Shown one piece after another: positions 1-64,000 of a stretch of DNA of 64,000 nt (positions are counted from its first letter, which is position 1; the number at the start of each line of letters is the position of its first letter). Location: positions 5,702,032-5,766,031 of the forward strand of contig NZ_CP043006.1 in assembly GCF_008086345.1 (NCBI RefSeq), written 5' to 3'. Under the pieces are notes generated by a model that worked only from the letters and a program-made list of their open reading frames with translations, had not been told where the DNA came from and searched no databases. Source of the stretch: Chitinophaga sp. XS-30. GTDB lineage: Bacteria > Bacteroidota > Bacteroidia > Chitinophagales > Chitinophagaceae. Made by a program: the position numbers and the translations under genes.

Positions 1-212
1 TCCCGGTATCGCAGACGGAACAGCTGAATAACAGCCACGTCCTGCCGGAGCATATCAAAGCACAGATTCCCGCTTTCATCCCGTTGAACCGCGGCATGGA
101 TGACTTTACCTATGACAAGGACAACGGTATCGTGACCATGGCATACGACATGAACAAAGTGCTCGTAGCAAACAAACTGGCTGCGGAAATTTTCCCATTC
201 ATCCATCAATAA
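1..212 (+). CDS. C-terminal end of an unidentified protein (partial, starts before the window)
   Basis: The frame is open from base 3 to a TAA at 210-212 and gives about 69 residues ending in FPFIHQ. It is not among the longer predicted frames because its start is outside the window. The visible part is soluble-looking with no repeats or membrane segment, and I do not recognise the family. Its stop lies 9 bases before the ATG of the phosphodiesterase at 222 on the same strand, so the two are very likely co-transcribed. Confidence 0.75.
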   Translation, partial: PVSQTEQLNNSHVLPEHIKAQIPAFIPLNRGMDDFTYDKDNGIVTMAYDMNKVLVANKLAAEIFPFIHQ

Positions 213-221
213 ACACTATTC

Positions 222-1571
222 ATGAAAAAAAAGATCTTTCTATACTGCGCCATACTCCTTCTGTCCATACCTGTATTTGCGCAGAAAGCAAAATACGTGG
301 TACTGGTGAGCGTAGACGGGTTTCGCCCGGATTTCTACCTGGACCCTTCCTGGCCAGCCCCCAACATGCAGCAGATGCTGCAGAATGGCGTGTATGCCCA
401 GGGGGTGAGAGGCGTTTTCCCTACGGTCACCTATCCTTCACATACCACATTGATCACCGGCGTGATGCCGGGGAAGCACGGCATCGTGTACAATACCCCC
501 TTTGAGCCGGGCGGCCAGACAGGCCGCTGGTATATGGAAGCAAAGGAAATCAAGGCGGAGACCCTGTGGGACGTTCTGCATAAAGCCGGTCTTGCTTCCG
601 CGGCCGTATCCTGGCCGGTATCCACCGGAGCGCCGATCACCTACAACCTCCCGGAAACCTGGTCGTCCGCCACGCCCGGCGACCGGAGAGGCGCTACCAG
701 TGAACATGCTACACCAAAAGGACTGTTTGAGGAAGTACAGGAATTTGCCACGGGTAAACTCGAAGCCAACGACCTCAGCCTGAAATATAACGGCATGAAT
801 GAGAACCTTGCGAGGATGACCGCGTACATCATCAAAAAATACAAGCCACGCCTGACGGCCGTACACCTTCCCTGTACCGATGGCGCCCAGCATGCAGAAG
901 GAAGGGAAGGCAAGGGCGTAAGGATCGCCGTAGCATCTGCAGACCATGCCATTGGCACCATACTGGAAGCACTGGACAAAGCAGGCATCAGGGACAGCAC
1001 TGCAGTGATCATTACCGGCGATCATGGTTTTGTTGACACCCATACGGGCATCTCCCCGAACGTATGGCTGCAGCAGGCGGGACTGACCGGCAAGACAGCG
1101 GACCGCGGCAACTGGAAAGCCACTTTTCTTTCCTCCGGCGGTGCGGCTTTTCTGCATCTGAAAGATCCGAAGGATAAACAGACATTGCAGCAGGTCAGGA
1201 ACATCCTGGCCGCGCTTCCCCCGGCGCAACAGGCGCTTTTCCGGATACTGGACCGCAGTGAGCTGGACAAAGCGGGTGCAAACCCGGAAGCAGCGTTGGC
1301 GCTCACGGGGAAACAGGGCATCCGTTTCAATAATTCAGCGGACGGACCTGTATTCAGCGCCGCGCCCGGCGGAGCACATGGCTATTTCTCCGACTTCGAC
1401 GAAATCCGCACCGGATTCATCGGCAGCGGGGCAGGCTTCAGCAAACACGGCGTGTACCCGGAGATCGGGCTGGAAGATATTGCGCCGCTTGTGGCGGAAT
1501 TGCTGGGGGTTCGGCTGGAACAGGCTGATGGGGTGGTGTACCCGGGGATGTTTGTTTCGGAGAGGAAGTAA
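222..1571 (+). CDS. Ectonucleotide pyrophosphatase/phosphodiesterase (alkaline phosphatase superfamily)
   Basis: The 449-residue protein has a cleavable signal peptide (about residues 1-20, ending in VFAQ), so it acts in the periplasm or outside the cell. It carries the NPP zinc-site pattern: VSVDGFRPDF near the N-terminus, the nucleophile region PTVTYPSHTT, the metal ligands in TDGAQH and TGDHGF, and a late GAHGY histidine. NPP family enzymes hydrolyse phosphodiester or pyrophosphate bonds of nucleotides or phospholipid head groups; the substrate cannot be read from sequence. Length is normal for bacterial NPPs. It follows the preceding gene by 9 bases and ends at a strong terminator. Confidence 0.9.
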   Translation: MKKKIFLYCAILLLSIPVFAQKAKYVVLVSVDGFRPDFYLDPSWPAPNMQQMLQNGVYAQGVRGVFPTVTYPSHTTLITGVMPGKHGIVYNTPFEPGGQTGRWYMEAKEIKAETLWDVLHKAGLASAAVSWPVSTGAPITYNLPETWSSATPGDRRGATSEHATPKGLFEEVQEFATGKLEANDLSLKYNGMNENLARMTAYIIKKYKPRLTAVHLPCTDGAQHAEGREGKGVRIAVASADHAIGTILEALDKAGIRDSTAVIITGDHGFVDTHTGISPNVWLQQAGLTGKTADRGNWKATFLSSGGAAFLHLKDPKDKQTLQQVRNILAALPPAQQALFRILDRSELDKAGANPEAALALTGKQGIRFNNSADGPVFSAAPGGAHGYFSDFDEIRTGFIGSGAGFSKHGVYPEIGLEDIAPLVAELLGVRLEQADGVVYPGMFVSERK

Positions 1572-1583
1572 GGATGATGGAAA

Positions 1584-1622
1584 GGGCGGTTATGCGGTGA
1601 TACGGATAGCCGCCTTTTTTTG
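1584..1622 (+). terminator. Rho-independent terminator after the phosphodiesterase gene
   Basis: A GGCGG...CCGCC stem (1585-1614), extended by inner TAT/ATA pairing, is followed by a run of seven or eight T. It lies just after the stop codon at 1571. Confidence 0.75.
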
Positions 1623-1637
1623 GATAAAATTAAGTAA

Positions 1638-1671
1638 GGGCCGCATCCTTCCGGATACGGCCCGCTTTTTT
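1638..1671 (+). terminator. Second hairpin terminator in the convergent gap
   Basis: GGGCCGCATCC pairs with GGATACGGCCC (one mismatch) around a TTCC loop, followed by GCTTTTTT. It sits between two convergent genes and may back up the preceding terminator or also act on the minus-strand TPR operon. Confidence 0.65.
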
Positions 1672-1758
1672 GGGGTGGATGCAAGTTACCGGCAGGCTGT
1701 GCCTTGAGGTAACGGCTGCGCTTTTCTGGTTGATGACTCGCGGCTTTAGAGGAGCGGA

Positions 1759-3459
1759 TCAATATTTTCGTGAACTTTCTATTTTCATGTCGGCCCATTG
1801 CCAGGCTTTTTTAAACCGGGCGTTAACGGCCCTGGCCTCAGCATCTTTCCCCTGCCCTTTCAGACTGTTGAACAATCCTTTCAGCGCCCACCCGTTCTCT
1901 TTGAACGTTTCCAGGTCGTTCCGGAATACGGTTTCCGCTTCCGCGAATTTCCCTGCTTTCACAAGCCAGTGGCCCAGCGAGAGGCGGACGGAGAAAAACC
2001 AGTCCGGCGGCTCTGTATAGGTCAGCTGGTCTTCTATAGCGATCGCTTTTGAAAAGCGGTCCACTGCCGTTGCGTAATCGCCCTTGTGCCCTGCTATCTC
2101 TCCTTCGAGGTTGTAAGCAGCAATATTCACGAGGTCTTCCACGGTATTCATGTCCCAGACAGACAGTTCTTTCAGTTCATCTTTCGCAGCGATCTTTTGC
2201 AGCGCTTTCATTTCTGTGCCGGCAGCCTGCAGATCGCCTTTGGCGGCGTATGCCATTCCCCGGGCATAGTGCCAGATGGCGGAGGGATACAGCAGCGGCT
2301 CTCCGGGATGCGGCTCCTGCAATATTTCATCCCAGCGGCCCAGGTGTACCATCACATACAAAGGGATGATATAGAAATGTTGTACACCGGCAAGCTCCGC
2401 GAGGTATTTCCTGTCGGCTTTGCGGGACACCATTCTGGCGGCATCCAGCGCCTTCTGGCCGCTGCCTTCCAGGAATGCACAGGCGGCGAGGAAATGGATG
2501 TTATGCGGATAAAGCACCAGGGGATAGAACCCTTCCGCGCGGCACTGCGCAATATAGGTGCTGTCTGCCTGCGACGCCTTTTCATTCGCCACCACACCTT
2601 TGTGATATTGCCCGGTACGGATGTAGGTGTGGGAAGGCATATGCACCAGGTGCCCTGCGGCGGGCATCGCCGTTCGCAGTTTATCAGCGTACGGCAATGC
2701 TACTTCGGCATGCTTCGATGCTTCCGTGGCATGGATGTAGTAATGCATTGCTCCGGGGTGCGATGGCGCTTTCTGCAGGATACTTTCGATCACTGCCAGT
2801 ATCTCCGGGGTCCAGGGTTGAGGGGTGCCGTCCTTCATCCAGAGGTCCCAGGGATGGAGGTTCATCAATGCATCTGCATAGATGGAAGCAATATCCATGT
2901 CTTCCGGATATTGCAGGTGCGCTTCTTTCAGCGCCTGTGCATAAGCCTCGTAGTATGGGGCGATATCTTCCACTTCTTCCTGCGGGAAACGGACGGTCAT
3001 GGTATGAATGAGCGCTTTTTCCTTCGGGGTTGTGCCGGCGGAGTATTTGACGGCGTTGCCGATCGCTTCGTTGATGTCCGCCAGGCTGGAGGGGTTTAGT
3101 GGAACATTGTAATTCGGGCCAAGCACCATCGCTATTCCCCAATATGCCATAGCGCAGGTGGAATCATGTTTCAGGGCGGTCCGGAAAGACCGGAATGCCT
3201 CGCCGTGGTTGAAACCATAGGTCAGCGCCAGCCCCTGGTCAAAGAACTTTTGCGCACTGTCTGAACCCGTAGTGATCTTGTAATGCAGGTTGCCCAGCCC
3301 TTTCAGCAAAGGGGCATCACCGTTCTTCCAGATATCCGGATCAAAAGACGGGGCACAGTAAATAAAGGTCCTTTTCTTCGCCGCCGGCACTTCCCTGGAA
3401 GAGATGGCCTTCCAGATGCCCAGTGTCAGCAAAGTGGTCAGTAATAGATAAATTTTCAT
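1759..3459 (-). CDS. Secreted tetratricopeptide-repeat protein
   Basis: The 566-residue protein starts with a short signal peptide or anchor (about 1-21) and has several TPR-like helical pairs: one early (FDQGLALTYGFNHGEAFRSF, about 75-110), more in the middle (HLGRWDEI, YARGMAYAAKGDLQAAG) and more near the C-terminus (KAGKFAEAETVF). Such proteins usually act as periplasmic scaffolds; no catalytic motif is visible. It starts 9 bases after the alpha/beta hydrolase stop, so it is the second gene of an operon whose promoter and possible response-regulator site lie upstream of 4401. Confidence 0.85.
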   Translation of the reverse strand: MKIYLLLTTLLTLGIWKAISSREVPAAKKRTFIYCAPSFDPDIWKNGDAPLLKGLGNLHYKITTGSDSAQKFFDQGLALTYGFNHGEAFRSFRTALKHDSTCAMAYWGIAMVLGPNYNVPLNPSSLADINEAIGNAVKYSAGTTPKEKALIHTMTVRFPQEEVEDIAPYYEAYAQALKEAHLQYPEDMDIASIYADALMNLHPWDLWMKDGTPQPWTPEILAVIESILQKAPSHPGAMHYYIHATEASKHAEVALPYADKLRTAMPAAGHLVHMPSHTYIRTGQYHKGVVANEKASQADSTYIAQCRAEGFYPLVLYPHNIHFLAACAFLEGSGQKALDAARMVSRKADRKYLAELAGVQHFYIIPLYVMVHLGRWDEILQEPHPGEPLLYPSAIWHYARGMAYAAKGDLQAAGTEMKALQKIAAKDELKELSVWDMNTVEDLVNIAAYNLEGEIAGHKGDYATAVDRFSKAIAIEDQLTYTEPPDWFFSVRLSLGHWLVKAGKFAEAETVFRNDLETFKENGWALKGLFNSLKGQGKDAEARAVNARFKKAWQWADMKIESSRKY

Positions 3460-3468
3460 GACGTGTAT

Positions 3469-4401
3469 TTATTTAAGCTGGGTGTTCAGCGTTTCTATAA
3501 AGGCAAGCAGATCTTCCGCAAAGCGTTCCGGTTCTTCCCAGTGGACACCGTGGCCCGCATCGGGGTAAGTGATGAATTTCACATTCCTGATGGCGGTTGC
3601 CAGCTCTTCCTGGTCGCTCATCGGAATGATCACGTCTTTGCCGCCATAAACGATGAGGGTAGGCAAATCTGCTTTTTTCAGCTCGTGCAGATAATCTGCA
3701 GGCATCATTCCTTTTATGGCTTCGATCCATACCCTTGCGGGTACTTTCCTGCTTTCGGAAACGTAACGGTCCAGCTCGGCCTGATCCAGTTCCCTGGCCA
3801 GTGTGCTTTTCTGGAATTCCAGGACGAATGTCGAATCAACTGGGTCTTTCAGTTGTTTGACGATCTCGCAAAACTCCAGCAGGCCCGGATTGTTCCTGAA
3901 GCAGGCGATGGCCCCGGCCAGTACCAGTCCTTTTGTTCTTTCAGGATGATCGATCGCGAAACGTTGCGCGATGAGCGACCCCATCGAATGCCCGGCAATG
4001 ATGGCGGAAGGAATTTGCAACTGGTCCATGAAAGCAGCCAGGTCCGCCGAGAAATCCGCCGGAGCATATCCGTTAATGGGACGGGAGGACAGGCCGTGGC
4101 CACGCTGGGAGAGTGAAAAAACGTGTACTGACGGCGGGAGATGGCGCATGACCTGCTCATAGGAGTACCAGGAATCTGTGTACCCGTGCAGAAAGATCAC
4201 CGGCGTTCCCGAGGCTGCGCCCTGTTCCGCATATTGTATATCCACTCCCGCAGGAAGGCTGATGGTTTTGACAACCGGCGCTATCACGGGCGGCTGCCCG
4301 CCGGCCTGTCCGGCCCCGACCGTAGCCTGACCCAGAGAAAAATGGCAGCTGACCAGGCCAATGGCCAGCAGCAGAAAATCACGATTTTGCATGGTGTTCA
4401 T
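3469..4401 (-). CDS. Secreted alpha/beta-fold hydrolase
   Basis: The 310-residue protein has an N-terminal signal peptide and a complete alpha/beta hydrolase pattern. HGYTDSW is the oxyanion loop, GHSMGS the nucleophile elbow, the acid lies in YGGKDVIIP, and the histidine in DAGHGVHW. It resembles esterases and haloperoxidase-like hydrolases of the MhpC/BioH type; the substrate is unknown. The first ATG (4401) is used, though a second ATG three codons on (4392) is possible. First gene of a two-gene operon with the TPR protein, preceded by a good Bacteroidota promoter and a CCCC-N6-GGGG inverted repeat. Confidence 0.9.
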   Translation of the reverse strand: MNTMQNRDFLLLAIGLVSCHFSLGQATVGAGQAGGQPPVIAPVVKTISLPAGVDIQYAEQGAASGTPVIFLHGYTDSWYSYEQVMRHLPPSVHVFSLSQRGHGLSSRPINGYAPADFSADLAAFMDQLQIPSAIIAGHSMGSLIAQRFAIDHPERTKGLVLAGAIACFRNNPGLLEFCEIVKQLKDPVDSTFVLEFQKSTLARELDQAELDRYVSESRKVPARVWIEAIKGMMPADYLHELKKADLPTLIVYGGKDVIIPMSDQEELATAIRNVKFITYPDAGHGVHWEEPERFAEDLLAFIETLNTQLK

Positions 4402-4419
4402 TTGAAGTCAACAATAATG

Positions 4420-4450
4420 CAAAGCTACCCTCATGAACAAAGGGTAGCAA
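4420..4450 (-). promoter_or_regulatory. Bacteroidota-type promoter of the hydrolase-TPR operon
   Basis: Read on the minus strand, TAGCTTTG (4420-4427) matches the -7 box TAnnTTTG. A TTG (4448-4450) lies 20 bases upstream as the -33 element. The start codon at 4401 is 18 bases downstream of the box. Confidence 0.6.
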
Positions 4451-4473
4451 TCCCGCAAGCAGGTAATCTGTAT

Positions 4474-4487
4474 CCCCGAATGCGGGG
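4474..4487. promoter_or_regulatory. CCCC-N6-GGGG inverted repeat upstream of the hydrolase operon
   Basis: CCCC GAATGC GGGG. It lies about 57 bases upstream of the -7 box of the hydrolase operon, a typical activator position. Similar sites precede the response regulator (5217-5230) and the sensor kinase (8331-8344). Confidence 0.5.
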
Positions 4488-4516
4488 AGTAGATAAGTTT
4501 ACCGTCTGGAACGGTA

Positions 4517-5164
4517 TTATACAATGCGGTTATGAATGGCTTTTGCCACTACTTCGGTGAGAGAAGCCACATGCAATTTTTCGTAAATCTTTTTTACATG
4601 GGAGCGTACGGTTTCATAGCTGATGGACAGCTCCGCGGCGATCATCTTGTAGCTCAGGCCGTTCACCAATGCCGCCAGCACTTCTTTTTCGCGGGGAGTG
4701 AGCTGGTAATCAGTTTTTACTTCCGGGCGTATATGAGCGGCCACGGTCTGCATTTTGCCCAGCACTTTACGGGCGATGGAGGGGCTCATGGGGGAGCCGC
4801 CATGTTGTAATTCCCGGATGGAATCCAGGAGCCGGGTATGCAGGAAGCTTTTGAGGATATAACCGGAAGCGCCGCCACAGATCGAATCGAATACCCGGTC
4901 ATCATCTTCAAAAACAGTTTGCATGAGTATCTGTATCTGCGGGAATTCTCTTTTTATTTTCACAACGGCCTCTATACCCGTCATGCCCGGCATTTCGATG
5001 TCCATCAGAATGATATCGGGGCGGCATTCCCGCACGTCCTCCACACAATCCAGCACATGTGAAAAGGAGCCCGCGACTTCAAATTCGGGGGCGGTGGAAA
5101 GCAGCAGGGCGATGCTTTCCCGGATATTCTTGTTGTCATCGAATATGGCGATCCGCAGGCTCAT
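4517..5164 (-). CDS. NarL/FixJ-family response regulator
   Basis: The 215-residue protein has a receiver domain (residues 1-125) with acidic residues D9/D10 and phospho-acceptor Asp55 in ILMDIEMPGMTG. A LuxR-type helix-turn-helix (about 150-210, LTPREKEVL ... ETVRSHVKKIYEKL) follows. It is the cognate partner of the histidine kinase encoded just upstream (59-base gap, same strand). The overlap of a CCCC-N6-GGGG repeat with the end of the kinase gene suggests it may have its own autoregulated promoter. Confidence 0.92.
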   Translation of the reverse strand: MSLRIAIFDDNKNIRESIALLLSTAPEFEVAGSFSHVLDCVEDVRECRPDIILMDIEMPGMTGIEAVVKIKREFPQIQILMQTVFEDDDRVFDSICGGASGYILKSFLHTRLLDSIRELQHGGSPMSPSIARKVLGKMQTVAAHIRPEVKTDYQLTPREKEVLAALVNGLSYKMIAAELSISYETVRSHVKKIYEKLHVASLTEVVAKAIHNRIV

Positions 5165-5216
5165 GGACAGATTTGGTTGTTTATATAAAGTTCCGTTAAA
5201 TTAACGGGAATAACAT

Positions 5217-5230
5217 CCCCAAATCAGGGG
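5217..5230. promoter_or_regulatory. CCCC-N6-GGGG inverted repeat upstream of the response regulator
   Basis: CCCC AAATCA GGGG. The repeat covers the stop codon of the kinase gene (5224-5226) and is centred 59 bases upstream of the regulator ATG. Confidence 0.5.
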
Positions 5231-8200
5231 ATAGGGAATGTTAATGTAAGGCAGGTGCCCGCACCGGGAACACTGGTGACCGTGCAACTCCCCTGCATTT
5301 CAGCAGCCCTGCGCTGCATGTTCTGCAAGCCGTTGCCGGAGAGCGTACTGGTTTTCCCCATCTGCTGCGGGTCAAAGCCCTGCCCATCATCCTTCACCTC
5401 CAGGCGCAGCATGCGGGGCGCTCCCTTTATTTCCGCCACTTCCACCCAAAGATTGCGGCATTGCGCGTATTTATGGGCATTGTTCACCGCTTCCTTGAAA
5501 ATGAGATAGAAGTTCTTTCTCTTTGTCATCTCCAGGTTCAGGTGCTGTACACCGGCGCTGCAATGCATGTGAAAGCTCACGCCCTGGGCGGTGAGCAAGG
5601 GCCGGGCAAAGGAATCCATTCTTTGCAGGATGGTGTGCATATGGTCGTTACGCGGGTTGATGGTCCAGACGGTATCGCTCAGTTCCCCGATCATCTCCCC
5701 GCAGGTATCACGGATCTTTTCCAGTGTACTGCGGAGGTCCGCCGTCTTGTGCTGCTGCAGATAGATCTGCGCCACCTCGCTGTACACTCCTATGCTGCTG
5801 AGGGTAGAACCAACATTATCATGCAGGTCCTGCGCAATCTTGTTACGGATGGCCTGCTTCTCCAGCAGTACATTGATCCGGTACCGGTACGCCATATATG
5901 CAGCAGCGGCTACGGCAACAGCACACAGCAGGAAAAACCACCATGATCTCCAGAATGGCGGAATGATGTGTATGCGGATGGCCGAATACGTCTCGCCCCA
6001 ATCACCTTTCCTGTTGCTGGCCTTCACCTTCAGTGTGTAGTGCCCTCCAGGCAGATTGGAATAGCTGGCAAAATTGCGGTCACCAGCTTCTGTCCAGCTG
6101 TTATCGAAACCCTCCAGCATGTAGGCATAGCTGGTATTGCGCTGTATGAACTCCGGCGCGGAAAAAACGAACGTAAAATAATTCCTGTTGAATGGAAGCC
6201 TGATCTCCTTTTCCAGCAGGTATTCACTGAAGGAAGTATTGAAGATGCGGAAATCCGTGAAACAAACACCGGGGTAACCGGTATCTTCACCGATATCTTC
6301 CGGCCGGAAGGCTACGAGATAGTTATTCCCGGCCACATACATCCGTCCCTCCGCATCCCCGAATATATTGCCGCTCACACCGCCGGACCTTTCGATATCC
6401 GGCAGGCGGAAAACGGAATACCGCTGCCGTGCCGGATCATATTTATGGAGAAGGCCGTTGCTGACCATCCAGATATGCTGCTGTGCATCCAGCCGGAGGC
6501 CTTCCAGCAGATTGGCGGATGCGGCAATATGGGTGAATGTTCCGGATGAAGGATCGAAGCGGTTCAATCCACCGCCATAAGTGCTGACCCAAAGATAACC
6601 CCGGGCGTCTTCCGCGATATCGTACACGTTGTTGTTGCTGAGGGTGCCACGGGCGGAGGGATCGTTGCGGTGATAACGCAGGTACGGATGAGGGTTCTTT
6701 TGCCACTCCCCCAGGCCGGTTTTTCCGGTGGCCATCCAGATGCGGCCGGCGGCGGTTTTGTACAGCTTCCGGATCAGGTGGTCCTGCAGGTTAAAACGGC
6801 GGATGATTCCGGCGGACGAGTCTGCCCGCGAGGTCCAGCGCCGCGTGACGAGATCGTACCAGGCAATGTAATGCCCGTATGGCACAACGATCAGTGCGGG
6901 GTGCCCCGCTATCTCATCTTTGATGATAGATGTGATCCTGGAGTCGATGATATTATGAATGACCGGATCTTTTTCAGTGCCGGGCAGCAGGGTCAGTGAA
7001 AAATCCCGGGGATCGCAGCGGAACAGGGAAAAGCTGGTGCCGAGATAGACGATGCCGTCATCATCCCGGAAAATTTTTGAAACGGCCAGCCGTTGCCCTT
7101 TATAAATCAGCGGAACATGCCGGAAGCTGCTGCTGCCAGGTTTCCTGACATACAGCCCATCGCTTGTACCGGCCCAGAGATCTCCGTTCACAGACCGGAG
7201 GTCGTATATCTTCAGTTCCTTCCCGTCAGGGTCCAGGAACTGTTGTGTGAACGGTTGCCTGCCGGGATGGCAGATGCTTACGCCCCGGTTGGTCCCCAGC
7301 CATACAAGGCCATCGCGCCCCTGGTAGATGCAGTTGATCCGGTTATCCGCTATAGTGCCTTCCCGCGCGGGGTCATAACGGAAATGGCTGTACGTATTCC
7401 CGCGGGTATCGAAGATCGTCAGTCCGCTGCTTTTCCCGCCCATCCATATCCTGCCGGCGGTATCCTCTGCAAAGGCCAGTATCTCGTCGGCCGGAGCGGC
7501 ATAAGCTTGTTCCCTTCGCTGTTCCGCATCAACATGATACAGCACTTTGTCCCAGGAGCCGAACCAGATATTGCCCCGTTTGTCTTTGAACAGGGAACTG
7601 ACCGCTGCATGGGGAAGCCCGGCGTAGAGGTCATTATACCGGTCATCCATCCGGTAGCCGAGGTCGCGGGTACTGACTTTCAGTATCCCCCCTCCCTGGC
7701 GGCCTACCCAGAGGGTATCCCTGTCGTCAATTGTCAGGGCCAGCGCGTAGCGGGTGCCCCGTGGTACGGGAGATGTGAACCGCCCCGTACGCTTATCGAA
7801 ACGCAGTACCCGCTGGCCGCCGGTGGCCAGCCAGAGATACCCTGCATGGTCCTGCACCATGGCATTGATGATATTGACGGGAATGGAGCTGGTGTCTTTC
7901 GGGATATGCCGGTACTGCCGGAATTGCCTGGCGGCAGGAAGACGGTAGTCATACCGCGTCAAACCGGCATCCGCCGTTGCGATCCACAATACACCTTCTT
8001 CATCTTCCAGCAATGCCGTGATAATATTGCCGGAGAGCGTAGATGTATCCCGCGGATCATTCCTGAAAAGGGTAAAGTACTTTCCATCAAATCGGTTCAA
8101 CCCGTCTTCTGTACCTATCCAGATAAATCCTCTTTTGTCCTGCAGGATGCAATTCACTTTGTTGTGCGACAGGCCGTTCTGTACCGACAATCGGGAGAAT

Positions 8201-8274
8201 ACCAGCTGCGGCTCCTGCGCACGGAGAAATGCACAGAAAAAGAAGCAAAGAATGGTCAGTGATCTGCTGAGCAT
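5224..8274 (-). CDS. Two-component sensor histidine kinase with periplasmic beta-propeller
   Basis: The 1016-residue protein begins with a signal peptide (about 1-19). A long series of reg_prop propeller blades (DxxGxIWxGT-like repeats, about 30-690) and a Y_Y_Y immunoglobulin-like domain (about 700-765, ending IHIIPPFW) follow. One membrane helix lies at about 770-792. A HisKA_3 dimerisation domain has the phospho-acceptor His818 in DLHDNVGS, and the HATPase domain contains EAVNNAHKYA and DDGQGF. There is no receiver or AraC domain, so this is a classical kinase, not a hybrid. In this group such sensors often perceive carbohydrate or envelope signals; the ligand is unknown. The response regulator is immediately downstream. 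Confidence 0.93.
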   Translation of the reverse strand: MLSRSLTILCFFFCAFLRAQEPQLVFSRLSVQNGLSHNKVNCILQDKRGFIWIGTEDGLNRFDGKYFTLFRNDPRDTSTLSGNIITALLEDEEGVLWIATADAGLTRYDYRLPAARQFRQYRHIPKDTSSIPVNIINAMVQDHAGYLWLATGGQRVLRFDKRTGRFTSPVPRGTRYALALTIDDRDTLWVGRQGGGILKVSTRDLGYRMDDRYNDLYAGLPHAAVSSLFKDKRGNIWFGSWDKVLYHVDAEQRREQAYAAPADEILAFAEDTAGRIWMGGKSSGLTIFDTRGNTYSHFRYDPAREGTIADNRINCIYQGRDGLVWLGTNRGVSICHPGRQPFTQQFLDPDGKELKIYDLRSVNGDLWAGTSDGLYVRKPGSSSFRHVPLIYKGQRLAVSKIFRDDDGIVYLGTSFSLFRCDPRDFSLTLLPGTEKDPVIHNIIDSRITSIIKDEIAGHPALIVVPYGHYIAWYDLVTRRWTSRADSSAGIIRRFNLQDHLIRKLYKTAAGRIWMATGKTGLGEWQKNPHPYLRYHRNDPSARGTLSNNNVYDIAEDARGYLWVSTYGGGLNRFDPSSGTFTHIAASANLLEGLRLDAQQHIWMVSNGLLHKYDPARQRYSVFRLPDIERSGGVSGNIFGDAEGRMYVAGNNYLVAFRPEDIGEDTGYPGVCFTDFRIFNTSFSEYLLEKEIRLPFNRNYFTFVFSAPEFIQRNTSYAYMLEGFDNSWTEAGDRNFASYSNLPGGHYTLKVKASNRKGDWGETYSAIRIHIIPPFWRSWWFFLLCAVAVAAAAYMAYRYRINVLLEKQAIRNKIAQDLHDNVGSTLSSIGVYSEVAQIYLQQHKTADLRSTLEKIRDTCGEMIGELSDTVWTINPRNDHMHTILQRMDSFARPLLTAQGVSFHMHCSAGVQHLNLEMTKRKNFYLIFKEAVNNAHKYAQCRNLWVEVAEIKGAPRMLRLEVKDDGQGFDPQQMGKTSTLSGNGLQNMQRRAAEMQGSCTVTSVPGAGTCLTLTFPIP

Positions 8275-8330
8275 GCGAGGGGTTATGTGGAATAAACATA
8301 AAAGTACGGGTATTTGGACGGTGATACAAC

Positions 8331-8344
8331 CCCCTAATCCGGGG
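8331..8344. promoter_or_regulatory. CCCC-N6-GGGG inverted repeat upstream of the sensor kinase
   Basis: CCCC TAATCC GGGG, centred about 63 bases upstream of the kinase ATG and just before the stop of the neighbouring lipoprotein gene. It shares the NAATNN core with the sites at 4474 and 5217. A near-match -7 box (TATGTTTA) lies at 8293-8300 on the minus strand. Confidence 0.5.
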
Positions 8345-8349
8345 AGGCA

Positions 8350-9189
8350 TTAAGGTTGGACGGGATACCGGAAAAAATCACAAACCTCTTCATCGCACAA
8401 CAACGCTTTATAAACCGGGTGTTGCAGCACCTCCGTATAGTCCATCCAGCGGCCGTCCACCCTGATCCTGCGGTACACCAGCCGTATGCCGTGGCTATAG
8501 TCCACATACCAGTTCACATGCCCGGTGTACAACGGCTGAATGGGTTTGCCGTCTGACTTGTGCCAGCCGTAAATAGCTACCCGGTTGGGCCTGGGATCGC
8601 GGGAGACCTTTCCGCTAAGCACGACATCTTTTTTGATCCCTGCTATCAGCCCTTTTCTCCCTTTGCGCTGGCCTTCTATGATGAGGTGATGATGGCGGAA
8701 GATAATAGCACTGTCCCGGAAAGCATACAACGGCACCGGTTCCAGCCGCACAACCGCCTGTTGCCAGATATCGCTGACCATTTTGCGGGTGGGCAGAAAG
8801 CATTGCAGGCTGTCCGCTATCCGCTGCGCCGTCATGGGTGTTAACGGCAAACGTACAAAATCGTCGTTGCCGCCAATGGCCAGATAGTCCGGCGCCACAT
8901 ACCAGGTGGCCCTGATCTTTTTGCCATTGCTGTCCGTTACGGACGTATGCACCGGCACAAATTTTCTCAGGAAGTCAGGGATGTTGCCGGACAGTATCTC
9001 GTGCAGCGCGAGCGGCTCCCGGGTATGCCATACCATGCTGTCTATCTGCCGGTAGAATGCCGTACCGGTGACCGCATCGGCCGGCCGGGGCGGAAGCGGA
9101 AGACGGTAAGCGCTGCGGCAGGAGAAGAACAGTACCGGCAGGCAGAGAAAACATATTGTGCGGTAGCGGGTGATCATGATCTGCATCAC
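8350..9189 (-). CDS. Lipoprotein of unknown function
   Basis: The 279-residue protein has a lipobox ending in LFFSC (Cys24), so it should be lipid-anchored in the envelope. The first residues MMQIM leave several ATG choices; the one at 9177 (MITRYR) gives a more typical signal peptide. The rest is basic and rich in beta-prone segments (VVLSGKVSRDP, IYGWHKSDGKPIQPLY). I do not recognise the family. It lies upstream of the sensor kinase on the same strand, and read-through is possible. Confidence 0.75.
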   Translation of the reverse strand: MMQIMITRYRTICFLCLPVLFFSCRSAYRLPLPPRPADAVTGTAFYRQIDSMVWHTREPLALHEILSGNIPDFLRKFVPVHTSVTDSNGKKIRATWYVAPDYLAIGGNDDFVRLPLTPMTAQRIADSLQCFLPTRKMVSDIWQQAVVRLEPVPLYAFRDSAIIFRHHHLIIEGQRKGRKGLIAGIKKDVVLSGKVSRDPRPNRVAIYGWHKSDGKPIQPLYTGHVNWYVDYSHGIRLVYRRIRVDGRWMDYTEVLQHPVYKALLCDEEVCDFFRYPVQP

Positions 9190-9235
9190 ATTAAGCTACG
9201 CAATTTATTTTATGCATGCCAGCAGTAAATAAAAA

Positions 9236-9267
9236 GGGTGATGCATCTGCCTTTTGATGCACCACCC
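9236..9267 (-). terminator. Near-symmetric hairpin terminator
   Basis: GGGTGATGCATC pairs with GATGCACCACCC (one wobble) around an 8-base loop, flanked by A/T-rich runs on both sides (AAATAAAAA). On the minus strand it is followed by CTTTTTATTT, ending the hflKC transcript and the remnant behind it. It could also work on the plus strand. Confidence 0.65.
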
Positions 9268-9291
9268 CAAATAAAAAACGGTATAAACCGG

Positions 9292-9473
9292 CTATTGCAT
9301 AACGTTCAACTCTCCTATCCCTACCCGGTTGCCGGCTACCCGCGATGTGATATCCAGCCGGAAATACCGGGCCTGTACAGGCGCGATAAAATTGATCCCT
9401 TTCAGGTCAGGGTCTGCTGCGTTGGATGCAGCATCCGGACCAGTCCCTTCCGGGGTTTTAGGCAAGCCCGCCC
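9292..9473 (-). pseudogene. C-terminal remnant of a discoidin-like (F5/8 type C) domain protein
   Basis: Between the hflC stop and the terminator, one minus-strand frame stays open to a TAG at 9292-9294. It reads about 50 residues ending with ARYFRLDITSRVAGN and IGELNVMQ, the usual finish of carbohydrate-binding F5/8C domains in Bacteroidota enzymes. No start codon or upstream domain exists: the frame runs back into the 3' end of hflC in a different frame. I read this as the tail of a lost surface protein. A domain match is inferred by eye. Confidence 0.5.
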
Positions 9474-10412
9474 TCAGGGCTTCTTCAGGAATCTGAACAG
9501 CTCGCTGTCGGTCGTCAAAATGATGCTTGTATTGCTGTCCAGCGATCTTTCCAGCGTTTCCATGGATTTGACAAAGCTGTATAACTCCCTGGCCTGGGGG
9601 CTTTTGTTATAGGCGGCAGCATAGATAGCCGTAGCCTGCGCATCCGCTTTTCCCCTGATCACCTGGCCTTCTTTAATGGCAGAAGACTGGATCTCCGCCA
9701 GGTCCCGCTCCTTGTCGCCCCGGATCTTCAGCGCTTCTCCCTGACCTTCCGACTTGAATTGCTCGGCAATCCTGTTCCTTTCACTGATCATTCTGTCGTA
9801 CACCCGCTTCCTCACCTCTTCTACATAGTTCACCCTTCTGAACCGGAAATCAAGGATCTTGATCCCGAGATCGGATGTTCTTTCGTTTATTTTTCTCAGG
9901 ATCAGGGCTTCGATTTTATCCCGGCCCACAGAAATGGAATCGAGGTTCTCCAGTTGCTCCAGAAATGCTTCACCTATTTCCGGTTTCCGGTTGGTGGACC
10001 GCACCAGATCAAGCAGTTCGTTTGATGCCACAGCATTCCGGGTTTCGCCATCAATGATATCATCAAGCCGTGACAGGGCCGATCTTTCATCGTTAAGCCG
10101 GATAAAGAATTGCAGGGAATTGGTGATCTGCCATCTTGCATAGGTATCCACATAAATGAATTTCTTATCCTTCGTAGGCACCTGGTTCGGATCACCGTCC
10201 CAGGCAAGGTAGCGTTTATCAAAAAACTTTACCTTCTGGATGATGGGCAGTTTAAAATTCACACCGGGTGTAACACGCGGTTTCCCTACAGGTTTCCCGA
10301 ACTGTGTAACGATGGCCTGTTCCGTTTCATCAAGAATGAATACGGAACCGGAAATGGAAATTAACGCGATCAATATGAGAATACCTGATATAATTAGTTT
10401 CGTTCGTGTCAT
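9474..10412 (-). CDS. hflC: HflC, SPFH/band 7 protease modulator
   Basis: The 312-residue protein has an N-terminal membrane helix (about 5-27) and a band 7/SPFH domain (about 28-240) with AIVTQFGKPVG and the coiled-coil segment RNRIAEQFKSEGQGEALKIRG characteristic of HflC. HflC pairs with HflK to form a membrane-bound cage around FtsH, where it modulates proteolysis of membrane proteins. The gene follows hflK by 23 bases. The end LFRFLKKP is normal. Confidence 0.92.
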   Translation of the reverse strand: MTRTKLIISGILILIALISISGSVFILDETEQAIVTQFGKPVGKPRVTPGVNFKLPIIQKVKFFDKRYLAWDGDPNQVPTKDKKFIYVDTYARWQITNSLQFFIRLNDERSALSRLDDIIDGETRNAVASNELLDLVRSTNRKPEIGEAFLEQLENLDSISVGRDKIEALILRKINERTSDLGIKILDFRFRRVNYVEEVRKRVYDRMISERNRIAEQFKSEGQGEALKIRGDKERDLAEIQSSAIKEGQVIRGKADAQATAIYAAAYNKSPQARELYSFVKSMETLERSLDSNTSIILTTDSELFRFLKKP

Positions 10413-10435
10413 GTTGATGATTTAACTGGATGCAA

Positions 10436-11416
10436 TTATTGTGATACGAGTGCTTTCTTTCCGCCGAGATTAAGCAATGGCAATACATTGTTCCCCTTTT
10501 CGTCAACGATTACCTTGTTCCCGATCTTCGGAAGCAGTCTTTCCATCGTTTCCAGGTAGATCCTCTTTTTGGTGACTTCCGGCGCCTTGATATATTCGGT
10601 GTACAAGGCATCAAACCTGGATGCATCGCCGGTAGCGCCATTTACCCTGCTCAAAGCGTAAGCTTCGGCCAATTGTATCGTTTCCCTTGCTTCACCTCTG
10701 GCCCTTGGTATCACGCTGTTATATTCAGATTCCGCTTTGTTGATCAGCGTTTCCCGCTCCTGCTGTGCCTGGTTTACGCCGTTGAATGATGGTTTGACCA
10801 AAGCCGGCGGATTCACATCCTGCAGTACAACCTGGTCGATACGGATGCCGTTCTGATATTCGTCACATAGTTCCTGCAGCAATACTTCCGTATTGGTCGC
10901 CACTTCCTGCCGCCCAACCGTCAGTACTTCATTAACGGTACGGTCCCCTACGGTTTTACGCATGGCTGATTCGGACATATCTCTCAACGAGCGTTCCGGG
11001 TCTTTCACTTTGAAAAGATATTGGAAAGAATTGACGATCCGGTATTGAACCACCCATTCCACATCGGCCATATTGAGATCACCGCTGAGCATGGAAGCCT
11101 CAATACTGAAGTCCGCATTCGAATACTCAGAGGAACGGTTGATACCCGTGGTACGGAAACCAAACTCATGTTTCAGCTGCCTTTGCACTGGAATCTTGAA
11201 CATTTTCTCAATACCGAATGGAGCAATGAAACTCAGTCCCGGACTGACGGTACGACTATATTGCCCGAGATTGAGCACAACGCCTTCTTCTTCCGGACCA
11301 ACGGTACGGACGGAAGTGAGTATAAGGACCAGTGCAAATACTCCGATGACTATTTTTTTCCAGTGTTTCTTTAATAGATAAGTATAATATGCAATTTGTT
11401 CTTCGAGGTCTGCCAT
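10436..11416 (-). CDS. hflK: HflK, SPFH/band 7 protease modulator
   Basis: I chose the start at 11416 (MADLEEQIAYYTY), not the longest frame opening at 11593. The 59 extra residues look non-coding, while the short N-terminus followed by a membrane helix (KKIVIGVFALVLILTSV) and VGPEEEGVVLNLGQY fits HflK. The 326-residue protein has the SPFH domain and QVVLQDVNPPALVKPSFNGVNQAQQERE, typical of HflK. It lacks the glycine-rich N-terminal stretch of enterobacterial HflK. It acts with HflC, encoded just downstream, as an FtsH partner. Confidence 0.9.
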   Translation of the reverse strand: MADLEEQIAYYTYLLKKHWKKIVIGVFALVLILTSVRTVGPEEEGVVLNLGQYSRTVSPGLSFIAPFGIEKMFKIPVQRQLKHEFGFRTTGINRSSEYSNADFSIEASMLSGDLNMADVEWVVQYRIVNSFQYLFKVKDPERSLRDMSESAMRKTVGDRTVNEVLTVGRQEVATNTEVLLQELCDEYQNGIRIDQVVLQDVNPPALVKPSFNGVNQAQQERETLINKAESEYNSVIPRARGEARETIQLAEAYALSRVNGATGDASRFDALYTEYIKAPEVTKKRIYLETMERLLPKIGNKVIVDEKGNNVLPLLNLGGKKALVSQ

Positions 11417-11623
11417 AAGTAATGATTTAGGGAATGAAGGAGCCGTCAGGCAAGGTGATCCGCTGAAGGTACGAATGTTTTTCAGAATAGCCCGGAGTTT
11501 GGAAGATTCTTTCGAAGGACAGCGAACAAACCGTGCGATGGATGGGAAATATCCCGGGCACAGAGGCAACTGTTCGTTGCTGTTAATGAACAAGTGATGA
11601 AAGCCATCCGAAGGGTGTATTGG

Positions 11624-12016
11624 CTAGAATTGTCCTTTGGCTGTGTCCGCAGGCCGGGGAACGGTGGTATCCGCGGGTATGGTTTGTGTGCTGTCGATGG
11701 CAGTGCGGGTGGTATCCCTTGTTTTGCCGGTCAGCATACTGTCTGCCTGCATGGGTGTGATCCGTTCATTCGGGGCGGCGCGATCTTTTTCACTGGTGAG
11801 CATGCCCATCTTCTCCATCTCTCTCCGCTCTTTTCTGCTGAAGAGGTTTTGCGGGTTCTTCTGCCTGCGCAACCCGTCTTCAAAGCGATGCTCAGCACCT
11901 ATCCTCGGGGGCTGATACGGGCGTTCCTTCCGGTGGAATGCGCTTCTGACAGTAGCACAGCTGTACATCAGCAATGCGCAAGATACAACAGCTGTTATCT
12001 GAACGAAAAAACGCAT
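11624..12016 (-). CDS. Small lipoprotein of unknown function
   Basis: The 130-residue protein has a lipobox at LLMYSC (Cys20). It then has a basic segment with KERPYQPPRIGAEHRFEDGLRRQKNP and a low-complexity Thr/Asp/Pro-rich tail (TTRTAIDST ... PADTTVPRPADT), which looks disordered. I see no known domain. It is upstream of hflK on the same strand, about 200 bases away, so it may or may not be co-transcribed. Confidence 0.65.
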   Translation of the reverse strand: MRFFVQITAVVSCALLMYSCATVRSAFHRKERPYQPPRIGAEHRFEDGLRRQKNPQNLFSRKERREMEKMGMLTSEKDRAAPNERITPMQADSMLTGKTRDTTRTAIDSTQTIPADTTVPRPADTAKGQF

Positions 12017-12133
12017 GGATGCCTGTTTATGAAATGATAATGACGCTACAGGTTTAACGCAGGGTGATGGGGTTTATTGTCTGACAGCTGTTTACTATCG
12101 GATGCTGATCAGACTTTTGAATGTTTCTTTCAA

Positions 12134-12141
12134 TAACTTTG
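12134..12141 (+). promoter_or_regulatory. -7 promoter box of the YwbE-like gene
   Basis: TAACTTTG matches TAnnTTTG and lies 21 bases before the chosen ATG. Its position inside the longer predicted frame supports the later start at 12163. Confidence 0.5.
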
Positions 12142-12162
12142 CAACGACAAAACAGCAATCAT

Positions 12163-12375
12163 ATGAATGGCCAGTATAGAAAAGACATTTATCCCGGGCT
12201 GGAGGTGGCTATTATCCTGAAAAAAGATCAGCGAAGCGGCAAATTGACGTACGGCATCGTGAAAGATCTCCTGACCTCAGCGGCCTATCATTCAAGAGGG
12301 ATAAAAGTGCGGCTGGAAGACGGACAGGTAGGCCGTGTTGCGGAGACCGATGTTGTTGATCCGGATGGTGAATAG
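12163..12375 (+). CDS. YwbE family protein (DUF2196)
   Basis: The 70-residue protein starts with MNGQYRKDIYPGLEV. The core KKDQRSGKLTYGIVKDLLT and HSRGIKVRLEDGQVGRV is the conserved YwbE fold, a small all-beta protein of about 65 residues of unknown function. The upstream in-frame ATG at 12121 adds 14 residues absent from the family and would overlap the promoter, so I prefer 12163. It stands alone between minus-strand genes. Confidence 0.8.
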   Translation: MNGQYRKDIYPGLEVAIILKKDQRSGKLTYGIVKDLLTSAAYHSRGIKVRLEDGQVGRVAETDVVDPDGE

Positions 12376-12381
12376 CGATAG

Positions 12382-13353
12382 CTATATCGTTATAATGATT
12401 TTCCCTTTCATACGCCCTGTTCCAAAATACCGGAATGCATCCGGCGCCTCATGCAAGGGATAACATCTGTCGATAACCGGCAAGAGTCTGCCTTCTTCAA
12501 AAAGCCGGTTAAGCAGCTCCAGGTCATTTCTGTCCGGCCGGTATCCCATTATGCCCAGCTTCCTGTTCCCGAACCTGGAGAGCAGCGGCCCGAAAAGCAT
12601 CAGCTGCAGCAACAGCCCTCCCATTGAACCGCCTATCATGGAAAAAGTGCCGCCGGGTTTCAGCGCCCGTTTGTAATCGGCTATTTTCCGGTGCGCAATG
12701 ACATCCAATACAAGGTCGTATTGACGGCCGTTGCGGGTATAATCTTCCTTTGTATAATCGATCAGATGATCGGCGCCGAGCGAGCGCAGCAGATCGAATT
12801 TTTCAGCAAGGTCCACGCAGGTGACTTCAGCGCCGCATAACTTTGCGTACTGTAAGGCGATGGTGCCCACACCGCCCCCCGCGCCATTGATCAATATCTT
12901 TTGTCCGGATTGTACCGCACCGCCATACCGAAGCCCCTGCAAAGCAAGCAGGCCGGCCTGGGGCAGGGAAGCAGCCTGTTCAAAGGTCATTGCCGGCGAT
13001 TTTAGGGCCAGCAGCTTCTGTGGAACAGCGGCATACTCCGCAAAACCGCCAAACCCGTTTCCCGCGATATCTCCGAACACCTCATCACCGGGCTGGAATT
13101 GGGTCACATTACGGCCAACAGCTTCCACCCTGCCGGCGATATCGGCCCCCAGTATCTTGTGCCGCGGTTTCAGCAGGCCGCCGATCAGCCGCACCAGGAA
13201 ATGCTTTCCCAGCAGCTGGTCCCGGTCCCAGGAGTTTATAGATGCGGCATGGACTTTTACGAGGACTTCATCGTCTTTTACAGCCGGTTTTTCCACTGAT
13301 GTTAACTGAAGGACGTCGGGAGAACCGTAATTGGTGTAAACAATTGCTTTCAT
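12382..13353 (-). CDS. NAD(P)-dependent quinone-oxidoreductase-like alcohol dehydrogenase (MDR superfamily)
   Basis: The 323-residue protein has a GroES-like N-terminal half (VLVKVHAASINSWDRDQL, GADIAGRVEAVG) and a Rossmann half with the dinucleotide motif GAGGGVGTIALQYAK. It lacks the catalytic and structural zinc cysteines of true alcohol dehydrogenases, so it belongs to the zinc-independent reductase branch (QOR or reticulon-4-interacting-protein-1-like). Such enzymes reduce quinones or enones with NADPH. Single gene, no evident operon. Confidence 0.88.
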   Translation of the reverse strand: MKAIVYTNYGSPDVLQLTSVEKPAVKDDEVLVKVHAASINSWDRDQLLGKHFLVRLIGGLLKPRHKILGADIAGRVEAVGRNVTQFQPGDEVFGDIAGNGFGGFAEYAAVPQKLLALKSPAMTFEQAASLPQAGLLALQGLRYGGAVQSGQKILINGAGGGVGTIALQYAKLCGAEVTCVDLAEKFDLLRSLGADHLIDYTKEDYTRNGRQYDLVLDVIAHRKIADYKRALKPGGTFSMIGGSMGGLLLQLMLFGPLLSRFGNRKLGIMGYRPDRNDLELLNRLFEEGRLLPVIDRCYPLHEAPDAFRYFGTGRMKGKIIITI

Positions 13354-13468
13354 AGAAGGAGATATAATTGACGAACAGGCACAAGTTATAACAAAAGAAA
13401 GAATTGGTGTGCGGTATCAGGCCCCGAAATGAAAAGAGGGCGTATCGGACATGATACACCCTCTTTAG

Positions 13469-13610
13469 CTGTAGGAGCAGGATTCGAACCTGCACGAGGC
13501 GGTTAGCCCTGGCACAAAAAAGTAAATGGTTAGCTCATTATGCCCTGGTTTATCCCGTGATCCTCACCCCCGAGACGAGAGGGCATGTCTGCCAGTTCCA
13601 TCATCCCACA
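13469..13610 (-). tRNA. Class II tRNA-like gene with an oversized variable region
   Basis: Read on the minus strand, the ends form a 7-bp acceptor stem (TGTGGGA with TCCTACA, one G-U). A Leu-type D arm follows, with a 3-bp stem and GG in the loop, then a 5-bp anticodon-like stem CCCTC/GGGGG with loop TCGTCTC. A canonical T arm GCAGG-TTCGAAT-CCTGC is present. By position the anticodon would be GTC, but position 33 is C, not T, and position 37 is a pyrimidine. The region between the anticodon and T stems is about 73 bases, far above the normal 12-24. It contains a direct repeat (CCAGGGC...TAACC). CCA is not encoded. It could be a divergent tRNA, a tRNA-derived RNA or a decayed gene. Confidence 0.55.
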
Positions 13611-13633
13611 ATGTTCTTATCAAAACAGTGATG

Positions 13634-13641
13634 CAAACCTA
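13634..13641 (-). promoter_or_regulatory. -7 promoter box of the tRNA-like gene
   Basis: On the minus strand TAGGTTTG matches TAnnTTTG exactly and lies 23 bases before the predicted 5' end of the tRNA-like gene, consistent with transcription and a short leader. No clear -33 TTG at the usual spacing was found. Confidence 0.45.
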
Positions 13642-14024
13642 CAAACTAAAAATCAAAATTTGAATATTATTCAACATAATTGCCTAAAAATTATACAATA
13701 ATCAATAAATGCGCTAAAAATAACTATTATAATCATTGAAACGGCCAAAATCAGTATAAAATTAGAAATCAACTAACCTATAGATTTAATCGGAGAAACA
13801 TAATTGCCACCAAACAGCACCGGAACTACGGTCAGGCACAAACGCCATCCGTCCACCGAACCCCGGCAGGAAGGCAGGCCATTACCTGACAACCGCCGCA
13901 CCGGCCCTGCCCCTGCAATCAATATTCTCCCCTTATAGCCCCTTTCCGGCGGCCTTGTTGTCCTTTATGTGATCGAACCCGGCGTCATTGGCTACTCTTT
14001 ATCAAACCCAAAAACACCAGAATC
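13642..14024. other. Intergenic region, about 380 bases
   Basis: The first half (to about 13800) is strongly AT-rich; the second half returns to the local GC level. I see no open frame of interest. The region must hold the promoter of the lipoprotein gene at 14025. Confidence 0.5.
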
Positions 14025-15344
14025 ATGAAAATCAACAAGTTCCTGAGCAGTTACGCACTGATCCTATGTACCCTGCTCTACTCCTGTTACAAGGACACCC
14101 CGGCCGCATCGGCCGGAGAGCCCGCAGCAGCCGACGCACTCTCCGTTGTACCGCCCGCTTCCAGCTATTCCGTGCCACTGGCCGGTAACGGTTACGTCAC
14201 CACCCTGGCTCCCGGCGGACCGGAAGTGATCACCGCCAACGGGCTGGGTAACTGGACCAACTCAGGCAGCATCACCAGTGTGTATTTCAGGCTGGCGCTC
14301 ACCGGTACGCTCAATGTGTCCGTCCGCGTGAAAGTGCCCTCGGGCACCAGCAACATCCGCGTTACAGTGAATGGCACTGCTTTTACCAAGACCATCACCG
14401 GCAACAGCTACACCACCTATTCCATCGGTTCCGTGAATATTTCAGCGGCGGGATATGTGAAGGTAGATCTGCAGGGGATCAGCCGTACGGGCGGTTACTT
14501 CGGCGATGTGTCAGACATTATCATCAGCGGCGCCGCCACAGCGAACAATGTGACCTATGCCAATGATGCCGCCAATTATTACTGGAGCCGCCGCGGCCCC
14601 TCCGTGCATATGAGCTACACCATTCCTTCCGGCAATACCGCCGAATGGTTCTATAATGAAATGACCGTGCCTGCGGGAGAAGACAAGATCGGTTCCTACT
14701 TCATGAGCAACGGTTTTTCCGGCGGCTATTTCGGGATACAGGTCAACAGCGCTACCGAAAGAAGAATACTGTTCTCCGTATGGGACCCGAAGACCGGTAC
14801 CACGACCCTCGTGCGGAAAGGGCCTGGCGTGGTAGACAATACCTTCGGCGGGGAAGGCACCGGCGGGCAAAGCTACCTGCTTTTCAACTGGCAAACCGGC
14901 ACCACGTACCGTTTCCTCACACAGATCAAACCGGACGGCACCGGCGCCACCCTCTATTCCTCCTGGATCTACACACCTGAAAACAGCTCCTGGCGCTTCC
15001 TGGCCACCTGGAAGCGGCCCAACACCGTATCCTACTACACCGGAGCGCACTCTTTCCTGGAAAACTTCCTCGATACAAGGGGATACCTTGGCCGCAAAGT
15101 GCGGTATAACAATCAATGGATCCGCAACACCAGCGGCACCTGGATAGAGTTGGTGAATGGCCGTTTCACTACAGACGCCACCGGCACGAACGACCAGCGC
15201 CGCGATTATGCCGGCGGTCTCGAATCCGGCAGTTTCTACCTGCAGAACGGCGGCTTCTTTGCCAACTATACAGCCTATGGCAGCACCTTCACCAGGACCG
15301 CCACCGGCATACCGCCTTCGGTGAATCTGAGCACATTGCCTTAA
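14025..15344 (+). CDS. DUF5077/DUF3472 domain lipoprotein
   Basis: The 439-residue protein has a lipobox ending LLYSC (Cys21). The N-terminal beta-sandwich (about 45-170, NGYVTTLAPGGPEVITANGLGNW) matches the DUF5077 pattern. The C-terminal part (about 180-439, YYWSRRGPSVHMSYTIP ... GYFGIQVNSATERRILFSVWDP) matches DUF3472. The pairing is common in Bacteroidota surface lipoproteins thought to bind or act on carbohydrates; no catalytic residues are established. It stands alone and ends at a strong terminator. Confidence 0.8.
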   Translation: MKINKFLSSYALILCTLLYSCYKDTPAASAGEPAAADALSVVPPASSYSVPLAGNGYVTTLAPGGPEVITANGLGNWTNSGSITSVYFRLALTGTLNVSVRVKVPSGTSNIRVTVNGTAFTKTITGNSYTTYSIGSVNISAAGYVKVDLQGISRTGGYFGDVSDIIISGAATANNVTYANDAANYYWSRRGPSVHMSYTIPSGNTAEWFYNEMTVPAGEDKIGSYFMSNGFSGGYFGIQVNSATERRILFSVWDPKTGTTTLVRKGPGVVDNTFGGEGTGGQSYLLFNWQTGTTYRFLTQIKPDGTGATLYSSWIYTPENSSWRFLATWKRPNTVSYYTGAHSFLENFLDTRGYLGRKVRYNNQWIRNTSGTWIELVNGRFTTDATGTNDQRRDYAGGLESGSFYLQNGGFFANYTAYGSTFTRTATGIPPSVNLSTLP

Positions 15345-15371
15345 CCCGCCCGGACGCCGGTGAAGTCTGAA

Positions 15372-15405
15372 AGGCCGCCTCAAAAACAATTTTGGGGCGG
15401 CTTTT
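15372..15405 (+). terminator. Rho-independent terminator after the DUF3472 gene
   Basis: A 12-bp stem, GCCGCCTCAAAA with TTTTGGGGCGGC (one T-G pair), around a 4-base loop, followed by TTTT. Placed between convergent genes, it may work in both directions. Confidence 0.7.
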
Positions 15406-15432
15406 CATTTGGAACGAACTATTTTGCCAGCA

Positions 15433-15987
15433 TCACTCCACAACAGGCTCCTGAAAAAAACCTTCCACCCGCTGCCTGGTGAACTCAGGCAAATCACTGT
15501 TCACAATCTTCCATCGCTTCACTTTCATCTCTGCAAACCATTTGTCCATTATTTTGCGAATAATATCCTCGTCATTCCTGTGCTTCCCGGAAGGCGAAAC
15601 CTCCAGCACCAGCACCTCAAGTGCCTGAAGGTCCGACCGTTTGCAGATCAGGCCAAAATCAAGCTTTTCCATTCGTTCCTCCCACCTGCTATCATTTCTC
15701 AATCCATATTTCCCGAACAGGTCCGGCAAAATATAGGCGTACCGGTTACCGTCATTGTCTTTTGAATCAGCATGGTAAATATATCCATCTGTGATAACCA
15801 CCAGTATATTCCGGTAGCCGGAGTCGGGATCAACAGCAATCTCCTTTACATCATTCTTAAAGAACCGCCAGATATCCGATCCGGGCCAGATAGCCTGCTT
15901 TATTGTTGTGCCGTAAATGGAAAAGGCGGGCATGCGGGTATTGTTATAAATAGCACGCCTGCGGAAAAATCCGTAAAAACTTGTCAA
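15433..15987 (-). pseudogene. Probable 5'-truncated gene with a vWA-like segment
   Basis: The frame encodes up to 184 residues, but the only start at the 5' end is a TTG at 15987 directly at the operator region of the divergent gene, and the frame opens from a stop shortly before. The protein begins in mid-domain (FFRRRAIYNNTRMPAFSIYGTTI) and contains ILVVITDGYIY, like the end of a von Willebrand A beta strand, then a conserved-looking C-terminus (VEGFFQ). An ATG at 15933 would give 166 residues and might be used. I favour a truncated gene but cannot exclude a functional short one. Confidence 0.5.
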
Positions 15988-15989
15988 AA

Positions 15990-16027
15990 TGTAATCTATG
16001 CATTACATTTGGTAATGAAAACATTAC
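15990..16027. promoter_or_regulatory. Two phased palindromes, probable XRE operator
   Basis: TGTAAT-N6-ATTACA (15990-16007) and GTAATG-AAAA-CATTAC (16012-16027) are both perfect. Their centres are 21 bases apart, two helical turns, and the second ends 4 bases before the ATG of the membrane protein gene. The adjacent XRE regulator is the obvious candidate ligand. Confidence 0.6.
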
Positions 16028-16031
16028 ATTT

Positions 16032-16442
16032 ATGAAAGACAATTCTTTCCCCTACTCCTATTGGACGAAAATACTGGGGGTACTGATCATTATTGCCGGT
16101 ATAATCAGTTTCGTCCTGCAATACCATAAAAAGGAAATTTACGACTTCAACGAATTAGCGGTAGGGCTGAGCTGGGGCCTGGTTTTTATATTCTTTTCCC
16201 GGGAGAAGACCGATGATGAGATGATCCGCAGCCTGAAGTTCAAAGCGCTGGCGATGGCGGTGATCGTGGCATTTTCCCTCACCCATCTTTATAATTACGT
16301 CTTTCTCAACTGGCGGTTAAAACGGGCGCATGACATCATTCTCTCTATTTCCGCGTACCAGTTCCTGGCATTGACATTGGTGATCGCTACGGGTTATTTC
16401 TATTACCTGAAGCATCAGGCAACTTTAAATGAGAAGGAATGA
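16032..16442 (+). CDS. Four-helix inner-membrane protein paired with an XRE regulator
   Basis: The 136-residue protein starts at MKDNSFPYSYW (an earlier in-frame codon at 15981 would put the operator inside the gene). Hydrophobic helices lie at about 14-30, 44-58, 74-94 and 112-129, with basic loops between. I know no function; a membrane protein of this kind upstream of a small Cro-type regulator is a recurrent pair in Bacteroidota. Its stop overlaps the regulator start (ATGA), so translation is coupled. Expression is probably controlled by the two palindromes directly upstream. Confidence 0.75.
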   Translation: MKDNSFPYSYWTKILGVLIIIAGIISFVLQYHKKEIYDFNELAVGLSWGLVFIFFSREKTDDEMIRSLKFKALAMAVIVAFSLTHLYNYVFLNWRLKRAHDIILSISAYQFLALTLVIATGYFYYLKHQATLNEKE

Positions 16443-16645
16443 AGAATTCGATAAAGGTGGAGCGGGCAAGGCAAGATTTAACCCAGGCGGAACTGGCCGA
16501 AAAAGTGAAAGTGGCCCGGCAAACTATTATTGCGATTGAAGCAGGCAGGTTTGTTCCGTCAACGGTATTGGCGTTTAAAATAGCCAGTGTGCTGAATTGC
16601 AGAATTGATGAGATATTTGCGCTTGAGGAGCAGGATTGGTTGTGA
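16439..16645 (+). CDS. Small XRE-family transcriptional regulator
   Basis: The 68-residue protein is one Cro/C1-type helix-turn-helix: VERARQDLTQAELAEKVKVARQTIIAIEAGRFVPS, with the end FKIASVLNCRIDEIFALEE. It has the length of the minimal one-domain regulators and no sensing domain. It overlaps the membrane protein gene by 4 bases and most likely represses the pair through the phased palindromes at 15990-16027. Confidence 0.9.
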   Translation: MKNSIKVERARQDLTQAELAEKVKVARQTIIAIEAGRFVPSTVLAFKIASVLNCRIDEIFALEEQDWL

Positions 16646-16960
16646 GCGGTTGAAGGCAGGGGTGTTTCGAAACGAAATTAGCAGCACAGATAACCCCGCC
16701 GTCTATATTTCTTTTAATCGTCTTTCTTTTGATCGTCCACATAAATGGCCGATATTCTTTTATAAACCATGCAAATTTAACATGAAATATTAAACTTGCA
16801 TGGTTACACAACGTATTATTCTGCATTTTTAAACGCTTCACAACTGGCCAAAAACCTTGAAGTGTCTTTACCGGACAACATAGCTAATTAATCATTGTTC
16901 GAAAAAGATACGGTTAGCCCAACAGTAGTAAAACCGTTTAAAAATTCGTATCATGTACCC
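16646..16960. other. Intergenic region with a long inverted repeat
   Basis: About 315 bases, AT-rich, with no convincing gene. It holds the 41-bp inverted repeat listed separately and presumably the promoter of the GH43 gene. Confidence 0.5.
16765..16805. repeat. 41-bp inverted repeat upstream of the GH43 gene
   Basis: Two 16-base arms (16765-16780 and 16790-16805; AACCATGCAA... / ...TTGCATGGTT) pair with one mismatch around a 9-base spacer. No T-run follows, so a regulatory site is more likely than an intrinsic terminator, but it could end the XRE transcript 120 bases upstream. Confidence 0.6.
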
Positions 16961-18445
16961 ATGAAATACATGGTTAAATGGGTGTGCTGCCTATGCACCC
17001 TCTATAGCAGCCTCAGCGCCCAAAGCATCAAGCCCGTAATCCCGGGCGATTTTGCGGACCCTTCCATCATCAGGAAAGGCGATCGATATTTTGCTGTTGG
17101 CACCTCCTCCGAATGGGCTCCTCATTTTCCGATTTTTACATCCGCCGACCTGAAGAACTGGAAACAAACCGGCTATCTGTTCAGCAAGGCGCCGGAATGG
17201 GCCTCAACATCTTTCTGGGCGCCAGAGTATTTTTATCATAACGATACGTACTTCATTTATTATACCGCGCGCCGCAAAACAGATAATGTATCCTGCATTG
17301 GCGTTGCTACATCCCGGCATCCCGATAAGGACTTTACGGACCATGGGATCATCATAGAACATGGCAAGGAAGCGATCGATGCCTTTGTTTTTAATGATAA
17401 CGGGCAGTTGTACATCACCTGGAAAGCCTATGGGCTGGATAAAAGGCCGATAGAACTGCTGGGGAGCAAGCTGTCGGCCAACGGCCTCAGGCTGGAGGGC
17501 GCTCCCTTCTCACTGATGAAAGATAGTACCGGTATGGGAATAGAAGGCCAAAGCATCCTTAAAAAAGACGACTACTACTATCTTTTCTATTCCGCCGGTA
17601 ATTGCTGCGGAAGGGAATGCAATTACAATGTGCGGATAGCCAGGTCTTCCTCCATACAGGGGCCGTATGTGAACTATGCCGGCAATCCGGCTCTCGGGGA
17701 AAACAAAACATGGAAATGCTCCGGCCATGGCACTTTTGTTACAGCGCCGGATGGTGCCTGCTATTACCTGTACCATGCTTATAACAAGTCTTCTACCGTA
17801 TTTACCGGCCGTCAGGGTATGTTGGCCCGATTAACATGGCCCGGTACAAACACCTGGCCGGTATTCCGGGAATTGTCAGGAGACGCGTATTCCGCCAATA
17901 TTAAAGATGATTTCAAAGAAAAAGTTCCGGCAAATCACTGGCAATGGGATTTCCGGAATTCCACGCCTGTTGTGCGGCAATCGAAAGGCAAGCTGTACCT
18001 GTCAGGCAGCATTCATCCCGGCAACATAACGGGTATGGTACTAACCGTTCGCCCCGCATCGCAGCATTATACAATGGAGGCAACTGTAGTGAATAAAAAC
18101 GATGCTTTGAAAGGCCTGGCAATATATGGCGACGCCAATGCGGCGATAGGGGTAGGCGTGTCAGGCGGGAATGTGGAATACTGGATAGTAAAGGACAACA
18201 AACGTACCCTGCTGGCATCGTTGCCCATAAGCAAAAAAGGAGCCGTGGAACTGAGAATGGAAGTGAGCGATCAGGTAGTCGCTTCCTTCAGGCAGGGGGC
18301 CGGGTGGCAGGTATTGACGCCAGCTACACCTGTGTCTATTGATTTTCTGCCTCCGTGGGACAGAAGCCCCAGGATGGGCCTTCACTTCAATGGCGCTGCC
18401 GGCGAAGAGGCCGTATTCAGCAGGTTTCAAGTCGTTTACCCGTAG
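16961..18445 (+). CDS. Secreted glycoside hydrolase family 43 enzyme
   Basis: I start at the ATG at 16961, which gives a signal peptide (MKYMVKWVCCLCTLYSSLSAQ); the frame extends 22 codons further upstream without need. The 494-residue enzyme has the GH43 five-bladed propeller: the general base Asp in GDFADPSII, the middle Asp in IDAFVFNDNGQLYITWK, and the catalytic acid Glu in GIEGQSILKKDDYYYLFYS. A C-terminal beta-sandwich (about 300-494) is of the type found in xylosidase/arabinanase members. Likely activity is on alpha-L-arabinofuranosides or beta-xylosides. It is not inside a SusCD locus here. Confidence 0.9.
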   Translation: MKYMVKWVCCLCTLYSSLSAQSIKPVIPGDFADPSIIRKGDRYFAVGTSSEWAPHFPIFTSADLKNWKQTGYLFSKAPEWASTSFWAPEYFYHNDTYFIYYTARRKTDNVSCIGVATSRHPDKDFTDHGIIIEHGKEAIDAFVFNDNGQLYITWKAYGLDKRPIELLGSKLSANGLRLEGAPFSLMKDSTGMGIEGQSILKKDDYYYLFYSAGNCCGRECNYNVRIARSSSIQGPYVNYAGNPALGENKTWKCSGHGTFVTAPDGACYYLYHAYNKSSTVFTGRQGMLARLTWPGTNTWPVFRELSGDAYSANIKDDFKEKVPANHWQWDFRNSTPVVRQSKGKLYLSGSIHPGNITGMVLTVRPASQHYTMEATVVNKNDALKGLAIYGDANAAIGVGVSGGNVEYWIVKDNKRTLLASLPISKKGAVELRMEVSDQVVASFRQGAGWQVLTPATPVSIDFLPPWDRSPRMGLHFNGAAGEEAVFSRFQVVYP

Positions 18446-18508
18446 CTATTCATGGAAATAACGCAAAATCCGCATTTTTCATTATCTTCTATTTGAAAAT
18501 CAACCATC

Positions 18509-19003
18509 ATGAAACAGATAACGCTCCTGCTCTGCGGCCTGCTCTTATGCAGCACCGCGGTTTTTGCCCAAACAGGCACCCAACCCCAACTCTATCATCC
18601 GGATGCAGATGCCCGGGCAGACATCCAGGCCGCAGTAAAGAAAGCTTCTGCTGCCGGCAAGCATGTATTCCTGCAAATGGGAGGGAATTGGTGCGGTTGG
18701 TGCATCGCCTTCGATAAACTGGTTAAATCCAACGATACGTTAAGGAACTACCTGGAACAAAACTATGAAGTCGTGCATGTGAACTACAGCCAGGAAAACA
18801 AAAACGAAGCTGTTTTTGCATCACTTGGGCATCCGGAGCGTTTCGGCTTCCCCGTATTTGTGATCCTTGATGGCAAGGGAGAGCGGATCCATACCCAGAA
18901 CTCAGCGTACCTGGAGGAGGGAAAGGGCCATAGCAGCAAAGCGGTGTTGCAGTTCTTCAAGCATTGGTCTCCCGCTGCCTTGAAGCCGCCGGCCGCTAAA
19001 TGA
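18509..19003 (+). CDS. Periplasmic thioredoxin-fold protein with CGWC active site
   Basis: The 164-residue protein has a signal peptide (1-20) and a thioredoxin fold with the redox pair Cys62-Gly-Trp-Cys65 in GGNWCGWCIAFDKL, followed by the cis-proline region FGFPVFVILDGKG. It is of the thioredoxin_7/DUF255-like type. Likely role: disulfide reduction or isomerisation in the envelope. It lies 63 bases after the GH43 gene on the same strand; no functional link is evident. Confidence 0.87.
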   Translation: MKQITLLLCGLLLCSTAVFAQTGTQPQLYHPDADARADIQAAVKKASAAGKHVFLQMGGNWCGWCIAFDKLVKSNDTLRNYLEQNYEVVHVNYSQENKNEAVFASLGHPERFGFPVFVILDGKGERIHTQNSAYLEEGKGHSSKAVLQFFKHWSPAALKPPAAK

Positions 19004-19083
19004 GAAGTCAGTTGCCTGATGCGACGGTACTAAAAGATCACCACCTTCCTGACCACCCGGAACCCGGCGCCCGAAAAGCGCCC

Positions 19084-19668
19084 TTATTTTTGCAAAGCCT
19101 GCTTGCGTATGCGGCTCAGTGTTTCCTTAGTAATACCCAGGTATGACGCGATGATATGCTGGGGGAAACGTTGCAGGAAATCGGGATGGCAATCAACAAA
19201 ATCACTATACCGTCCTTCGGCAGTAGCACTGATCGAGGAAGTTATCCTCCTTTGGTTCGCAATATTGTTCCGCTCGTCAAGCAACCGTGTCATCTCACTG
19301 AAGGCGGGGAGTTCATGCTGCAGTCTAACGGCATCCTCCCTTGATATGAGCAGCAGTTCACTGTCTTCCCAGGCATCGATACAATAAGCTGTCGGTGAGA
19401 GCATCACCCAGCTTTCACGATCGCCCACCCACCAGTTCTCTATCCCGAGGTGCACGACATGTTCTACTCCCTTGTCATCGACCTTGTATTGCCGCATGGC
19501 CCCCTTCACAATGAATGCAAAATGCTTGCATACTTCTCCTTCCTTCAAAAAATATTGCCTCCTTCTTATTTTCATCGGAGAGAAGGCATTTTTAAGCAAT
19601 TCAAGCTCGCTTTCTGAAACCGGTGACGAAGTATGCTCATTTAAATATTTAAATAATGTTTCATGCAT
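19084..19668 (-). CDS. Crp/Fnr-family transcriptional regulator
   Basis: The 194-residue protein has a cyclic-nucleotide-binding-like jelly roll (about 25-130, FLKEGEVCKHFAFIVKGAMRQY) and a C-terminal helix-turn-helix (IIASYLGITKETLSRIRKQ). The nucleotide-binding residues of Crp are not conserved and no Fnr cysteines are present, so the signal is unknown. This is the common short Bacteroidota subgroup. It is divergent from the isochorismatase-pirin operon with a 217-base gap, and may regulate it. Confidence 0.9.
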   Translation of the reverse strand: MHETLFKYLNEHTSSPVSESELELLKNAFSPMKIRRRQYFLKEGEVCKHFAFIVKGAMRQYKVDDKGVEHVVHLGIENWWVGDRESWVMLSPTAYCIDAWEDSELLLISREDAVRLQHELPAFSEMTRLLDERNNIANQRRITSSISATAEGRYSDFVDCHPDFLQRFPQHIIASYLGITKETLSRIRKQALQK

Positions 19669-19885
19669 CTTGCTGAATAATTGACAAGGTCCGGTATAAA
19701 GTTAATTTTTTTTACGGTCCCCTCAGGTAGTCCGACCGGATTAATCGCAGTCCTTCAGCATTCTCCCGGAAACCACCGCTCCGGTACGTTAACATTTATC
19801 AACGCTTTTTTTTATCATTTGTCATCGTTTTCAGCATCTGCTTTCCTGCAATTTTGCGCTTATTAATCATTCAAAATTCAACCCG

Positions 19886-20551
19886 ATGTCAAAGAAACCC
19901 AAAACAGGGCTTGAGGGCCTGCTTCGCCCGGAAGATAGTATCCTGGTGCTGATCGATCATCAGCCCTATCAGTTCACCAACCTTAACAGCCATGAACCCA
20001 CGATGATCATCAACAATGTTATCGGTCTTGCCAAAACGGCAAAGCTGTTCAAGGTGCCGACAATTCTTACCACCGTAATTGAAGAAAGAGGGGGTTATAT
20101 TATTAAAGGACTGCAGGATGTTTTTCCTGAACAGAAACCGATCAACCGCACGTTTATCAACACCTGGGAAGATGCCAATGTTACGGACATCGTGAAGAAA
20201 AGCGGCCGAAAGCAACTTGTCCTCGCTGCGCTTTACACAGAGATATGTCTTGCCATGCCCGCAATCCAGGCGCTCGGTGAGGGTTATGAGGTATTCATCG
20301 TTACCGATGCTTCGGGCGGTGTTACTGCGGAAGCGCATGATATGGCTGTTCGCCGTATGGTTCAGGCCGGAGCAGTTCCAATCAACTGGATGGCCGTGCT
20401 CGGCGAATGGCAACGCGACTGGGCACGCGAAGAAACGACTGCCGGCGTTGGTGAAATTGTGCTCGAGCATGGCGGTGCAAGTGCCGTCGCTCTTGCATGG
20501 GAACTTCAACTTCTTGCTACGCCTCCTCCAACTGCTTCGACAGGACATTGA
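19886..20551 (+). CDS. Isochorismatase-family cysteine hydrolase
   Basis: The 221-residue protein carries the family triad pattern: Asp24 in LVLIDHQ, and Cys121 in LYTEICLAMPAIQALGEG with the usual non-proline residue before it. It resembles the YcaC-like subgroup, which is not involved in siderophores; substrates are often unknown amides. It is followed 37 bases later by a pirin gene in the same operon, a pairing associated with oxidative or electrophile stress. It is divergent from a Crp/Fnr regulator. Confidence 0.88.
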   Translation: MSKKPKTGLEGLLRPEDSILVLIDHQPYQFTNLNSHEPTMIINNVIGLAKTAKLFKVPTILTTVIEERGGYIIKGLQDVFPEQKPINRTFINTWEDANVTDIVKKSGRKQLVLAALYTEICLAMPAIQALGEGYEVFIVTDASGGVTAEAHDMAVRRMVQAGAVPINWMAVLGEWQRDWAREETTAGVGEIVLEHGGASAVALAWELQLLATPPPTASTGH

Positions 20552-20588
20552 TAAACCTTACTTTGTGATCTCATCAAATACCAGGCAC

Positions 20589-21467
20589 ATGAAAAAGAAA
20601 ACCAGTTTTTCCACAAAAGGGCAAAGGGCCGATATCGGCGACATGATTATTTACCGCATCCTGGCAAACAGGTATGCGGACGCAGTCGGTCCTTTTGTAT
20701 TCCTGGACCATATTGCACCCAAAATTCAACACGCCATAAATACCGGCGGCACAGGTCCGCATCCACACAGGGGCATAGCCACGCTAAGCTATATCATCAA
20801 TGGTGAAGACGAACATTTTGACAGTGCCGGCAACCATGCCAAGGTACATTCCGGTGGCGTGCAGTGGATGAAAGCGGGTAACGGGATCATTCACGACGAA
20901 ACATTGAATTACGATTCGAAAACGGATAGCAAGCTGACCCATGCCTTCCAGTTCTGGATAAACCTTCCGGCAAAGATAAAGGCCGAGAAGCCCGAATATC
21001 TGGCCATTGAAGGAAAAGATGTGCCACGTAAAACATTGAACGGACAAAGCGGCTGGATAAAGGTCATTGCAGGGGACTATGAAGACCTGCGTTCTCCAAT
21101 CCCCAATTACTCCGGGCAATTTCTATATCATATCCATCTGGAAGCGGGGGCCGCTTTTTCCATAGATATAGCGGATAAGACAGAGGTAGCCGCTTTTTTG
21201 CCTACCCAGGCTGCCACCCTTAACGATGCGGTATTTGAAGCCGGCGAATTTGTAGAGTTTGACAGAAATGCCGGGGAGATAGAGATCAGCAACAGCTTGC
21301 AGGAGGCAGTAGATGTGATCCTGTTTGGAGGAGAGCCTTATACAGAACCTATTATTGCAGAGGGGCCTTTTGTGATGAACAGCCACCTTGAAATTGCCGA
21401 TGCCTATCGGGACTTTCATGCGGGGAAATATGGGAAAATAATTTATCCGGGCAATGAAGCACCTTAG
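20589..21467 (+). CDS. Pirin-family cupin protein
   Basis: The true start is the ATG at 20589 (MKKKTSFSTKGQRADIGDM); the frame extends further upstream only through the isochorismatase gene. The 292-residue bicupin has the pirin metal-binding signature GPHPHRGIATLSY and GIIHDE. Some pirins act as quercetin dioxygenases, others as redox-sensing regulators, so the function cannot be fixed. It is the second gene of the operon with the isochorismatase-like hydrolase. Confidence 0.9.
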   Translation: MKKKTSFSTKGQRADIGDMIIYRILANRYADAVGPFVFLDHIAPKIQHAINTGGTGPHPHRGIATLSYIINGEDEHFDSAGNHAKVHSGGVQWMKAGNGIIHDETLNYDSKTDSKLTHAFQFWINLPAKIKAEKPEYLAIEGKDVPRKTLNGQSGWIKVIAGDYEDLRSPIPNYSGQFLYHIHLEAGAAFSIDIADKTEVAAFLPTQAATLNDAVFEAGEFVEFDRNAGEIEISNSLQEAVDVILFGGEPYTEPIIAEGPFVMNSHLEIADAYRDFHAGKYGKIIYPGNEAP

Positions 21468-21526
21468 ATGAAATATAAAAAGCAGGATCGCGGGCGATGT
21501 TACCTTATTAACAATCACAACTTTGT

Positions 21527-23617
21527 CTATTGTACAATGACGGTGCTCCCGGCTTTATCACCCTTGGGCAAGACCACATCTATAATACGTTCATTCAACT
21601 TTAATTGCAGTGAGCTTAATTTTTGAGTTGGGTCTGCTACCGCTATGGCAGCAGCATCTGCACCATTCGCTTTGACCATTACAATGCAAGGCGCTGTAGC
21701 CGCCAGTGTCAGCTTGTCATTGATCTTTACAGATCCTGCTTTGTAAAAAACAATGCCTGTTCTTTGCAGGTCACTTTGTTGCACGGCCAGAAGTTCTGCG
21801 GTATTTGCAAGGATTTTCACAGGCGTTTTTTTACTATACGCGGCTGCAGACCCGGCATCTATTGCAGGAACTACAATCCATGCATAGCCGGCATTTTGTG
21901 GTTGTACGCCATGATCCAGCCAAAGGGCAAATACATTCTTCCGCACAGTTTCCGTTGTAGCCGATGCCTGGTGGTTGATCTGCCGCCAGTTACCGATCGC
22001 CTCCCTGTTGATGATGTTGAGGCTGGCAGGTTGTGGGAAGATATATGCTACGCTGTCGTGGTAGACCCAGGACACGCCCGGCAGTTTGTGGTCACCTGTT
22101 TTCAATGTACTGCTTTTGTTATTCGCCCCTACGATCACCTGCTTGTTCAACAAACATTGATTCATGGTTGTGAACACAGGCAGAGCAGTGTCTGCATGGA
22201 TACCTGCACCCAGGCACACTATTTCATTATCAAAGAAGAACCATGATTTACGTGCTTTGAGCGGATCATGCACACTGGCAAAATCAAACGCCGCCACACC
22301 ATATACACCATCGCTTACACCACCGGCGAAATCCGTCAGTCCTTTTTTAGCCAGCTGCTTCCAATGCGGCACATCTTCCTTTTGGAGGATGGTAGTGCCA
22401 GGGATCTTCTGCCAGTCCCATACGGGGAAGATGTTGAAATACTCCTGTCCAGTCCGTGAAATGAAAAGGGAGCCATCGCCGTAGTGATGGTTCCTGATCC
22501 CTTCTTCGTTGTGCGGTTGTTCCATATTATTGGCACGTGCAGAGTGCATCCGTACAGATGCGAAGTAATCGGGACGCTGATGGCTATAATAATGCGAGTA
22601 CCAGAAATAGCGGTCGCGTGTGCGGTTATATTTCATTTCCCCCTTGCGGACACGGAGGATAGTATTCAGCTCTTCAGACCGGTAGCTGGTAGCGGTCAGC
22701 AGGTTTTGCGGCAGGCTGATGTCTGCATTTCCTAGTGCATTTCGCCGGCTGATATCCCGGTTCATAGCGCCGGGGTCACGATATGTAGCATAGATGAGCG
22801 ACTGGCAAATGCCATCCAGGTAATAATCAACGATCAGTTTCATCGCTGCTTCGGGAAAAGAGAACTGCGTACCCTGGATCCTTGCAGCCCAATAGGCAAA
22901 AGAACCGGCAAAGTTGCTGCCATAGGTAAGGATGGAGGTCACATTATCTGTACGATGGTGAAAGCTCAGATCGGGTTTGATCCCTCTGTCCGTAGTGATC
23001 TTGACTTCTGCGGCCATTACCCTGATGACCCGTTGCAGGGTATCCCGATTGTTGGTGAATAATGCCTGTTTTCCCAACATGCCGGCAATCGGCATAAGAT
23101 CGCCACCTGGACGGGCGCCAAAGGTTTCGAGGTTTGCCCTGCGGGCGATCTTCAATCCTTCCACCCGTTGCTTCGCCGTGAGGCTGCTGTCCATTACCAG
23201 TAAAGTATTGATCATCAGGTTTGGTGTACCCATTTCATTCCACCACCAGTTGTCACCCCTGAAATCATTTGCCAGCCAGAAATCAAGCGCTGCCGAGAAC
23301 GTCTTTTTTACGGCAGGGTCTCCAAAGAACGGAGAGCCGGGCTTTTTATAAGCCCTGGCCAGCGATAGCATGTTCTCCAGATGGTCTTTATGTTGAAAGC
23401 CTGTGCGGGAAACATCTTTGTAGTTGATACCCGGCCAGGAGCCATCAGGCTGAACGGTTTTTACCAGTTGTGTGATGGCGGTCTGGTTTACGGAAGGTTC
23501 CAGCAGATCGCCCACCACCCGTTTTTTGATGACGGTTATATCTTGGGCCAGGCTGGTGGAGATAGATACCAATACGAGTAGCGCCATTGCGAATAAAGAA
23601 ATGAGTCTTTGATGCAT
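21527..23617 (-). CDS. Polysaccharide lyase family 8 (chondroitin/hyaluronate lyase-like)
   Basis: I start at 23617 (MHQRLISLF, clean signal peptide ending SLAQ); an ATG eight codons upstream is possible. The 696-residue protein has an N-terminal alpha/alpha toroid with NWWWNEMGTPN, then SFHHRTDNVTSILTYGSNFA and RDISRRNALG. These match the catalytic Asn, His/Tyr and Arg of chondroitin AC lyase. Beta-sandwich domains follow. PL8 enzymes cleave uronic-acid polysaccharides (chondroitin, hyaluronan, xanthan) by beta-elimination. It is not in a SusCD locus. Length is typical. Confidence 0.88.
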   Translation of the reverse strand: MHQRLISLFAMALLVLVSISTSLAQDITVIKKRVVGDLLEPSVNQTAITQLVKTVQPDGSWPGINYKDVSRTGFQHKDHLENMLSLARAYKKPGSPFFGDPAVKKTFSAALDFWLANDFRGDNWWWNEMGTPNLMINTLLVMDSSLTAKQRVEGLKIARRANLETFGARPGGDLMPIAGMLGKQALFTNNRDTLQRVIRVMAAEVKITTDRGIKPDLSFHHRTDNVTSILTYGSNFAGSFAYWAARIQGTQFSFPEAAMKLIVDYYLDGICQSLIYATYRDPGAMNRDISRRNALGNADISLPQNLLTATSYRSEELNTILRVRKGEMKYNRTRDRYFWYSHYYSHQRPDYFASVRMHSARANNMEQPHNEEGIRNHHYGDGSLFISRTGQEYFNIFPVWDWQKIPGTTILQKEDVPHWKQLAKKGLTDFAGGVSDGVYGVAAFDFASVHDPLKARKSWFFFDNEIVCLGAGIHADTALPVFTTMNQCLLNKQVIVGANNKSSTLKTGDHKLPGVSWVYHDSVAYIFPQPASLNIINREAIGNWRQINHQASATTETVRKNVFALWLDHGVQPQNAGYAWIVVPAIDAGSAAAYSKKTPVKILANTAELLAVQQSDLQRTGIVFYKAGSVKINDKLTLAATAPCIVMVKANGADAAAIAVADPTQKLSSLQLKLNERIIDVVLPKGDKAGSTVIVQ

Positions 23618-23748
23618 GTAACGTGGAATTATGTCATCCAAAATACTATTTCTTTATCTAAGGAGCAATGGTTTGGGGAGGGTGATCGATGTGTTATTAC
23701 CCAATCGGGGTTCCTGCATTGTCATTCATCGATTAGCCGTGCTTACTT

Positions 23749-24960
23749 TCATAGGTCAAATGTTGCCCTTACCAACAATTCAACGATATCCTTCTTATCA
23801 TCCATAAATTTATTGCTGAGGAATAATCCCCCCAAACCTGTAGCAGGATTAAAAAAAAGATAAGCGCTTACACCTGGATCATCACCATCAAGTCCGATAG
23901 TTCCGTTGCTATATAAATTCCAAAAAACACCTTTGTTCCTGTTCTTAAAATTGAGACCTTCAGGCGCATCGGCTTCGGTAAACATTGGAGAAAACATCTG
24001 TTTAAATGACGCATTGCTTAATAAGGATACGTCGCCGTTATACCCTTTTATTACTGCCATCAGATATTTGCTCAAATCATTACAGGAAGTTCTCAATCCA
24101 CCATCAGGGTAAGTCAACAAGGAATATAAAGGAAAATCTTTATCCCGGTTGTAATATAACCGTGCATGACTTTTAAGTTGTGCAGCATCTATAAACCAGC
24201 CGGAGTTATTCATTTTGAGCGGCTCAAGTATATATTGCGTAGTGAATTTATCGTAGGAGGTACCTGATTTAATTTCTATCAGATGAGCGGCCAATGCAGA
24301 CCCCAGGTTGCTATAAGCATACGTTTTTCCCGCTTTATCAGGACTGAAATTTTTTCTGCTGTAGTATTTTCCCTCTTTGCAGAGGTAATTGTAAAAAAAA
24401 TCTTTCATGTTGGCGTCTTTAATTTTTTCCTGATAGCCTTTTGTACCTATCCATCCCATCAACTCCTTGTCATACGACCTCAAGGCAGGGTAAAATTTAT
24501 AGCTATTGGGATAAATGCTATCATTATCAATAATGCCCGATGTATGATTTGTCAGTTCCCTTATGGTTATAATATCGTCTGGGTGGTTCGGGTTAATAAC
24601 TTTAAACGGCAGGATGTCATTAATATTTGTTTCCAGCGTAAAATACTCAAGTTCAATTGCCTTCATTATAGCAATGCCGATGAGGCTTTTGCTGACCGAT
24701 CCAATATTCTGAATGGTATTTGCATTGTATGGTATACCATTTTTGATATCAGCAAACCCAAAGTTTTTTTGGTAAACAATGCCATTAGCATTCACCAGTG
24801 CTACTGATAGTCCGTATAAGCTATCCCGGATAAATGCACTATTCAGTTCTGCAGTAAGGGTATCGAGCTTACTTTGCGCGATACATGTATTAAATGTAAG
24901 TTGCAAGCCAAGACAAATAATAAGCATATTGCCAAATGCTTTTTTTACAAGATGTGCCAT
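23749..24960 (-). CDS. Secreted serine hydrolase, beta-lactamase (class C) fold
   Basis: The ATG at 24960 (MAHLVKK) is preferred over a TTG three codons upstream. The 403-residue protein has a signal peptide ending near CIAQSK, the SxxK motif SVSK (Ser/Lys catalytic pair) and YAYSN as the YxN motif. Members are esterases, D-aminopeptidases or PBP4-like enzymes; resistance to beta-lactams is not implied. The gene and the AraC gene next to it are visibly AT-richer than neighbours. They are adjacent on the same strand with a gap of about 70 bases. Confidence 0.87.
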   Translation of the reverse strand: MAHLVKKAFGNMLIICLGLQLTFNTCIAQSKLDTLTAELNSAFIRDSLYGLSVALVNANGIVYQKNFGFADIKNGIPYNANTIQNIGSVSKSLIGIAIMKAIELEYFTLETNINDILPFKVINPNHPDDIITIRELTNHTSGIIDNDSIYPNSYKFYPALRSYDKELMGWIGTKGYQEKIKDANMKDFFYNYLCKEGKYYSRKNFSPDKAGKTYAYSNLGSALAAHLIEIKSGTSYDKFTTQYILEPLKMNNSGWFIDAAQLKSHARLYYNRDKDFPLYSLLTYPDGGLRTSCNDLSKYLMAVIKGYNGDVSLLSNASFKQMFSPMFTEADAPEGLNFKNRNKGVFWNLYSNGTIGLDGDDPGVSAYLFFNPATGLGGLFLSNKFMDDKKDIVELLVRATFDL

Positions 24961-25030
24961 TGAAAACAATTAATAGTTGCAAAACTAAACCAATTCAACC
25001 CGTTAAAATTGTAAAAAAGCGAACGGGCAA

Positions 25031-25840
25031 TCAGTCATTGAATGGCAAGATATAGTCTTCTACTTCAAATTTTCCCGGCAAACTATCCATAATACCAGTG
25101 TATATCTTGATGAAATGCGATTGGTCAAAATAACCGAATTCCAGGGCGAGTTGCGTTAAAGAAAACTTGTTGTTTTGACGCTTTAATGCATCTACAACAT
25201 TGCGTAACCGCAAAATAGAATACATTTCTTTTGGTGAGAGTCCTATGGCAAGGCTGAATTTTTTCTCGATATACCTTTTTGAGTAGCCGGCATCAGCAGC
25301 TATATCAGAAATCTTTAAAGGTGTTGCTGGTAAGCTAGCCGTAAATGCACTGATAACATTTCTTATAAAGCAAGAGTCGTTCGTTTCATAAAGATAATTC
25401 TCCAATTCACAATAGATCCTTTGGATCAGTAAATGCTCATCTGAACTATCTATACTGCTAAAAGCTTTATGCAGTTTTTTATTTACAAGGTCAAGTTCTG
25501 CAAATTTGTCCGTCAACTCATGTAGAGGAAGTTTGGTAATCAATGTTGGCGCCCAGGGGCTTAGTTGCGCCATAATAGCTTTGGAACGGGGCCTGACCGT
25601 AATTTTCAGACGTTTGGTTATCTGGCCAACAAGGTATATACCACTTTTAATATTTGTAGCGCTATTCCCTCTTTCTAAAATCAATCCTTCCCCATCAATA
25701 AAAGCAAGCGTGAAACAACCGTTAGGCAACGCATATCTTGCATCGCTGTATAAAACGCCGTTTGAGTGATCAAGTATCCAAAATTTATGGATGTAATTCT
25801 TAATCCTGTCTGGCGTTGTTATTTCCTTGTAGTTAAACAT
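25031..25840 (-). CDS. AraC-family transcriptional regulator
   Basis: The 269-residue protein has an N-terminal sensing domain with the pattern LPNGCFTLAFI and YLVGQITKRLKITVRP, seen in Bacteroidota AraC proteins (DUF6597-like). The C-terminal double helix-turn-helix (about 170-260) contains ISDIAADAGYSKRYIEKKF and LTQLALEFGYFDQSHFIKIY. It is upstream of the serine hydrolase on the same strand and shares its lower GC, suggesting the two were acquired together. Confidence 0.9.
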   Translation of the reverse strand: MFNYKEITTPDRIKNYIHKFWILDHSNGVLYSDARYALPNGCFTLAFIDGEGLILERGNSATNIKSGIYLVGQITKRLKITVRPRSKAIMAQLSPWAPTLITKLPLHELTDKFAELDLVNKKLHKAFSSIDSSDEHLLIQRIYCELENYLYETNDSCFIRNVISAFTASLPATPLKISDIAADAGYSKRYIEKKFSLAIGLSPKEMYSILRLRNVVDALKRQNNKFSLTQLALEFGYFDQSHFIKIYTGIMDSLPGKFEVEDYILPFND

Positions 25841-26109
25841 TGCATCTTGGTGGGCTGATCAAAACAAACAGCGCGTGTACTGTACGGATCCGTAATAAAT
25901 GAAACGGCAGCTACAATGTACATGAAAAAACTTAAAACGATTCATTGGACAAAAGAAGTTGCCTGCCATGTAACTTAGGATCAAGCTGAAAAGCGGGAAA
26001 TTATCCAATATCGCTGCGTTGCCTTTATACGCCATTGACAATCATCAACTTCCCTATCTGGTTTTCTTCAAAAAGTGTTATATTTATATATTAACAAATA
26101 CCGTATCCA
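25841..26109. other. Intergenic region between divergent genes
   Basis: About 270 AT-rich bases between the AraC gene (minus) and the gene at 26110 (plus). I see no confident gene, hairpin or repeat; promoters for both neighbours are expected here. Confidence 0.4.
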
Positions 26110-26895
26110 ATGGCAAAACAAACCTCCTTCTTTACCTTCACGGGTAAGGCCGGCAATATGATCGGCTATTACCGGGACGGTAAACACTACTTCCGCAGCA
26201 TGCCGGAAACCGTCCGGCAGACGACTGCCACCCGCCGTGCCGCGCAGCGCTTCGGCGCCGCCAGCAGCAAAGGCCGCCTGATCCGCAGCGCATTCGCCAG
26301 TGAACTGGATGTTCGCTGCGATGGCGGGCATATCAACCGCCTCAACAAGACCATCATCAAAGGCGGTATCGGCAACACCGGCGCCATCGCAGGCTTTCGC
26401 TTCAACCAGCACACGGGAACAGACCGTTTCTTTACCGTAGCACCAACGTTCTCTGAGGACGGGATACTGCATATTCCTCCGCAAGCGCTGCCGCAGTTCA
26501 GGGGCATCGCCACGCTGGAGGTAAAAGTGATCGCCACCCGTATTCATTTCGGGGAACGCCGGGTAACGGGTACGGAAACCGCTATGATCGTGCTGGATAC
26601 CCGCGAAGCATTTGCAGGCGCGGCGCTGAACGTGGATGTGCCCGGCAAGGGAACGCTGATGATAACTCTGCAGGTAAGAGGCATGTGCAGCAGCAGGGCT
26701 TCTTTTAACCGGAAATACCTCGCCGCCGATATTATTTCCGTGCAGGAGCCGCAGACCAGGCAGGTCTTCCACAAACCCGGATACCAGCAAGCGGGGATAT
26801 TACAGCAGCGGCAGGCAGTATCAGCACATCAGCAGAAAATGGCGGCAGCCTTCGCATACACTTCCCCAACCCCGCTAGTCATCCAGCGGGAATAG
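26110..26895 (+). CDS. Bacteroidota protein of unknown function, DUF6266-like
   Basis: The 261-residue protein has no signal peptide. Its N-terminus, FTGKAGNMIGYYRDGKHYFRSMP, resembles the GKxGNxxGY opening of a protein family (DUF6266-like) that occurs in Bacteroidetes; this match is by memory. A Gln/Ala-rich basic C-terminus follows (QQRQAVSAHQQKMAAAFAY). Function is unknown. It is flanked by unrelated genes. Confidence 0.65.
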   Translation: MAKQTSFFTFTGKAGNMIGYYRDGKHYFRSMPETVRQTTATRRAAQRFGAASSKGRLIRSAFASELDVRCDGGHINRLNKTIIKGGIGNTGAIAGFRFNQHTGTDRFFTVAPTFSEDGILHIPPQALPQFRGIATLEVKVIATRIHFGERRVTGTETAMIVLDTREAFAGAALNVDVPGKGTLMITLQVRGMCSSRASFNRKYLAADIISVQEPQTRQVFHKPGYQQAGILQQRQAVSAHQQKMAAAFAYTSPTPLVIQRE

Positions 26896-26922
26896 GCCAT
26901 TCCCCGCCAGAGGATACATTTG

Positions 26923-27300
26923 TTAAGCAACCCATCCATTGAACGTCAGACCCTCCCACACTATATTTCCAGTCAATTTTCCCGCAAGCGCCAGTCCTTG
27001 TGGAGCATTTGCTATTGCCCATATATTCCCCTCACCGAACTTTTTCAAACCCGCACCAGCTTCAGACCATCTCCGCATCATGTCCACGTACCCTTGGGTT
27101 ATCCTTCGCTTTTCAGTCACGGAACCAAGGATGAGCAGTTCACCGCAAGGCAGCGGTCGGATACTGATCATGGCATGAGCAGCTGCTACCCCCGGAATAA
27201 GGTGCAGTAACAAACTGGTGTCCCAGGAACTTGACTTGATCCGTAACATACTTCCTTTAAAGGCTTTCAGGCCACTACCTGACGTTTTTCTATGCCGCAT
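26923..27300 (-). CDS. Doubtful small protein
   Basis: A 125-codon minus-strand frame with a plausible soluble C-terminal half (GYVDMMRRWSEAGAGLKKFGEGNIWAIAN) and an odd basic N-terminus. I recognise no family. Several overlapping plus-strand frames look worse. An internal ATG at MISIRPLPCGELLILG may be the better start. It could be a remnant. Confidence 0.35.
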   Translation of the reverse strand: MRHRKTSGSGLKAFKGSMLRIKSSSWDTSLLLHLIPGVAAAHAMISIRPLPCGELLILGSVTEKRRITQGYVDMMRRWSEAGAGLKKFGEGNIWAIANAPQGLALAGKLTGNIVWEGLTFNGWVA

Positions 27301-27311
27301 GTATAAAACAG

Positions 27312-27360
27312 TATCTTTGGTTATTACAATGGTCTACAATCCAATAATTTTAAAAGGAGG
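27312..27360 (+). promoter_or_regulatory. Promoter box and strong Shine-Dalgarno of the SRPBCC gene
   Basis: TATCTTTG (27312-27319) matches TAnnTTTG. AGGAGG (27355-27360) stands 6 bases before the ATG at 27367. A full Shine-Dalgarno sequence is unusual in this phylum and fixes the start. Confidence 0.55.
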
Positions 27361-27366
27361 AACAAA

Positions 27367-28038
27367 ATGAACATTGCAAAATCTTCAAACAATACACCGG
27401 TAATTACTACCATTATCGAGGCTTCTATTGAGGATGTATGGAAAGCGCTTCGTGAAAGAGAAAAACTTGCCCGTTGGTTTGGATGGAATTATTCCGGCCT
27501 GGAGGCTGAAATAAATGAAATTTTCTTCACAAATGTTCGGGAAGAAGGCGTGTCCGATGCGACCCGGCGCAGACTTTCAGTGAATGGTGGCGATACTTTC
27601 ATTCTAACCGCTCAGGACGATAAGACAGCACTACAACTGGTCCGCCGGCCACTAGACGGTACCCCGGAAGATAACTATTACGAAACGATTACAGAGGGAT
27701 GGATTTCCTTTATTGAGCATTTACGTTTCATGCTCGAACACCAGCCGATCAGCACGCGCAGGACGATCGTTGCCCACAGAAAACTGGAAAGAGATGCTAC
27801 CTGGAGAGCACTTGGCCTGCCAGATGCCCGTCAGGGACAATCTTTTGCAGGTTCACTTGAAGGACATGAACTTTCCGGATCTGTGCAATTCGTTACGCCG
27901 CAGCAAATCGGCTTGCTTATCAAAAACTGGGGGCCAGGACTACTTATTATCCAGTTTGGCGAAAATATGCAGCTTCTTACCATCTACACATCTGATACTG
28001 AATTTTTTAATAGTCTCAGCAATGAGTGGAAGTCTTAG
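27367..28038 (+). CDS. SRPBCC (START-like/AHSA1) domain protein
   Basis: The 223-residue protein opens with the AHSA1-type pattern IIEASIEDVWKALREREKLARWFGW, a hydrophobic-cavity fold. The middle has YYETITEGWISFIEHLRFMLE, the long final helix of such domains, and the remaining 90 residues look like a second, partial helix-grip copy (GQSFAGSLEGHELSGSV). Ligand unknown. It has its own promoter and a strong ribosome-binding site. Confidence 0.82.
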   Translation: MNIAKSSNNTPVITTIIEASIEDVWKALREREKLARWFGWNYSGLEAEINEIFFTNVREEGVSDATRRRLSVNGGDTFILTAQDDKTALQLVRRPLDGTPEDNYYETITEGWISFIEHLRFMLEHQPISTRRTIVAHRKLERDATWRALGLPDARQGQSFAGSLEGHELSGSVQFVTPQQIGLLIKNWGPGLLIIQFGENMQLLTIYTSDTEFFNSLSNEWKS

Positions 28039-28117
28039 ACTTTAGCAGACAAAGTCAATAGATGACCAAAATTTGAAAAGGCTACCAAGCGGCTACCTGA
28101 AAGCCTTTTAGAATTTG

Positions 28118-28191
28118 TAGCGAGATCGGGAGTTGAACCCGAGACCTTTGGGTTATGAATCCAACGCTCTAACCACCTGAGCTACCTCGCC
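28118..28191 (-). tRNA. tRNA with CAT anticodon (tRNA-Met or lysidine-type tRNA-Ile)
   Basis: The 74-base minus-strand gene has acceptor GGCGAGG/TCTCGCT, the D arm GCTCAGGTGGTTAGAGC, loop TTCATAA with anticodon CAT, and the T arm TCGGG-TTCAACT-CCCGA. Discriminator is A and CCA is not encoded. Elongator Met fits best; initiator is excluded by the normal 1-72 pair. Confidence 0.92.
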
Positions 28192-28199
28192 ATTATTTC

Positions 28200-28660
28200 C
28201 AAATTGGGAGTGCAAAGATACAGGCTAAAACAATAAAAGTCAAACCTTCCGGGGAAAAAAGTTTTACGCCTCCCCTACTGTACCCGAGACCGCCCACCAG
28301 CCTCACTTGCATCCAAGCCCGCCAGATTCTCAAAGCCCCAAAGGCCCTAAAACCATTTTCCCATGCCTCCCCACCTGCGCAGGCACTCCAAAGCCCACAC
28401 ACCCGCAAAAACTCTCTTCTCCCCACCATCCCACCTGCCCAACGGCTCCGCCCCATTAGCAAGCCCCAAAAAACCTCAAACCCTTAGCAAGCCATAAAAC
28501 CCAAAATACCATACCACCCCATTCCCAAGCCCACACAAGCCACACAGCCCGCAAACCCCTGTCCCGGCACCCGTTCCGCCCCATCCCCCAAGCCACAAGC
28601 CCTACTGCCCATAAAGCACCTCCAAACCTCGTATCTCTCGCCCCCCCAAATTATCAAGAA
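28200..28660. other. G-poor, C/A-rich intergenic stretch
   Basis: About 450 bases between tRNA-Met and the blaI-like gene. From about 28250 the plus strand is made mostly of C and A with few G; AAGCC recurs many times (AAGCCC, CAAGCCAC, CAAGCCAT). On the minus strand this is G-run rich. The 89-codon minus frame inside it is a composition artefact. No known feature explains the asymmetry. Confidence 0.6.
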
Positions 28661-28673
28661 AAGGTAATATTTG

Positions 28674-28685
28674 TTTCGTACGAAA
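28674..28685. promoter_or_regulatory. Probable operator of the BlaI-like regulator
   Basis: TTTCGTACGAAA is a perfect 12-bp palindrome 19 bases before the ATG at 28705, directly behind a TAATATTTG promoter-like box. Its position makes it a good autoregulatory site. Confidence 0.6.
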
Positions 28686-28704
28686 AGTTTCCTACCTTAG
28701 CATC

Positions 28705-29097
28705 ATGAAGAAGATCACCAGAGAAAATAACCCGGAACCAACAAAATCGGAACTGGAAATATTACAGGTGCTTTGGCAACACGGCCCCTCCACCGTCAGA
28801 GCTGTCAACGACATCCTCAATGAACAAAAACGGGAAGTCCAGTACACCTCCACCCTCAAACTCATGCAGATCATGGTGGAAAAAGGACTGCTTAACCGTG
28901 ACGAAAGCCGGATGAAACATATCTACAGCTCCGCTGTGGAAGAACATTCCACCAAAGGTCATCTGCTGGACAGGTTCGTGGATACCATGTACAACGGCTC
29001 CGCCAGCAGCCTCATGATGCAGCTGCTCGGCAACAAAAAGACCTCCAAAAAGGAACTGGACGCCATCCGGGAACTACTGAAAAAAATGGATAAATAA
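28705..29097 (+). CDS. BlaI/MecI/CopY-family repressor
   Basis: The 130-residue protein has the BlaI winged helix (PTKSELEILQVLWQHGPSTVRAVNDIL, then YTSTLKLMQIMVEKGLLNRDES) and a short dimerisation tail. In the classical system the repressor is cleaved or released after BlaR1 signalling. The M56 protease gene starts 17 bases downstream in the same operon, and a palindrome lies at the promoter. Confidence 0.93.
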   Translation: MKKITRENNPEPTKSELEILQVLWQHGPSTVRAVNDILNEQKREVQYTSTLKLMQIMVEKGLLNRDESRMKHIYSSAVEEHSTKGHLLDRFVDTMYNGSASSLMMQLLGNKKTSKKELDAIRELLKKMDK

Positions 29098-29114
29098 CTA
29101 TAAATCCCCGCACT

Positions 29115-30923
29115 ATGCAATGGATCTCCGATGAAACATTACAGGCTGTCTGCAGAACTTTCCTGCACTCCCTCTGGCAGGGCATGATCGCCGCTGTGCT
29201 GGCGGGCCTCGTACTGATGCTTACCCGCCGTACGGCCGCGCGCACCCGCTACAACCTTCTTGGCTTCATCCTTCTGCTATCCCTGGTAGCTGCGGGTTTT
29301 ACCTTTTACCTCGAAGCGGGCGTTCCGCAACGAACGCCTGCCGCTTCCGGCTCCCATTACATCACCGCTGCCGCTCCTTCCGCCATTCCTCCTGTGACGC
29401 ATCCCGGTGATATCCTCCTGAATTATATGAACGACCATGCCGGGCTCATCATGCTGGTCTGGCTGATCGTTTTCATGTTCAGGTGCTGCAGGCTGATGGG
29501 CGGATACTACCATATCCGCCGCATCCGCCAGGGGGCCGTGCCGGCTGACCTTCAATGGGCTGAACAGGTGCAACGCCTCTCGGGGCAGCTGGGCTTGTCA
29601 AAACCCGTACAACTGTTCGAAACGGCGATGGCACAGGTGCCCTTCACCCTCGGCTTCCTCAAACCCTGCATTTTCGTCCCCCTGGGCATGCTCGCAAAGC
29701 TGCCGGCTGACCAGGTGGAAACCATCCTCCTGCACGAACTGGCACATATCCGCCGGAAAGATTACCTCGTGAACATGCTCCAGCATGCGGCCGATACGAT
29801 CTTCTTCTTCAACCCCGCCCTGCGCTGGATATCCGCCCTCCTGCGGGAAGAAAGAGAAGCTTGCTGTGACGACATCGTGATGGCAAACACCCGCCAGCAA
29901 AGCAGCTACCTGCATGCCCTCATCGCCTTCCAGGAAAGATCAGCGGAAGCCAGCCTGGGCATGGCCCTCATGGGCAAACAACAACACCTCCTGAACAGGG
30001 TCAAACGCCTTCTTACCCGCGAAAACAAAAAACTCAGCATCATGGAAAGATCAATATTAATGCTCGGCATACTCGCTTTTACCGCCTTCAGCTTCATGCC
30101 GGTGCAGGAACAACAGATAACTCCGGAAGCGCCTGTGCCGCAGGATGCGATGTGTGATACGATTCCGCCGAAAAAACAAACCCGGACGCAGGTTGTATTG
30201 CAGACGGACTCCCTATTTGTACAGAAAAAGCCTGCCGCCGGCAACCCGGTCTGCGTGACCAAGACCATCGTACTGAACAACGGAACACCGGATATCAGCG
30301 TCCAGGTCGATACCGTATTCGACATCAATGTGAATGCCAATACAGATGTCAACACGAATACCGATGTCTCCTTCAGCCGGAACATATCCGTAAACACCAA
30401 TGCAAATGCTTCGGCTGATGTGCGGATCGATACCGCTCCCGGCAGGAATGTCAGGGTGATCAGGCTGGATACGGTGAATAAAAAGGAGGTAAAAACGATC
30501 TATATACACACGGACACTGTCGTTTCCCATGCCCATAAGGTGTACAAGGTAAGTTCTCCCGCCAGCCGTGTCGTTGCTTTCAATTATACGCCCAAAAAAG
30601 TATCACCGAAACCCCGGATCGTTTACAGCCGCGATTCTTTCGCTGTAAGATATAAGACAGATCCGGTCAACCGCAAAATAAAAGTCTACGCACCGGATTC
30701 CGCCCACATCTATGAACCGCAGGTGATCAAAACTCCAAAACCCGTGCCTGCACCGAAACCATACAAACCCGCCAAGGGTCCGGCCGCGGCAGCACCGGTG
30801 AAAAGCGGCAAAACAATATCGTCTCCCAAAAAGCCATCAAACATCAACGAAAAATATACTCCCGTACTGCCCGGCGCCCTGCTGAAGACCATGAACATCG
30901 GAAAGCCGCAGGAGGAATGCTAA
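29115..30923 (+). CDS. M56 (BlaR1-like) membrane metalloprotease
   Basis: The 602-residue protein has N-terminal membrane helices (about 18-36, 49-62, 107-120 and near 310-330) and the cytoplasmic M56 zinc site HELAH with the downstream EREACCDD segment. BlaR1's C-terminal penicillin-binding domain is absent. Instead residues 335-602 are a low-complexity region with Asn/Thr/Asp-rich repeats (VNANTDVNTNTDV, VNTNANASADV) and a Lys/Pro-rich end, predicted periplasmic and disordered. It works with the BlaI-like repressor but with an unknown signal. Confidence 0.88.
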   Translation: MQWISDETLQAVCRTFLHSLWQGMIAAVLAGLVLMLTRRTAARTRYNLLGFILLLSLVAAGFTFYLEAGVPQRTPAASGSHYITAAAPSAIPPVTHPGDILLNYMNDHAGLIMLVWLIVFMFRCCRLMGGYYHIRRIRQGAVPADLQWAEQVQRLSGQLGLSKPVQLFETAMAQVPFTLGFLKPCIFVPLGMLAKLPADQVETILLHELAHIRRKDYLVNMLQHAADTIFFFNPALRWISALLREEREACCDDIVMANTRQQSSYLHALIAFQERSAEASLGMALMGKQQHLLNRVKRLLTRENKKLSIMERSILMLGILAFTAFSFMPVQEQQITPEAPVPQDAMCDTIPPKKQTRTQVVLQTDSLFVQKKPAAGNPVCVTKTIVLNNGTPDISVQVDTVFDINVNANTDVNTNTDVSFSRNISVNTNANASADVRIDTAPGRNVRVIRLDTVNKKEVKTIYIHTDTVVSHAHKVYKVSSPASRVVAFNYTPKKVSPKPRIVYSRDSFAVRYKTDPVNRKIKVYAPDSAHIYEPQVIKTPKPVPAPKPYKPAKGPAAAAPVKSGKTISSPKKPSNINEKYTPVLPGALLKTMNIGKPQEEC

Positions 30924-31085
30924 AAACTGCATATTGCCAGTACAACGCCTGCTGAAACGTTAAGGCATCACATTGCCCGCGCGTTCCTGCGCCCTTTACA
31001 CCCCGGCAACACCTTTAGTTCTGCTGTATAAAATCGGTGCACTGCTGTTGCGACCTCTCAAATGATAGTGGTTGGCATATTAGTG

Positions 31086-31100
31086 GTAATGGACCATTAC
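31086..31100. repeat. Perfect 15-bp palindrome
   Basis: GTAATGG-A-CCATTAC, 81 bases upstream of the gene at 31181. Its GTAAT/ATTAC half-sites equal those of the XRE operator at 15990-16027 but with one base less spacing. Confidence 0.4.
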
Positions 31101-31180
31101 AGGTCCTGGATGATATGGCAACAATATTCATTACCCGCAAATCAACAAATAGATCTATGTTAATTAAACCAACAAAAAAT

Positions 31181-31720
31181 ATGAAAAAAGTTATTTATGC
31201 GCTGATCTTGCCGCTGGTTGTGGTAAGCGGACTAGTATTCGCCAATCGCGAAATCAAAAATGAAACTTCTGAAAAATCAGTCCCCAAGCCACCTTCAGCT
31301 GCTGAAAAGGAAGCCGAACGGAAAGAATGGGAAGCTACCCCGGAGGGTGTAAAGTTCAAAAAATGGGAAGCGTCTCCCGAAGGTAAAAAGGTATATGCCG
31401 ATGCTGCTAAAATAAGGAAGCATTTAAGTGCTTTTACCAACATGGAGGCTGTTATTACCTCTCTTTCTCTTCCGCCAGGATCAAGATTAGGTTTCGGTGT
31501 GATGGCCAGGATTAATGGTGTCGATTACATTGTAAAATTTGAGCCGGAAAAGTCTCAACTTGAGCAATTACATAGCCTGAAAGTTAACGACAAAATAATT
31601 CTGAGAAGCCATCACGTATCGTACGCGCCAAAGTATTCGTACCCGATAGTATCGGGCGAATATGTAGAACGGGATCGTAAAGTAATTTTTAAACGTGCCC
31701 CTCGCAAAGGCGGTTGCTGA
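31181..31720 (+). CDS. Secreted protein of unknown function
   Basis: The start at 31181 (MKKVIYALILPLVVVSGLVFAN) gives a proper signal peptide; the frame opens 48 codons earlier without need. The 179-residue protein has a charged region with an imperfect tandem repeat (EWEATPEGVKF/KWEASPEGKKVY) and a beta-rich C-terminal half (SRLGFGVMARINGVDYIVKFEPEKS ... VNDKIILRSHHVSYAP). I know no family. Visibly AT-richer than the M56 gene before it, and followed closely by the propeller lipoprotein. Confidence 0.7.
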   Translation: MKKVIYALILPLVVVSGLVFANREIKNETSEKSVPKPPSAAEKEAERKEWEATPEGVKFKKWEASPEGKKVYADAAKIRKHLSAFTNMEAVITSLSLPPGSRLGFGVMARINGVDYIVKFEPEKSQLEQLHSLKVNDKIILRSHHVSYAPKYSYPIVSGEYVERDRKVIFKRAPRKGGC

Positions 31721-31734
31721 GCAAATAAAAAACC

Positions 31735-32766
31735 ATGAAATACATACTCATCTATATTTTGTTCCTGATGTCTGTTTTTCACACTTCCTGTGGACAGAAC
31801 CAAACAAACTTGCCGAAAGATAATAGCTACTCCGAACCCAAAGACATCGTCACTTCCTACGGGCCCAACATAATGATTCGTAATATAAAGCAAGATAGAA
31901 ACGGTAACATTTTGATTGCTGGCTCGAACACCACCGCATTTGGTGATGTTTTTCGATACGATGGAAAATATTTTACCAACCTCACAAGCAAACTAGGTTC
32001 GCACAGATTCTGGGATGTTCTGGAAGATCGGCGCGGAAATCTTTGGTTCGCTTCTCTAGACTCAGGGGTATATTATTACAACGGGGAAACCTTTCAACAT
32101 TTTACAACCAGGGAGGGACTTGCCAATAACATGGTTATGTCTATCTATGAAGATACAGGGGGCAATATTTGGTTCGGCGGAAATGGGCTAAGCCGTTACG
32201 ACGGGAAATCCTTTCAAAATTTCACAACGAAAGACGGCCTTCCCAACAATAGCACCAGGGCTATCATAGAAGACAAAACCGGGAAATTATGGATTGCCAC
32301 ATTGGACGGGCCTTGTTTTTATGATGGAAAAGCATTTACCGTATTAAAAGACAAAGATGGCAAAGCGTTTAAAAACGTTTGGTCAGTAATCGAAGATAAA
32401 AAAGGAAACATTTGGTTCGGCGATAATAATGGTCTTTGGCGTTATGACGGCAGCACCTTTACTAAGGTGTCGCAGAAGGGTGCTTATGCTATAATCGAGG
32501 ATAAAAATGGAAACATCTGGACCACCGGTGCAGATGAACCTCCTGGTATTGAGCAGGCCTGGTCGCTTTCCCGTTATGATCACAAGTCCCTGTACGACAA
32601 AAAGCCTGCTGTAACTGAAATTATATCAGGACCACCGGCTTTTTTGGGGCTTTTGGAAGCTGACGATGGAAGTATTTGGTTTGGCGGTCTGGGGCCCCAT
32701 AAAGGAGTGCATCGTTATGATGGAAAGACTATCAAGGACTTTAGAAGAAAAGAGGATCAGCAATAA
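31735..32766 (+). CDS. Propeller lipoprotein (reg_prop repeats)
   Basis: The 343-residue protein has a lipobox FHTSC (Cys19). It has about seven two-component-regulator-type propeller blades, each with a pattern like EDKxGNIWFGxxNGLxRYDGKSF, such as those in histidine-kinase sensors. Here the propeller is not joined to a kinase, membrane helix or other output domain, so it is a free lipid-anchored sensor or binding protein. It follows the preceding gene by 14 bases and is probably co-transcribed. Confidence 0.85.
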   Translation: MKYILIYILFLMSVFHTSCGQNQTNLPKDNSYSEPKDIVTSYGPNIMIRNIKQDRNGNILIAGSNTTAFGDVFRYDGKYFTNLTSKLGSHRFWDVLEDRRGNLWFASLDSGVYYYNGETFQHFTTREGLANNMVMSIYEDTGGNIWFGGNGLSRYDGKSFQNFTTKDGLPNNSTRAIIEDKTGKLWIATLDGPCFYDGKAFTVLKDKDGKAFKNVWSVIEDKKGNIWFGDNNGLWRYDGSTFTKVSQKGAYAIIEDKNGNIWTTGADEPPGIEQAWSLSRYDHKSLYDKKPAVTEIISGPPAFLGLLEADDGSIWFGGLGPHKGVHRYDGKTIKDFRRKEDQQ

Positions 32767-32856
32767 TGTGCATTGCCGAGAATTTTAAGATGGCATGATG
32801 CTTCCTTCCTGACGTTGTTCAACCATTGTTTTGCAGGCATATGTTTGATGATCTGA

Positions 32857-34044
32857 TCATTTCAATCTTCTGACGATGCGGCTGCACAGCAGCAACATCA
32901 CCAGCCATTCCGCAAATGCTACGGTGGTCAGGTACTGAATGCCATAGTGCTGCACCACCAGCCCCATCATGTAATTGACCAGCATATTCCCCGTGAGCGC
33001 GATCACCAGTACAAAACTGAAGGCCGTGCCGGACCGGTCTGCATACCGCTCGCCAACAAAGCCCAGCATGATGGGGAACCCTCCTGCCAGTCCGGCTCCC
33101 AGCAGGATCAGGCCGAGAGCGGACCAGCCGAATGTGGCGCCGGCCTGCAGCAACAGAATGCCCATCGGCATCAGCAGCAGCGAGATCAGCAGCATATGCT
33201 GGGGCGACACGGTCCTGAACACGCTGCCCGTCAGCAGGCGCATCACGGTCAATCCGGCTACGTAAAGGGACAGGGCATACAGGGCGCTATGCTCCTCCAT
33301 ATGGCCTCCTGCGGTGAGGTAAGTGGTCGTCCAGTTATTGATGATGGCCTCGAAGCTGCTTTGGCAGAACAGGAAAAAACCGATGAGCAGCAGGGTGATA
33401 TCGCTGAACATTTTTCCGCTTTGCGCGAACAGCCGGGTGCCTTGCTGCTTGGCGGGCGGGAAACGGATGAGAGCGTACAGCAGCCCCAGGGTAAAGGCCA
33501 CCCAGCCGATGGCGGCCACGATGGCATGCCATTCAAAATACCCCCGCAGGGCGCCCAGCAATTGCGGCATGCCCAGTGCGCCAATGCCGAAGGAAACGCC
33601 CAGCAGGCTCAGTGATGCCCCTTTCCCGCGTGTGCTGATATCGGCCACCACAGCATTGGTTGTTCCGTTGATGATACCGCCGGATAATCCGAAAACAAAA
33701 ATGCATCCTTTCAGCACCGCCGTGTGAGAGGCATAGGCAATGCCTTCAAAACCGGCACAAAGCCCCAGGGAAGCCAGTATCAGCAACAGTTTATATCCGT
33801 ACCGGTCACAGATCGGGCCGAACAATAAAGAACCGGCGAGGATGCCGATGGGCATGATGGAAAAGAGCGTACCTGCCGCTACACCATCCAGCCCGAATTT
33901 CGCGCGGAGTTCCAATACTACGGCGCCGAGCGTAATGAGCGTAATGCCGAAAAGCAGCAGACCGGTGCAGGCCGCCCAGAACACCAGGTGTTTGTTGTAA
34001 GCACTTTTCTCTTTCGATATAGATATGATTGCTCCCTTCATCAT
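32857..34044 (-). CDS. Major facilitator superfamily transporter
   Basis: The 395-residue protein has about 12 membrane helices, with the loop motif GPICDRYGYKLLLI between helices 2 and 3 as in MFS sugar/nitrate-type porters. The extreme frame opens with GTG at 34050; ATG at 34044 or 34041 is more likely. Its neighbour upstream is a truncated ROK sugar kinase remnant, and further upstream is a SusCD locus. Uptake of a mono- or disaccharide is a reasonable inference. Confidence 0.87.
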   Translation of the reverse strand: MMKGAIISISKEKSAYNKHLVFWAACTGLLLFGITLITLGAVVLELRAKFGLDGVAAGTLFSIMPIGILAGSLLFGPICDRYGYKLLLILASLGLCAGFEGIAYASHTAVLKGCIFVFGLSGGIINGTTNAVVADISTRGKGASLSLLGVSFGIGALGMPQLLGALRGYFEWHAIVAAIGWVAFTLGLLYALIRFPPAKQQGTRLFAQSGKMFSDITLLLIGFFLFCQSSFEAIINNWTTTYLTAGGHMEEHSALYALSLYVAGLTVMRLLTGSVFRTVSPQHMLLISLLLMPMGILLLQAGATFGWSALGLILLGAGLAGGFPIMLGFVGERYADRSGTAFSFVLVIALTGNMLVNYMMGLVVQHYGIQYLTTVAFAEWLVMLLLCSRIVRRLK

Positions 34045-34061
34045 CTGCACATATTAAATTT

Positions 34062-34290
34062 TTACAGGTCAGGTCCTCCCGCCGTCAACGCCAGATATGC
34101 CGCACCATACAATCCGGCATCACCACCCAGTGCGGAGGCTTCGAACCTCACCTGCTGCATGCTGACGGGCTGCGCCCAGCGGGCGGCTTCGGCTGCGATC
34201 ATGGGAATGAACCTCACAGCAGGACCGAACACCCCGCCGCCGATGATAAAAATGATCATGCTGATCATGCCCGGCTTCATAACGTGTTCA
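34062..34290 (-). pseudogene. Truncated ROK-family sugar kinase (C-terminal remnant)
   Basis: About the last 70 codons of a ROK kinase remain: IIFIIGGGVFGPA, then EAARWAQPVSM and the typical end ALGGDAGLYGAAYLAL. The N-terminal ATP-binding, ExGH and zinc-cysteine parts of a roughly 300-residue ROK protein are missing. Upstream the open frame is non-homologous and contains the terminator at 34428-34458, so it cannot be a real N-terminus. The remnant ends 11 bases before the MFS gene region, consistent with a former kinase-transporter operon. Confidence 0.7.
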
Positions 34291-34427
34291 TTTATGTAGA
34301 CAAACAAATGATAACACTCCGTTATCCGGGGGCAGATTTCGCGGCGAGCGGGCAAATGGGGAGAAGTATCAAAAATAAAAACGGGCATGAACGTCGTTTG
34401 AAAAACGACCTGTCTACGGCATGGCGC

Positions 34428-34458
34428 AAAAAAAGGGCGTGCCGCAAAAGGCACGCCC
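34428..34458 (-). terminator. Strong intrinsic terminator after the first SusD gene
   Basis: GGGCGTGCC pairs perfectly with GGCACGCCC around a 6-base loop. On the minus strand it is followed by TTTTTTT, 26 bases after the SusD stop. Confidence 0.88.
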
Positions 34459-34483
34459 ATTCATATACCGGAACAAATACAAG

Positions 34484-36298
34484 CTAATAGCCGGGAAACT
34501 GCACCAGCTGTTTGTTCCTGTCTATCTCACTTTGGGGTACAGGATAAAAATAATATCTCGGTTGCCACTGTGCGCGTGTAAATACCACGGTGCGCTGATG
34601 AAACTCGGGGTCGGAAAGGAATGTGCCCTTCTCGATGTTCATCCCGTGGAACTGTCCGCCCTGATGGGATTCCGGCCTTTCCGGCACTTTCCATCTGCGC
34701 ACATCCCAGTAACGGTGCCCTTCAAACATCAGCTCCAGCTGCCTTTCCAGGCGGATCTCCTTCCGCAGTTCTTCCTGGCTGCCGCCGGTAAGGGAAGGCA
34801 GGCCGGCACGGTTCCTGACCTCGTTGAGGTAGAACAGCACATCGGCATGGCCGGGGCTGTACTCATTCAAGGCTTCCGCATAGTTCAGGTAGATCTCCGC
34901 CAGGCGGATCATCATAGCGGGACGGCCTACATATTTGTTATTCCGGAAATCGGTGGTAGGATGAACGTTCTTGCGGGCGGTATATCCGGTGCTTGGCCAG
35001 TCGCGCGGAGCGCCGTTCTTGCCGCTGTTGCCCGTAAAGAAGAATTCCACGCGGGAATATGCGGCATCCGGCACCACGGGAATGGTTGCGCCGTTAAACG
35101 TAACATTCACATAAAAACGGGCTTCACGCCCTACATACATGTTATAAGTTCCGTCTACATAAAAATTGGTGCCGGTGGCGGTAAATCCTGTTTCCGAATA
35201 AGTGCTTGCCGGATCGGTAATGGATTTCCCGTCCGCCATGCGGAAGGCGTCCACCATTTCCTGTGTAACGGCAATACCGTTCCAGGCATTGCCATTGGAT
35301 GCACGGGGACTTACATGCCTTTCCCAGTGGCCATCCGCGCTGGAAGAGCGTATCCAGATGGCCTCTTTCGGATATCCGTCAAAGAAAAGATTGCGGTAAG
35401 AGAGGAATGCGGCCTGGAAGGGATCGGCATTCGCTACCTTGAACAATTCGTAGCGGTTCAGGTTGATAACCTCCCGCGCCGCATCCGCCGCTGCTTTCCA
35501 GCGTTGGGGATCGTAGGTCTGGTTAAAGAGCTGTTTCCCGTCATAATTTTTGAAGTCGGCCAGATCAGTGTTGCCATTGAACAGCGGGCTGGCGTGGAAT
35601 AACAGCACCTGCGACTTCACGGCGGAGATCACCGGCTTCGTGATCCTGCCGGTCTGCGTATTGTCCACTCCTCCGCCACCGGCATTCAGGTGCACTACCG
35701 GCACATCGGTATAGGCTTTATCCATTTCCGACAATACATATTCCACACATTCATCCCAGGAGCTGCGCGGTATCTGGAAGTCTTCTTCCGGTGCTTTCGG
35801 ATCCTCTCCCATCAGCACCACCGGGCCGTATTGCTTCATCATCAGCCAGTAATAATAAGCACGGAGGAAGCGGGCTTCAGCGATGTACTGTTTCAGCAAT
35901 TCCTCCCCGTTCGGTTGTTCAAGTATCTCCGTATTCTGCCCTGCCTCCCGGATGAAAATGGCGCACTGGCGGATGGTCTGGTAATAAGGATTCCAGTTAT
36001 TCGGACTGGCGTTATCCGGGGTGATGGCGCCGGAGTTGATGCCGGGCTGCACCCATGCGTAATCCACTTCATCGGTCTGCCCGCTCCATACGTTATTGTA
36101 GGGCTGGTCCCACATACTGGGCATGATGGAATAACAACGGGCCAGCCATTGTTCGGTCATCGCCTTGTTGGTAAAGATATCTTTCAGTGTGGTCACGTTA
36201 TCCGGCACCGTATCCAGGAAACCTTTCCGGCAGGAGGTAGCCAGCAGCAAACCAACGAGCATCAGCGGAATAAGTCTTTTATATATAGCGTTGATCAT
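34484..36298 (-). CDS. SusD/RagB-family outer-membrane lipoprotein
   Basis: The 604-residue protein has a lipobox LLATSC (Cys23), SusD N-terminal TPR-like helices (about 50-330) and the C-terminal part ending with RLAEIYLNYAEALNEY ... LELMFEGHRYWDVRRW, a typical SusD signature. It binds glycan at the cell surface and forms a lid on the SusC pore. Its ATG is 12 bases after the SusC stop. The locus has no glycoside hydrolase in the window, so the glycan cannot be predicted. Confidence 0.93.
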   Translation of the reverse strand: MINAIYKRLIPLMLVGLLLATSCRKGFLDTVPDNVTTLKDIFTNKAMTEQWLARCYSIMPSMWDQPYNNVWSGQTDEVDYAWVQPGINSGAITPDNASPNNWNPYYQTIRQCAIFIREAGQNTEILEQPNGEELLKQYIAEARFLRAYYYWLMMKQYGPVVLMGEDPKAPEEDFQIPRSSWDECVEYVLSEMDKAYTDVPVVHLNAGGGGVDNTQTGRITKPVISAVKSQVLLFHASPLFNGNTDLADFKNYDGKQLFNQTYDPQRWKAAADAAREVINLNRYELFKVANADPFQAAFLSYRNLFFDGYPKEAIWIRSSSADGHWERHVSPRASNGNAWNGIAVTQEMVDAFRMADGKSITDPASTYSETGFTATGTNFYVDGTYNMYVGREARFYVNVTFNGATIPVVPDAAYSRVEFFFTGNSGKNGAPRDWPSTGYTARKNVHPTTDFRNNKYVGRPAMMIRLAEIYLNYAEALNEYSPGHADVLFYLNEVRNRAGLPSLTGGSQEELRKEIRLERQLELMFEGHRYWDVRRWKVPERPESHQGGQFHGMNIEKGTFLSDPEFHQRTVVFTRAQWQPRYYFYPVPQSEIDRNKQLVQFPGY

Positions 36299-36310
36299 GA
36301 TCGTACAGTT

Positions 36311-39300
36311 TTATTGGAAGTTTACACGTAAGCCAAGATTGAAGACCGATAGCTGCGGATACCGCGTGCCGCGGCCATCGCCCAGTTCAGGGTCCCAGAT
36401 CTTCCAGGGAGAGAAAGTGAGCAGGTTGGTGGCCTGCACGTACATCCGCATGTTCTTCACCCCGAATCTTTTCAGGCTTCTCAATCCGAAATTATATCCC
36501 AACTGCAATTCCTTCAGGCGGATATAATCCGCTCTTTTCATCCACCAGGTGCTGGTGTAATAGTTGGTGGTAACGTCCGAGCGGGTGGACAAACGGGGAT
36601 AGAACGGATTCGGATCGGGATTCTCCGGCGTCCAGCGGTCGGTCGCATTCGTATAGAGGTTGCCGATAGTGGGGCCTTCAAAGAAGGGTTCGGTACTGTG
36701 GCCGCTGGAATACATGAAGTCCACCATCGCTGCGCCCTGCCAGAACATGAAGAGATCGAAACGGCCGATGCCTGCGCTCAGGTTGATACCATACAGTATC
36801 CTGGGAATGGCGCCGTAACCGATCGCCTGCTGGTCGAAACTGTTGATCATCCCGTCCCCGTTCAGGTCTTTGTATTTGATATCGCCGGGGCGTACATCAC
36901 CCGCCTGGGTGGGCGAACGCTGGATGTCCGCAGAATCCTGGAACAGCCCCTCCGCTACATATCCGAAACGCTGGCTGATAGGATGACCGGTACGGTTCAG
37001 CCAGGGATATTGCCATGGCGGCAAACCGTCTGACACGTTCTCGTTCTTGTTATAGGTGAAGTTGCCACGGAAGCCTACATAATAATTTTCGGCAAAGGAG
37101 TGATTGTATTCGAGTGTAAGGTCAATCCCCTTGTTGCGGGTGATGCCTACGTTGCCATAAGGAATGTTGCCGCTGGTAAAGCCGGATGCATAGGGCATAT
37201 CGTTCTGGCGCAGCAGTATGCCGGTACGGTATTCCTTGAATACATCGGCGATGAGGGAAAACCTGTTTTTGAACAGCTTGATCTCGAAACCAAGGTTCTG
37301 CCGTTCTGCCGTTTCCCAGGTTACATCCGAGCCTACCTGCCCTTCTTCAAATCCTGAACCGTAGTTCTGCGTGCTGCCGGGGATACCGAACTGGTAACCG
37401 CCGGTACCGCTGTTGATACGGGTCATGAACAGGAAACGGTCCCCGGTATTGCTGTTGCCCGAAATACCGAAAGTATAACGGAACTTCAGGTGCGGGATGG
37501 CTTCCCGCAGCGATGCAAAGAACTGTTCATTGGAGACTACCCAGCCCGCGCCGAAGGACGGGAAGAAACCATAACGCCTTTTGGGCGTAAAGTTCTCCGA
37601 TCCGTTATAGCCGAAGTTCAGTTCCGTAAAATACCGGTTGTCGTACCCGTAAGTGGCCCTGCCGCTCAATCCGCGGATACGGAAAGGAATGGAGGACACG
37701 AGATCGGAAGCGTCTCCGTTGATGTAGTCGGACTGGTTGAAGAGCAACAAACCGGATACATCGTGTTTGCCGAAGCTGTTGGCATAGTTGAGGGCTGTTT
37801 CCGTATAGAACCGGCGGTTGCCGCCGCGGGAGCCTTCATAGCCCAGCACATCCGAACCGGCTTCCACCAGCCGCGTATCCAGCGTTCCATCGGGATTGCG
37901 GCCTTCCGCAATATAGGTCTGCACGCTCCGTTTGCGGTTGAGGTTATTCCAGCTGTAGGAATCGAAAGCGAACATGCTGGTGAGCGACAGCCCTTTGAGA
38001 ACGAAATCCAGGTTCTGCCTCAAACGCAGGTTGGTGCGGATGTTGTTCCGGTATTCCGTGGCGTAACCGCTTTGGGTAAGGTTGCGGTATGGACTGTGAA
38101 ACCCGCCGCTGGGGATCTTCGGCCATTGCCCGTTAGAATATTGCGGGGGGATGATATGCGGCGGCACCTGGGAGGCAAGGTTGAACAGGTCTCCCGTACC
38201 GATGCCCGGATAATTGCTGTTGATGATAAACCCGTTCACGCCAAGTTCTATCTTGGTGGTCTTGGTCATGCTGGCGTCCACATTCGTGGAAAATGTGAAG
38301 CGGTCCAGTTTGATATTGGAGTTGTAAGACTGCTGTTCATCCCTTTTCATCATCCCGGTTTCGGAATAATAGTTGGCGCTGATGTAGTAAGTGGCGAAAT
38401 CGGAGCCGCCGCGCACGTTCAGGCCTGCTTTGCGGTTGAGCCCCCATTCATTGAATATCTCTTTGAACCAGTCCACATTCGGATACAGATCGGGATCTTC
38501 CCCGGTGATATGTTTCTGTATCTGTTCTTCGGAATAGGTAGGCGTTCTGCCCCGGGCTTCCAGTCCCTCGTTGTAGAGGCGCATGAAAGTGGGGGCATCC
38601 ACGTAATCCGGCAGTTGTGTGAAGCGGGTGATGGCCTGTGTCAATTCCGCATTGATCTGGGGTTTGCCCGCGCGGCCGGTCTTGGTATTAACGATGATGA
38701 CGCCATTCGCACCACGGGTACCATACACGGCGGTGGCGGATGCATCTTTGAGGATGGTGAATGACTCAATATCTTCGGGGTCGATATCTGTAATGGAACG
38801 GTCCGGCACACCATCTACGATGATCAGCGGGCCCTGGGGGCTGGAGCTGAAGGTGGAGATACCACGGATGTAGATATCCGCGCCATCATACCCCGGTTCC
38901 CCGCTTCGCTGCACGGACACAATACCCGCCAGCCTGCCGCCGAGTGCATTCATCAGGCTACGCGCGGGTAGCTTCAGCTCCTGCGGGCGTACGGTGGATT
39001 GCGCACCCACGAGGCTGACCTTTTTCTGTGCGCCGAAGCCCACCACCACTACTTCATTCAGGCCGCCTTCCTTTGCTTCCAGCACCACATTCAGGTCCAT
39101 CCTGTTGCGTACGCTGAGCCGCTGGGTCTCGTACCCGACGAAGGAGAACTCCAGCGTATCGGTAGGTTCCACTTCGATCGAATAAAAACCCTCCGGGTTG
39201 GTGACCGTGCCAATGGTAGTGCCTGGCACCCGAATGGTTACACCGATGATAACACCGCCCAGTTCGTCTTTCACGGTACCGGACACCCTTATCTTGGCGG

Positions 39301-39700
39301 CCGCGCTGCCGGTATTGCGGGGCGGCGCTTCCGCGGCCGGGGCAATGATGAACTGGGCATCCGTGATGCGGTTCAGGGTAAGCCGGTAAGGCTGCAGTGC
39401 CTGCTGCATGGCAGGAATGATGCGGCTGAGGGGCTCTTTGGTCAGCTGTTCGGAAACACGCACGTCTTTGGTGTACTTTTCATTGTGCGCCACGCGGAGT
39501 TTGTATTTCTGAAAGATCGTTTCAAGCGCATCTTTGAGGGGTATCATCCTGGTATCGCCTTTTTCCCGCGTACTGCGTTGCTGGGCCAGGGAACCTGCGC
39601 TCGCTAATGGTTGTTGCGCCAGTGTTTCCGCTGCAGTGGCCTGCATGCATAGCAATACACTGGCTACTCTAAGGCATAGCCGTAGACATCCAAATTTCAT
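36311..39700 (-). CDS. SusC/RagA-type TonB-dependent transporter with STN domain
   Basis: The 1129-residue protein has a signal peptide, an STN (secretin/TonB short N-terminal) domain at about 50-115, a carboxypeptidase-D-like beta-sandwich at about 131-210 (SGTVKDELGGVIIGVTI), a plug domain (VVVGFGAQKKVSLVGAQ ... LKDASATAVYGTRGANGVIIV) and a large barrel. The STN domain signals to FecR, encoded next upstream, which regulates the ECF sigma factor. It imports oligosaccharide with the SusD partner and TonB. Confidence 0.95.
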   Translation of the reverse strand: MKFGCLRLCLRVASVLLCMQATAAETLAQQPLASAGSLAQQRSTREKGDTRMIPLKDALETIFQKYKLRVAHNEKYTKDVRVSEQLTKEPLSRIIPAMQQALQPYRLTLNRITDAQFIIAPAAEAPPRNTGSAAAKIRVSGTVKDELGGVIIGVTIRVPGTTIGTVTNPEGFYSIEVEPTDTLEFSFVGYETQRLSVRNRMDLNVVLEAKEGGLNEVVVVGFGAQKKVSLVGAQSTVRPQELKLPARSLMNALGGRLAGIVSVQRSGEPGYDGADIYIRGISTFSSSPQGPLIIVDGVPDRSITDIDPEDIESFTILKDASATAVYGTRGANGVIIVNTKTGRAGKPQINAELTQAITRFTQLPDYVDAPTFMRLYNEGLEARGRTPTYSEEQIQKHITGEDPDLYPNVDWFKEIFNEWGLNRKAGLNVRGGSDFATYYISANYYSETGMMKRDEQQSYNSNIKLDRFTFSTNVDASMTKTTKIELGVNGFIINSNYPGIGTGDLFNLASQVPPHIIPPQYSNGQWPKIPSGGFHSPYRNLTQSGYATEYRNNIRTNLRLRQNLDFVLKGLSLTSMFAFDSYSWNNLNRKRSVQTYIAEGRNPDGTLDTRLVEAGSDVLGYEGSRGGNRRFYTETALNYANSFGKHDVSGLLLFNQSDYINGDASDLVSSIPFRIRGLSGRATYGYDNRYFTELNFGYNGSENFTPKRRYGFFPSFGAGWVVSNEQFFASLREAIPHLKFRYTFGISGNSNTGDRFLFMTRINSGTGGYQFGIPGSTQNYGSGFEEGQVGSDVTWETAERQNLGFEIKLFKNRFSLIADVFKEYRTGILLRQNDMPYASGFTSGNIPYGNVGITRNKGIDLTLEYNHSFAENYYVGFRGNFTYNKNENVSDGLPPWQYPWLNRTGHPISQRFGYVAEGLFQDSADIQRSPTQAGDVRPGDIKYKDLNGDGMINSFDQQAIGYGAIPRILYGINLSAGIGRFDLFMFWQGAAMVDFMYSSGHSTEPFFEGPTIGNLYTNATDRWTPENPDPNPFYPRLSTRSDVTTNYYTSTWWMKRADYIRLKELQLGYNFGLRSLKRFGVKNMRMYVQATNLLTFSPWKIWDPELGDGRGTRYPQLSVFNLGLRVNFQ

Positions 39701-39773
39701 AACGTAAATTTTGGTTAGGTTAGCTGAAATTGTAAAATGGAATTGTTTGGATTTTGGTTATTCTGTTCTTTGG

Positions 39774-40718
39774 TTATTTTGGTTGAATGATGAATTTGTT
39801 CCCGATTTTCCCGATGCGTGCATGCAGCATTGCTGCCAACACTTCTTTCACTGCTTTTTCGTCTTCCATGACCATTCGTCCACTGATGGCAGTGCCTTCA
39901 AAAGCTTCGGGCTGCAGTATTTCCACTTCATACCCGTAATTGCTGGTGAGCACTTCCTTTATTTCTCTTAATGAGGTATTTTCAAATCTGTAATCCCCGT
40001 CTCTCCAGGCGCCGAACAATTGCGCATTCACGTTATCGGTTTTCAGTGCACCGCCGGGCTGCAGCCGTGTCCTTTCATTCCGGCGGACGGTCACTTCCCG
40101 GTCTCCTGCCTTTGCCTTTATCTTGCCCTGTTCCACGATGACGGCATTTTCATGCAGCGTAAATGCGGTGCCCAGTACGGTTATTTCGAGCTGCCCGGTA
40201 TGCACAATGAACGGCAGTGTTTCTTTCTGCACATCAAAATAGGCGGTACCGGTAATCCATACTTCCCTGTCTTTTTTCCCGAATGCCGGGCGGTAAGACA
40301 GGGTGCTTCCGCCTTTCACCCATACTTTTGTGCCATCCGGCAGCACTTTGAGCTGTGCCGGGGCCTTGTCCGTCACCGTCACCTGCAATTCCGGCGCGGC
40401 TTTGCGCATGCCGAAGTAAAAGGCGGCGCCTCCCGCCAGGGCCAGTACGGCTATCATGGCGGCATATTTCCACCACTGCCTGCGCCGGCCGGGCAATTGG
40501 GCGGCCACTTCCTGCCAGCGTGCGTCCACATCCAGCTGCCTTTCAGCAGCCTTCTCCAGGTCCAGGATGTCCTTTACCCTGAAATACAGTTCCCGGTTGG
40601 CGTCCGACTGCCGCACCCAATCCGCTACAAATGCCGCGTCTTCCGTGCTTGCCGTTCCGTTCAGGACATTCACCAAAAGGTTGTAATCCATTTCGCTGTT
40701 TTCAGGTAAAATTGCCAT
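39774..40718 (-). CDS. FecR-type anti-sigma factor
   Basis: The 314-residue protein has an N-terminal cytoplasmic sigma-binding domain (about 1-75), one membrane helix (about 82-103, YAAMIAVLALAGGAAFYFGM), then the FecR domain (about 115-210, VLPDGTKVWVKGGSTLSYRPAFG) and a C-terminal DUF4974-like domain that contacts the STN domain of SusC. It holds the ECF sigma factor until SusC is occupied. Genes are ordered sigma, FecR, SusC, SusD. Confidence 0.93.
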   Translation of the reverse strand: MAILPENSEMDYNLLVNVLNGTASTEDAAFVADWVRQSDANRELYFRVKDILDLEKAAERQLDVDARWQEVAAQLPGRRRQWWKYAAMIAVLALAGGAAFYFGMRKAAPELQVTVTDKAPAQLKVLPDGTKVWVKGGSTLSYRPAFGKKDREVWITGTAYFDVQKETLPFIVHTGQLEITVLGTAFTLHENAVIVEQGKIKAKAGDREVTVRRNERTRLQPGGALKTDNVNAQLFGAWRDGDYRFENTSLREIKEVLTSNYGYEVEILQPEAFEGTAISGRMVMEDEKAVKEVLAAMLHARIGKIGNKFIIQPK

Positions 40719-40763
40719 TTCAATTGTATAGACGATGAGGATATAAAAACTACGTACGTGAAA

Positions 40764-41306
40764 TCAAAAAAAAATCCAGACAAAGAAAATGCTGATCTTC
40801 CGGATCATGGTGCGGAGCTGTTTCATGGCCTTATATAGCTGTGTTTCCACCGTTCGGGAGGAGATGCCCATGGCATCGGAGATCTCGGCGGTCTTCAGGC
40901 CCTCCATGTACCGGAGCCTGACCACTTCCCGGCATTTTGGGGGCAACAGTTCGATGGCTTCCCATACGCTGCGCTCATCGGGGGCTTCCAAAAGGCTCGG
41001 GTGACCGGTATCCGGGTGATAAAATTCCAGTTCCTGCTGTGTAAGCAGGCTGTCCTGCACAAAACGCCGGTGCACCGCCTGATGCTTGAAATAGTCCACA
41101 CACTTGTTATGCACACTGCGGAAGAGGTAGCTGCGGGGGTTATGGGGGAGCTTTCCGTAGGCCTGAATGAAAACGTCCTGCACCAGGTCTTCCGCGGTAT
41201 GGAGGTCCACAAACTTGCAGGCATAACCTACCAGCGCCGAATAATATTCATGAAATATCTGCGCGGTGGGTATCATCAAGCCATCATCATCACGCTCCTG
41301 CTGCAT
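40764..41306 (-). CDS. ECF RNA polymerase sigma factor of the first SusCD locus
   Basis: The 180-residue protein has region 2 (HEYYSALVGYACKFVDLHTAEDLVQDVFI) and region 4 (LPPKCREVVRLRYMEGLKTAEISDAMGISSRTVETQLYKAMKQLR). It lacks extra C-terminal domains and ends with a hydrophobic tail (ISIFFVWIFF). It should be controlled by the FecR encoded next. Confidence 0.93.
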   Translation of the reverse strand: MQQERDDDGLMIPTAQIFHEYYSALVGYACKFVDLHTAEDLVQDVFIQAYGKLPHNPRSYLFRSVHNKCVDYFKHQAVHRRFVQDSLLTQQELEFYHPDTGHPSLLEAPDERSVWEAIELLPPKCREVVRLRYMEGLKTAEISDAMGISSRTVETQLYKAMKQLRTMIRKISIFFVWIFF

Positions 41307-41415
41307 AAAGTGATTTCAGGTTTCAGCAAAAAAATACATGCCTGGTAGTAAAACTATCCAATTACGACAATATCTCTATGCTATATTTTATCACAAAATC
41401 ATTAAATATTCCCCG

Positions 41416-42195
41416 TCAAAGATCGGAATACTCCGCCGGCCGGAGAAAGAACTGCTCGTTCTTTGATACATTGTTCCGGTATTCTTCCATGACCGAGAGC
41501 TTTTTCCAGTCGGGGTCCGCGGAAAACGCTTTCCAGTGGGCATCCCTGCTTGCCTGGTCCTTGAAAGTGGTCATATACATCAGGTTGGGCATGCGGCTGC
41601 CGGAGATCACTTCCCCGTAGAACAGGGCATTGAAGCCCAGTTTGCGGAAAATACCGATCTCGTCGCCGGCATTGAACATCTTCACCTTGTTCTCGTAATA
41701 TTGCTCGGTGGGGCCTTCATAGCTGCGCAGCTCGTAGATCCTTTCGCTTTTCGGCCCTGTCAGCGTATTGGGCGTCAATACCGGATTACCGCTGAAGGCT
41801 TTCAGGAGAATGGACTCCAGGCGGGCGTAAGGCGTATTATTATAAGGTGCGTCAATATAATCCTTCCCGGCCTGCCGGTAAGCCTGGTCTTTCCCCAGCG
41901 TTTCCCCCAGCGCATCGAAGGCAGACAGGGAGGAAAAAGGGATCAGCACATACACGCGGAGGTCCGCCGTATCCTGCCTGACGGGTTTGAACACGCCCAC
42001 ATGCCGGATACCCGCCCGGTGCAGGGCAGGCAGATAAGCGTTCTGCAGGAAATTATCGATCCGCTGTTCCTGGGCGGCGGATTTCAGATGGTATATTTTG
42101 ATCTGGTAGTATTCCCGCCCCTGCCCGTCACCGGCGATAAGCGAAAAACGGCTGAGCAACAGGCATAACAGGAAGAATAAGGTGTAACTTTTCAT
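41416..42195 (-). CDS. Secreted NIPSNAP-family protein
   Basis: Start at 42195 (MKSYTLFFLLCLLLSRFSLIAG) gives a signal peptide; 14 more in-frame codons upstream are unlikely. The 259-residue protein has two ferredoxin-like NIPSNAP domains (about 25-120 and 150-255; YQIKIYHLKSAAQEQRIDNFL and RIYELRSYEGPTEQYYENKVKMFN). NIPSNAP proteins have no agreed function; secreted two-domain forms are frequent in Bacteroidota. Single gene between a sigma factor and a MerR regulator. Confidence 0.88.
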   Translation of the reverse strand: MKSYTLFFLLCLLLSRFSLIAGDGQGREYYQIKIYHLKSAAQEQRIDNFLQNAYLPALHRAGIRHVGVFKPVRQDTADLRVYVLIPFSSLSAFDALGETLGKDQAYRQAGKDYIDAPYNNTPYARLESILLKAFSGNPVLTPNTLTGPKSERIYELRSYEGPTEQYYENKVKMFNAGDEIGIFRKLGFNALFYGEVISGSRMPNLMYMTTFKDQASRDAHWKAFSADPDWKKLSVMEEYRNNVSKNEQFFLRPAEYSDL

Positions 42196-42449
42196 TTGTT
42201 CATTTTTTACGGGCCGAATGGAGCCTCCCGGCTCCATCGCTGACCTGGTTATTTTGACACGTAAATTAATACCTGCATCGGACAGTTCCTACCACTCCCC
42301 TGCCAAAATGCAGCAACAATCGCTCAAAGACGCAGTTCCGGGCGGTTTTCCGGCGATAGATGAAACAGGAACATACCCCTCCGGAGCACGGTTTACCCCC
42401 ATTCACTGTTAAAAAAATGCAGCCCCCCGAAAAAAAGTCGCCATTTCGC

Positions 42450-42482
42450 TTGACCCTGACGTAACGTCATACCCTACCTTTG
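42450..42482 (+). promoter_or_regulatory. MerR-type promoter with operator in the spacer
   Basis: TTG (42450-42452) as -33 and TACCTTTG (42475-42482) as -7 are separated by 22 bases. In between lies the perfect palindrome TGACGT-A-ACGTCA (42457-42469), the usual location for MerR activators, which untwist the spacer. The box ends 4 bases before the ATG. Confidence 0.65.
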
Positions 42483-42486
42483 TTTT

Positions 42487-43257
42487 ATGGAAAGTACTTA
42501 CACCGTTAAACAACTGGCGAAGCTGGCGGGGGTGAGTGTGCGCACACTGCATCATTACGACCGGCTGGACTTGCTGAAACCCTCGGACCGTACCACGGCC
42601 GGGTACCGTTTGTATGGCGAAAGCGAGTTGCTCCGGTTGCAGCAGATCATGTTCTACAAGGAGCTGGACCTTTCGCTGGAAAGGATCGCGGAGATCCTTG
42701 ATGACCCGGGCTTTGAGGTACTGCAGGCCCTCAAAGACCATCAACATGCCCTGGAAGAACGGCGCAGGAGGCTTTCCGTATTACTGGAAACTATTAACAA
42801 AACCATTTCAAAACTGCAAGGAGGACCTGTTATGTTAACAAATGAAGAATTATATGAAGGATTCCCCAAAGGCAATACTTACCGCGACGAGGCCATCACC
42901 AAATGGGGCCGGGAAACTGTGGAAAACGGGGAACAGGAGTTGCGCAAACTGGACAAATCGCAGCTGAACAAAATGAAAGGGGAATTTGACCGGATCAGTA
43001 CAGACCTCCGGGCGCTGATGCACCTGGATGTGGCGGACAGGCGGGTACAAACCGTCATACACCGGCATTACGAACTGATCCTGAAGTTCTGGGGCAATAC
43101 CGTTTGCGAGAATGTTCCCGAAGCCTACAAGGGGCTGGCGAAGCTGTATGTGGACGATGGCCGCTACACCCAAACGCCCGAAGGGCAAGCTGACCCCGCT
43201 TATGCCGCATTCATCAGCAAAGCGATGATCTGGTATGCGGACCATCTCGGGAAATAG
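42487..43257 (+). CDS. MerR-family regulator with TipAS ligand-binding domain
   Basis: The 256-residue protein has a MerR winged helix (about 4-70, YTVKQLAKLAGVSVRTLHHYDRLDLLKP) and a dimerisation coiled coil. A TipAS domain (about 135-256) includes HRHYELILKFWGNTVCENVPEAYKGLAKLYVDD. TipA-type regulators bind thiopeptides or other hydrophobic drugs and activate their own transcription. The start is fixed by the conserved YTVKQLA and leaves almost no leader after the promoter box. Confidence 0.92.
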   Translation: MESTYTVKQLAKLAGVSVRTLHHYDRLDLLKPSDRTTAGYRLYGESELLRLQQIMFYKELDLSLERIAEILDDPGFEVLQALKDHQHALEERRRRLSVLLETINKTISKLQGGPVMLTNEELYEGFPKGNTYRDEAITKWGRETVENGEQELRKLDKSQLNKMKGEFDRISTDLRALMHLDVADRRVQTVIHRHYELILKFWGNTVCENVPEAYKGLAKLYVDDGRYTQTPEGQADPAYAAFISKAMIWYADHLGK

Positions 43258-43303
43258 TCACGCACAGCCGTGCAAAGCCATTCCGCGAAACGATCGCCTG
43301 CCG

Positions 43304-43346
43304 GGCTGACCTGTTACTTCGGCAAAGTAACGGGTCAGCCTTTTTT
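43304..43346 (+). terminator. Strong terminator after the MerR gene
   Basis: GGCTGACC and GTTAC pair with GTAAC and GGGTCAGCC, about 13 base pairs, around a 9-base loop, then TTTTTT (43341-43346). It is 47 bases after the stop. Confidence 0.88.
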
Positions 43347-43490
43347 CTAAGAAATACCCCGCACATCACCGGCACATCTCAAACAGCTGCGCAAGGACGC
43401 CAGCCCGTTTTAACAGGGAATACCCCCGTTGATGCCAAACTTCATCCGGCAAGCCCAATGCCGCCATTTCACGCGCTTTCCCCGGTTTTA

Positions 43491-44024
43491 TCAGCGGTAA
43501 TACCCCACCACTTTGTACTCCCCTTCCACCTTGCCAAAAACCAGCGTTACCGCACCACCGTTCTTTCCGCTGCCGGGAACGGACAATTCATACACCTCCG
43601 CATCCTGCTGCACATCTTTGTAACGCCCGGCCCCACTGGCGGCAGCCGATAAATTGTTCTCATCCATGGCAGAGAGGCCGCGTTTTATTTCCGTATTGAA
43701 CAGCTTTTCATACTCCCGGTCAAAGGCATTGGCTTTCAATTCCGCACCGGAGGTCTGGAGTGGGAAATGCATGAAATCCTTCACCAGCTCCCGGTTATCG
43801 CCTTCCACAGCCAGCCGGAAGGCCGCAAATACGGTACGGACGCGCTGCTCATCCGTACTTACCGAAGGAGGCACAACCCCGGTGGTCTGCACCACGGAAT
43901 CCGGCTGCACGGGCAGGCCGGCGCCGGAAGACCGTTCATTTTGCCGCGCATTGTTCCCGCAGGAGAGGAATATTCCCGCGGCGAGGGAGCAAAACGACCA
44001 TAACGTAGCTTGCTTTGTGATCAT
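43491..44024 (-). CDS. Small lipoprotein of unknown function
   Basis: The start at 44024 (MITKQATLW) gives a lipobox FLSC (Cys22); the frame opens 29 codons upstream without need. The 177-residue protein has a Ser/Gly/Pro linker and a compact C-terminal domain with FAAFRLAVEGDNRELVKDFMHFPL and VTLVFGKVEGEYKVVGYYR, possibly an NTF2-like cone fold. This is similar to small uncharacterised lipoproteins of the group. A terminator separates it from the beta-helix gene upstream. Confidence 0.7.
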   Translation of the reverse strand: MITKQATLWSFCSLAAGIFLSCGNNARQNERSSGAGLPVQPDSVVQTTGVVPPSVSTDEQRVRTVFAAFRLAVEGDNRELVKDFMHFPLQTSGAELKANAFDREYEKLFNTEIKRGLSAMDENNLSAAASGAGRYKDVQQDAEVYELSVPGSGKNGGAVTLVFGKVEGEYKVVGYYR

Positions 44025-44096
44025 GATACCTGGTTTGGTGTACCCGAAAGAGGTAACAATTTCCATACCGTCCGGTACCGGCATCTGAAAACAAAA

Positions 44097-44134
44097 AAGA
44101 GGCTGCACCATATGTTACTATGATACAACCTCTT
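44097..44134 (-). terminator. Terminator of the second SusCD locus
   Basis: On the minus strand AAGAGG pairs with CCTCTT, with inner CATA/TATG pairing, followed by TTTTG. It lies 50 bases after the beta-helix gene stop. Confidence 0.6.
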
Positions 44135-44184
44135 GCAATAAAGAGTAACACCTGCCTTTGCAGGCTTTTTAAACGGCTGCTTTG

Positions 44185-45705
44185 CTATTGACAGGCCCCG
44201 ATGCTGATCTTGTTGCCCACTATTCTCGGTTGACCTTTAAAATCCATCGTTCCCTGCACATCCGCACTGATCACTACGCCGGCATCTTTGGCCGGAGAAC
44301 CCGCCTGCAGGGAAAAGTCTGCAGCCAGCAGCGGGTCCGCGCCGTAAACCGACTGGGCATCCATACCCGTAGCGGCCTGCCAGGCGCTGAAATCGGTATA
44401 AGGCGCTCCGTTCGTGCTGTCCCATATCCATCCCGGGGTACCGGTAGTGAAATACAGGTTATTGTTGATGACGTTGCCGCTGCCGGTATTGGTGTATTTA
44501 TGCACCAGCAGGTCTACCGGTCTTGCATATACGAGGTTATTGCTGATGACGTTATCAACACAATGCTCCGTCAGGCGCAACTCGCCTTCTATCTCACCAA
44601 AAGCGCCGTTCTCCCGGTTGTTCTGGTACAAGGTGTTGTTCACCACATAGCTGTTACGGGTGCCGCCGCCTGTGTATCCCAGATAGCCGCCGAGATAAAT
44701 GCCGGTGCGGTAGCAGCCGGTCACGATGTTGTTCCGCACAATACAATTGCTGGTGGGATATGCATCCGTTTCGCTCACGATGCCGATGCCCCTGTCGCAG
44801 TCACGCACCATGTTCCTTTCAACGATAATATTACGCGCGCCATCCACATAAATGGCGATAGCGCCGTGGCCGTGATTGGGACCAACGGGACCGGTGGTCA
44901 TATCTATATCGAACAATTCATTTTCCGTGATCAGGCCGTTGCGGGCATAATTGAAATCGGGGTTCGGGTTGGCCGCATACCCTCCGGCCGCATCGATGCC
45001 GATGTTCTCTGCATTGTAGATCTTGTTCCGGCGGATGATAAATCCATCCACATACCCGTTGATGGTCAGATTTTCGCTGTAGCCGGTATTGCAGTCGTGT
45101 ATCTCGTTGTCTTCCACGAGAATGTCCGTCATTACCGTGGCCGTATTGCCGATGATCTCAATGGCATGCCCGCTCCTGCCGTCCGTGGCGGCAACGTTGT
45201 GCTCGATATTATAAATTTTGTTCCTGCGGATGATGAGATGGCTGGAGCCTTCATCCGCCACAATGCCGTTGATGTTCACCCAGGGCGTGCTGCTGGTGTA
45301 ATGGCATACATCAAAACCTTCGAAGATAATGTAACTGGCATTACGGATGGTCACCAGCGCTTCCTTGCCGGTGATGGGCAGGCCCGTTCCGTCGATAAAA
45401 GGCTGCTCACCGGGATAGGCTTTGAGGGTGATGTATTTATCCAGCCGGCCGGAGCGGGGGAAAGCCACTTTTTCGTGATACCTGCCGCCCCTGACGATCA
45501 CGGTATCTCCCGGCGCCGCTTTGCCCAGGGCCGTGTTGATGCCGCCCAATGGCGCATCTTTGGTACCGGCAGCCGCATCGTTGCCGGAAGCGGATACATA
45601 AAAAACATTTTGCCTCGTATCCGGTGCGCCGCCTCCGGGGTTGCTCTTTTTGCTGCAGGCAGCGGAAGAAAGCCCCAACAGGAAGATGATGAGTTTTAAT
45701 TGCAT
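44185..45705 (-). CDS. Right-handed parallel beta-helix lipoprotein
   Basis: The 506-residue protein has a lipobox (Cys17 in SAAC) and a polysaccharide-lyase-like beta-helix with repeated NxIxxxxxxGI steps (IIRRNKIYNIEHN, LVEDNEIHDCNTG, IVERNMVRDCDRGIGIV). The N-terminal part (DVFYVSASGNDAAAG) is the DUF1565-type lead-in. Related proteins are pectate lyase- or alginate lyase-like or only bind glycan; no clear catalytic triad is visible by eye. Encoded last in the SusCD locus, it is probably the locus's glycan-active protein. Confidence 0.85.
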   Translation of the reverse strand: MQLKLIIFLLGLSSAACSKKSNPGGGAPDTRQNVFYVSASGNDAAAGTKDAPLGGINTALGKAAPGDTVIVRGGRYHEKVAFPRSGRLDKYITLKAYPGEQPFIDGTGLPITGKEALVTIRNASYIIFEGFDVCHYTSSTPWVNINGIVADEGSSHLIIRRNKIYNIEHNVAATDGRSGHAIEIIGNTATVMTDILVEDNEIHDCNTGYSENLTINGYVDGFIIRRNKIYNAENIGIDAAGGYAANPNPDFNYARNGLITENELFDIDMTTGPVGPNHGHGAIAIYVDGARNIIVERNMVRDCDRGIGIVSETDAYPTSNCIVRNNIVTGCYRTGIYLGGYLGYTGGGTRNSYVVNNTLYQNNRENGAFGEIEGELRLTEHCVDNVISNNLVYARPVDLLVHKYTNTGSGNVINNNLYFTTGTPGWIWDSTNGAPYTDFSAWQAATGMDAQSVYGADPLLAADFSLQAGSPAKDAGVVISADVQGTMDFKGQPRIVGNKISIGACQ

Positions 45706-45719
45706 GGTCCGTATCTGTG

Positions 45720-47021
45720 TTATTCTGAAATGATTTTTCTTACGCGGTTATTGTTCTTGTCCAGCACATACACCACACCATTCTTGTCTACCGCCACGCC
45801 GCCGGGTGCGCTGAAAGCCGCCGCTTCACCGATGGCATTGGCATACCCCGCAGTGCCGCTGCCGGCATAGATGCTCACCATCCATGCGCCGGCCGAAATG
45901 AAGCGGATGCTCTGGTCGGGATTATAAGCCCCGCCATCCCAGGTACCGTTACCGGCAACATAGAGATTGCCATCTGCGTCAACCGCCAGGCCCCAGGGAA
46001 AAGCGAACCGGGCAGCGCTGCCCTCGCCGTTCTCAAACCCTGCAACACCCGCCGCACCTGCAACAGGAGCGGCCGCCCAGGTAGCTTTGGTAAACTTCGT
46101 AACGGTATGATCGCCGTTACTGGCGATGTAGAGGTTGCCTTCATTATCGAAGTCCATCCCCGCGGGATAATTCAGGCCGGAGATCACGCTTTCGCTGCTG
46201 CCTTCCGGGGTAACCCTGTAGACGTTAGCCGGACTGACAGTGCCGAGGTAATACACATCACCGGTAGATTTGTCCACCGCCACACTCCAGGGTTCCTGGC
46301 TGGCCCAGGCGATGGTGGTAGCCGTGCCGTCCGGAGAGATCCTGCGGATATCCCAGTTGCCCGGGTCTACGCAGTAGAGGTTGCGGTCGTTGTCAATTGC
46401 CAGATCATAAGGGAGGCTGAACCGGGCGGAAAGTCCCTGCCCGTCCGCATGCCCGCCATTGTTGGGATCACCGGCAAAAACGGTCACGTTGCCCGCGCTG
46501 TCTATCTTGCGGATGCAGTGATTGCCCGGGTCCGCCACAAAAACATTCCCGTCATCGTCCGTTACAATGCCTTTGCTTCTGTACCAGGCTTCGCCACTGA
46601 AATTGAACTGTGCTTCGTTACCCTTTCCATTGGCAAAACCCGCTGTACCGCTGCCCGCAAAATTGCTGACGCTGCGGGTGAACATATAATTGAAAACGGT
46701 GGTGCTGGTGATCTCGTCGCCGCCCACTTTCACGATCACATTGCCGGAGCCGCATTTGCTTGGCACCACGGCCATGATCTGGTGAGTGTTGGCGCCGGTG
46801 ATGGCGAGCTTGTTGCCATTGATGGTCACTTCCAGCTGTGCGGTATCGCTGCTGAAATTGCTGCCGTTGATGAGGATGGACGTGCCGCCGCCGCCCTGCA
46901 GCGGCATGAATTCGCTGATGGTCATCGGCGCACCGGGCACATGGGAAGGCGTATCATCCTTTTTACATCCCGCCAGGAACAATGCCGCGAGTATGAAGTA
47001 TCTGCAAATGATTCGGATCAT
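45720..47021 (-). CDS. IPT/TIG and NHL-repeat lipoprotein
   Basis: The 433-residue protein has a lipobox FLAGC (Cys19), one IPT/TIG immunoglobulin-like domain (about 30-115, ISEFMPLQGGGGTSILINGSNFS) and a C-terminal NHL propeller (about 130-433; FADPGNHCIRKIDSAGNVTVFAG and similar blades). This arrangement is typical for surface glycan-binding proteins (SusE/F-like position) of Bacteroidota loci. It follows SusD by 30 bases in the same operon. Confidence 0.9.
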   Translation of the reverse strand: MIRIICRYFILAALFLAGCKKDDTPSHVPGAPMTISEFMPLQGGGGTSILINGSNFSSDTAQLEVTINGNKLAITGANTHQIMAVVPSKCGSGNVIVKVGGDEITSTTVFNYMFTRSVSNFAGSGTAGFANGKGNEAQFNFSGEAWYRSKGIVTDDDGNVFVADPGNHCIRKIDSAGNVTVFAGDPNNGGHADGQGLSARFSLPYDLAIDNDRNLYCVDPGNWDIRRISPDGTATTIAWASQEPWSVAVDKSTGDVYYLGTVSPANVYRVTPEGSSESVISGLNYPAGMDFDNEGNLYIASNGDHTVTKFTKATWAAAPVAGAAGVAGFENGEGSAARFAFPWGLAVDADGNLYVAGNGTWDGGAYNPDQSIRFISAGAWMVSIYAGSGTAGYANAIGEAAAFSAPGGVAVDKNGVVYVLDKNNNRVRKIISE

Positions 47022-47051
47022 ATCAATAAGTTGAAATTGTCATTAAATCGA

Positions 47052-48875
47052 TTACCATCCCGGGTTCTGCACCAAAGCCCTGTTCTTCTCGATATCGCCC
47101 TGGAGGATGGGGAAGAGATACATTTTATCGTCCCAATACCTTTGCTGGTACAGCTTGCGGGTATAAAGACCCGTGAAAGAGAAACCGAGACCATTGTCAT
47201 TCGCGTTCACATCCAGCGCATAGATGGCCTGGTACTTCGGCTGGCCCAGCATGAGGCGGCGGGTGAGCGTGTAGTAACGGTCCGATTCAAAACACAGCTC
47301 CACCTGGCGTTCGCGGAGGATATGCTCCCGCATCTTTTCCTTGTTGCCAACGGCATCCGGATAAAGGGTTTCTATGCCGGGGAGGCCGGCCCTCGTTCTC
47401 ACCATGTTCAGATAGGTAACAATATCCGCATGACCGGGATTGTGCTCATTGAGCGCCTCCACATAATCCAGCAGTATTTCCGCATAGCGGAGCAGTATCC
47501 AGGGGCCGTGAAAGGACACGGCATCGTAACGGATGTTGCTGTTGGGGCTCACCCGTTTCAGCGGCAGGTATCCCGTGATGTTGTTGCTGCCCGCGGAGCG
47601 CTGGCCGGATTTGCCGTTGTAGTAAAACTCCGTACGGCCCTGACCGTTAATGTTGTTATCTGAAGAAAAATAATTCCGGTCGTCCGCATTCAGCGCAGGT
47701 ACTACCGGCCTGGCGTTGTAGAGGATGTTGGCGTAGAAGCGCGGTTCACGGTTGGCATACATGTTCCAGTCGTTCTCCCGGTGGCCCCAGCTTTCCGGAG
47801 CGCCGCTCTGGGCAAAGCCGGTTTCCTGGTATTGGGAGAGCGGATCATCGATGGTGCGGCCGTTCTTCATGGCAAATGCATCCACCATGTTCTGGGTGGC
47901 GCAGTACATGTTGTACCCACCCGGACCGGGAGACACGCATTTCGTCCAGCCCCAGCGGCTCCAGCCTACGTTCGCAAAAATGATCTCATCGTTCCAGTTG
48001 GTGAGGTGAATATCGCGCACAGAAAGATAGGGATCGAAGGTAGTGCCGCCATTATCCAGGTTGGTAAAGAGTTTATAGAACCCTGAATCGATCAGCGCTT
48101 TGGCAGCGTCCGCGGCTACCTTCCATTTTTCATTGGAAGCTGTAGCCGGCGCCAGTCGGGTACCATCTTTATTCTCGAAGTCAGCAAATCCGGGATTGCC
48201 GTTCCACAGCGGGCTGGCGGCCAGCATAGCCGTTTTTACCTTTATGGCCATGCAGGCGCCTTTGGTGGGCCTGCCGAGGTTGCTGGAGACTTCCCAGCGG
48301 GAAGGAAGGCCCGGCTTGGCCAGGTCCATCAGCTGATTGATGTAAGCCACACAGGTATCGAAAGGCGCGCGGGGAAATTCGGAGAAATCCGCATCCTGGT
48401 TGATCAGGCCCGTTACTTTTACGAAGGGGCCGTATTGTTTCAGGATCATCCAGTAGTAGTACCCGCGCAGGAAAAGGTTTTCCGCTTTGTACTGCGCCTT
48501 CAGGTCGTCACTGATCTGGCTGGCCGGCACCATGTCTATGTTCTGTTCAAAAACGAAGGATTTGCGGATAGCGGCGTAGTAATTGCCCCAGTTATAAAAG
48601 TACCCGCTGGAAGCGCTCCAGTTGCCGCCCACCATCTGGCGCACGTTCACCGTGGAGATGGATACGGACGCCTCATCGGATGCGCCCATGGTGGAGAAGT
48701 CTCCCCCATCGTGATTATATACGTAGCTGTAGATGTTATTGAGATATCCTTCCGCATGGGCTCTCGTCAGCCATATCTGGTCTTCCGTCAGCAGGTTATC
48801 CGGTTTTTTATCCAGGTAATGACAGGAAAACAAAATCGTCACACAGACCAGTAAGAGATATTTATGCATGTTCAT
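47052..48875 (-). CDS. SusD/RagB-family outer-membrane lipoprotein (second locus)
   Basis: The 607-residue protein has a lipobox ILFSC (Cys18), a SusD N-terminal helical region and the C-terminal signature LRYAEILLDYVEALNEHNPGHADI ... ILRERQVELCFESDRYYTLTRR. It binds glycan as lid for SusC, encoded 20 bases upstream. It differs clearly from the SusD of the first locus, so the two loci likely target different glycans. Confidence 0.93.
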   Translation of the reverse strand: MNMHKYLLLVCVTILFSCHYLDKKPDNLLTEDQIWLTRAHAEGYLNNIYSYVYNHDGGDFSTMGASDEASVSISTVNVRQMVGGNWSASSGYFYNWGNYYAAIRKSFVFEQNIDMVPASQISDDLKAQYKAENLFLRGYYYWMILKQYGPFVKVTGLINQDADFSEFPRAPFDTCVAYINQLMDLAKPGLPSRWEVSSNLGRPTKGACMAIKVKTAMLAASPLWNGNPGFADFENKDGTRLAPATASNEKWKVAADAAKALIDSGFYKLFTNLDNGGTTFDPYLSVRDIHLTNWNDEIIFANVGWSRWGWTKCVSPGPGGYNMYCATQNMVDAFAMKNGRTIDDPLSQYQETGFAQSGAPESWGHRENDWNMYANREPRFYANILYNARPVVPALNADDRNYFSSDNNINGQGRTEFYYNGKSGQRSAGSNNITGYLPLKRVSPNSNIRYDAVSFHGPWILLRYAEILLDYVEALNEHNPGHADIVTYLNMVRTRAGLPGIETLYPDAVGNKEKMREHILRERQVELCFESDRYYTLTRRLMLGQPKYQAIYALDVNANDNGLGFSFTGLYTRKLYQQRYWDDKMYLFPILQGDIEKNRALVQNPGW

Positions 48876-48895
48876 ACGATGATCTTTAAACTTGA

Positions 48896-51800
48896 TTAGA
48901 AATTAGCCCTCATGCCTACCGTGATCGTCCTTGCAAAAGGATAGTTCGCGCCGTTGGAGCCCAGCTCCGGGTCCCAGAGTTTGAACTTCGAAAAAGTAAG
49001 GAGGTTAGTGCCGGCGGCATATACCTGCAGGCTGCTGATGCCTTTGCGGTTCATTTCCGGTGTAATGATGGTATAGCCGAGGGAAGCCTGCCGCAGGCGC
49101 ATGAAGCTGCCATCTTTCAGCCACCAGTCGCTTTGCTGGTAGTTGTTATCGCTTTGATTGGTGATGGTAAGGCGGGGATAATAAGCATCCTGGCGCGGGT
49201 TTTCGCTGGTCCAGCGGTCGTTGGCGATGCTGAGCACGTTGGCGGGATACTGTCCGATGCCGGTGAAAGGCACCACGCCTACACCCAATGCCGCACCATT
49301 TTGCGGATCGATAGCCTGACCATTCGCCATAATGCCTACATCGGCCACACCGGAGAAAAGGGCGGACACTTCAAACCGTTTGATGCCGATATTGAAACCA
49401 TAGCCGTACGACCAAACCGGGAAAGAGGATTTACCCAGGTAGCTGCGGTCATTGGCATTGATCACCCCATCACCGCTCAGGTCCTGGTACTTGATATCAC
49501 CGGGAAATAAAGCCCTCAGCTGTTCCGGGCTTTTGTTCACATCATCTGCATCAATGAACAGCCCGGCATGGCGGTAACCGATGAACTCCCCGAAGGAAGT
49601 GCCTTCATATTGCTGGTATGCATACAGCATTTGAGGATTGTCCGCGAAGAGAATTTTATTCCTGGCATAGGTGAGGTTGCCGAAGAGGCGGATGCTGATA
49701 TCTTTTCCGATGCGGGTGATGTATTCGATGCTGCCATCCACCCCCTTGTTTTCCATCTCGCCCATATTGGCGAATATCTGCTGCCCTTCATAACCGGCAA
49801 CGGAAGAAATAGAACGGCGATCGATGAGGATATCCGTACGGTTATCCTTGAAGATGTCTACCGTAATATTCAGTTTATCCCACAACCCGATGTCTATACC
49901 CAGGTTCGTTTTGGTGGATGTTTCCCAGGTAAGGTTCTCGGTACCGATCACATCAGCCGCAACGCCGCCGTAACCCGCAGGGGAAGAACCAAACTGGATA
50001 CCGTTGGCGCCGGTGGTGATATAGGTGAGGTAACCGAAACGGTTCTGGTCTATAATATCATTACCTGTTGTACCAATGGAGCCGCGTACTTTCAGCAGGC
50101 TGAAGGTACCGCTGAGCGGCGCAAAGAAACTTTCCCGGGAGATCACCCATCCGGCGGCTACTGCGGGGAATACGCCCCAGCGGTTGCCCTTCTCGAAGTT
50201 CTCGGAGCCGGTTGCGCCTACATTCCCTTCCAGCAGGTATTTATCCCGGTAGGAATAGGTAACCCTGCCGGCCAGGCTCTGGTTGCGATACGGGATGGCG
50301 AGTTTGAGATCGCCGGCATTGCCCAATACGCGATTGCGCATAGTACCCAGTACCAGTGCGCCGATATTGTGATCGCCAAAAGAGCGGTCGTAGTTGATAT
50401 TTCCTTCGAGGTACATCACTCTTTCACCAACGGAAAAGGCGGAATACCCGAGCACATCCGTGCCGTTGCGTACCTGTTCGAATACCAGGTTGCCTTCTCC
50501 GTCGCGGGAGCCGGCGTACCATAGGGAATTATCGCCGGTGCGGCTGTTGTTGAAAGTACCGTAGGTATCAAAAGAAAAGCGGCCCGTGGCGGTGAGGCCT
50601 TTGGTGAGCACGCCAAGGTCTTGCGTGAGGGTGAGCACAGACTGTACGGAAGGCCTGAACTCTGTGGAATATCCCCTGTTCTGTACGAGGTTGAAAGGAT
50701 TACTGCCGCCGTTGTTGCGCGGGCCTGCCCACATATTGTCCGGGTATTGCACCGGAAATGCGATCGGGTTGGTGGAATAGGTATTATACCATATGTCGGC
50801 AGCGCTGGAGCCGGGATAACGGCTGTCCACCAGCATGGCAGCGATATTGAGTGCGAGGGTGGTTGTTTTGGTAACGTTCAGGTCTACATTGCTCCTGAAA
50901 TCATAACGTTTGAAATTAAGGTTGGGATTGTAGCCGTTCACTTTAGACACATCATACTGACCGTCCTGGTTGTAAAAGCTCATGGACACGTAGTAGCGCA
51001 TGGATTCTCCACCGCCGCTCACATTCACGTTGGCATTGGTCATGGAAGCCCAGTCTTTATAGATCCTGTCCACCCAGTTCACATCCGGGTAAAGATAGGG
51101 ATCGAGACCGCTGGCCGTTTTGGCGATCACTTCATCGGAATAAGCCGGCGCGTTGCCATCGTTTACCCTGGCCTCGTTGTAGAGTTTCATGAAAGAAACA
51201 CCATCCAGCATTTCGGGCATACGCGTGAGGCCGTTGAAGCCCGATTCCACTTTGGCCGCAACTTTCGGTTTGCCCGCCACACCGCGTTTGGTGGTGATGA
51301 TCAGTACGCCGTTAGCGCCCCTGGCGCCGTAGATCGCCGTGGCGGAAGCATCTTTCAGCAGGGAAATGCTGGAAATATCCTCCGGGTCGATGTTGTTGAA
51401 CGCGCCGCCGTAGGTGCTGTTCACATCATCGCGTTGTACGCCGTCCACGATGATCAGCGGTGTGGTGCTGCCCTGGAAGGTGCCGATGCCGCGGATGGTG
51501 AAATTGGGATTATCGTACCCCGGTTCACCGCCGCCGCTCTGCATGGAGATGACGCCCGCCACTTTACCGGCGAGCGCGTTGGTGAGGGAGCGCACCGGCG
51601 TTTGCATGTCCTGCATGTTCACGGTAGACACAGCGCCGGTCACTGTTACTTTTTTCTGTTTGCCGAAGCCCACCACTACCACTTCATCCAGCTTGTCCAC
51701 ATTCATGCTGAGGGTCACCTTCACTATTTTCTGGCCGGCCACCCTGATCTCTTCCGGGTTCATGCCCACCATAGACACCCTCAACACCTCGTCCGGGGCG

Positions 51801-52321
51801 GCATTGATGGTAAAAACCCCGAGCGCATCCGTTACCACGCCACGGGAAGTACCGTTCACGGCAACGGAAGCGCCGGGAACGGGTGTGCCGTCCGGCGTCA
51901 TCACCTGCCCTTTCACCACGCCGGTCTGCGGTTTGGGCAGTTCCTGCGCGGGAGCCGGCGGTGTGGCCGGAGCCGCCTTTCTGTCCAGCACAATGCGGTT
52001 GCTGCGCACTTCGTAGCTGATGCTCTTGTCTTTCAGCACAAAGTCCAGCACCTCCTGCAATTTTGCATTGCGGAAGCTGACACGCATTCTTTCGCTGTCG
52101 TTCAGCAGCTGGTTGTTGTACACCAGGGTGAAGCCCGTTTGTTTTTTGATGGCCCTGAACACCTGCAGCAGGGAAACATTCTCGCCGGCGAGCGTTACCG
52201 GGGATTGCAGCGAGGGCTTTTTGTCCTGCGCCGCGGCTGTTTGAAGGAAGGTGAGCAGGAATACAATAGCACCTGCTATGCTGCGCACAGATAGCAGACA
52301 ATCGCGCATACATTCTCTCAT
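48896..52321 (-). CDS. SusC/RagA-type TonB-dependent transporter with STN domain (second locus)
   Basis: The 1141-residue protein has a signal peptide, an STN domain (about 50-115, NVSLLQVFRAIKKQTGFTLVYNNQLL), a beta-sandwich (about 135-215, VVKGQVMTPDGTPVPGASVAV), a plug (EVVVVGFGKQKKVTVTG ... LKDASATAIYGARGANGVLIIT) and a barrel. The STN domain implies signalling through the FecR/sigma pair encoded upstream. Confidence 0.95.
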   Translation of the reverse strand: MRECMRDCLLSVRSIAGAIVFLLTFLQTAAAQDKKPSLQSPVTLAGENVSLLQVFRAIKKQTGFTLVYNNQLLNDSERMRVSFRNAKLQEVLDFVLKDKSISYEVRSNRIVLDRKAAPATPPAPAQELPKPQTGVVKGQVMTPDGTPVPGASVAVNGTSRGVVTDALGVFTINAAPDEVLRVSMVGMNPEEIRVAGQKIVKVTLSMNVDKLDEVVVVGFGKQKKVTVTGAVSTVNMQDMQTPVRSLTNALAGKVAGVISMQSGGGEPGYDNPNFTIRGIGTFQGSTTPLIIVDGVQRDDVNSTYGGAFNNIDPEDISSISLLKDASATAIYGARGANGVLIITTKRGVAGKPKVAAKVESGFNGLTRMPEMLDGVSFMKLYNEARVNDGNAPAYSDEVIAKTASGLDPYLYPDVNWVDRIYKDWASMTNANVNVSGGGESMRYYVSMSFYNQDGQYDVSKVNGYNPNLNFKRYDFRSNVDLNVTKTTTLALNIAAMLVDSRYPGSSAADIWYNTYSTNPIAFPVQYPDNMWAGPRNNGGSNPFNLVQNRGYSTEFRPSVQSVLTLTQDLGVLTKGLTATGRFSFDTYGTFNNSRTGDNSLWYAGSRDGEGNLVFEQVRNGTDVLGYSAFSVGERVMYLEGNINYDRSFGDHNIGALVLGTMRNRVLGNAGDLKLAIPYRNQSLAGRVTYSYRDKYLLEGNVGATGSENFEKGNRWGVFPAVAAGWVISRESFFAPLSGTFSLLKVRGSIGTTGNDIIDQNRFGYLTYITTGANGIQFGSSPAGYGGVAADVIGTENLTWETSTKTNLGIDIGLWDKLNITVDIFKDNRTDILIDRRSISSVAGYEGQQIFANMGEMENKGVDGSIEYITRIGKDISIRLFGNLTYARNKILFADNPQMLYAYQQYEGTSFGEFIGYRHAGLFIDADDVNKSPEQLRALFPGDIKYQDLSGDGVINANDRSYLGKSSFPVWSYGYGFNIGIKRFEVSALFSGVADVGIMANGQAIDPQNGAALGVGVVPFTGIGQYPANVLSIANDRWTSENPRQDAYYPRLTITNQSDNNYQQSDWWLKDGSFMRLRQASLGYTIITPEMNRKGISSLQVYAAGTNLLTFSKFKLWDPELGSNGANYPFARTITVGMRANF

Positions 52322-52414
52322 GCGGAAAATTGTTTTAGTTGATAAAAAGCAAAAGCGTTTCAGCCTAACTACAACGGTTCAGGGGAAACGGGTGACAGGG
52401 GTGATGAATTTTTT

Positions 52415-53539
52415 TTATCTCAGGTAGATGGCTTTGTCTCCAAAGCGGAATTCCGCGCCGGCAGTGACCTGCAGGTCTGTGAGGAATTCAGATAATTTAG
52501 CTCTGTCCATCAGGCCGGTGGTAGCGATACCGGAGAATTTGTCCGATTCGAGGATGAACTGCACCCCATAGAAGCGGGAGGCTTCTACTGCCAGTGTGGT
52601 GACGGGCATTTTGTGGAAATAATATACGCCGTTCATCCAGGAGAGCACTTCATCCGCATCGAAAGCCAGCATATCAAATCCTTTATCGTTGCTGTAAGCC
52701 GCCTGGAAGCCCGGTTTCAGCTCGGAGCGCCGCCCGTTGGCCGCCTGCAGCCATACGCTGCCCTCCACGAGCGATGTTCTTTCCTGCGGCTGGTAAGTAT
52801 TAACATTAAAGGCCGTGCCGTACACCTGCACCTGCGTATGCGGTGTATGCACGATGAAGCGCCTGGCGGGATCTTTGGCCACTTTGAAAAAGGCCTCTCC
52901 TTCCACCGTTACTTCCCGGTTGCCTTTCCCGAAATGGAAGGGGAAGCGCAGGCGGGTGGAGGCGTTCAGGTGTACTTCCGTGCCGTCTGACAGCACGAGG
53001 CGGTATTGTTCACCAGCCGGCACCGTGAGCACATTCTGCGCGGTGTCCGTGCCTTCGGCGGTATAGTTGAGCGAGCCGTTATGGGCGTTGATGGTGGCGT
53101 TGCCGAGCTGGATATTTTGTGCGCTGTCCCCGTTCAGGGAAACGGACAGTCCATTTGCGGTAACGAGTTGGACCTGCTGCTTCTGCTGTTCCGCCGCCGC
53201 TACGAATTGCTGGAGCGATACCGGCTGCCGGCGGGTGAGCCAGAATGTTCCGGCCACTACCAGCAAAGCCAGGGAAGCCGCAATGGCGAGGTTAATGCGG
53301 ATGTTGCGGGTACGGACGCGCTTGCGGCGGTTGAGGTCCTGCAGCCCCGCTTCGGGATCGATGGAATGCACATAATCGCCCGCGCCGATGGAGCGCCCGC
53401 GGGATTCCAGTGCGCCCCAGGTTTCCCGGAACGCTTCGTCCTGCGACAGCATGCGCTGCACATAGGACTCTTCGTCCGGCGTGAGGTTGCCGGACAGCCG
53501 CTGAATGTATAACTGGAATATTTTTTCCTGTTGCTCCAT
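52415..53539 (-). CDS. FecR-type anti-sigma factor (second locus)
   Basis: The 374-residue protein has a cytoplasmic N-terminal domain, a membrane helix (about 83-104, INLAIAASLALLVVAGTFWL), the FecR domain (EQYRLVLSDGTEVHLNASTRLRFPFHF) and a C-terminal DUF4974-like domain. It is longer than the FecR of the first locus mainly in the segment after the membrane helix. Its ATG follows the sigma stop codon without a gap, so synthesis of the two is coupled. Confidence 0.93.
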   Translation of the reverse strand: MEQQEKIFQLYIQRLSGNLTPDEESYVQRMLSQDEAFRETWGALESRGRSIGAGDYVHSIDPEAGLQDLNRRKRVRTRNIRINLAIAASLALLVVAGTFWLTRRQPVSLQQFVAAAEQQKQQVQLVTANGLSVSLNGDSAQNIQLGNATINAHNGSLNYTAEGTDTAQNVLTVPAGEQYRLVLSDGTEVHLNASTRLRFPFHFGKGNREVTVEGEAFFKVAKDPARRFIVHTPHTQVQVYGTAFNVNTYQPQERTSLVEGSVWLQAANGRRSELKPGFQAAYSNDKGFDMLAFDADEVLSWMNGVYYFHKMPVTTLAVEASRFYGVQFILESDKFSGIATTGLMDRAKLSEFLTDLQVTAGAEFRFGDKAIYLR

Positions 53540-54070
53540 TTACTCTTTTATTTTATGCACTGCATGCCGCAAAAACTGCAATCCCCGTTTCAGGTGGGTC
53601 TTTAACGAATTGATGCTGATGCCCATTTCCTCCGCTGCTTCCTGGTATCTTTTGCCTTGTATGTACACCATCTGTACGGCCATTCTTTTGTGGCCGGAGA
53701 GGTCCTTCATGGAGGTATGAAGGCGGTTGTAATAATCCGGCGCCTCCGCGTCCTGCTGCTGCAGGTGGGTGAAGGCCTCGTGATGCACGTCCTGCATTTT
53801 CTGCTGTTTCAGCAGGTTGAGGCATCGGTTCTTCACGGCCATGTGCAGGTATCCTTTGATATCGCTTTCATTGAACCGGAGGTAGAGTTTTCTGTCCCAG
53901 ATATCCATGAAGAAGGTCTGCACAAGATCTTTGGCCTCCTGGTCGTTTTGCAGGAACCAATACGCGTTCACGCAAAGCATTTTATAATACTTTACGAAGA
54001 GCGCATCGAATGCGGTCAAATCACCATCCTTGAGACGCTGCACCAGTTGTGCATCGGGAGAATGACTCAT
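53540..54070 (-). CDS. ECF RNA polymerase sigma factor of the second SusCD locus
   Basis: The 176-residue protein has region 2 (FDALFVKYYKMLCVNAYWFLQNDQEAKDLVQTFFMDIW) and region 4 (GHKRMAVQMVYIQGKRYQEAAEEMGISINSLKTHLKRGLQFLRH). It should be controlled by the adjacent FecR. Confidence 0.93.
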   Translation of the reverse strand: MSHSPDAQLVQRLKDGDLTAFDALFVKYYKMLCVNAYWFLQNDQEAKDLVQTFFMDIWDRKLYLRFNESDIKGYLHMAVKNRCLNLLKQQKMQDVHHEAFTHLQQQDAEAPDYYNRLHTSMKDLSGHKRMAVQMVYIQGKRYQEAAEEMGISINSLKTHLKRGLQFLRHAVHKIKE

Positions 54071-54179
54071 TCCTGTCCTGTTTTGGTTGATACCTGTTGG
54101 CTTGATTTGAAGTTTATGAAATGGAAAGATAGAGAATTTGTGATTTTCCGCGGGGAATTTTTACAGTATATTTCGGGGT

Positions 54180-54440
54180 ATGAAGAAAATAGCGCCGGAT
54201 AAATGGAAGCATTTTTGGGTGGGGATACCTATGGGAGCTGTGCTGATGGCCGCTGCGATGTTCCTGTTCCCCGGTCAGCAGATGCTGGCCCTGTTAATAG
54301 CGATGGCCGTTGTAGTGGCGATCAGTTATGGGTTTGAGTTGTTTTCGTTAATTACGGGATGGGGGCATTACGACTTCTGGGATGCGGTGGCGAGTGTGAT
54401 TGGGGGGAGTGTTGGGGTTGGGGTGGTGATGCTCTGCTGA
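54180..54440 (+). CDS. Small membrane protein
   Basis: The 86-residue protein has the opening DKWKHFWVGIPMGAVLMAAAMFLFP, two or three hydrophobic helices and the end YDFWDAVASVIGGSVGVG. The DKxxHF start and DxxDA...GG end resemble small Bacteroidota membrane proteins related to DUF2279 or YfiM; function unknown. Divergent from the sigma factor gene. Confidence 0.7.
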   Translation: MKKIAPDKWKHFWVGIPMGAVLMAAAMFLFPGQQMLALLIAMAVVVAISYGFELFSLITGWGHYDFWDAVASVIGGSVGVGVVMLC

Positions 54441-54449
54441 TGGATGCAA

Positions 54450-54698
54450 TTATTGATCGTATTGGAGGAATACGGTATCGAGAAGCCGGTGTAATTCATT
54501 GTAGAGATACAGGAGGTCCGCGCGATGGTGGGTATCGTCATAGATGGTGTCGTTCGCGGAGAGGGTTTCCGAGAGCCAGGTGTGGAGGAGTTTGCGGAGG
54601 TCTGAGAGGGAGTTCCGGTGGCAGAAGGATTGGAGGGTTGTTTGCGGAGTGATCTGTTCTGCGTCGGAGAGGAATGAGAAGTGGAAGGATGGTTTCAT
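54450..54698 (-). CDS. Small protein of unknown function
   Basis: The 82-residue protein is soluble and probably helical (LRKLLHTWLSETLSANDTIYD, LLYLYNELHRLLDTVF). I know no family. It is convergent with the membrane protein gene (10-base gap) and divergent from the XRE regulator at 54856; the shared intergenic region contains phased ACTAAT repeats. Confidence 0.65.
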   Translation of the reverse strand: MKPSFHFSFLSDAEQITPQTTLQSFCHRNSLSDLRKLLHTWLSETLSANDTIYDDTHHRADLLYLYNELHRLLDTVFLQYDQ

Positions 54699-54746
54699 GG
54701 TGATGGTTGTTTAGTGTATTGAGTTAATAAATTATACAATTACACT

Positions 54747-54843
54747 ACTAATATAGCTTAATAATTTTACTAATTAAGTTATTAGGCTAACTAATTCTAC
54801 ATTTTTGTTTCTTCCATTTATACTATATTGAATATTAATTAGT
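54747..54843. promoter_or_regulatory. Phased ACTAAT repeats in the divergent promoter region
   Basis: ACTAAT occurs at 54747, 54769 and 54790 (spacing 22 and 21 bases), and ATTAGT at 54838, in a very AT-rich 130-base gap between two divergent genes. Likely recognised by the XRE regulator encoded at 54856. Confidence 0.4.
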
Positions 54844-54855
54844 GTTTCAGGCAAC

Positions 54856-55074
54856 ATGGAAGGAAAAGTTTTCAACCGGATAAAAGCGGTATTGGCAGAG
54901 CAGCAGCGGACGAATAACTGGCTGGCGGAAACGTTGGGGGTTAGCCGGATCACCGTGTCCAAATGGTGTACGAACCGGATGCAACCTTCGATTGAGACGT
55001 TGTTTTTGATTGCGGAGGCGTTGAATGTGGAAGCGAGGGAGTTGTTGGTGCGGAGGCAGGGTGGTGATAGTTGA
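54856..55074 (+). CDS. Small XRE-family transcriptional regulator
   Basis: The 72-residue protein is one helix-turn-helix domain (RTNNWLAETLGVSRITVSKWCTNRMQPSIETLFLIAEALNVE). It is a minimal regulator of Cro/C1 type. It marks the edge of the AT-rich block with the Hxs genes and could be autoregulated through the ACTAAT repeats. Confidence 0.88.
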   Translation: MEGKVFNRIKAVLAEQQRTNNWLAETLGVSRITVSKWCTNRMQPSIETLFLIAEALNVEARELLVRRQGGDS

Positions 55075-55092
55075 ATGCAGGTTGCCCACTAC

Positions 55093-55266
55093 CTATTTTT
55101 CATTCAGCCCTTTTTCATCCAGTAACTTATACAGCTTTTCGTTGATCTTATCCAGATAAAACACAATATCATTAATCCGCAAAACCCATCTTATTATAAT
55201 AATTTGAATAACAACAAAAAGCACCATGCCGATAAATACGACAACAATTGAATTTATTTCCGCCAT
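55093..55266 (-). CDS. 57-residue single-pass membrane protein
   Basis: The frame opens at ATG 55266 and ends at TAG 55093. The protein has one strongly hydrophobic helix (SIVVVFIGMVLFVVIQIIIIRWVL) and a charged helical tail (DKINEKLYKLLDEKGLNEK) that could form a coiled coil. It follows hxsC by 79 bases on the same strand and shares its AT-rich composition, so it may belong to the Hxs transcript. No family known. Confidence 0.55.
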   Translation of the reverse strand: MAEINSIVVVFIGMVLFVVIQIIIIRWVLRINDIVFYLDKINEKLYKLLDEKGLNEK

Positions 55267-55345
55267 GTTCATAATGCCATGATTTAATATGTTTTTTAGG
55301 CCGACAAGGCAGCATGCTAGAGTTTCTTAGTGCACCCAATCTCCA

Positions 55346-56470
55346 CTATCTCAATGCCCTTATACCCAAACTATGTTTTACAAGGTTAGAGCTAAAAAAA
55401 CCGCCACATTCTTCACTGACAGTACAACCCTCGCATTTATCGAGATAAATATTCTTCCAGTCTGATATTGACCTTCGGGAGAACTGCCAAATTTCCTCCG
55501 GCGTTACACATAACTGTGAATTATATAAGGAAACATTCATTCCATGATCGGACAAGTACATCATTGCCTCCGCCAGATCATCGCCATACTCAACCGGATC
55601 AATCCACAACTTGTCAAAGTTATGAGGTGTATAACCCTGATTCTCCAGTCCCATAAACGCAACATGTTCAACAAAAGGCAAATTCTTGTATATGAACTTC
55701 GAAAGTTTATTCAGTCGGGAGATAGTCGGCTTATGCAATACGATCCGTAACTCGATCCGGACATCATACTTTGCCAGGTTGTATAGCCCTTGCACCGTCT
55801 GCTCAAAAGCTCCATCTCCCTGTACAACATAATCATGCAACAAATTAAAATCAGAATAAAGAGGAATTCCTAACATCAGGCGCTTAAATGACATGTCACC
55901 AAGCCTCTTCGCAAAACCATCCCATGCAAAAGATCGTCCGTTCGTCAGGCAATGAACTTCCGTATCCGGCAATTGGTGTTGAATCTGCTCCAGCAGTTTG
56001 AAAAAAAGTCCCCCCAATAAGGTTGGCTCTCCGCCTGTAATGCCCAATTCAGCACATTCTTTGGGAATAAGTGGTATGACCTGCGAGTAGATATTATAGA
56101 AGTAACCCGTATCGTCCTTATCCCTCGGTGGCTGAGAGCACATCAGGCAATTGCTATTGCATCTTTCCGTAAATAACAAGAAATTATGAGTCGAATCGAT
56201 CCTGTATTGTGTATTAATTACTCCATCGGAATTTACCACTACAATATCCCCAGCTGAAAGATGACCAAAACCCGGTATTGCATATACTGCCGCTTTATCA
56301 ATAGATGTATCAATATCATGACTGGTCAGTATCGCTTTATAACGCCTTAGATCGTCAGGAACAATATCCTGAACGATTAGTATCTCCGCATCATCGGCAG
56401 CATCAAATGCCACTCTCCCGATGATAGGCTCATCAATCCTCCAGGGCTTCCCTTTTGTTTTTAATATCAT
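55346..56470 (-). CDS. hxsC: HxsC-like radical SAM maturase of a His-Xaa-Ser system
   Basis: The 374-residue protein carries the radical SAM cluster motif CNSNCLMC (CxxxCxxC, about residue 104) and the GGEPT motif (ITGGEPTLLGG). It ends with a cysteine-containing segment (KCEGCTVSEECGGFFSS). It fits HxsC, one of two radical SAM enzymes of the Hxs system described computationally in RiPP-like loci. Its ATG overlaps the hxsB stop by one base. The reaction is unknown; modification of HxsA His-Xaa-Ser repeats is the working idea for the family. Confidence 0.87.
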   Translation of the reverse strand: MILKTKGKPWRIDEPIIGRVAFDAADDAEILIVQDIVPDDLRRYKAILTSHDIDTSIDKAAVYAIPGFGHLSAGDIVVVNSDGVINTQYRIDSTHNFLLFTERCNSNCLMCSQPPRDKDDTGYFYNIYSQVIPLIPKECAELGITGGEPTLLGGLFFKLLEQIQHQLPDTEVHCLTNGRSFAWDGFAKRLGDMSFKRLMLGIPLYSDFNLLHDYVVQGDGAFEQTVQGLYNLAKYDVRIELRIVLHKPTISRLNKLSKFIYKNLPFVEHVAFMGLENQGYTPHNFDKLWIDPVEYGDDLAEAMMYLSDHGMNVSLYNSQLCVTPEEIWQFSRRSISDWKNIYLDKCEGCTVSEECGGFFSSNLVKHSLGIRALR

Positions 56471-57978
56471 CAGCTTTTACCTGTTATCCAGTTTCTGAAT
56501 ATCCGTTCAATGCGCTTATCGCTATCCATCAACTCAATTATGTATCGTATTATCTCCATGTTTCTCTGGCAAAAAGAGCTTGTAGGCCGATGACCGTACA
56601 TATCCCCCTGCGTTGCCCAATTGTATATCGGATCGGCACCGCAATAGCTCTGAAAAGCACAATCGGCACAACCGGCAAGGGATTCGTTAGCGAGTACTGC
56701 CGTAAGGCCGGAAGCTTTATCTCCATAAAATATCTCGCTATAGGAATGTTCTCCCAGTACCCCCAACTGAAAAGTAAAATCCTGCATTTCTGCCAGCATT
56801 CTTGCCTCGTCAGACGCATATATCTTGCCATCATAGTTAAACACGATCACGCTATTAATAATTCCAGCCGGAGATTGAAGATCAACGTACCCGACAGGAA
56901 ACGGAGTAAGCATCTTTTTAAGAATGATACTGGCATAATCTTCACGAATAAAATACCCTTTAAGGTTATATTCTATGATTCTATCGAGAGCTTTTTTATA
57001 AAACGTCAAAAACAGAGAAGCGTCATATTTGTTCTTTGTTGCGCTTCTGGTTGCAAATCCATAAGGACTTATCGGACGAAGGAAGATGTTTCTGAACCCG
57101 AGGTTTACATACTCATCCACTATTTCTTTTGGATATTGCAAAGAGAGGTTTGTAGTTGTAAGCAATGCGGAAACATTGTCTTCGCCAAGCACAGACCTGC
57201 ATTTCATGATGCCATCCACTGCCAATTGATAACTATTATTATTGGGTTTGTGCCTGTTTTTATTATGAATAAACTCCGGGCCATCAAGTGACGTGGAAAT
57301 AAGAATATTGTTTTCTTTACAATAAACTAGTATCTCATCTGTCAAAGGAGCAAGATTTGTACAGATAACATAAGTTATCGTTTTTTCATACCTGATGGCC
57401 TCCTGCTTCGTTCTCTCAACAGCATACTTTATATTCTCGAATGCCAAAAGAGCCTCTCCCCCCTGAAATTCCATTGTAACATATGGACTGGGTGATTGCA
57501 TCATTAATTTAATACCTTCATCTATATGATACTGGTTCATATCATACATATGCTTATCACTGGTAACTCTTGATACCTGACAATAATGACAGGTATGCTC
57601 ACACCGGAGACTAATAACGAAAATGTGAAGCGAAGTAAAATTGTCCAGAAAAGACTTCTTTGTCCGATATCGGGTAGACAATACGTTCAGCAATTCAGGG
57701 ACCGGTGTTGTGGAGATAAAAAAGTTAGCTATCAAATCTCCATATAGTTCCGGATCATCTGCCACACAAACGTTTCTTTCGATTACACGAGCAGCGGTTC
57801 CTTTCGGAACAATCAGACAATCTCCTATTTCATTGACCATCACCTCTCTTTCTTCGGAAATCCGATGAAATCTGAATGGTAATAGATAATAGTCAGATTG
57901 ATGCTTTGAGCTATAATAATTCAGGTCCTGGAACTTTCGGGTTTTCTTTTCATGAACGGGGTCGGCAATTTTCACCAT
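56470..57978 (-). CDS. hxsB: HxsB-like radical SAM maturase of a His-Xaa-Ser system
   Basis: The 502-residue protein has an N-terminal extension (about 1-110) that may bind HxsA or HxsD. The radical SAM core contains CEHTCHYC (CxxxCxxC) and MEFQGGEALL. A SPASM-like C-terminus (CADCAFQSYCGADPIYNWATQGDMYG ... FCQRN) would bind auxiliary iron-sulfur clusters. It starts 2 bases after the hxsD stop. Together with HxsC it forms the paired-enzyme hallmark of the Hxs system. Confidence 0.88.
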   Translation of the reverse strand: MVKIADPVHEKKTRKFQDLNYYSSKHQSDYYLLPFRFHRISEEREVMVNEIGDCLIVPKGTAARVIERNVCVADDPELYGDLIANFFISTTPVPELLNVLSTRYRTKKSFLDNFTSLHIFVISLRCEHTCHYCQVSRVTSDKHMYDMNQYHIDEGIKLMMQSPSPYVTMEFQGGEALLAFENIKYAVERTKQEAIRYEKTITYVICTNLAPLTDEILVYCKENNILISTSLDGPEFIHNKNRHKPNNNSYQLAVDGIMKCRSVLGEDNVSALLTTTNLSLQYPKEIVDEYVNLGFRNIFLRPISPYGFATRSATKNKYDASLFLTFYKKALDRIIEYNLKGYFIREDYASIILKKMLTPFPVGYVDLQSPAGIINSVIVFNYDGKIYASDEARMLAEMQDFTFQLGVLGEHSYSEIFYGDKASGLTAVLANESLAGCADCAFQSYCGADPIYNWATQGDMYGHRPTSSFCQRNMEIIRYIIELMDSDKRIERIFRNWITGKS

Positions 57979-57980
57979 CC

Positions 57981-58346
57981 TTAAATATTTTGGGGATCAA
58001 ACCCAACCGGATCTGAAACACTTGTTTGGGGAAATTCCTCTATCTCAAAATTAGCAAATGCTTTAGCTATTATTAGTTCGCGTATCGTCCTCGTCTCTGA
58101 GGTTACAATATCTCTTAACTTGAAATCAATCAGGTCTTGCTTTATTCTTTCGATTAACTCCGGAACTTCAAAAGTATTTACTCCATTCCTGGGTGAAAAA
58201 AGAATATCGTAAAACCCGTCTTTTTTATCGATCTCAACATTAAAGTCCCTGCAATACCAATAGAAGCACTTATGAATTACGGCTTCATTATATGCTCCCC
58301 CATCGATCTTAATTTTAAGGATATTGTCATTTATTTGGTACTCCAT
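57981..58346 (-). CDS. hxsD: HxsD-like protein of a His-Xaa-Ser system
   Basis: I start at 58346 (MEYQINDNILKIKIDGG); an upstream ATG at 58370 overlaps hxsA further. The 121-residue protein has a KCFYWYCRDFNVEIDKKDGFYDILFS segment and a helical C-terminus with NFEIEEF. It shows no cysteine motif or membrane helix. It fits HxsD, a small partner conserved next to HxsB and HxsC, perhaps a peptide-binding chaperone. It overlaps the end of hxsA by 20 bases. Confidence 0.82.
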   Translation of the reverse strand: MEYQINDNILKIKIDGGAYNEAVIHKCFYWYCRDFNVEIDKKDGFYDILFSPRNGVNTFEVPELIERIKQDLIDFKLRDIVTSETRTIRELIIAKAFANFEIEEFPQTSVSDPVGFDPQNI

Positions 58347-59079
58347 AATTCTTAATTTTGAGTACATCAAGCGTTTTTTTATCTACTATTCCATTCGGTT
58401 TAAGATCATTGGCCTCCTGAAATTTAATGACAATCCCTTCGGTCTGATTGCCAAAATAACCCGTGACAATTATGTCTTTTTTCACAACAGCAAGTAACCG
58501 CTGAAGTTCCTCTACATCTTTTCCTTCACACCCTTTTTTCAAGTCTCTGTCACCCAGTTTCAAAACAGCAGATTCCGGTATTGCAGACCCTGAACTTTTT
58601 AAGGGCTGACTGCCGGAAGTAGCTGAACTATTAGGCACAGTATATAGAGGCTTGATAGTAGATTTCGTATTGGTAGTACTACTCTTGCTGGATTTATTAG
58701 CGGGTGAACCAGAAGAAGAAGGAACATAGTTTGTAGCGGGTGCCGGGGAAGGAGTGGATTTACTTTTGGTACTATAAGACGATGAGTAATGTGAACTGTG
58801 CGAGCGGTGCGACGAATGGGATCGATGCGAACTATGCGATCTGTGCATAAGCACCAGGCTATTCTCGGGGTTGGCCAAATTAAGTTTTAATACCAGCTGA
58901 GGTTTCAACACATTTTTGTGCGATTCCAGAAAATTCAAGTCGCTATCATCATTGATCAACGGATGATTTACGGGAGTTTCTGCCTTAAGTTGTGATAAGG
59001 TGCTGAGTGCCGCAGATATAATTGCAAAACTTTTCTTTGCGAGGTTTAAGAAACCAGATTTTTCTTTACTCATCGACAT
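58327..59079 (-). CDS. hxsA: HxsA-like His-Xaa-Ser repeat precursor with peptidoglycan-binding-like domain
   Basis: The 250-residue protein has an N-terminal hydrophobic stretch (about 15-33) that may act as export signal. It then has seven consecutive His-Xaa-Ser triplets at residues 79-99 (H79, 82, 85, 88, 91, 94, 97), a Ser/Lys/Pro-rich linker (about 100-170) and a C-terminal domain (about 178-245; KGCEGKDVEELQRLLAVVKKD ... VDKKTLDVLKI) like a peptidoglycan-binding fold. It is the likely substrate of HxsB/HxsC. First gene of hxsA-hxsD-hxsB-hxsC. ATG at 59073 is an alternative start. Confidence 0.87.
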   Translation of the reverse strand: MSMSKEKSGFLNLAKKSFAIISAALSTLSQLKAETPVNHPLINDDSDLNFLESHKNVLKPQLVLKLNLANPENSLVLMHRSHSSHRSHSSHRSHSSHYSSSYSTKSKSTPSPAPATNYVPSSSGSPANKSSKSSTTNTKSTIKPLYTVPNSSATSGSQPLKSSGSAIPESAVLKLGDRDLKKGCEGKDVEELQRLLAVVKKDIIVTGYFGNQTEGIVIKFQEANDLKPNGIVDKKTLDVLKIKNYGVPNK

Positions 59080-59354
59080 TCATATTTGAGTTAGAGATAA
59101 AGGGAACGAAACAGATAACGTGAAATATTTCAACAATGTCTATGGCTAAAATTTCCGAATAATGAAGTTAACCAGGGATTGTATTAAGCTATTTAGGCTG
59201 AGGTATGAATCCAAGATAGTATAAATTTCTATTGTAGCGAATAACATATTTGTGTAAGATTCATATATAGATGGTTTGTATATATTAAAATTCACCATTC
59301 TCTATACAGCTGCTACAAGCCCCATTCAAAAAGAAACATCTCATTTTCCGGCAC
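59080..59354. other. AT-rich promoter region upstream of hxsA
   Basis: About 275 bases with high AT content between hxsA and the terminator of the beta-lactamase-like gene. It should contain the hxs promoter; I found no exact TAnnTTTG on the minus strand and no hairpin or repeat. Confidence 0.4.
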
Positions 59355-59387
59355 ACAAAAAAAAGGGCGTCCCTCCCGGAACGCCCT
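59355..59387 (-). terminator. Strong terminator after the beta-lactamase-like gene
   Basis: AGGGCGT pairs with ACGCCCT perfectly around a 10-base loop. On the minus strand it is followed by a run of T (A-run 59357-59364 on the plus strand), 22 bases after the stop. Confidence 0.88.
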
Positions 59388-59408
59388 CCTGTCTTCAAGC
59401 ATACGCCT

Positions 59409-60563
59409 CTACTCTTTCACCCATGCAGCATCAAACGCCGCCTTCACTATACCACTCGTATTCCTCCACGTACTATCCACAGAATTGATCGATAACGCCA
59501 GCTGCACACGGGCAGGGAACTTCATAATAAGCGTCTGCAGACCTACATCGCCCACATCCAGACTGTCGCTCTGATTTACATCGGAATACAGCGCTCCGCC
59601 ATGGCCGTATGCCATTCCGCCTTCCACGGGAAATACCCTGTTCCAGCCCAGGCGATACGTATCCATCAGCAGCTTTTTGTTATCGGAAAGGATGATATCT
59701 TTCTCCGCCAGATAAGTGATCACGCGGGACATATCCATTGTGGTCAGCACAAAACCGCCGCCACCGCAGAACTCCGTCCAGTCGGTATGAGATACCCCGT
59801 TCAGCCGGGATGGTGCTTCATTCAGCATCTGGAAAGTACGACCGGCCACCGGTGCGCATCCACGCTGACCGATGCCTGATCTGGAGATGACATATGCCTG
59901 CACCAGGCGGATATATTCGCCGCTCATCCAGCTTTGAAATGCCGTGGTTCCCAAATCATATTCCTGGTTCCGGAAGGTAATGGAATCATGCAACTTGGGG
60001 ATCATCGCCCGGAACAGCGCGAAATTGATGTTCGAATACGCATACGTCTTCGGGGAATCGATCTTTGCGCCGGCGGTGCTGATCAGGCTGCTCCAGCTGG
60101 TGCCGCTGCCACGTATACCGGAGGTGTGCGTGAGCAATTGCCGGAAGGTCAGCTTCCGCACATCGGCATGCCTGTTCCAGGATGAAGGCAGCCAGGGGCC
60201 GATCTCATTGTCGATCGAAAAGGCATCCAGGTACTTCAGCGCGGTGATGGCCGTGAGCGTTTTCGTTACGCTGGCAATGTTTACGAAGGCATTCACACTT
60301 GACCGGTCTCCATTAACGGAACCGATGCCGAATGCAGCAGTGTCTGACACCTGCCCTTTGTGCGTGATCACGAACTGGTAACCACGGGCGCCAACCAGCT
60401 GCTCCTGCAGTTTCTGTTTGAAGATGGCCGATTTGAACACTTTGTCGTTCGACTTGATCGGAAGCGGCAGCTGTATCAACTCTCCTTTTTTGCAGGAGGT
60501 GATGCTGAGGCTTGCCGCGAAACACACGGCGGCAAGTAATTTTACTGGGGTTGAAGGTTTCAT
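59409..60563 (-). CDS. Serine hydrolase lipoprotein, beta-lactamase fold
   Basis: The 384-residue protein has a lipobox TSC (Cys24) and the class C beta-lactamase/D-aminopeptidase pattern: SVTK in the position of SxxK, YAYSN as YxN, and GMAYGHGGALYSD near the C-terminus as the third motif. It probably is an esterase or peptidase of the envelope. It is not related in sequence to the similar-fold enzyme at 23749 beyond the motifs. It sits between the Hxs block and the 11-bp repeats, ends at its own terminator, and has normal GC. Confidence 0.87.
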   Translation of the reverse strand: MKPSTPVKLLAAVCFAASLSITSCKKGELIQLPLPIKSNDKVFKSAIFKQKLQEQLVGARGYQFVITHKGQVSDTAAFGIGSVNGDRSSVNAFVNIASVTKTLTAITALKYLDAFSIDNEIGPWLPSSWNRHADVRKLTFRQLLTHTSGIRGSGTSWSSLISTAGAKIDSPKTYAYSNINFALFRAMIPKLHDSITFRNQEYDLGTTAFQSWMSGEYIRLVQAYVISRSGIGQRGCAPVAGRTFQMLNEAPSRLNGVSHTDWTEFCGGGGFVLTTMDMSRVITYLAEKDIILSDNKKLLMDTYRLGWNRVFPVEGGMAYGHGGALYSDVNQSDSLDVGDVGLQTLIMKFPARVQLALSINSVDSTWRNTSGIVKAAFDAAWVKE

Positions 60564-60775
60564 AAAATTCAGTTTTTTGGGTTTGATGGCTCAAAAGTAT
60601 AGCGCTGCGCCCGGGCTGCGGTCAGCGGATTTACAAAAGAGGGAGAAGGGTTAACGGATACGGGCGCTGAACTGACAGGCCGTTGAAAACCTGCATAATC
60701 GTAAACAAGGGTTACTAAACAGTCCCGACAAAAGGCCTGAAAGGCGCCACCATCCGCTCGTGTCACGTAGATAAA

Positions 60776-60830
60776 GTACCTATAAGGTACTGTTAAAGTA
60801 CTATTGAAGTACCTATAAGGTATATTTATA
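60776..60830. repeat. Five tandem 11-bp units starting with GTAC/GTAT
   Basis: GTAC begins at 60776, 60787, 60798 and 60809 and GTAT at 60820, giving units GTACCTATAAG, GTACTGTTAAA, GTACTATTGAA, GTACCTATAAG and GTATATTTATA. The 11-base step repeats the site on one DNA face. GTACCTATAAGGTAC (60776-60790) is also a perfect palindrome. It is 213 bases upstream of the lipoprotein gene start at 60563. Confidence 0.7.
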
Positions 60831-60984
60831 CGAGAAGTGCTTTATCTCTGCTTTAACAGTATCTAAAATCTGAATAGACGATAGGTGAACACATGCCAAT
60901 ATCCCCCTGTCATCCGTATAAACAGATAGCAGTGCCCCCGGTCACAGGGGGTAGTTGACCAAAGAAAGATGCGGGGAAAAAGCT
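60831..60984. other. Intergenic region before the E1 gene end
   Basis: No gene visible. CCCCC and GGGGG flank GGTCACA (near 60935) and could form a short hairpin. On the minus strand no T-run follows, so it is not a clear terminator. Confidence 0.3.
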
Positions 60985-63108
60985 TTAAAACGCCAGCAAC
61001 GCCGCCATACCCTGCTCCACCTTCCCGGCGGTGGGCAGCATCTCCTGCTCCAGCCTTTTGTTCAGCGGCACAGCGGGAAGGTCCATCGCCCCGATGGTCA
61101 TCACCGGCGCATCGAGGTATCTGAAGCATTCGGCGGAGATCTTTCCGGCCAGGCTCATCATGAAGGAATGGCTCACTTGTTCTTCTGTGAGCAGCAGACA
61201 TTTGCCGTGTTTGCGGACGGTGGTATAGATCAGCTCTTCATCCAGCGGATGTAGGGTGCGCAGGTCAACGATCTCCACACGGCCGGGGAATTTCGCGGCG
61301 GCGGCTTTCGCCCAGTACACGCCCATGCCGTAGGTGATCACGCCAATACTGTCTCCCGCTTCCGCGGATAATGCCACACGGCCTTTGCCGAAGGGCAAAA
61401 TATAATCCGGCGATGGCTCTATGGTCATGGCTTCCTGGGTACCCGGCACCTTGCTCCAGTACAGCCCTTTATGCTCCAGCATGATCACGGGATTGGGGTC
61501 GTGGAACGCGGCTTTCATCAGGCCCTTCAGATCCGCCGCATTGGAGGGATAAGCTATTTTGATGCCTTTGATGCTGAGCAATGTGGATTCAATGCTGCCG
61601 GAATGGTAAGGGCCACCACCACCGTACGCGCCCACCGGTACGCGAATGAGCGTTTGCACCGGGAACCTGCCCGCGGTGAGATAGCAGCTTTTGGATATTT
61701 CGCTGACGAGCTGATTGAAACCTGGATAGATGTAATCGCCAAACTGCACTTCCACCACCGGTTTTACGCCGGTTGCGGACAGCCCGGCCGTGCTGCCGAT
61801 GATATAGGCTTCCTGTATGGCGGTGTTATATACGCGATGGTCCCCGAACTTCTCTGCCAGCGTGGCCGCTTCGCGGAATACGCCACCGAGCCTGCGGCCA
61901 ACGTCCTGCCCGAACAGGATGGCTTCCGGATGCTCCTGCATCAGCTCTTCAATGGCATGAAGCGCGGCATCCACCATTACTACCTTGCCGCCGCCGGCCG
62001 GTGCGCGTTCGCCGCGCTCTTCGGTAACGGGAGTGGGCGCAAACACATGGTCCTGCACCGTGGAAGGATCAGGTTCGGCACTGTTCAGCGCATCGTCAAA
62101 ATCATCATCAACCAGCGAAAGCGCTTCGGCTTCCGCTTTTTCTATGTCAAGAAAATCCACGCCTGCCTGTAACAGGAATGCTTTCAGGCGTGGCAGGGGA
62201 TCACGGGACGCGTGTTTTTCAAGATCTTCAGCGCTGCGGTACCATTCCCGGCGGACGCCGGAGGTATGATGGCCGAGCAGGGGCGTTGCGGCATGCACAA
62301 GAACAGGTTTCCGCATGGAGCGGACATAGCCGATAGCGGATTCCATCGCGTGATAGCTGGCCTCGAAATCGCTCCCGTCTACCCGTATCCGCTCCAGCCC
62401 TTTAAACCCGGCGGCATATTCATAGGCGTCCATCGCACGGGCTTCGTCTGCGCTCACGGAGATCCCCCATTCATTGTCCTGCACCAGGTAGATAATGGGC
62501 AGGCCCTTCAGCACGGCGAACTGCAGGGCTTCGCTCACCTCTCCTTCGGTAACGCTGCCATCTCCCAGCGAACATAGCACCACCGGTTTTTCGGTGGTCT
62601 GCAGCAAGCCGGACTCCTCCAGGTATTGCACGCCCTGCGCCATACCGGTAGCGGGGATCACCTGCATGCCGGTAGCGCTGCTCTGATGCGGGATGAGAGG
62701 CTTGCCGGGCTGGCGGCTGCAGGGATGGCTGTAATAGGAACGGCCGGCGCTGAAGGGATCTTCCCCTTTGGCCAGCAGTTGCAGGATCAGCTCCCGCGGC
62801 GTGAAGCCCATGGCCAGCAGCATGCTGTCGTCCCGGTAATATGGACTCACATAATCCCATGGCTGCAGCAACAGGCCGGCCGCGATCTGGATCGCCTCAT
62901 GGCCGGAGGAAGTGGAATGCACATACTGGCAGGTGGAACGGTTGGCTTCGTACTTGTCCGCCAGGCTCCTGGCAATACACATGATACGGTAAGCCTGCAG
63001 CAGCAGGCCCCGGAATGCCGTATCATGTACATGGTGAGTAATGCTTGCTTCCAAAGTCGGAACGCTTATATTATCTTTAACCACGTAATACTGTTTTGGT
63101 GTTATCAA
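60985..63108 (-). CDS. Fused alpha/beta E1 subunit of a 2-oxoacid dehydrogenase complex
   Basis: The alpha part (about 1-340) has the thiamine-diphosphate motif GDGSVTEGEVSEALQ with NEWGIS; the beta part (about 385-707) has AILFGQDVGRRLGGVFREA and GGGPYHSGSIESTLL. One chain thus does both halves of the oxidative decarboxylation of branched-chain 2-oxoacids or pyruvate. No ATG exists at the 5' end: the frame opens after a TAG within the operator palindrome. Translation must begin at TTG (63108) or GTG (63084), since the conserved part starts before the first internal ATG. No E2/E3 genes adjacent. Confidence 0.87.
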   Translation of the reverse strand: MITPKQYYVVKDNISVPTLEASITHHVHDTAFRGLLLQAYRIMCIARSLADKYEANRSTCQYVHSTSSGHEAIQIAAGLLLQPWDYVSPYYRDDSMLLAMGFTPRELILQLLAKGEDPFSAGRSYYSHPCSRQPGKPLIPHQSSATGMQVIPATGMAQGVQYLEESGLLQTTEKPVVLCSLGDGSVTEGEVSEALQFAVLKGLPIIYLVQDNEWGISVSADEARAMDAYEYAAGFKGLERIRVDGSDFEASYHAMESAIGYVRSMRKPVLVHAATPLLGHHTSGVRREWYRSAEDLEKHASRDPLPRLKAFLLQAGVDFLDIEKAEAEALSLVDDDFDDALNSAEPDPSTVQDHVFAPTPVTEERGERAPAGGGKVVMVDAALHAIEELMQEHPEAILFGQDVGRRLGGVFREAATLAEKFGDHRVYNTAIQEAYIIGSTAGLSATGVKPVVEVQFGDYIYPGFNQLVSEISKSCYLTAGRFPVQTLIRVPVGAYGGGGPYHSGSIESTLLSIKGIKIAYPSNAADLKGLMKAAFHDPNPVIMLEHKGLYWSKVPGTQEAMTIEPSPDYILPFGKGRVALSAEAGDSIGVITYGMGVYWAKAAAAKFPGRVEIVDLRTLHPLDEELIYTTVRKHGKCLLLTEEQVSHSFMMSLAGKISAECFRYLDAPVMTIGAMDLPAVPLNKRLEQEMLPTAGKVEQGMAALLAF

Positions 63109-63110
63109 CC

Positions 63111-63132
63111 AATAGTTGCTCTAGCAACTATT
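63111..63132. promoter_or_regulatory. Operator of the MarR/E1 divergent promoter
   Basis: Ten-base arms AATAGTTGCT and AGCAACTATT flank a 2-base centre, a perfect inverted repeat of the size bound by MarR dimers. It is 21 bases before the MarR ATG and directly next to the E1 start. Confidence 0.72.
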
Positions 63133-63153
63133 GCTACTGCAAATTAAGTAAAT

Positions 63154-63588
63154 ATGCACGATACTTTCGTTAGTAACCCATCTTTTTTTAAGCTGGATGC
63201 TACGCTCAAGAAAATCCGGAACTACTGGCAGAAGAACTTTGATGCCCTGAAGAAGGATATTACGGTAGACCAGTGGCTGCTGATAGAGAATCTTTATAAA
63301 CACAAGCGCATCACCCACAACGAGTTGGCCCGGCTCACGTCAAAAGATATCACCACGGTTTCCCGGATCATTGAATTGCTGGTAAAAAAGGAGCTGGTGG
63401 AAAGGCAGGGCTCTACGGACGACCGCCGGAAAGTTTTCGTGCAACTCACTCCGGCCGGCATCAACAAATACAAGGACGTGCGGCCCGTGGTGCTGGAAAT
63501 GCGAAAAACGGGGTGGAACAATCTTTCGGAAGGGGACTATAATGAATTGACGAGGATACTGGATGTGATCTATAATAATATCCCCTGA
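63154..63588 (+). CDS. MarR-family transcriptional regulator
   Basis: The 144-residue protein has the winged helix of MarR proteins (LIENLYKHKRITHNELARLTSKDITTVSRIIELLVKKELVERQG, then RRKVFVQLTPAG). It is divergent from the E1 gene by 45 bases and most likely represses it and itself through the palindrome at 63111-63132. The ligand could be an acyl or 2-oxoacid intermediate; inference only. Confidence 0.92.
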   Translation: MHDTFVSNPSFFKLDATLKKIRNYWQKNFDALKKDITVDQWLLIENLYKHKRITHNELARLTSKDITTVSRIIELLVKKELVERQGSTDDRRKVFVQLTPAGINKYKDVRPVVLEMRKTGWNNLSEGDYNELTRILDVIYNNIP

Positions 63589-63762
63589 AAATAATATTAC
63601 CTGCCAACAGCATCAGTCTTTGTTGAACTGATCCGCATGCCTGCTTTATCAGCGAAAAACCATTATACCATTCAAAAAAAAGCCATCCTGTATTTTTAAA
63701 ATATTATTTTTATAGCATCAGAAAAACAGCGGCCACGCTGTTATGACCGGCAAGGACAATTA

Positions 63763-64000
63763 ATGCGGATGGAGAAGAATGTATCTATGGCTGACACCGA
63801 CATCTGGTCTTCCTACAGAAATGGCAACGAAGCATCATTCCGGGCACTGTATGATCATTATTATGCAGGGCTGCTTGGCTATGGATGCAGGTTCACCAAA
63901 GATCACCAGGCAATAGAGGAAAGCATACAGGACCTTTTTCTCAAACTATGGCGCAACCGCGCATCCATCGGCCCCGCTCCTTCCGTCAAATTCTACCTCT
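63763..64000 (+). CDS. ECF RNA polymerase sigma factor (partial, cut by the window end)
   Basis: The first 79 codons are present; start choices are ATG at 63763, 63769 or 63787. The sequence WSSYRNGNEASFRALYDHYYAGLLGYG and QAIEESIQDLFLKLWRNRASIG is region 1.2/2 of an ECF sigma factor, with the FLKLW motif typical of SusCD-locus sigma factors. A third FecR-SusC-SusD locus may follow outside the window. Confidence 0.88.
   Translation, partial: MRMEKNVSMADTDIWSSYRNGNEASFRALYDHYYAGLLGYGCRFTKDHQAIEESIQDLFLKLWRNRASIGPAPSVKFYL

Follow-up and report, generated by a model that had tools for sequence, protein, structure and literature searches.

A compact His-Xaa-Ser (Hxs) radical SAM cassette in Chitinophaga sp. 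XS-30, with a seven-triplet tract in a predicted cell-wall-associated target protein

The Hxs (His-Xaa-Ser) system, covered by the NCBIfam models TIGR03976-TIGR03979, was reportedly described by Haft and Basu in 2011. It has been an annotated family since about that time, with a chemistry that seems unsolved, and our search of the open-access literature found no reaction product for it. Other radical SAM enzymes offer points of comparison. The triceptides (three-residue cyclophane peptides) have an aromatic residue or His at position i bonded to i+2 by radical SAM enzymes (PMC11002830); in the anaerobic sulfatase maturase anSME, eight Cys coordinate two auxiliary clusters (PMC5682303); and CteB (PDB 5wgg) is a thioether-forming maturase.

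The locus described here, from a window of 64,000 nucleotides (the whole stretch analysed), belongs to this already known kind of system, to which we add the register and codon sets of the tract, the cluster pattern, the GC content and the patchiness of occurrence. Its features are:

59079-58327, minus strand: hxsA, an ORF of 250 aa, the precursor or target protein (TIGR03979, 49.7 bits, below cut-off)
58845-58783, minus strand: HxS tract, HxsA aa 79-99, seven His-x-Ser triplets
58524-58360, minus strand: PG_binding_1 domain, HxsA aa 186-240 (49.8 bits, cut-off 23)
58346-57981, minus strand: hxsD, an ORF of 121 aa from ATG (TIGR03976, above cut-off)
57978-56470, minus strand: hxsB, an ORF of 502 aa, radical SAM maturase (TIGR03978, above cut-off)
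56470-55346, minus strand: hxsC, an ORF of 374 aa, second radical SAM maturase (TIGR03977, above cut-off)

An earlier note on this DNA had read the locus as four overlapping or nearly abutting genes in the order hxsA-hxsD-hxsB-hxsC, and this is confirmed, on the minus strand and at exactly 55346-59079: hxsA shares 20 bases with hxsD, 2 bases lie between hxsD and hxsB, and hxsB shares 1 with hxsC. All four frames are intact in the window (an alternative hxsD start is possible at a TTG at 58370), and the genes form one tightly packed unit, with probable translational coupling. The proposed family membership was likewise borne out by HMM search, which assigned the two enzymes to HxsB (583.2 bits, cut-off 370) and HxsC (376.7 bits, cut-off 267.9) and to no other maturation family, and placed HxsD above its model's cut-off too (71.7 bits, cut-off 50). 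The cassette resembles the described system in these three proteins and in having an HxS-repeat protein first in the unit; it differs in HxsA, which falls under the curated cut-off of TIGR03979 (121.65), and likewise under those of the HxsA2 and HxsA3 models, and which we file, on its sequence, as HxsA-like. The TIGR03979 match spans aa 55-243, with the PG-binding C-terminus inside it. The Chitinophaga genome holds a single cassette above the HxsB cut-off.

Both radical SAM enzymes are present in 81 of 81 Hxs loci, some of which are cut by contig ends. As the earlier note had expected, HxsA and HxsD are kept beside them in relatives: with the window included, an HxS-tract ORF is found in 75 of the 81 loci and hxsD in 77. 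In 73 of the 75 the tract ORF lies upstream of hxsD and on its strand; five of the six loci without one are cut by a nearby contig end, and the sixth (L076) is a degraded second copy in another organism. The gene order A-D-B-C is common to the window and most Bacteroidota relatives, whereas the order is D-B-C-A in the plasmid loci examined from Klebsiella and Aeromonas. Within the genus the system is patchy, occurring in the window's own genome and in 6 of 35 relatives from the genus; further, the cassette is AT-rich, with a GC content 11 points under the rest of the window, and is absent from the matching gene frames of relatives. Hence, the cassette is probably mobile.

HxsA consists, in order, of an export-like N-terminus, a conserved KPxLVLKLN segment, the HxS tract, a Ser-rich linker and PG_binding_1. 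The HxS-repeat target noted earlier beside the enzymes is indeed there: seven in-register triplets (HRS HSS HRS HSS HRS HSS HYS), each with a different codon set, against a longest HxS run of 2 in 20,000 shuffles of the whole protein and of 4 when only the tract region was shuffled (50,000 times). Among 81 HxS-tract ORFs (window included) the tract starts at residue 70-82 in 76 and contains Cys in none. The i/i+2 pair of the triplet is fixed and the middle X residue free across these ORFs; since the tracts were located by the i/i+2 register itself, the freedom of X is the sole real test. In 80 aligned HxsA, the invariant and nearly invariant columns are confined to the tract. A simple home-made sequence rule for export, with a strict or loose cleavage site, is satisfied by 72 of 81 HxsA, as against 2 of 77 HxsD, 0 of 81 HxsB and 6 of 81 HxsC; a strict A/V/S-x-A site occurs in 54 of the 81 HxsA, and the window HxsA passes with the loose site only. 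Together with PG_binding_1 in 57 of 80 HxsA scanned, this fits the modified cell-wall-associated protein predicted earlier, and HxsA looks, from its sequence, to be exported and cell-wall-binding. The wall domain is dispensable: of the 17 HxsA ORFs (among 81) that are shorter than 150 aa, 15 terminate 3-5 residues past the tract.

HxsB shares the fold of anSME and CteB and keeps the equivalent of Asp277. The CxxxCxxC motif attributed to both enzymes is present (C126/130/133 in HxsB, C104/108/111 in HxsC), as are all family-invariant Cys of both. HxsC also has four C-terminal Cys (321, 346, 349, 355) that are absent from the earlier note and invariant in 34 sequences. The SPASM-like cysteines ascribed to HxsB stand in part. 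The cluster II ligands C437, C440, C446 and C470 (anSME C317, C320, C326 and C348) are found in 52 of 52 HxsB rows, and a wider set that includes the window has them in 9 of 9, whereas positions 368, 374, 389 and 450 (window numbering), which align with the anSME cluster I ligands C255, C261, C276 and C330, have Cys in 0 of the 52 rows and lack it in all 9 of the wider set. Stray Cys lie near the cluster I places in 4 of the 52 rows (L052, L093, L106, L107); individual distant rows have one at 371 (Aeromonas), 380 (Paraburkholderia) or 451 (Klebsiella). The loss of cluster I thus sets HxsB apart from the two-cluster maturases; relative to anSME (PDB 4k36-4k39), to which it is 17% identical, it also has an additional N-terminal domain. 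A RiPP recognition element (RRE) is a beta-beta-beta-alpha-alpha-alpha domain; residues 33-113 of HxsB show an RRE-like element order in the predicted model, with agreeing CteB and TigE alignment ranges, and this domain may be RRE-like.

HxsB and HxsC are predicted, very probably, to alter the row of His-x-Ser triplets in HxsA. By analogy with three-residue cyclophanes, the most likely chemistry is a crosslink from His(i) to the C-beta of Ser(i+2). HxsA would be synthesised in the cytosol, and the conserved strand-like segment before its tract, KPxLVLKLNxxNPENS, would be bound by the RRE-like domain of HxsB, with HxsD (predicted to be a bb-a-bb-a-a two-layer protein) as a presumed partner. The two enzymes would attack the seven triplets with 5'-deoxyadenosyl radicals, joining a His imidazole carbon to the C-beta of the Ser two residues on and giving a row of three-residue rings. 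The modified HxsA might then be exported, and PG_binding_1 would presumably tether the His-rich tract, now stiffened, to the cell wall. We favour tentatively, at somewhat less than an even chance, this whole reading of a probably mobile cassette, seven-triplet rings, export and a predicted wall-held HxsA; the genes, their families, the tract, the Cys pattern, the conservation, the GC content and the patchiness are observed, and we infer the atoms joined, the division of labour, the export, the wall binding and the biological role.

The named three-residue cyclophane maturases (HaaB, YhhB, ScaB, MscB) are likewise radical SAM enzymes acting on an i/i+2 pair. In contrast, the Hxs system places seven triplets in a predicted export- and wall-type protein and comprises another radical SAM enzyme along with HxsD, and its HxsB has cluster II ligands only and no member score, lying far under the YhhB (64.5 of 445) and GrrM/OscB (53.4 of 310) cut-offs. 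Outside its own family, HxsB scores highest with the model for the ranthipeptide maturase PapB (97.6, cut-off 340); thus, kinship gives no guide to the chemistry. Also weighing against the crosslink are: (i) the departure from two-cluster maturases; (ii) the derivation of the RRE assignment from fold, sequence profiles of HxsB residues 1-115 giving no RRE/PqqD entry; (iii) the use of two enzymes, unaccounted for by one simple crosslink; and (iv) the sub-threshold HxsA score.

A different radical SAM change of the tract, be it epimerisation, another His-Ser geometry, His-His linking or separate reactions of HxsB and HxsC on alternate triplets, is possible though doubtful. Both enzymes are in every locus, and HxsC is remote from HxsB (best other models HxsC4, 52.5 bits; Rv1681 family, 32.6; WgkB, 31.1). 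Further, the X residues of i/i+2 triplets are identical in 127 of 247 pairs (57 different strings) as against 88.2 +/- 5.9 in within-tract shuffles, 127 being reached in 0 of 2000, whereas neighbouring triplets (i/i+1) agree in 102 of 304 (108.8 +/- 6.1 shuffled). The X residues thus repeat every two triplets, and the hexad HRSHSS may be the true unit; the signal is, however, inflated by the strings' shared ancestry.

The main single rival to crosslink chemistry is Ser oxidation, in which an anSME-like HxsB would convert the triplet Ser to formylglycine or another C-beta-oxidised residue, and reactive carbonyls beside His would link HxsA to itself or to wall amines. We regard it as rather unlikely: HxsB lacks all four cluster I ligands, whereas anSME uses eight Cys for its two clusters; its score is far under the sulfatase-maturase cut-off of 349.45; the thioether-maker CteB is equally near to it (its product has no counterpart in a tract without Cys); and neither the second enzyme nor a His as fixed as the Ser is accounted for.

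In one Bacteroidales clade, Hxs lies within operons with Ser/Thr kinase, VWA, PP2C and TerY_C proteins, a kinase-VWA-PP2C arrangement that is presumably of the TerY-P type, hinting at an envelope stress or conflict role; these or other Hxs loci also have an ion channel and a DNA/RNA nuclease beside them. No kinase, VWA or PP2C gene accompanies the window cassette, and no co-directional ORF of at least 90 aa lies within 200 bases of it. A bolder synthesis, distinctly unlikely as a whole, would make HRS-HSS the substrate unit, with HxsB and HxsC closing different rings on alternate triplets to give a stiff His-rich wall rod of constant core and exchangeable anchor; Hxs would be a module of envelope stress or conflict systems, with window-like forms as naked four-gene cassettes, and HxsB a cluster-II-only radical SAM class, the reverse of a 'twitch'.

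That the tract is mainly metal-binding or a low-complexity linker, with HxsA modified elsewhere, might be suggested by seven His within 21 residues and the adjoining Ser-rich linker, and is very improbable given that the short HxsA have little beyond leader and tract and that the conserved columns are confined to the tract. An inactive remnant or chance repeat, despite the patchiness within the genus and the degraded copy elsewhere, can hardly be credited against four intact frames, complete family-invariant Cys and seven differently encoded tract units.

The Chitinophaga locus is a compact, intact test case for Hxs, for which the crosslink reading predicts a mass shift of -2 Da for each HxS triplet, a need for the segment ahead of the tract and a single auxiliary cluster in HxsB. 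Were the bond His-Ser, three-residue ring chemistry would be extended to a wall-bound structural protein. The counterparts of HxsA on two Bacteroidota plasmids bear the RefSeq name 'peptidoglycan-binding domain-containing protein'.

The earlier note had claimed a complete His-Xaa-Ser (Hxs) cassette at 55346-59079; its coordinates proved exact to the base and all four ORFs were present, with neighbors overlapping or separated by 2 bases:

59079-58327, minus strand: hxsA, ORF for the precursor with the HxS tract
58346-57981, minus strand: hxsD, ORF for the small partner (NCBIfam HxsD, 71.7 bits; cut-off 50)
57978-56470, minus strand: hxsB, ORF for a radical SAM maturase (NCBIfam HxsB, 583.2 bits; cut-off 370)
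56470-55346, minus strand: hxsC, ORF for a second radical SAM maturase (NCBIfam HxsC, 376.7 bits; cut-off 267.9)

The observation is thereby confirmed, and the interpretation placed on it, of an already named system, is supported: HxsD, HxsB and HxsC exceed the curated cut-offs of their models, whereas HxsA reaches 49.7 bits against the NCBIfam model TIGR03979, below its cut-off of 121.65, and carries a Pfam PG_binding_1 domain (49.8 bits; cut-off 23). At two other loci with HxsB relatives (L112:4861-5619; L115:8651-9412) RefSeq names the gene in the hxsA position just 'peptidoglycan-binding domain-containing protein'; the HxsA model apparently overlooks some proteins from Bacteroidota. The Chitinophaga genome has a single site above the HxsB cut-off, and the closest of the HxsB proteins fetched is that of C. 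cymbidii (78%).

HxsA carries its tract at residues 79-99, HRS-HSS-HRS-HSS-HRS-HSS-HYS. The longest HxS run was at most 2 in 20,000 shuffles of the whole protein, and never above 4 when the tract region alone was shuffled 50,000 times. Its seven 9-base units are mutually distinct, drawing serine codons from both families and using both histidine codons, so the repeat is kept by protein-level selection and does not stem from a recent DNA duplication. The comparison covered the window and the best 80 of 135 loci that genome records yielded for HxsB relatives. An ORF with at least three in-register HxS triplets occurs in 75 of these 81 loci, window included (81 such ORFs in total); five of the others (L066, L084, L089, L096, L110) are interrupted by a nearby contig end, and the remaining one, L076, holds a degraded copy. 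This is a second Hxs copy (L076:5621-8624, bacterium A37T11) with hxsC split in two pieces, at which an HxS-repeat gene was not found; L063, from the same organism, has all four genes. In 73/75 loci (exceptions L057, L072) the tract gene is on the strand of hxsD and upstream of it, and the tract begins at residue 70-82 in 76/81 ORFs, with some of the five outliers (L042, L050, L052, L053, L065) stemming from a contig edge or uncertain start. Runs span 3 to 12 triplets, most commonly 7 (31/81). Across the 81 ORFs, the X position varies freely (S 230, R 160, Y 47, A 26, plus ten less common residues) and Cys is absent from every tract. X also tends to repeat with period two (i/i+2 identity 127/247 over 57 distinct strings; shuffles gave 88.2 +/- 5.9, with 0/2000 as high), a signal inflated by common ancestry of the strings.

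Beyond the tract, HxsA is variable: 64/81 have at least 150 residues and 17/81 fewer, with PG_binding_1 detected in 57 of the 80 scanned (the L060 ORF, with no ATG ahead of its tract, was set aside). Fifteen of the 17 short forms end 3-5 residues past the tract; in the other two, encoded after hxsC (L053:8597-8992; L057:8620-9060), a Gly-rich stretch and hydrophobic C-terminal tail replace the wall domain. The long and short forms require three changes on the HxsB tree, or two in our reading with doubtful long branches set aside. What stays constant is thus the tract with its enzymes, and the wall domain is exchangeable. An hxsD-hxsB gap of about 200-600 bases was seen in L048, L052, L053, L062, L065 and L070, most with a short HxsA. 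By an export rule devised for this analysis rather than SignalP (a positively charged start, a hydrophobic stretch free of charges, and small residues at positions -3 and -1), 72/81 HxsA pass, as against 2/77 HxsD, 0/81 HxsB and 6/81 HxsC; 54/81 HxsA have a strict site, and that of the window passes with a loose site only. The HxsA N-terminus thus looks like a signal peptide, and is separated from the tract by a segment of strand-like character, whose sequence in seven Chitinophaga is KPxLVLKLNxxNPENS.

We advance the following mechanism: HxsA would be bound ahead of its tract, HxsB and HxsC would alter its His-x-Ser triplets, and the altered protein would be exported and then retained at the cell wall. 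The most likely reaction would join a His carbon to the Ser C-beta, since H and S are fixed at i and i+2 with a free middle, the tract lacks Cys, and published three-residue cyclophanes have the same geometry; those described in PMC11002830 include bonds from His C2 to the C-beta of Ala or Arg, and from Phe C4 to that of Ser. Against this bond, HxsB is only remotely akin to the cyclophane maturases, its nearest folds (anSME and CteB) produce formylglycine or thioethers, and the requirement for two enzymes has no explanation. Taken in full, bond included, the account is tentative, falling somewhat short of an even chance. HxsB/HxsC maturation is termed putative in PMC9062424, and PMC8446631 lists hxs genes for a resistant clone of Pseudomonas; we found no characterized Hxs product in the open-access papers searched, and the window locus is a good test case for this unsolved modification.

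The cassette has a GC fraction of 0.404 against 0.515 in the rest of the window, being its lowest-GC 3.7-kb stretch (500-base steps). It is framed by:

60985-63108: putative dehydrogenase, named by eye
48896-54070: putative sigma-FecR-SusC block, named by eye

A small Cro/CI-type HTH gene (54856-55074), convergent with hxsC, lies at the low-GC edge, and a second low-GC stretch (0.42-0.44) occupies 21500-27700 (3.7-kb windows starting 21500-24000). Among eight relatives' stretches starting at the dehydrogenase, four (L120, L123, L124, L125) conserve the dehydrogenase-then-sigma order, and tblastn at 1e-8 detects neither HxsA nor HxsB in any of the eight, L118 being too short to tell. True HxsB above the cut-off occurs in 6/35 same-genus relatives besides the own genome and in 0/23 same-order relatives; HxsD was found in 1/395 genomes sampled across the phylum, namely this one. 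The cassette was likely gained recently or moved within Chitinophaga. HxsB proteins from Chitinophaga group in a single, well-supported clade (11 rows of the HxsB tree), which is evidence against free exchange. Across the whole set of loci, cassettes differ little in GC from their flanks (lower in 44/75; mean 0.394 vs 0.410); thus, low cassette GC is not a general feature of Hxs loci. HxsB relatives occur in 410/72,556 plasmid records (E 1e-30), 326 of them predicted conjugative, albeit with heavy sampling bias (317 of 410 are Klebsiella). Leptospira elements carry the full hxs set (HxsB identity about 61%). The HxsB of L096 (titled proteobacterium) and L097 (titled Treponema) nest among those of Bacteroidales, by transfer or through mixed metagenome bins.

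No co-directional ORF of at least 90 residues lies within 200 bases in 29/81 loci, window included, some being at contig ends. In a Bacteroidales clade, mostly gut or rumen metagenomes by record title, the cassette sits inside longer operons with, by Pfam run on one or two proteins of each cluster, VWA (8 of the 81 loci), kinase (7), PP2C (7) and TerY_C-type (4) proteins; L094:239-8264, L100, L102, L109 and others show such TerY_C/Ser/Thr kinase/VWA/PP2C operons. The longer operons also include, in 11/81 loci, a protein without family assignment immediately upstream. The kinase-type loci fall in one clade of the HxsB tree, so the association may have arisen only once; Rhizobium has a kinase and a PP2C gene close to hxsBCA, both on the opposite strand. 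A DNA/RNA non-specific endonuclease and an ion channel each occur in 9/81, partly overlapping the longer-operon loci and including L072 and L085 (marine by title). Such neighbors suggest signaling, envelope stress or conflict; none of the kinase/VWA/PP2C, endonuclease or channel type lies beside the window's cassette. The endonuclease and channel together adjoin the hxs genes in L080:1074-4803, L081, L091 and L095, with an additional DUF4236/FtsK-gamma/AAA protein in L080.
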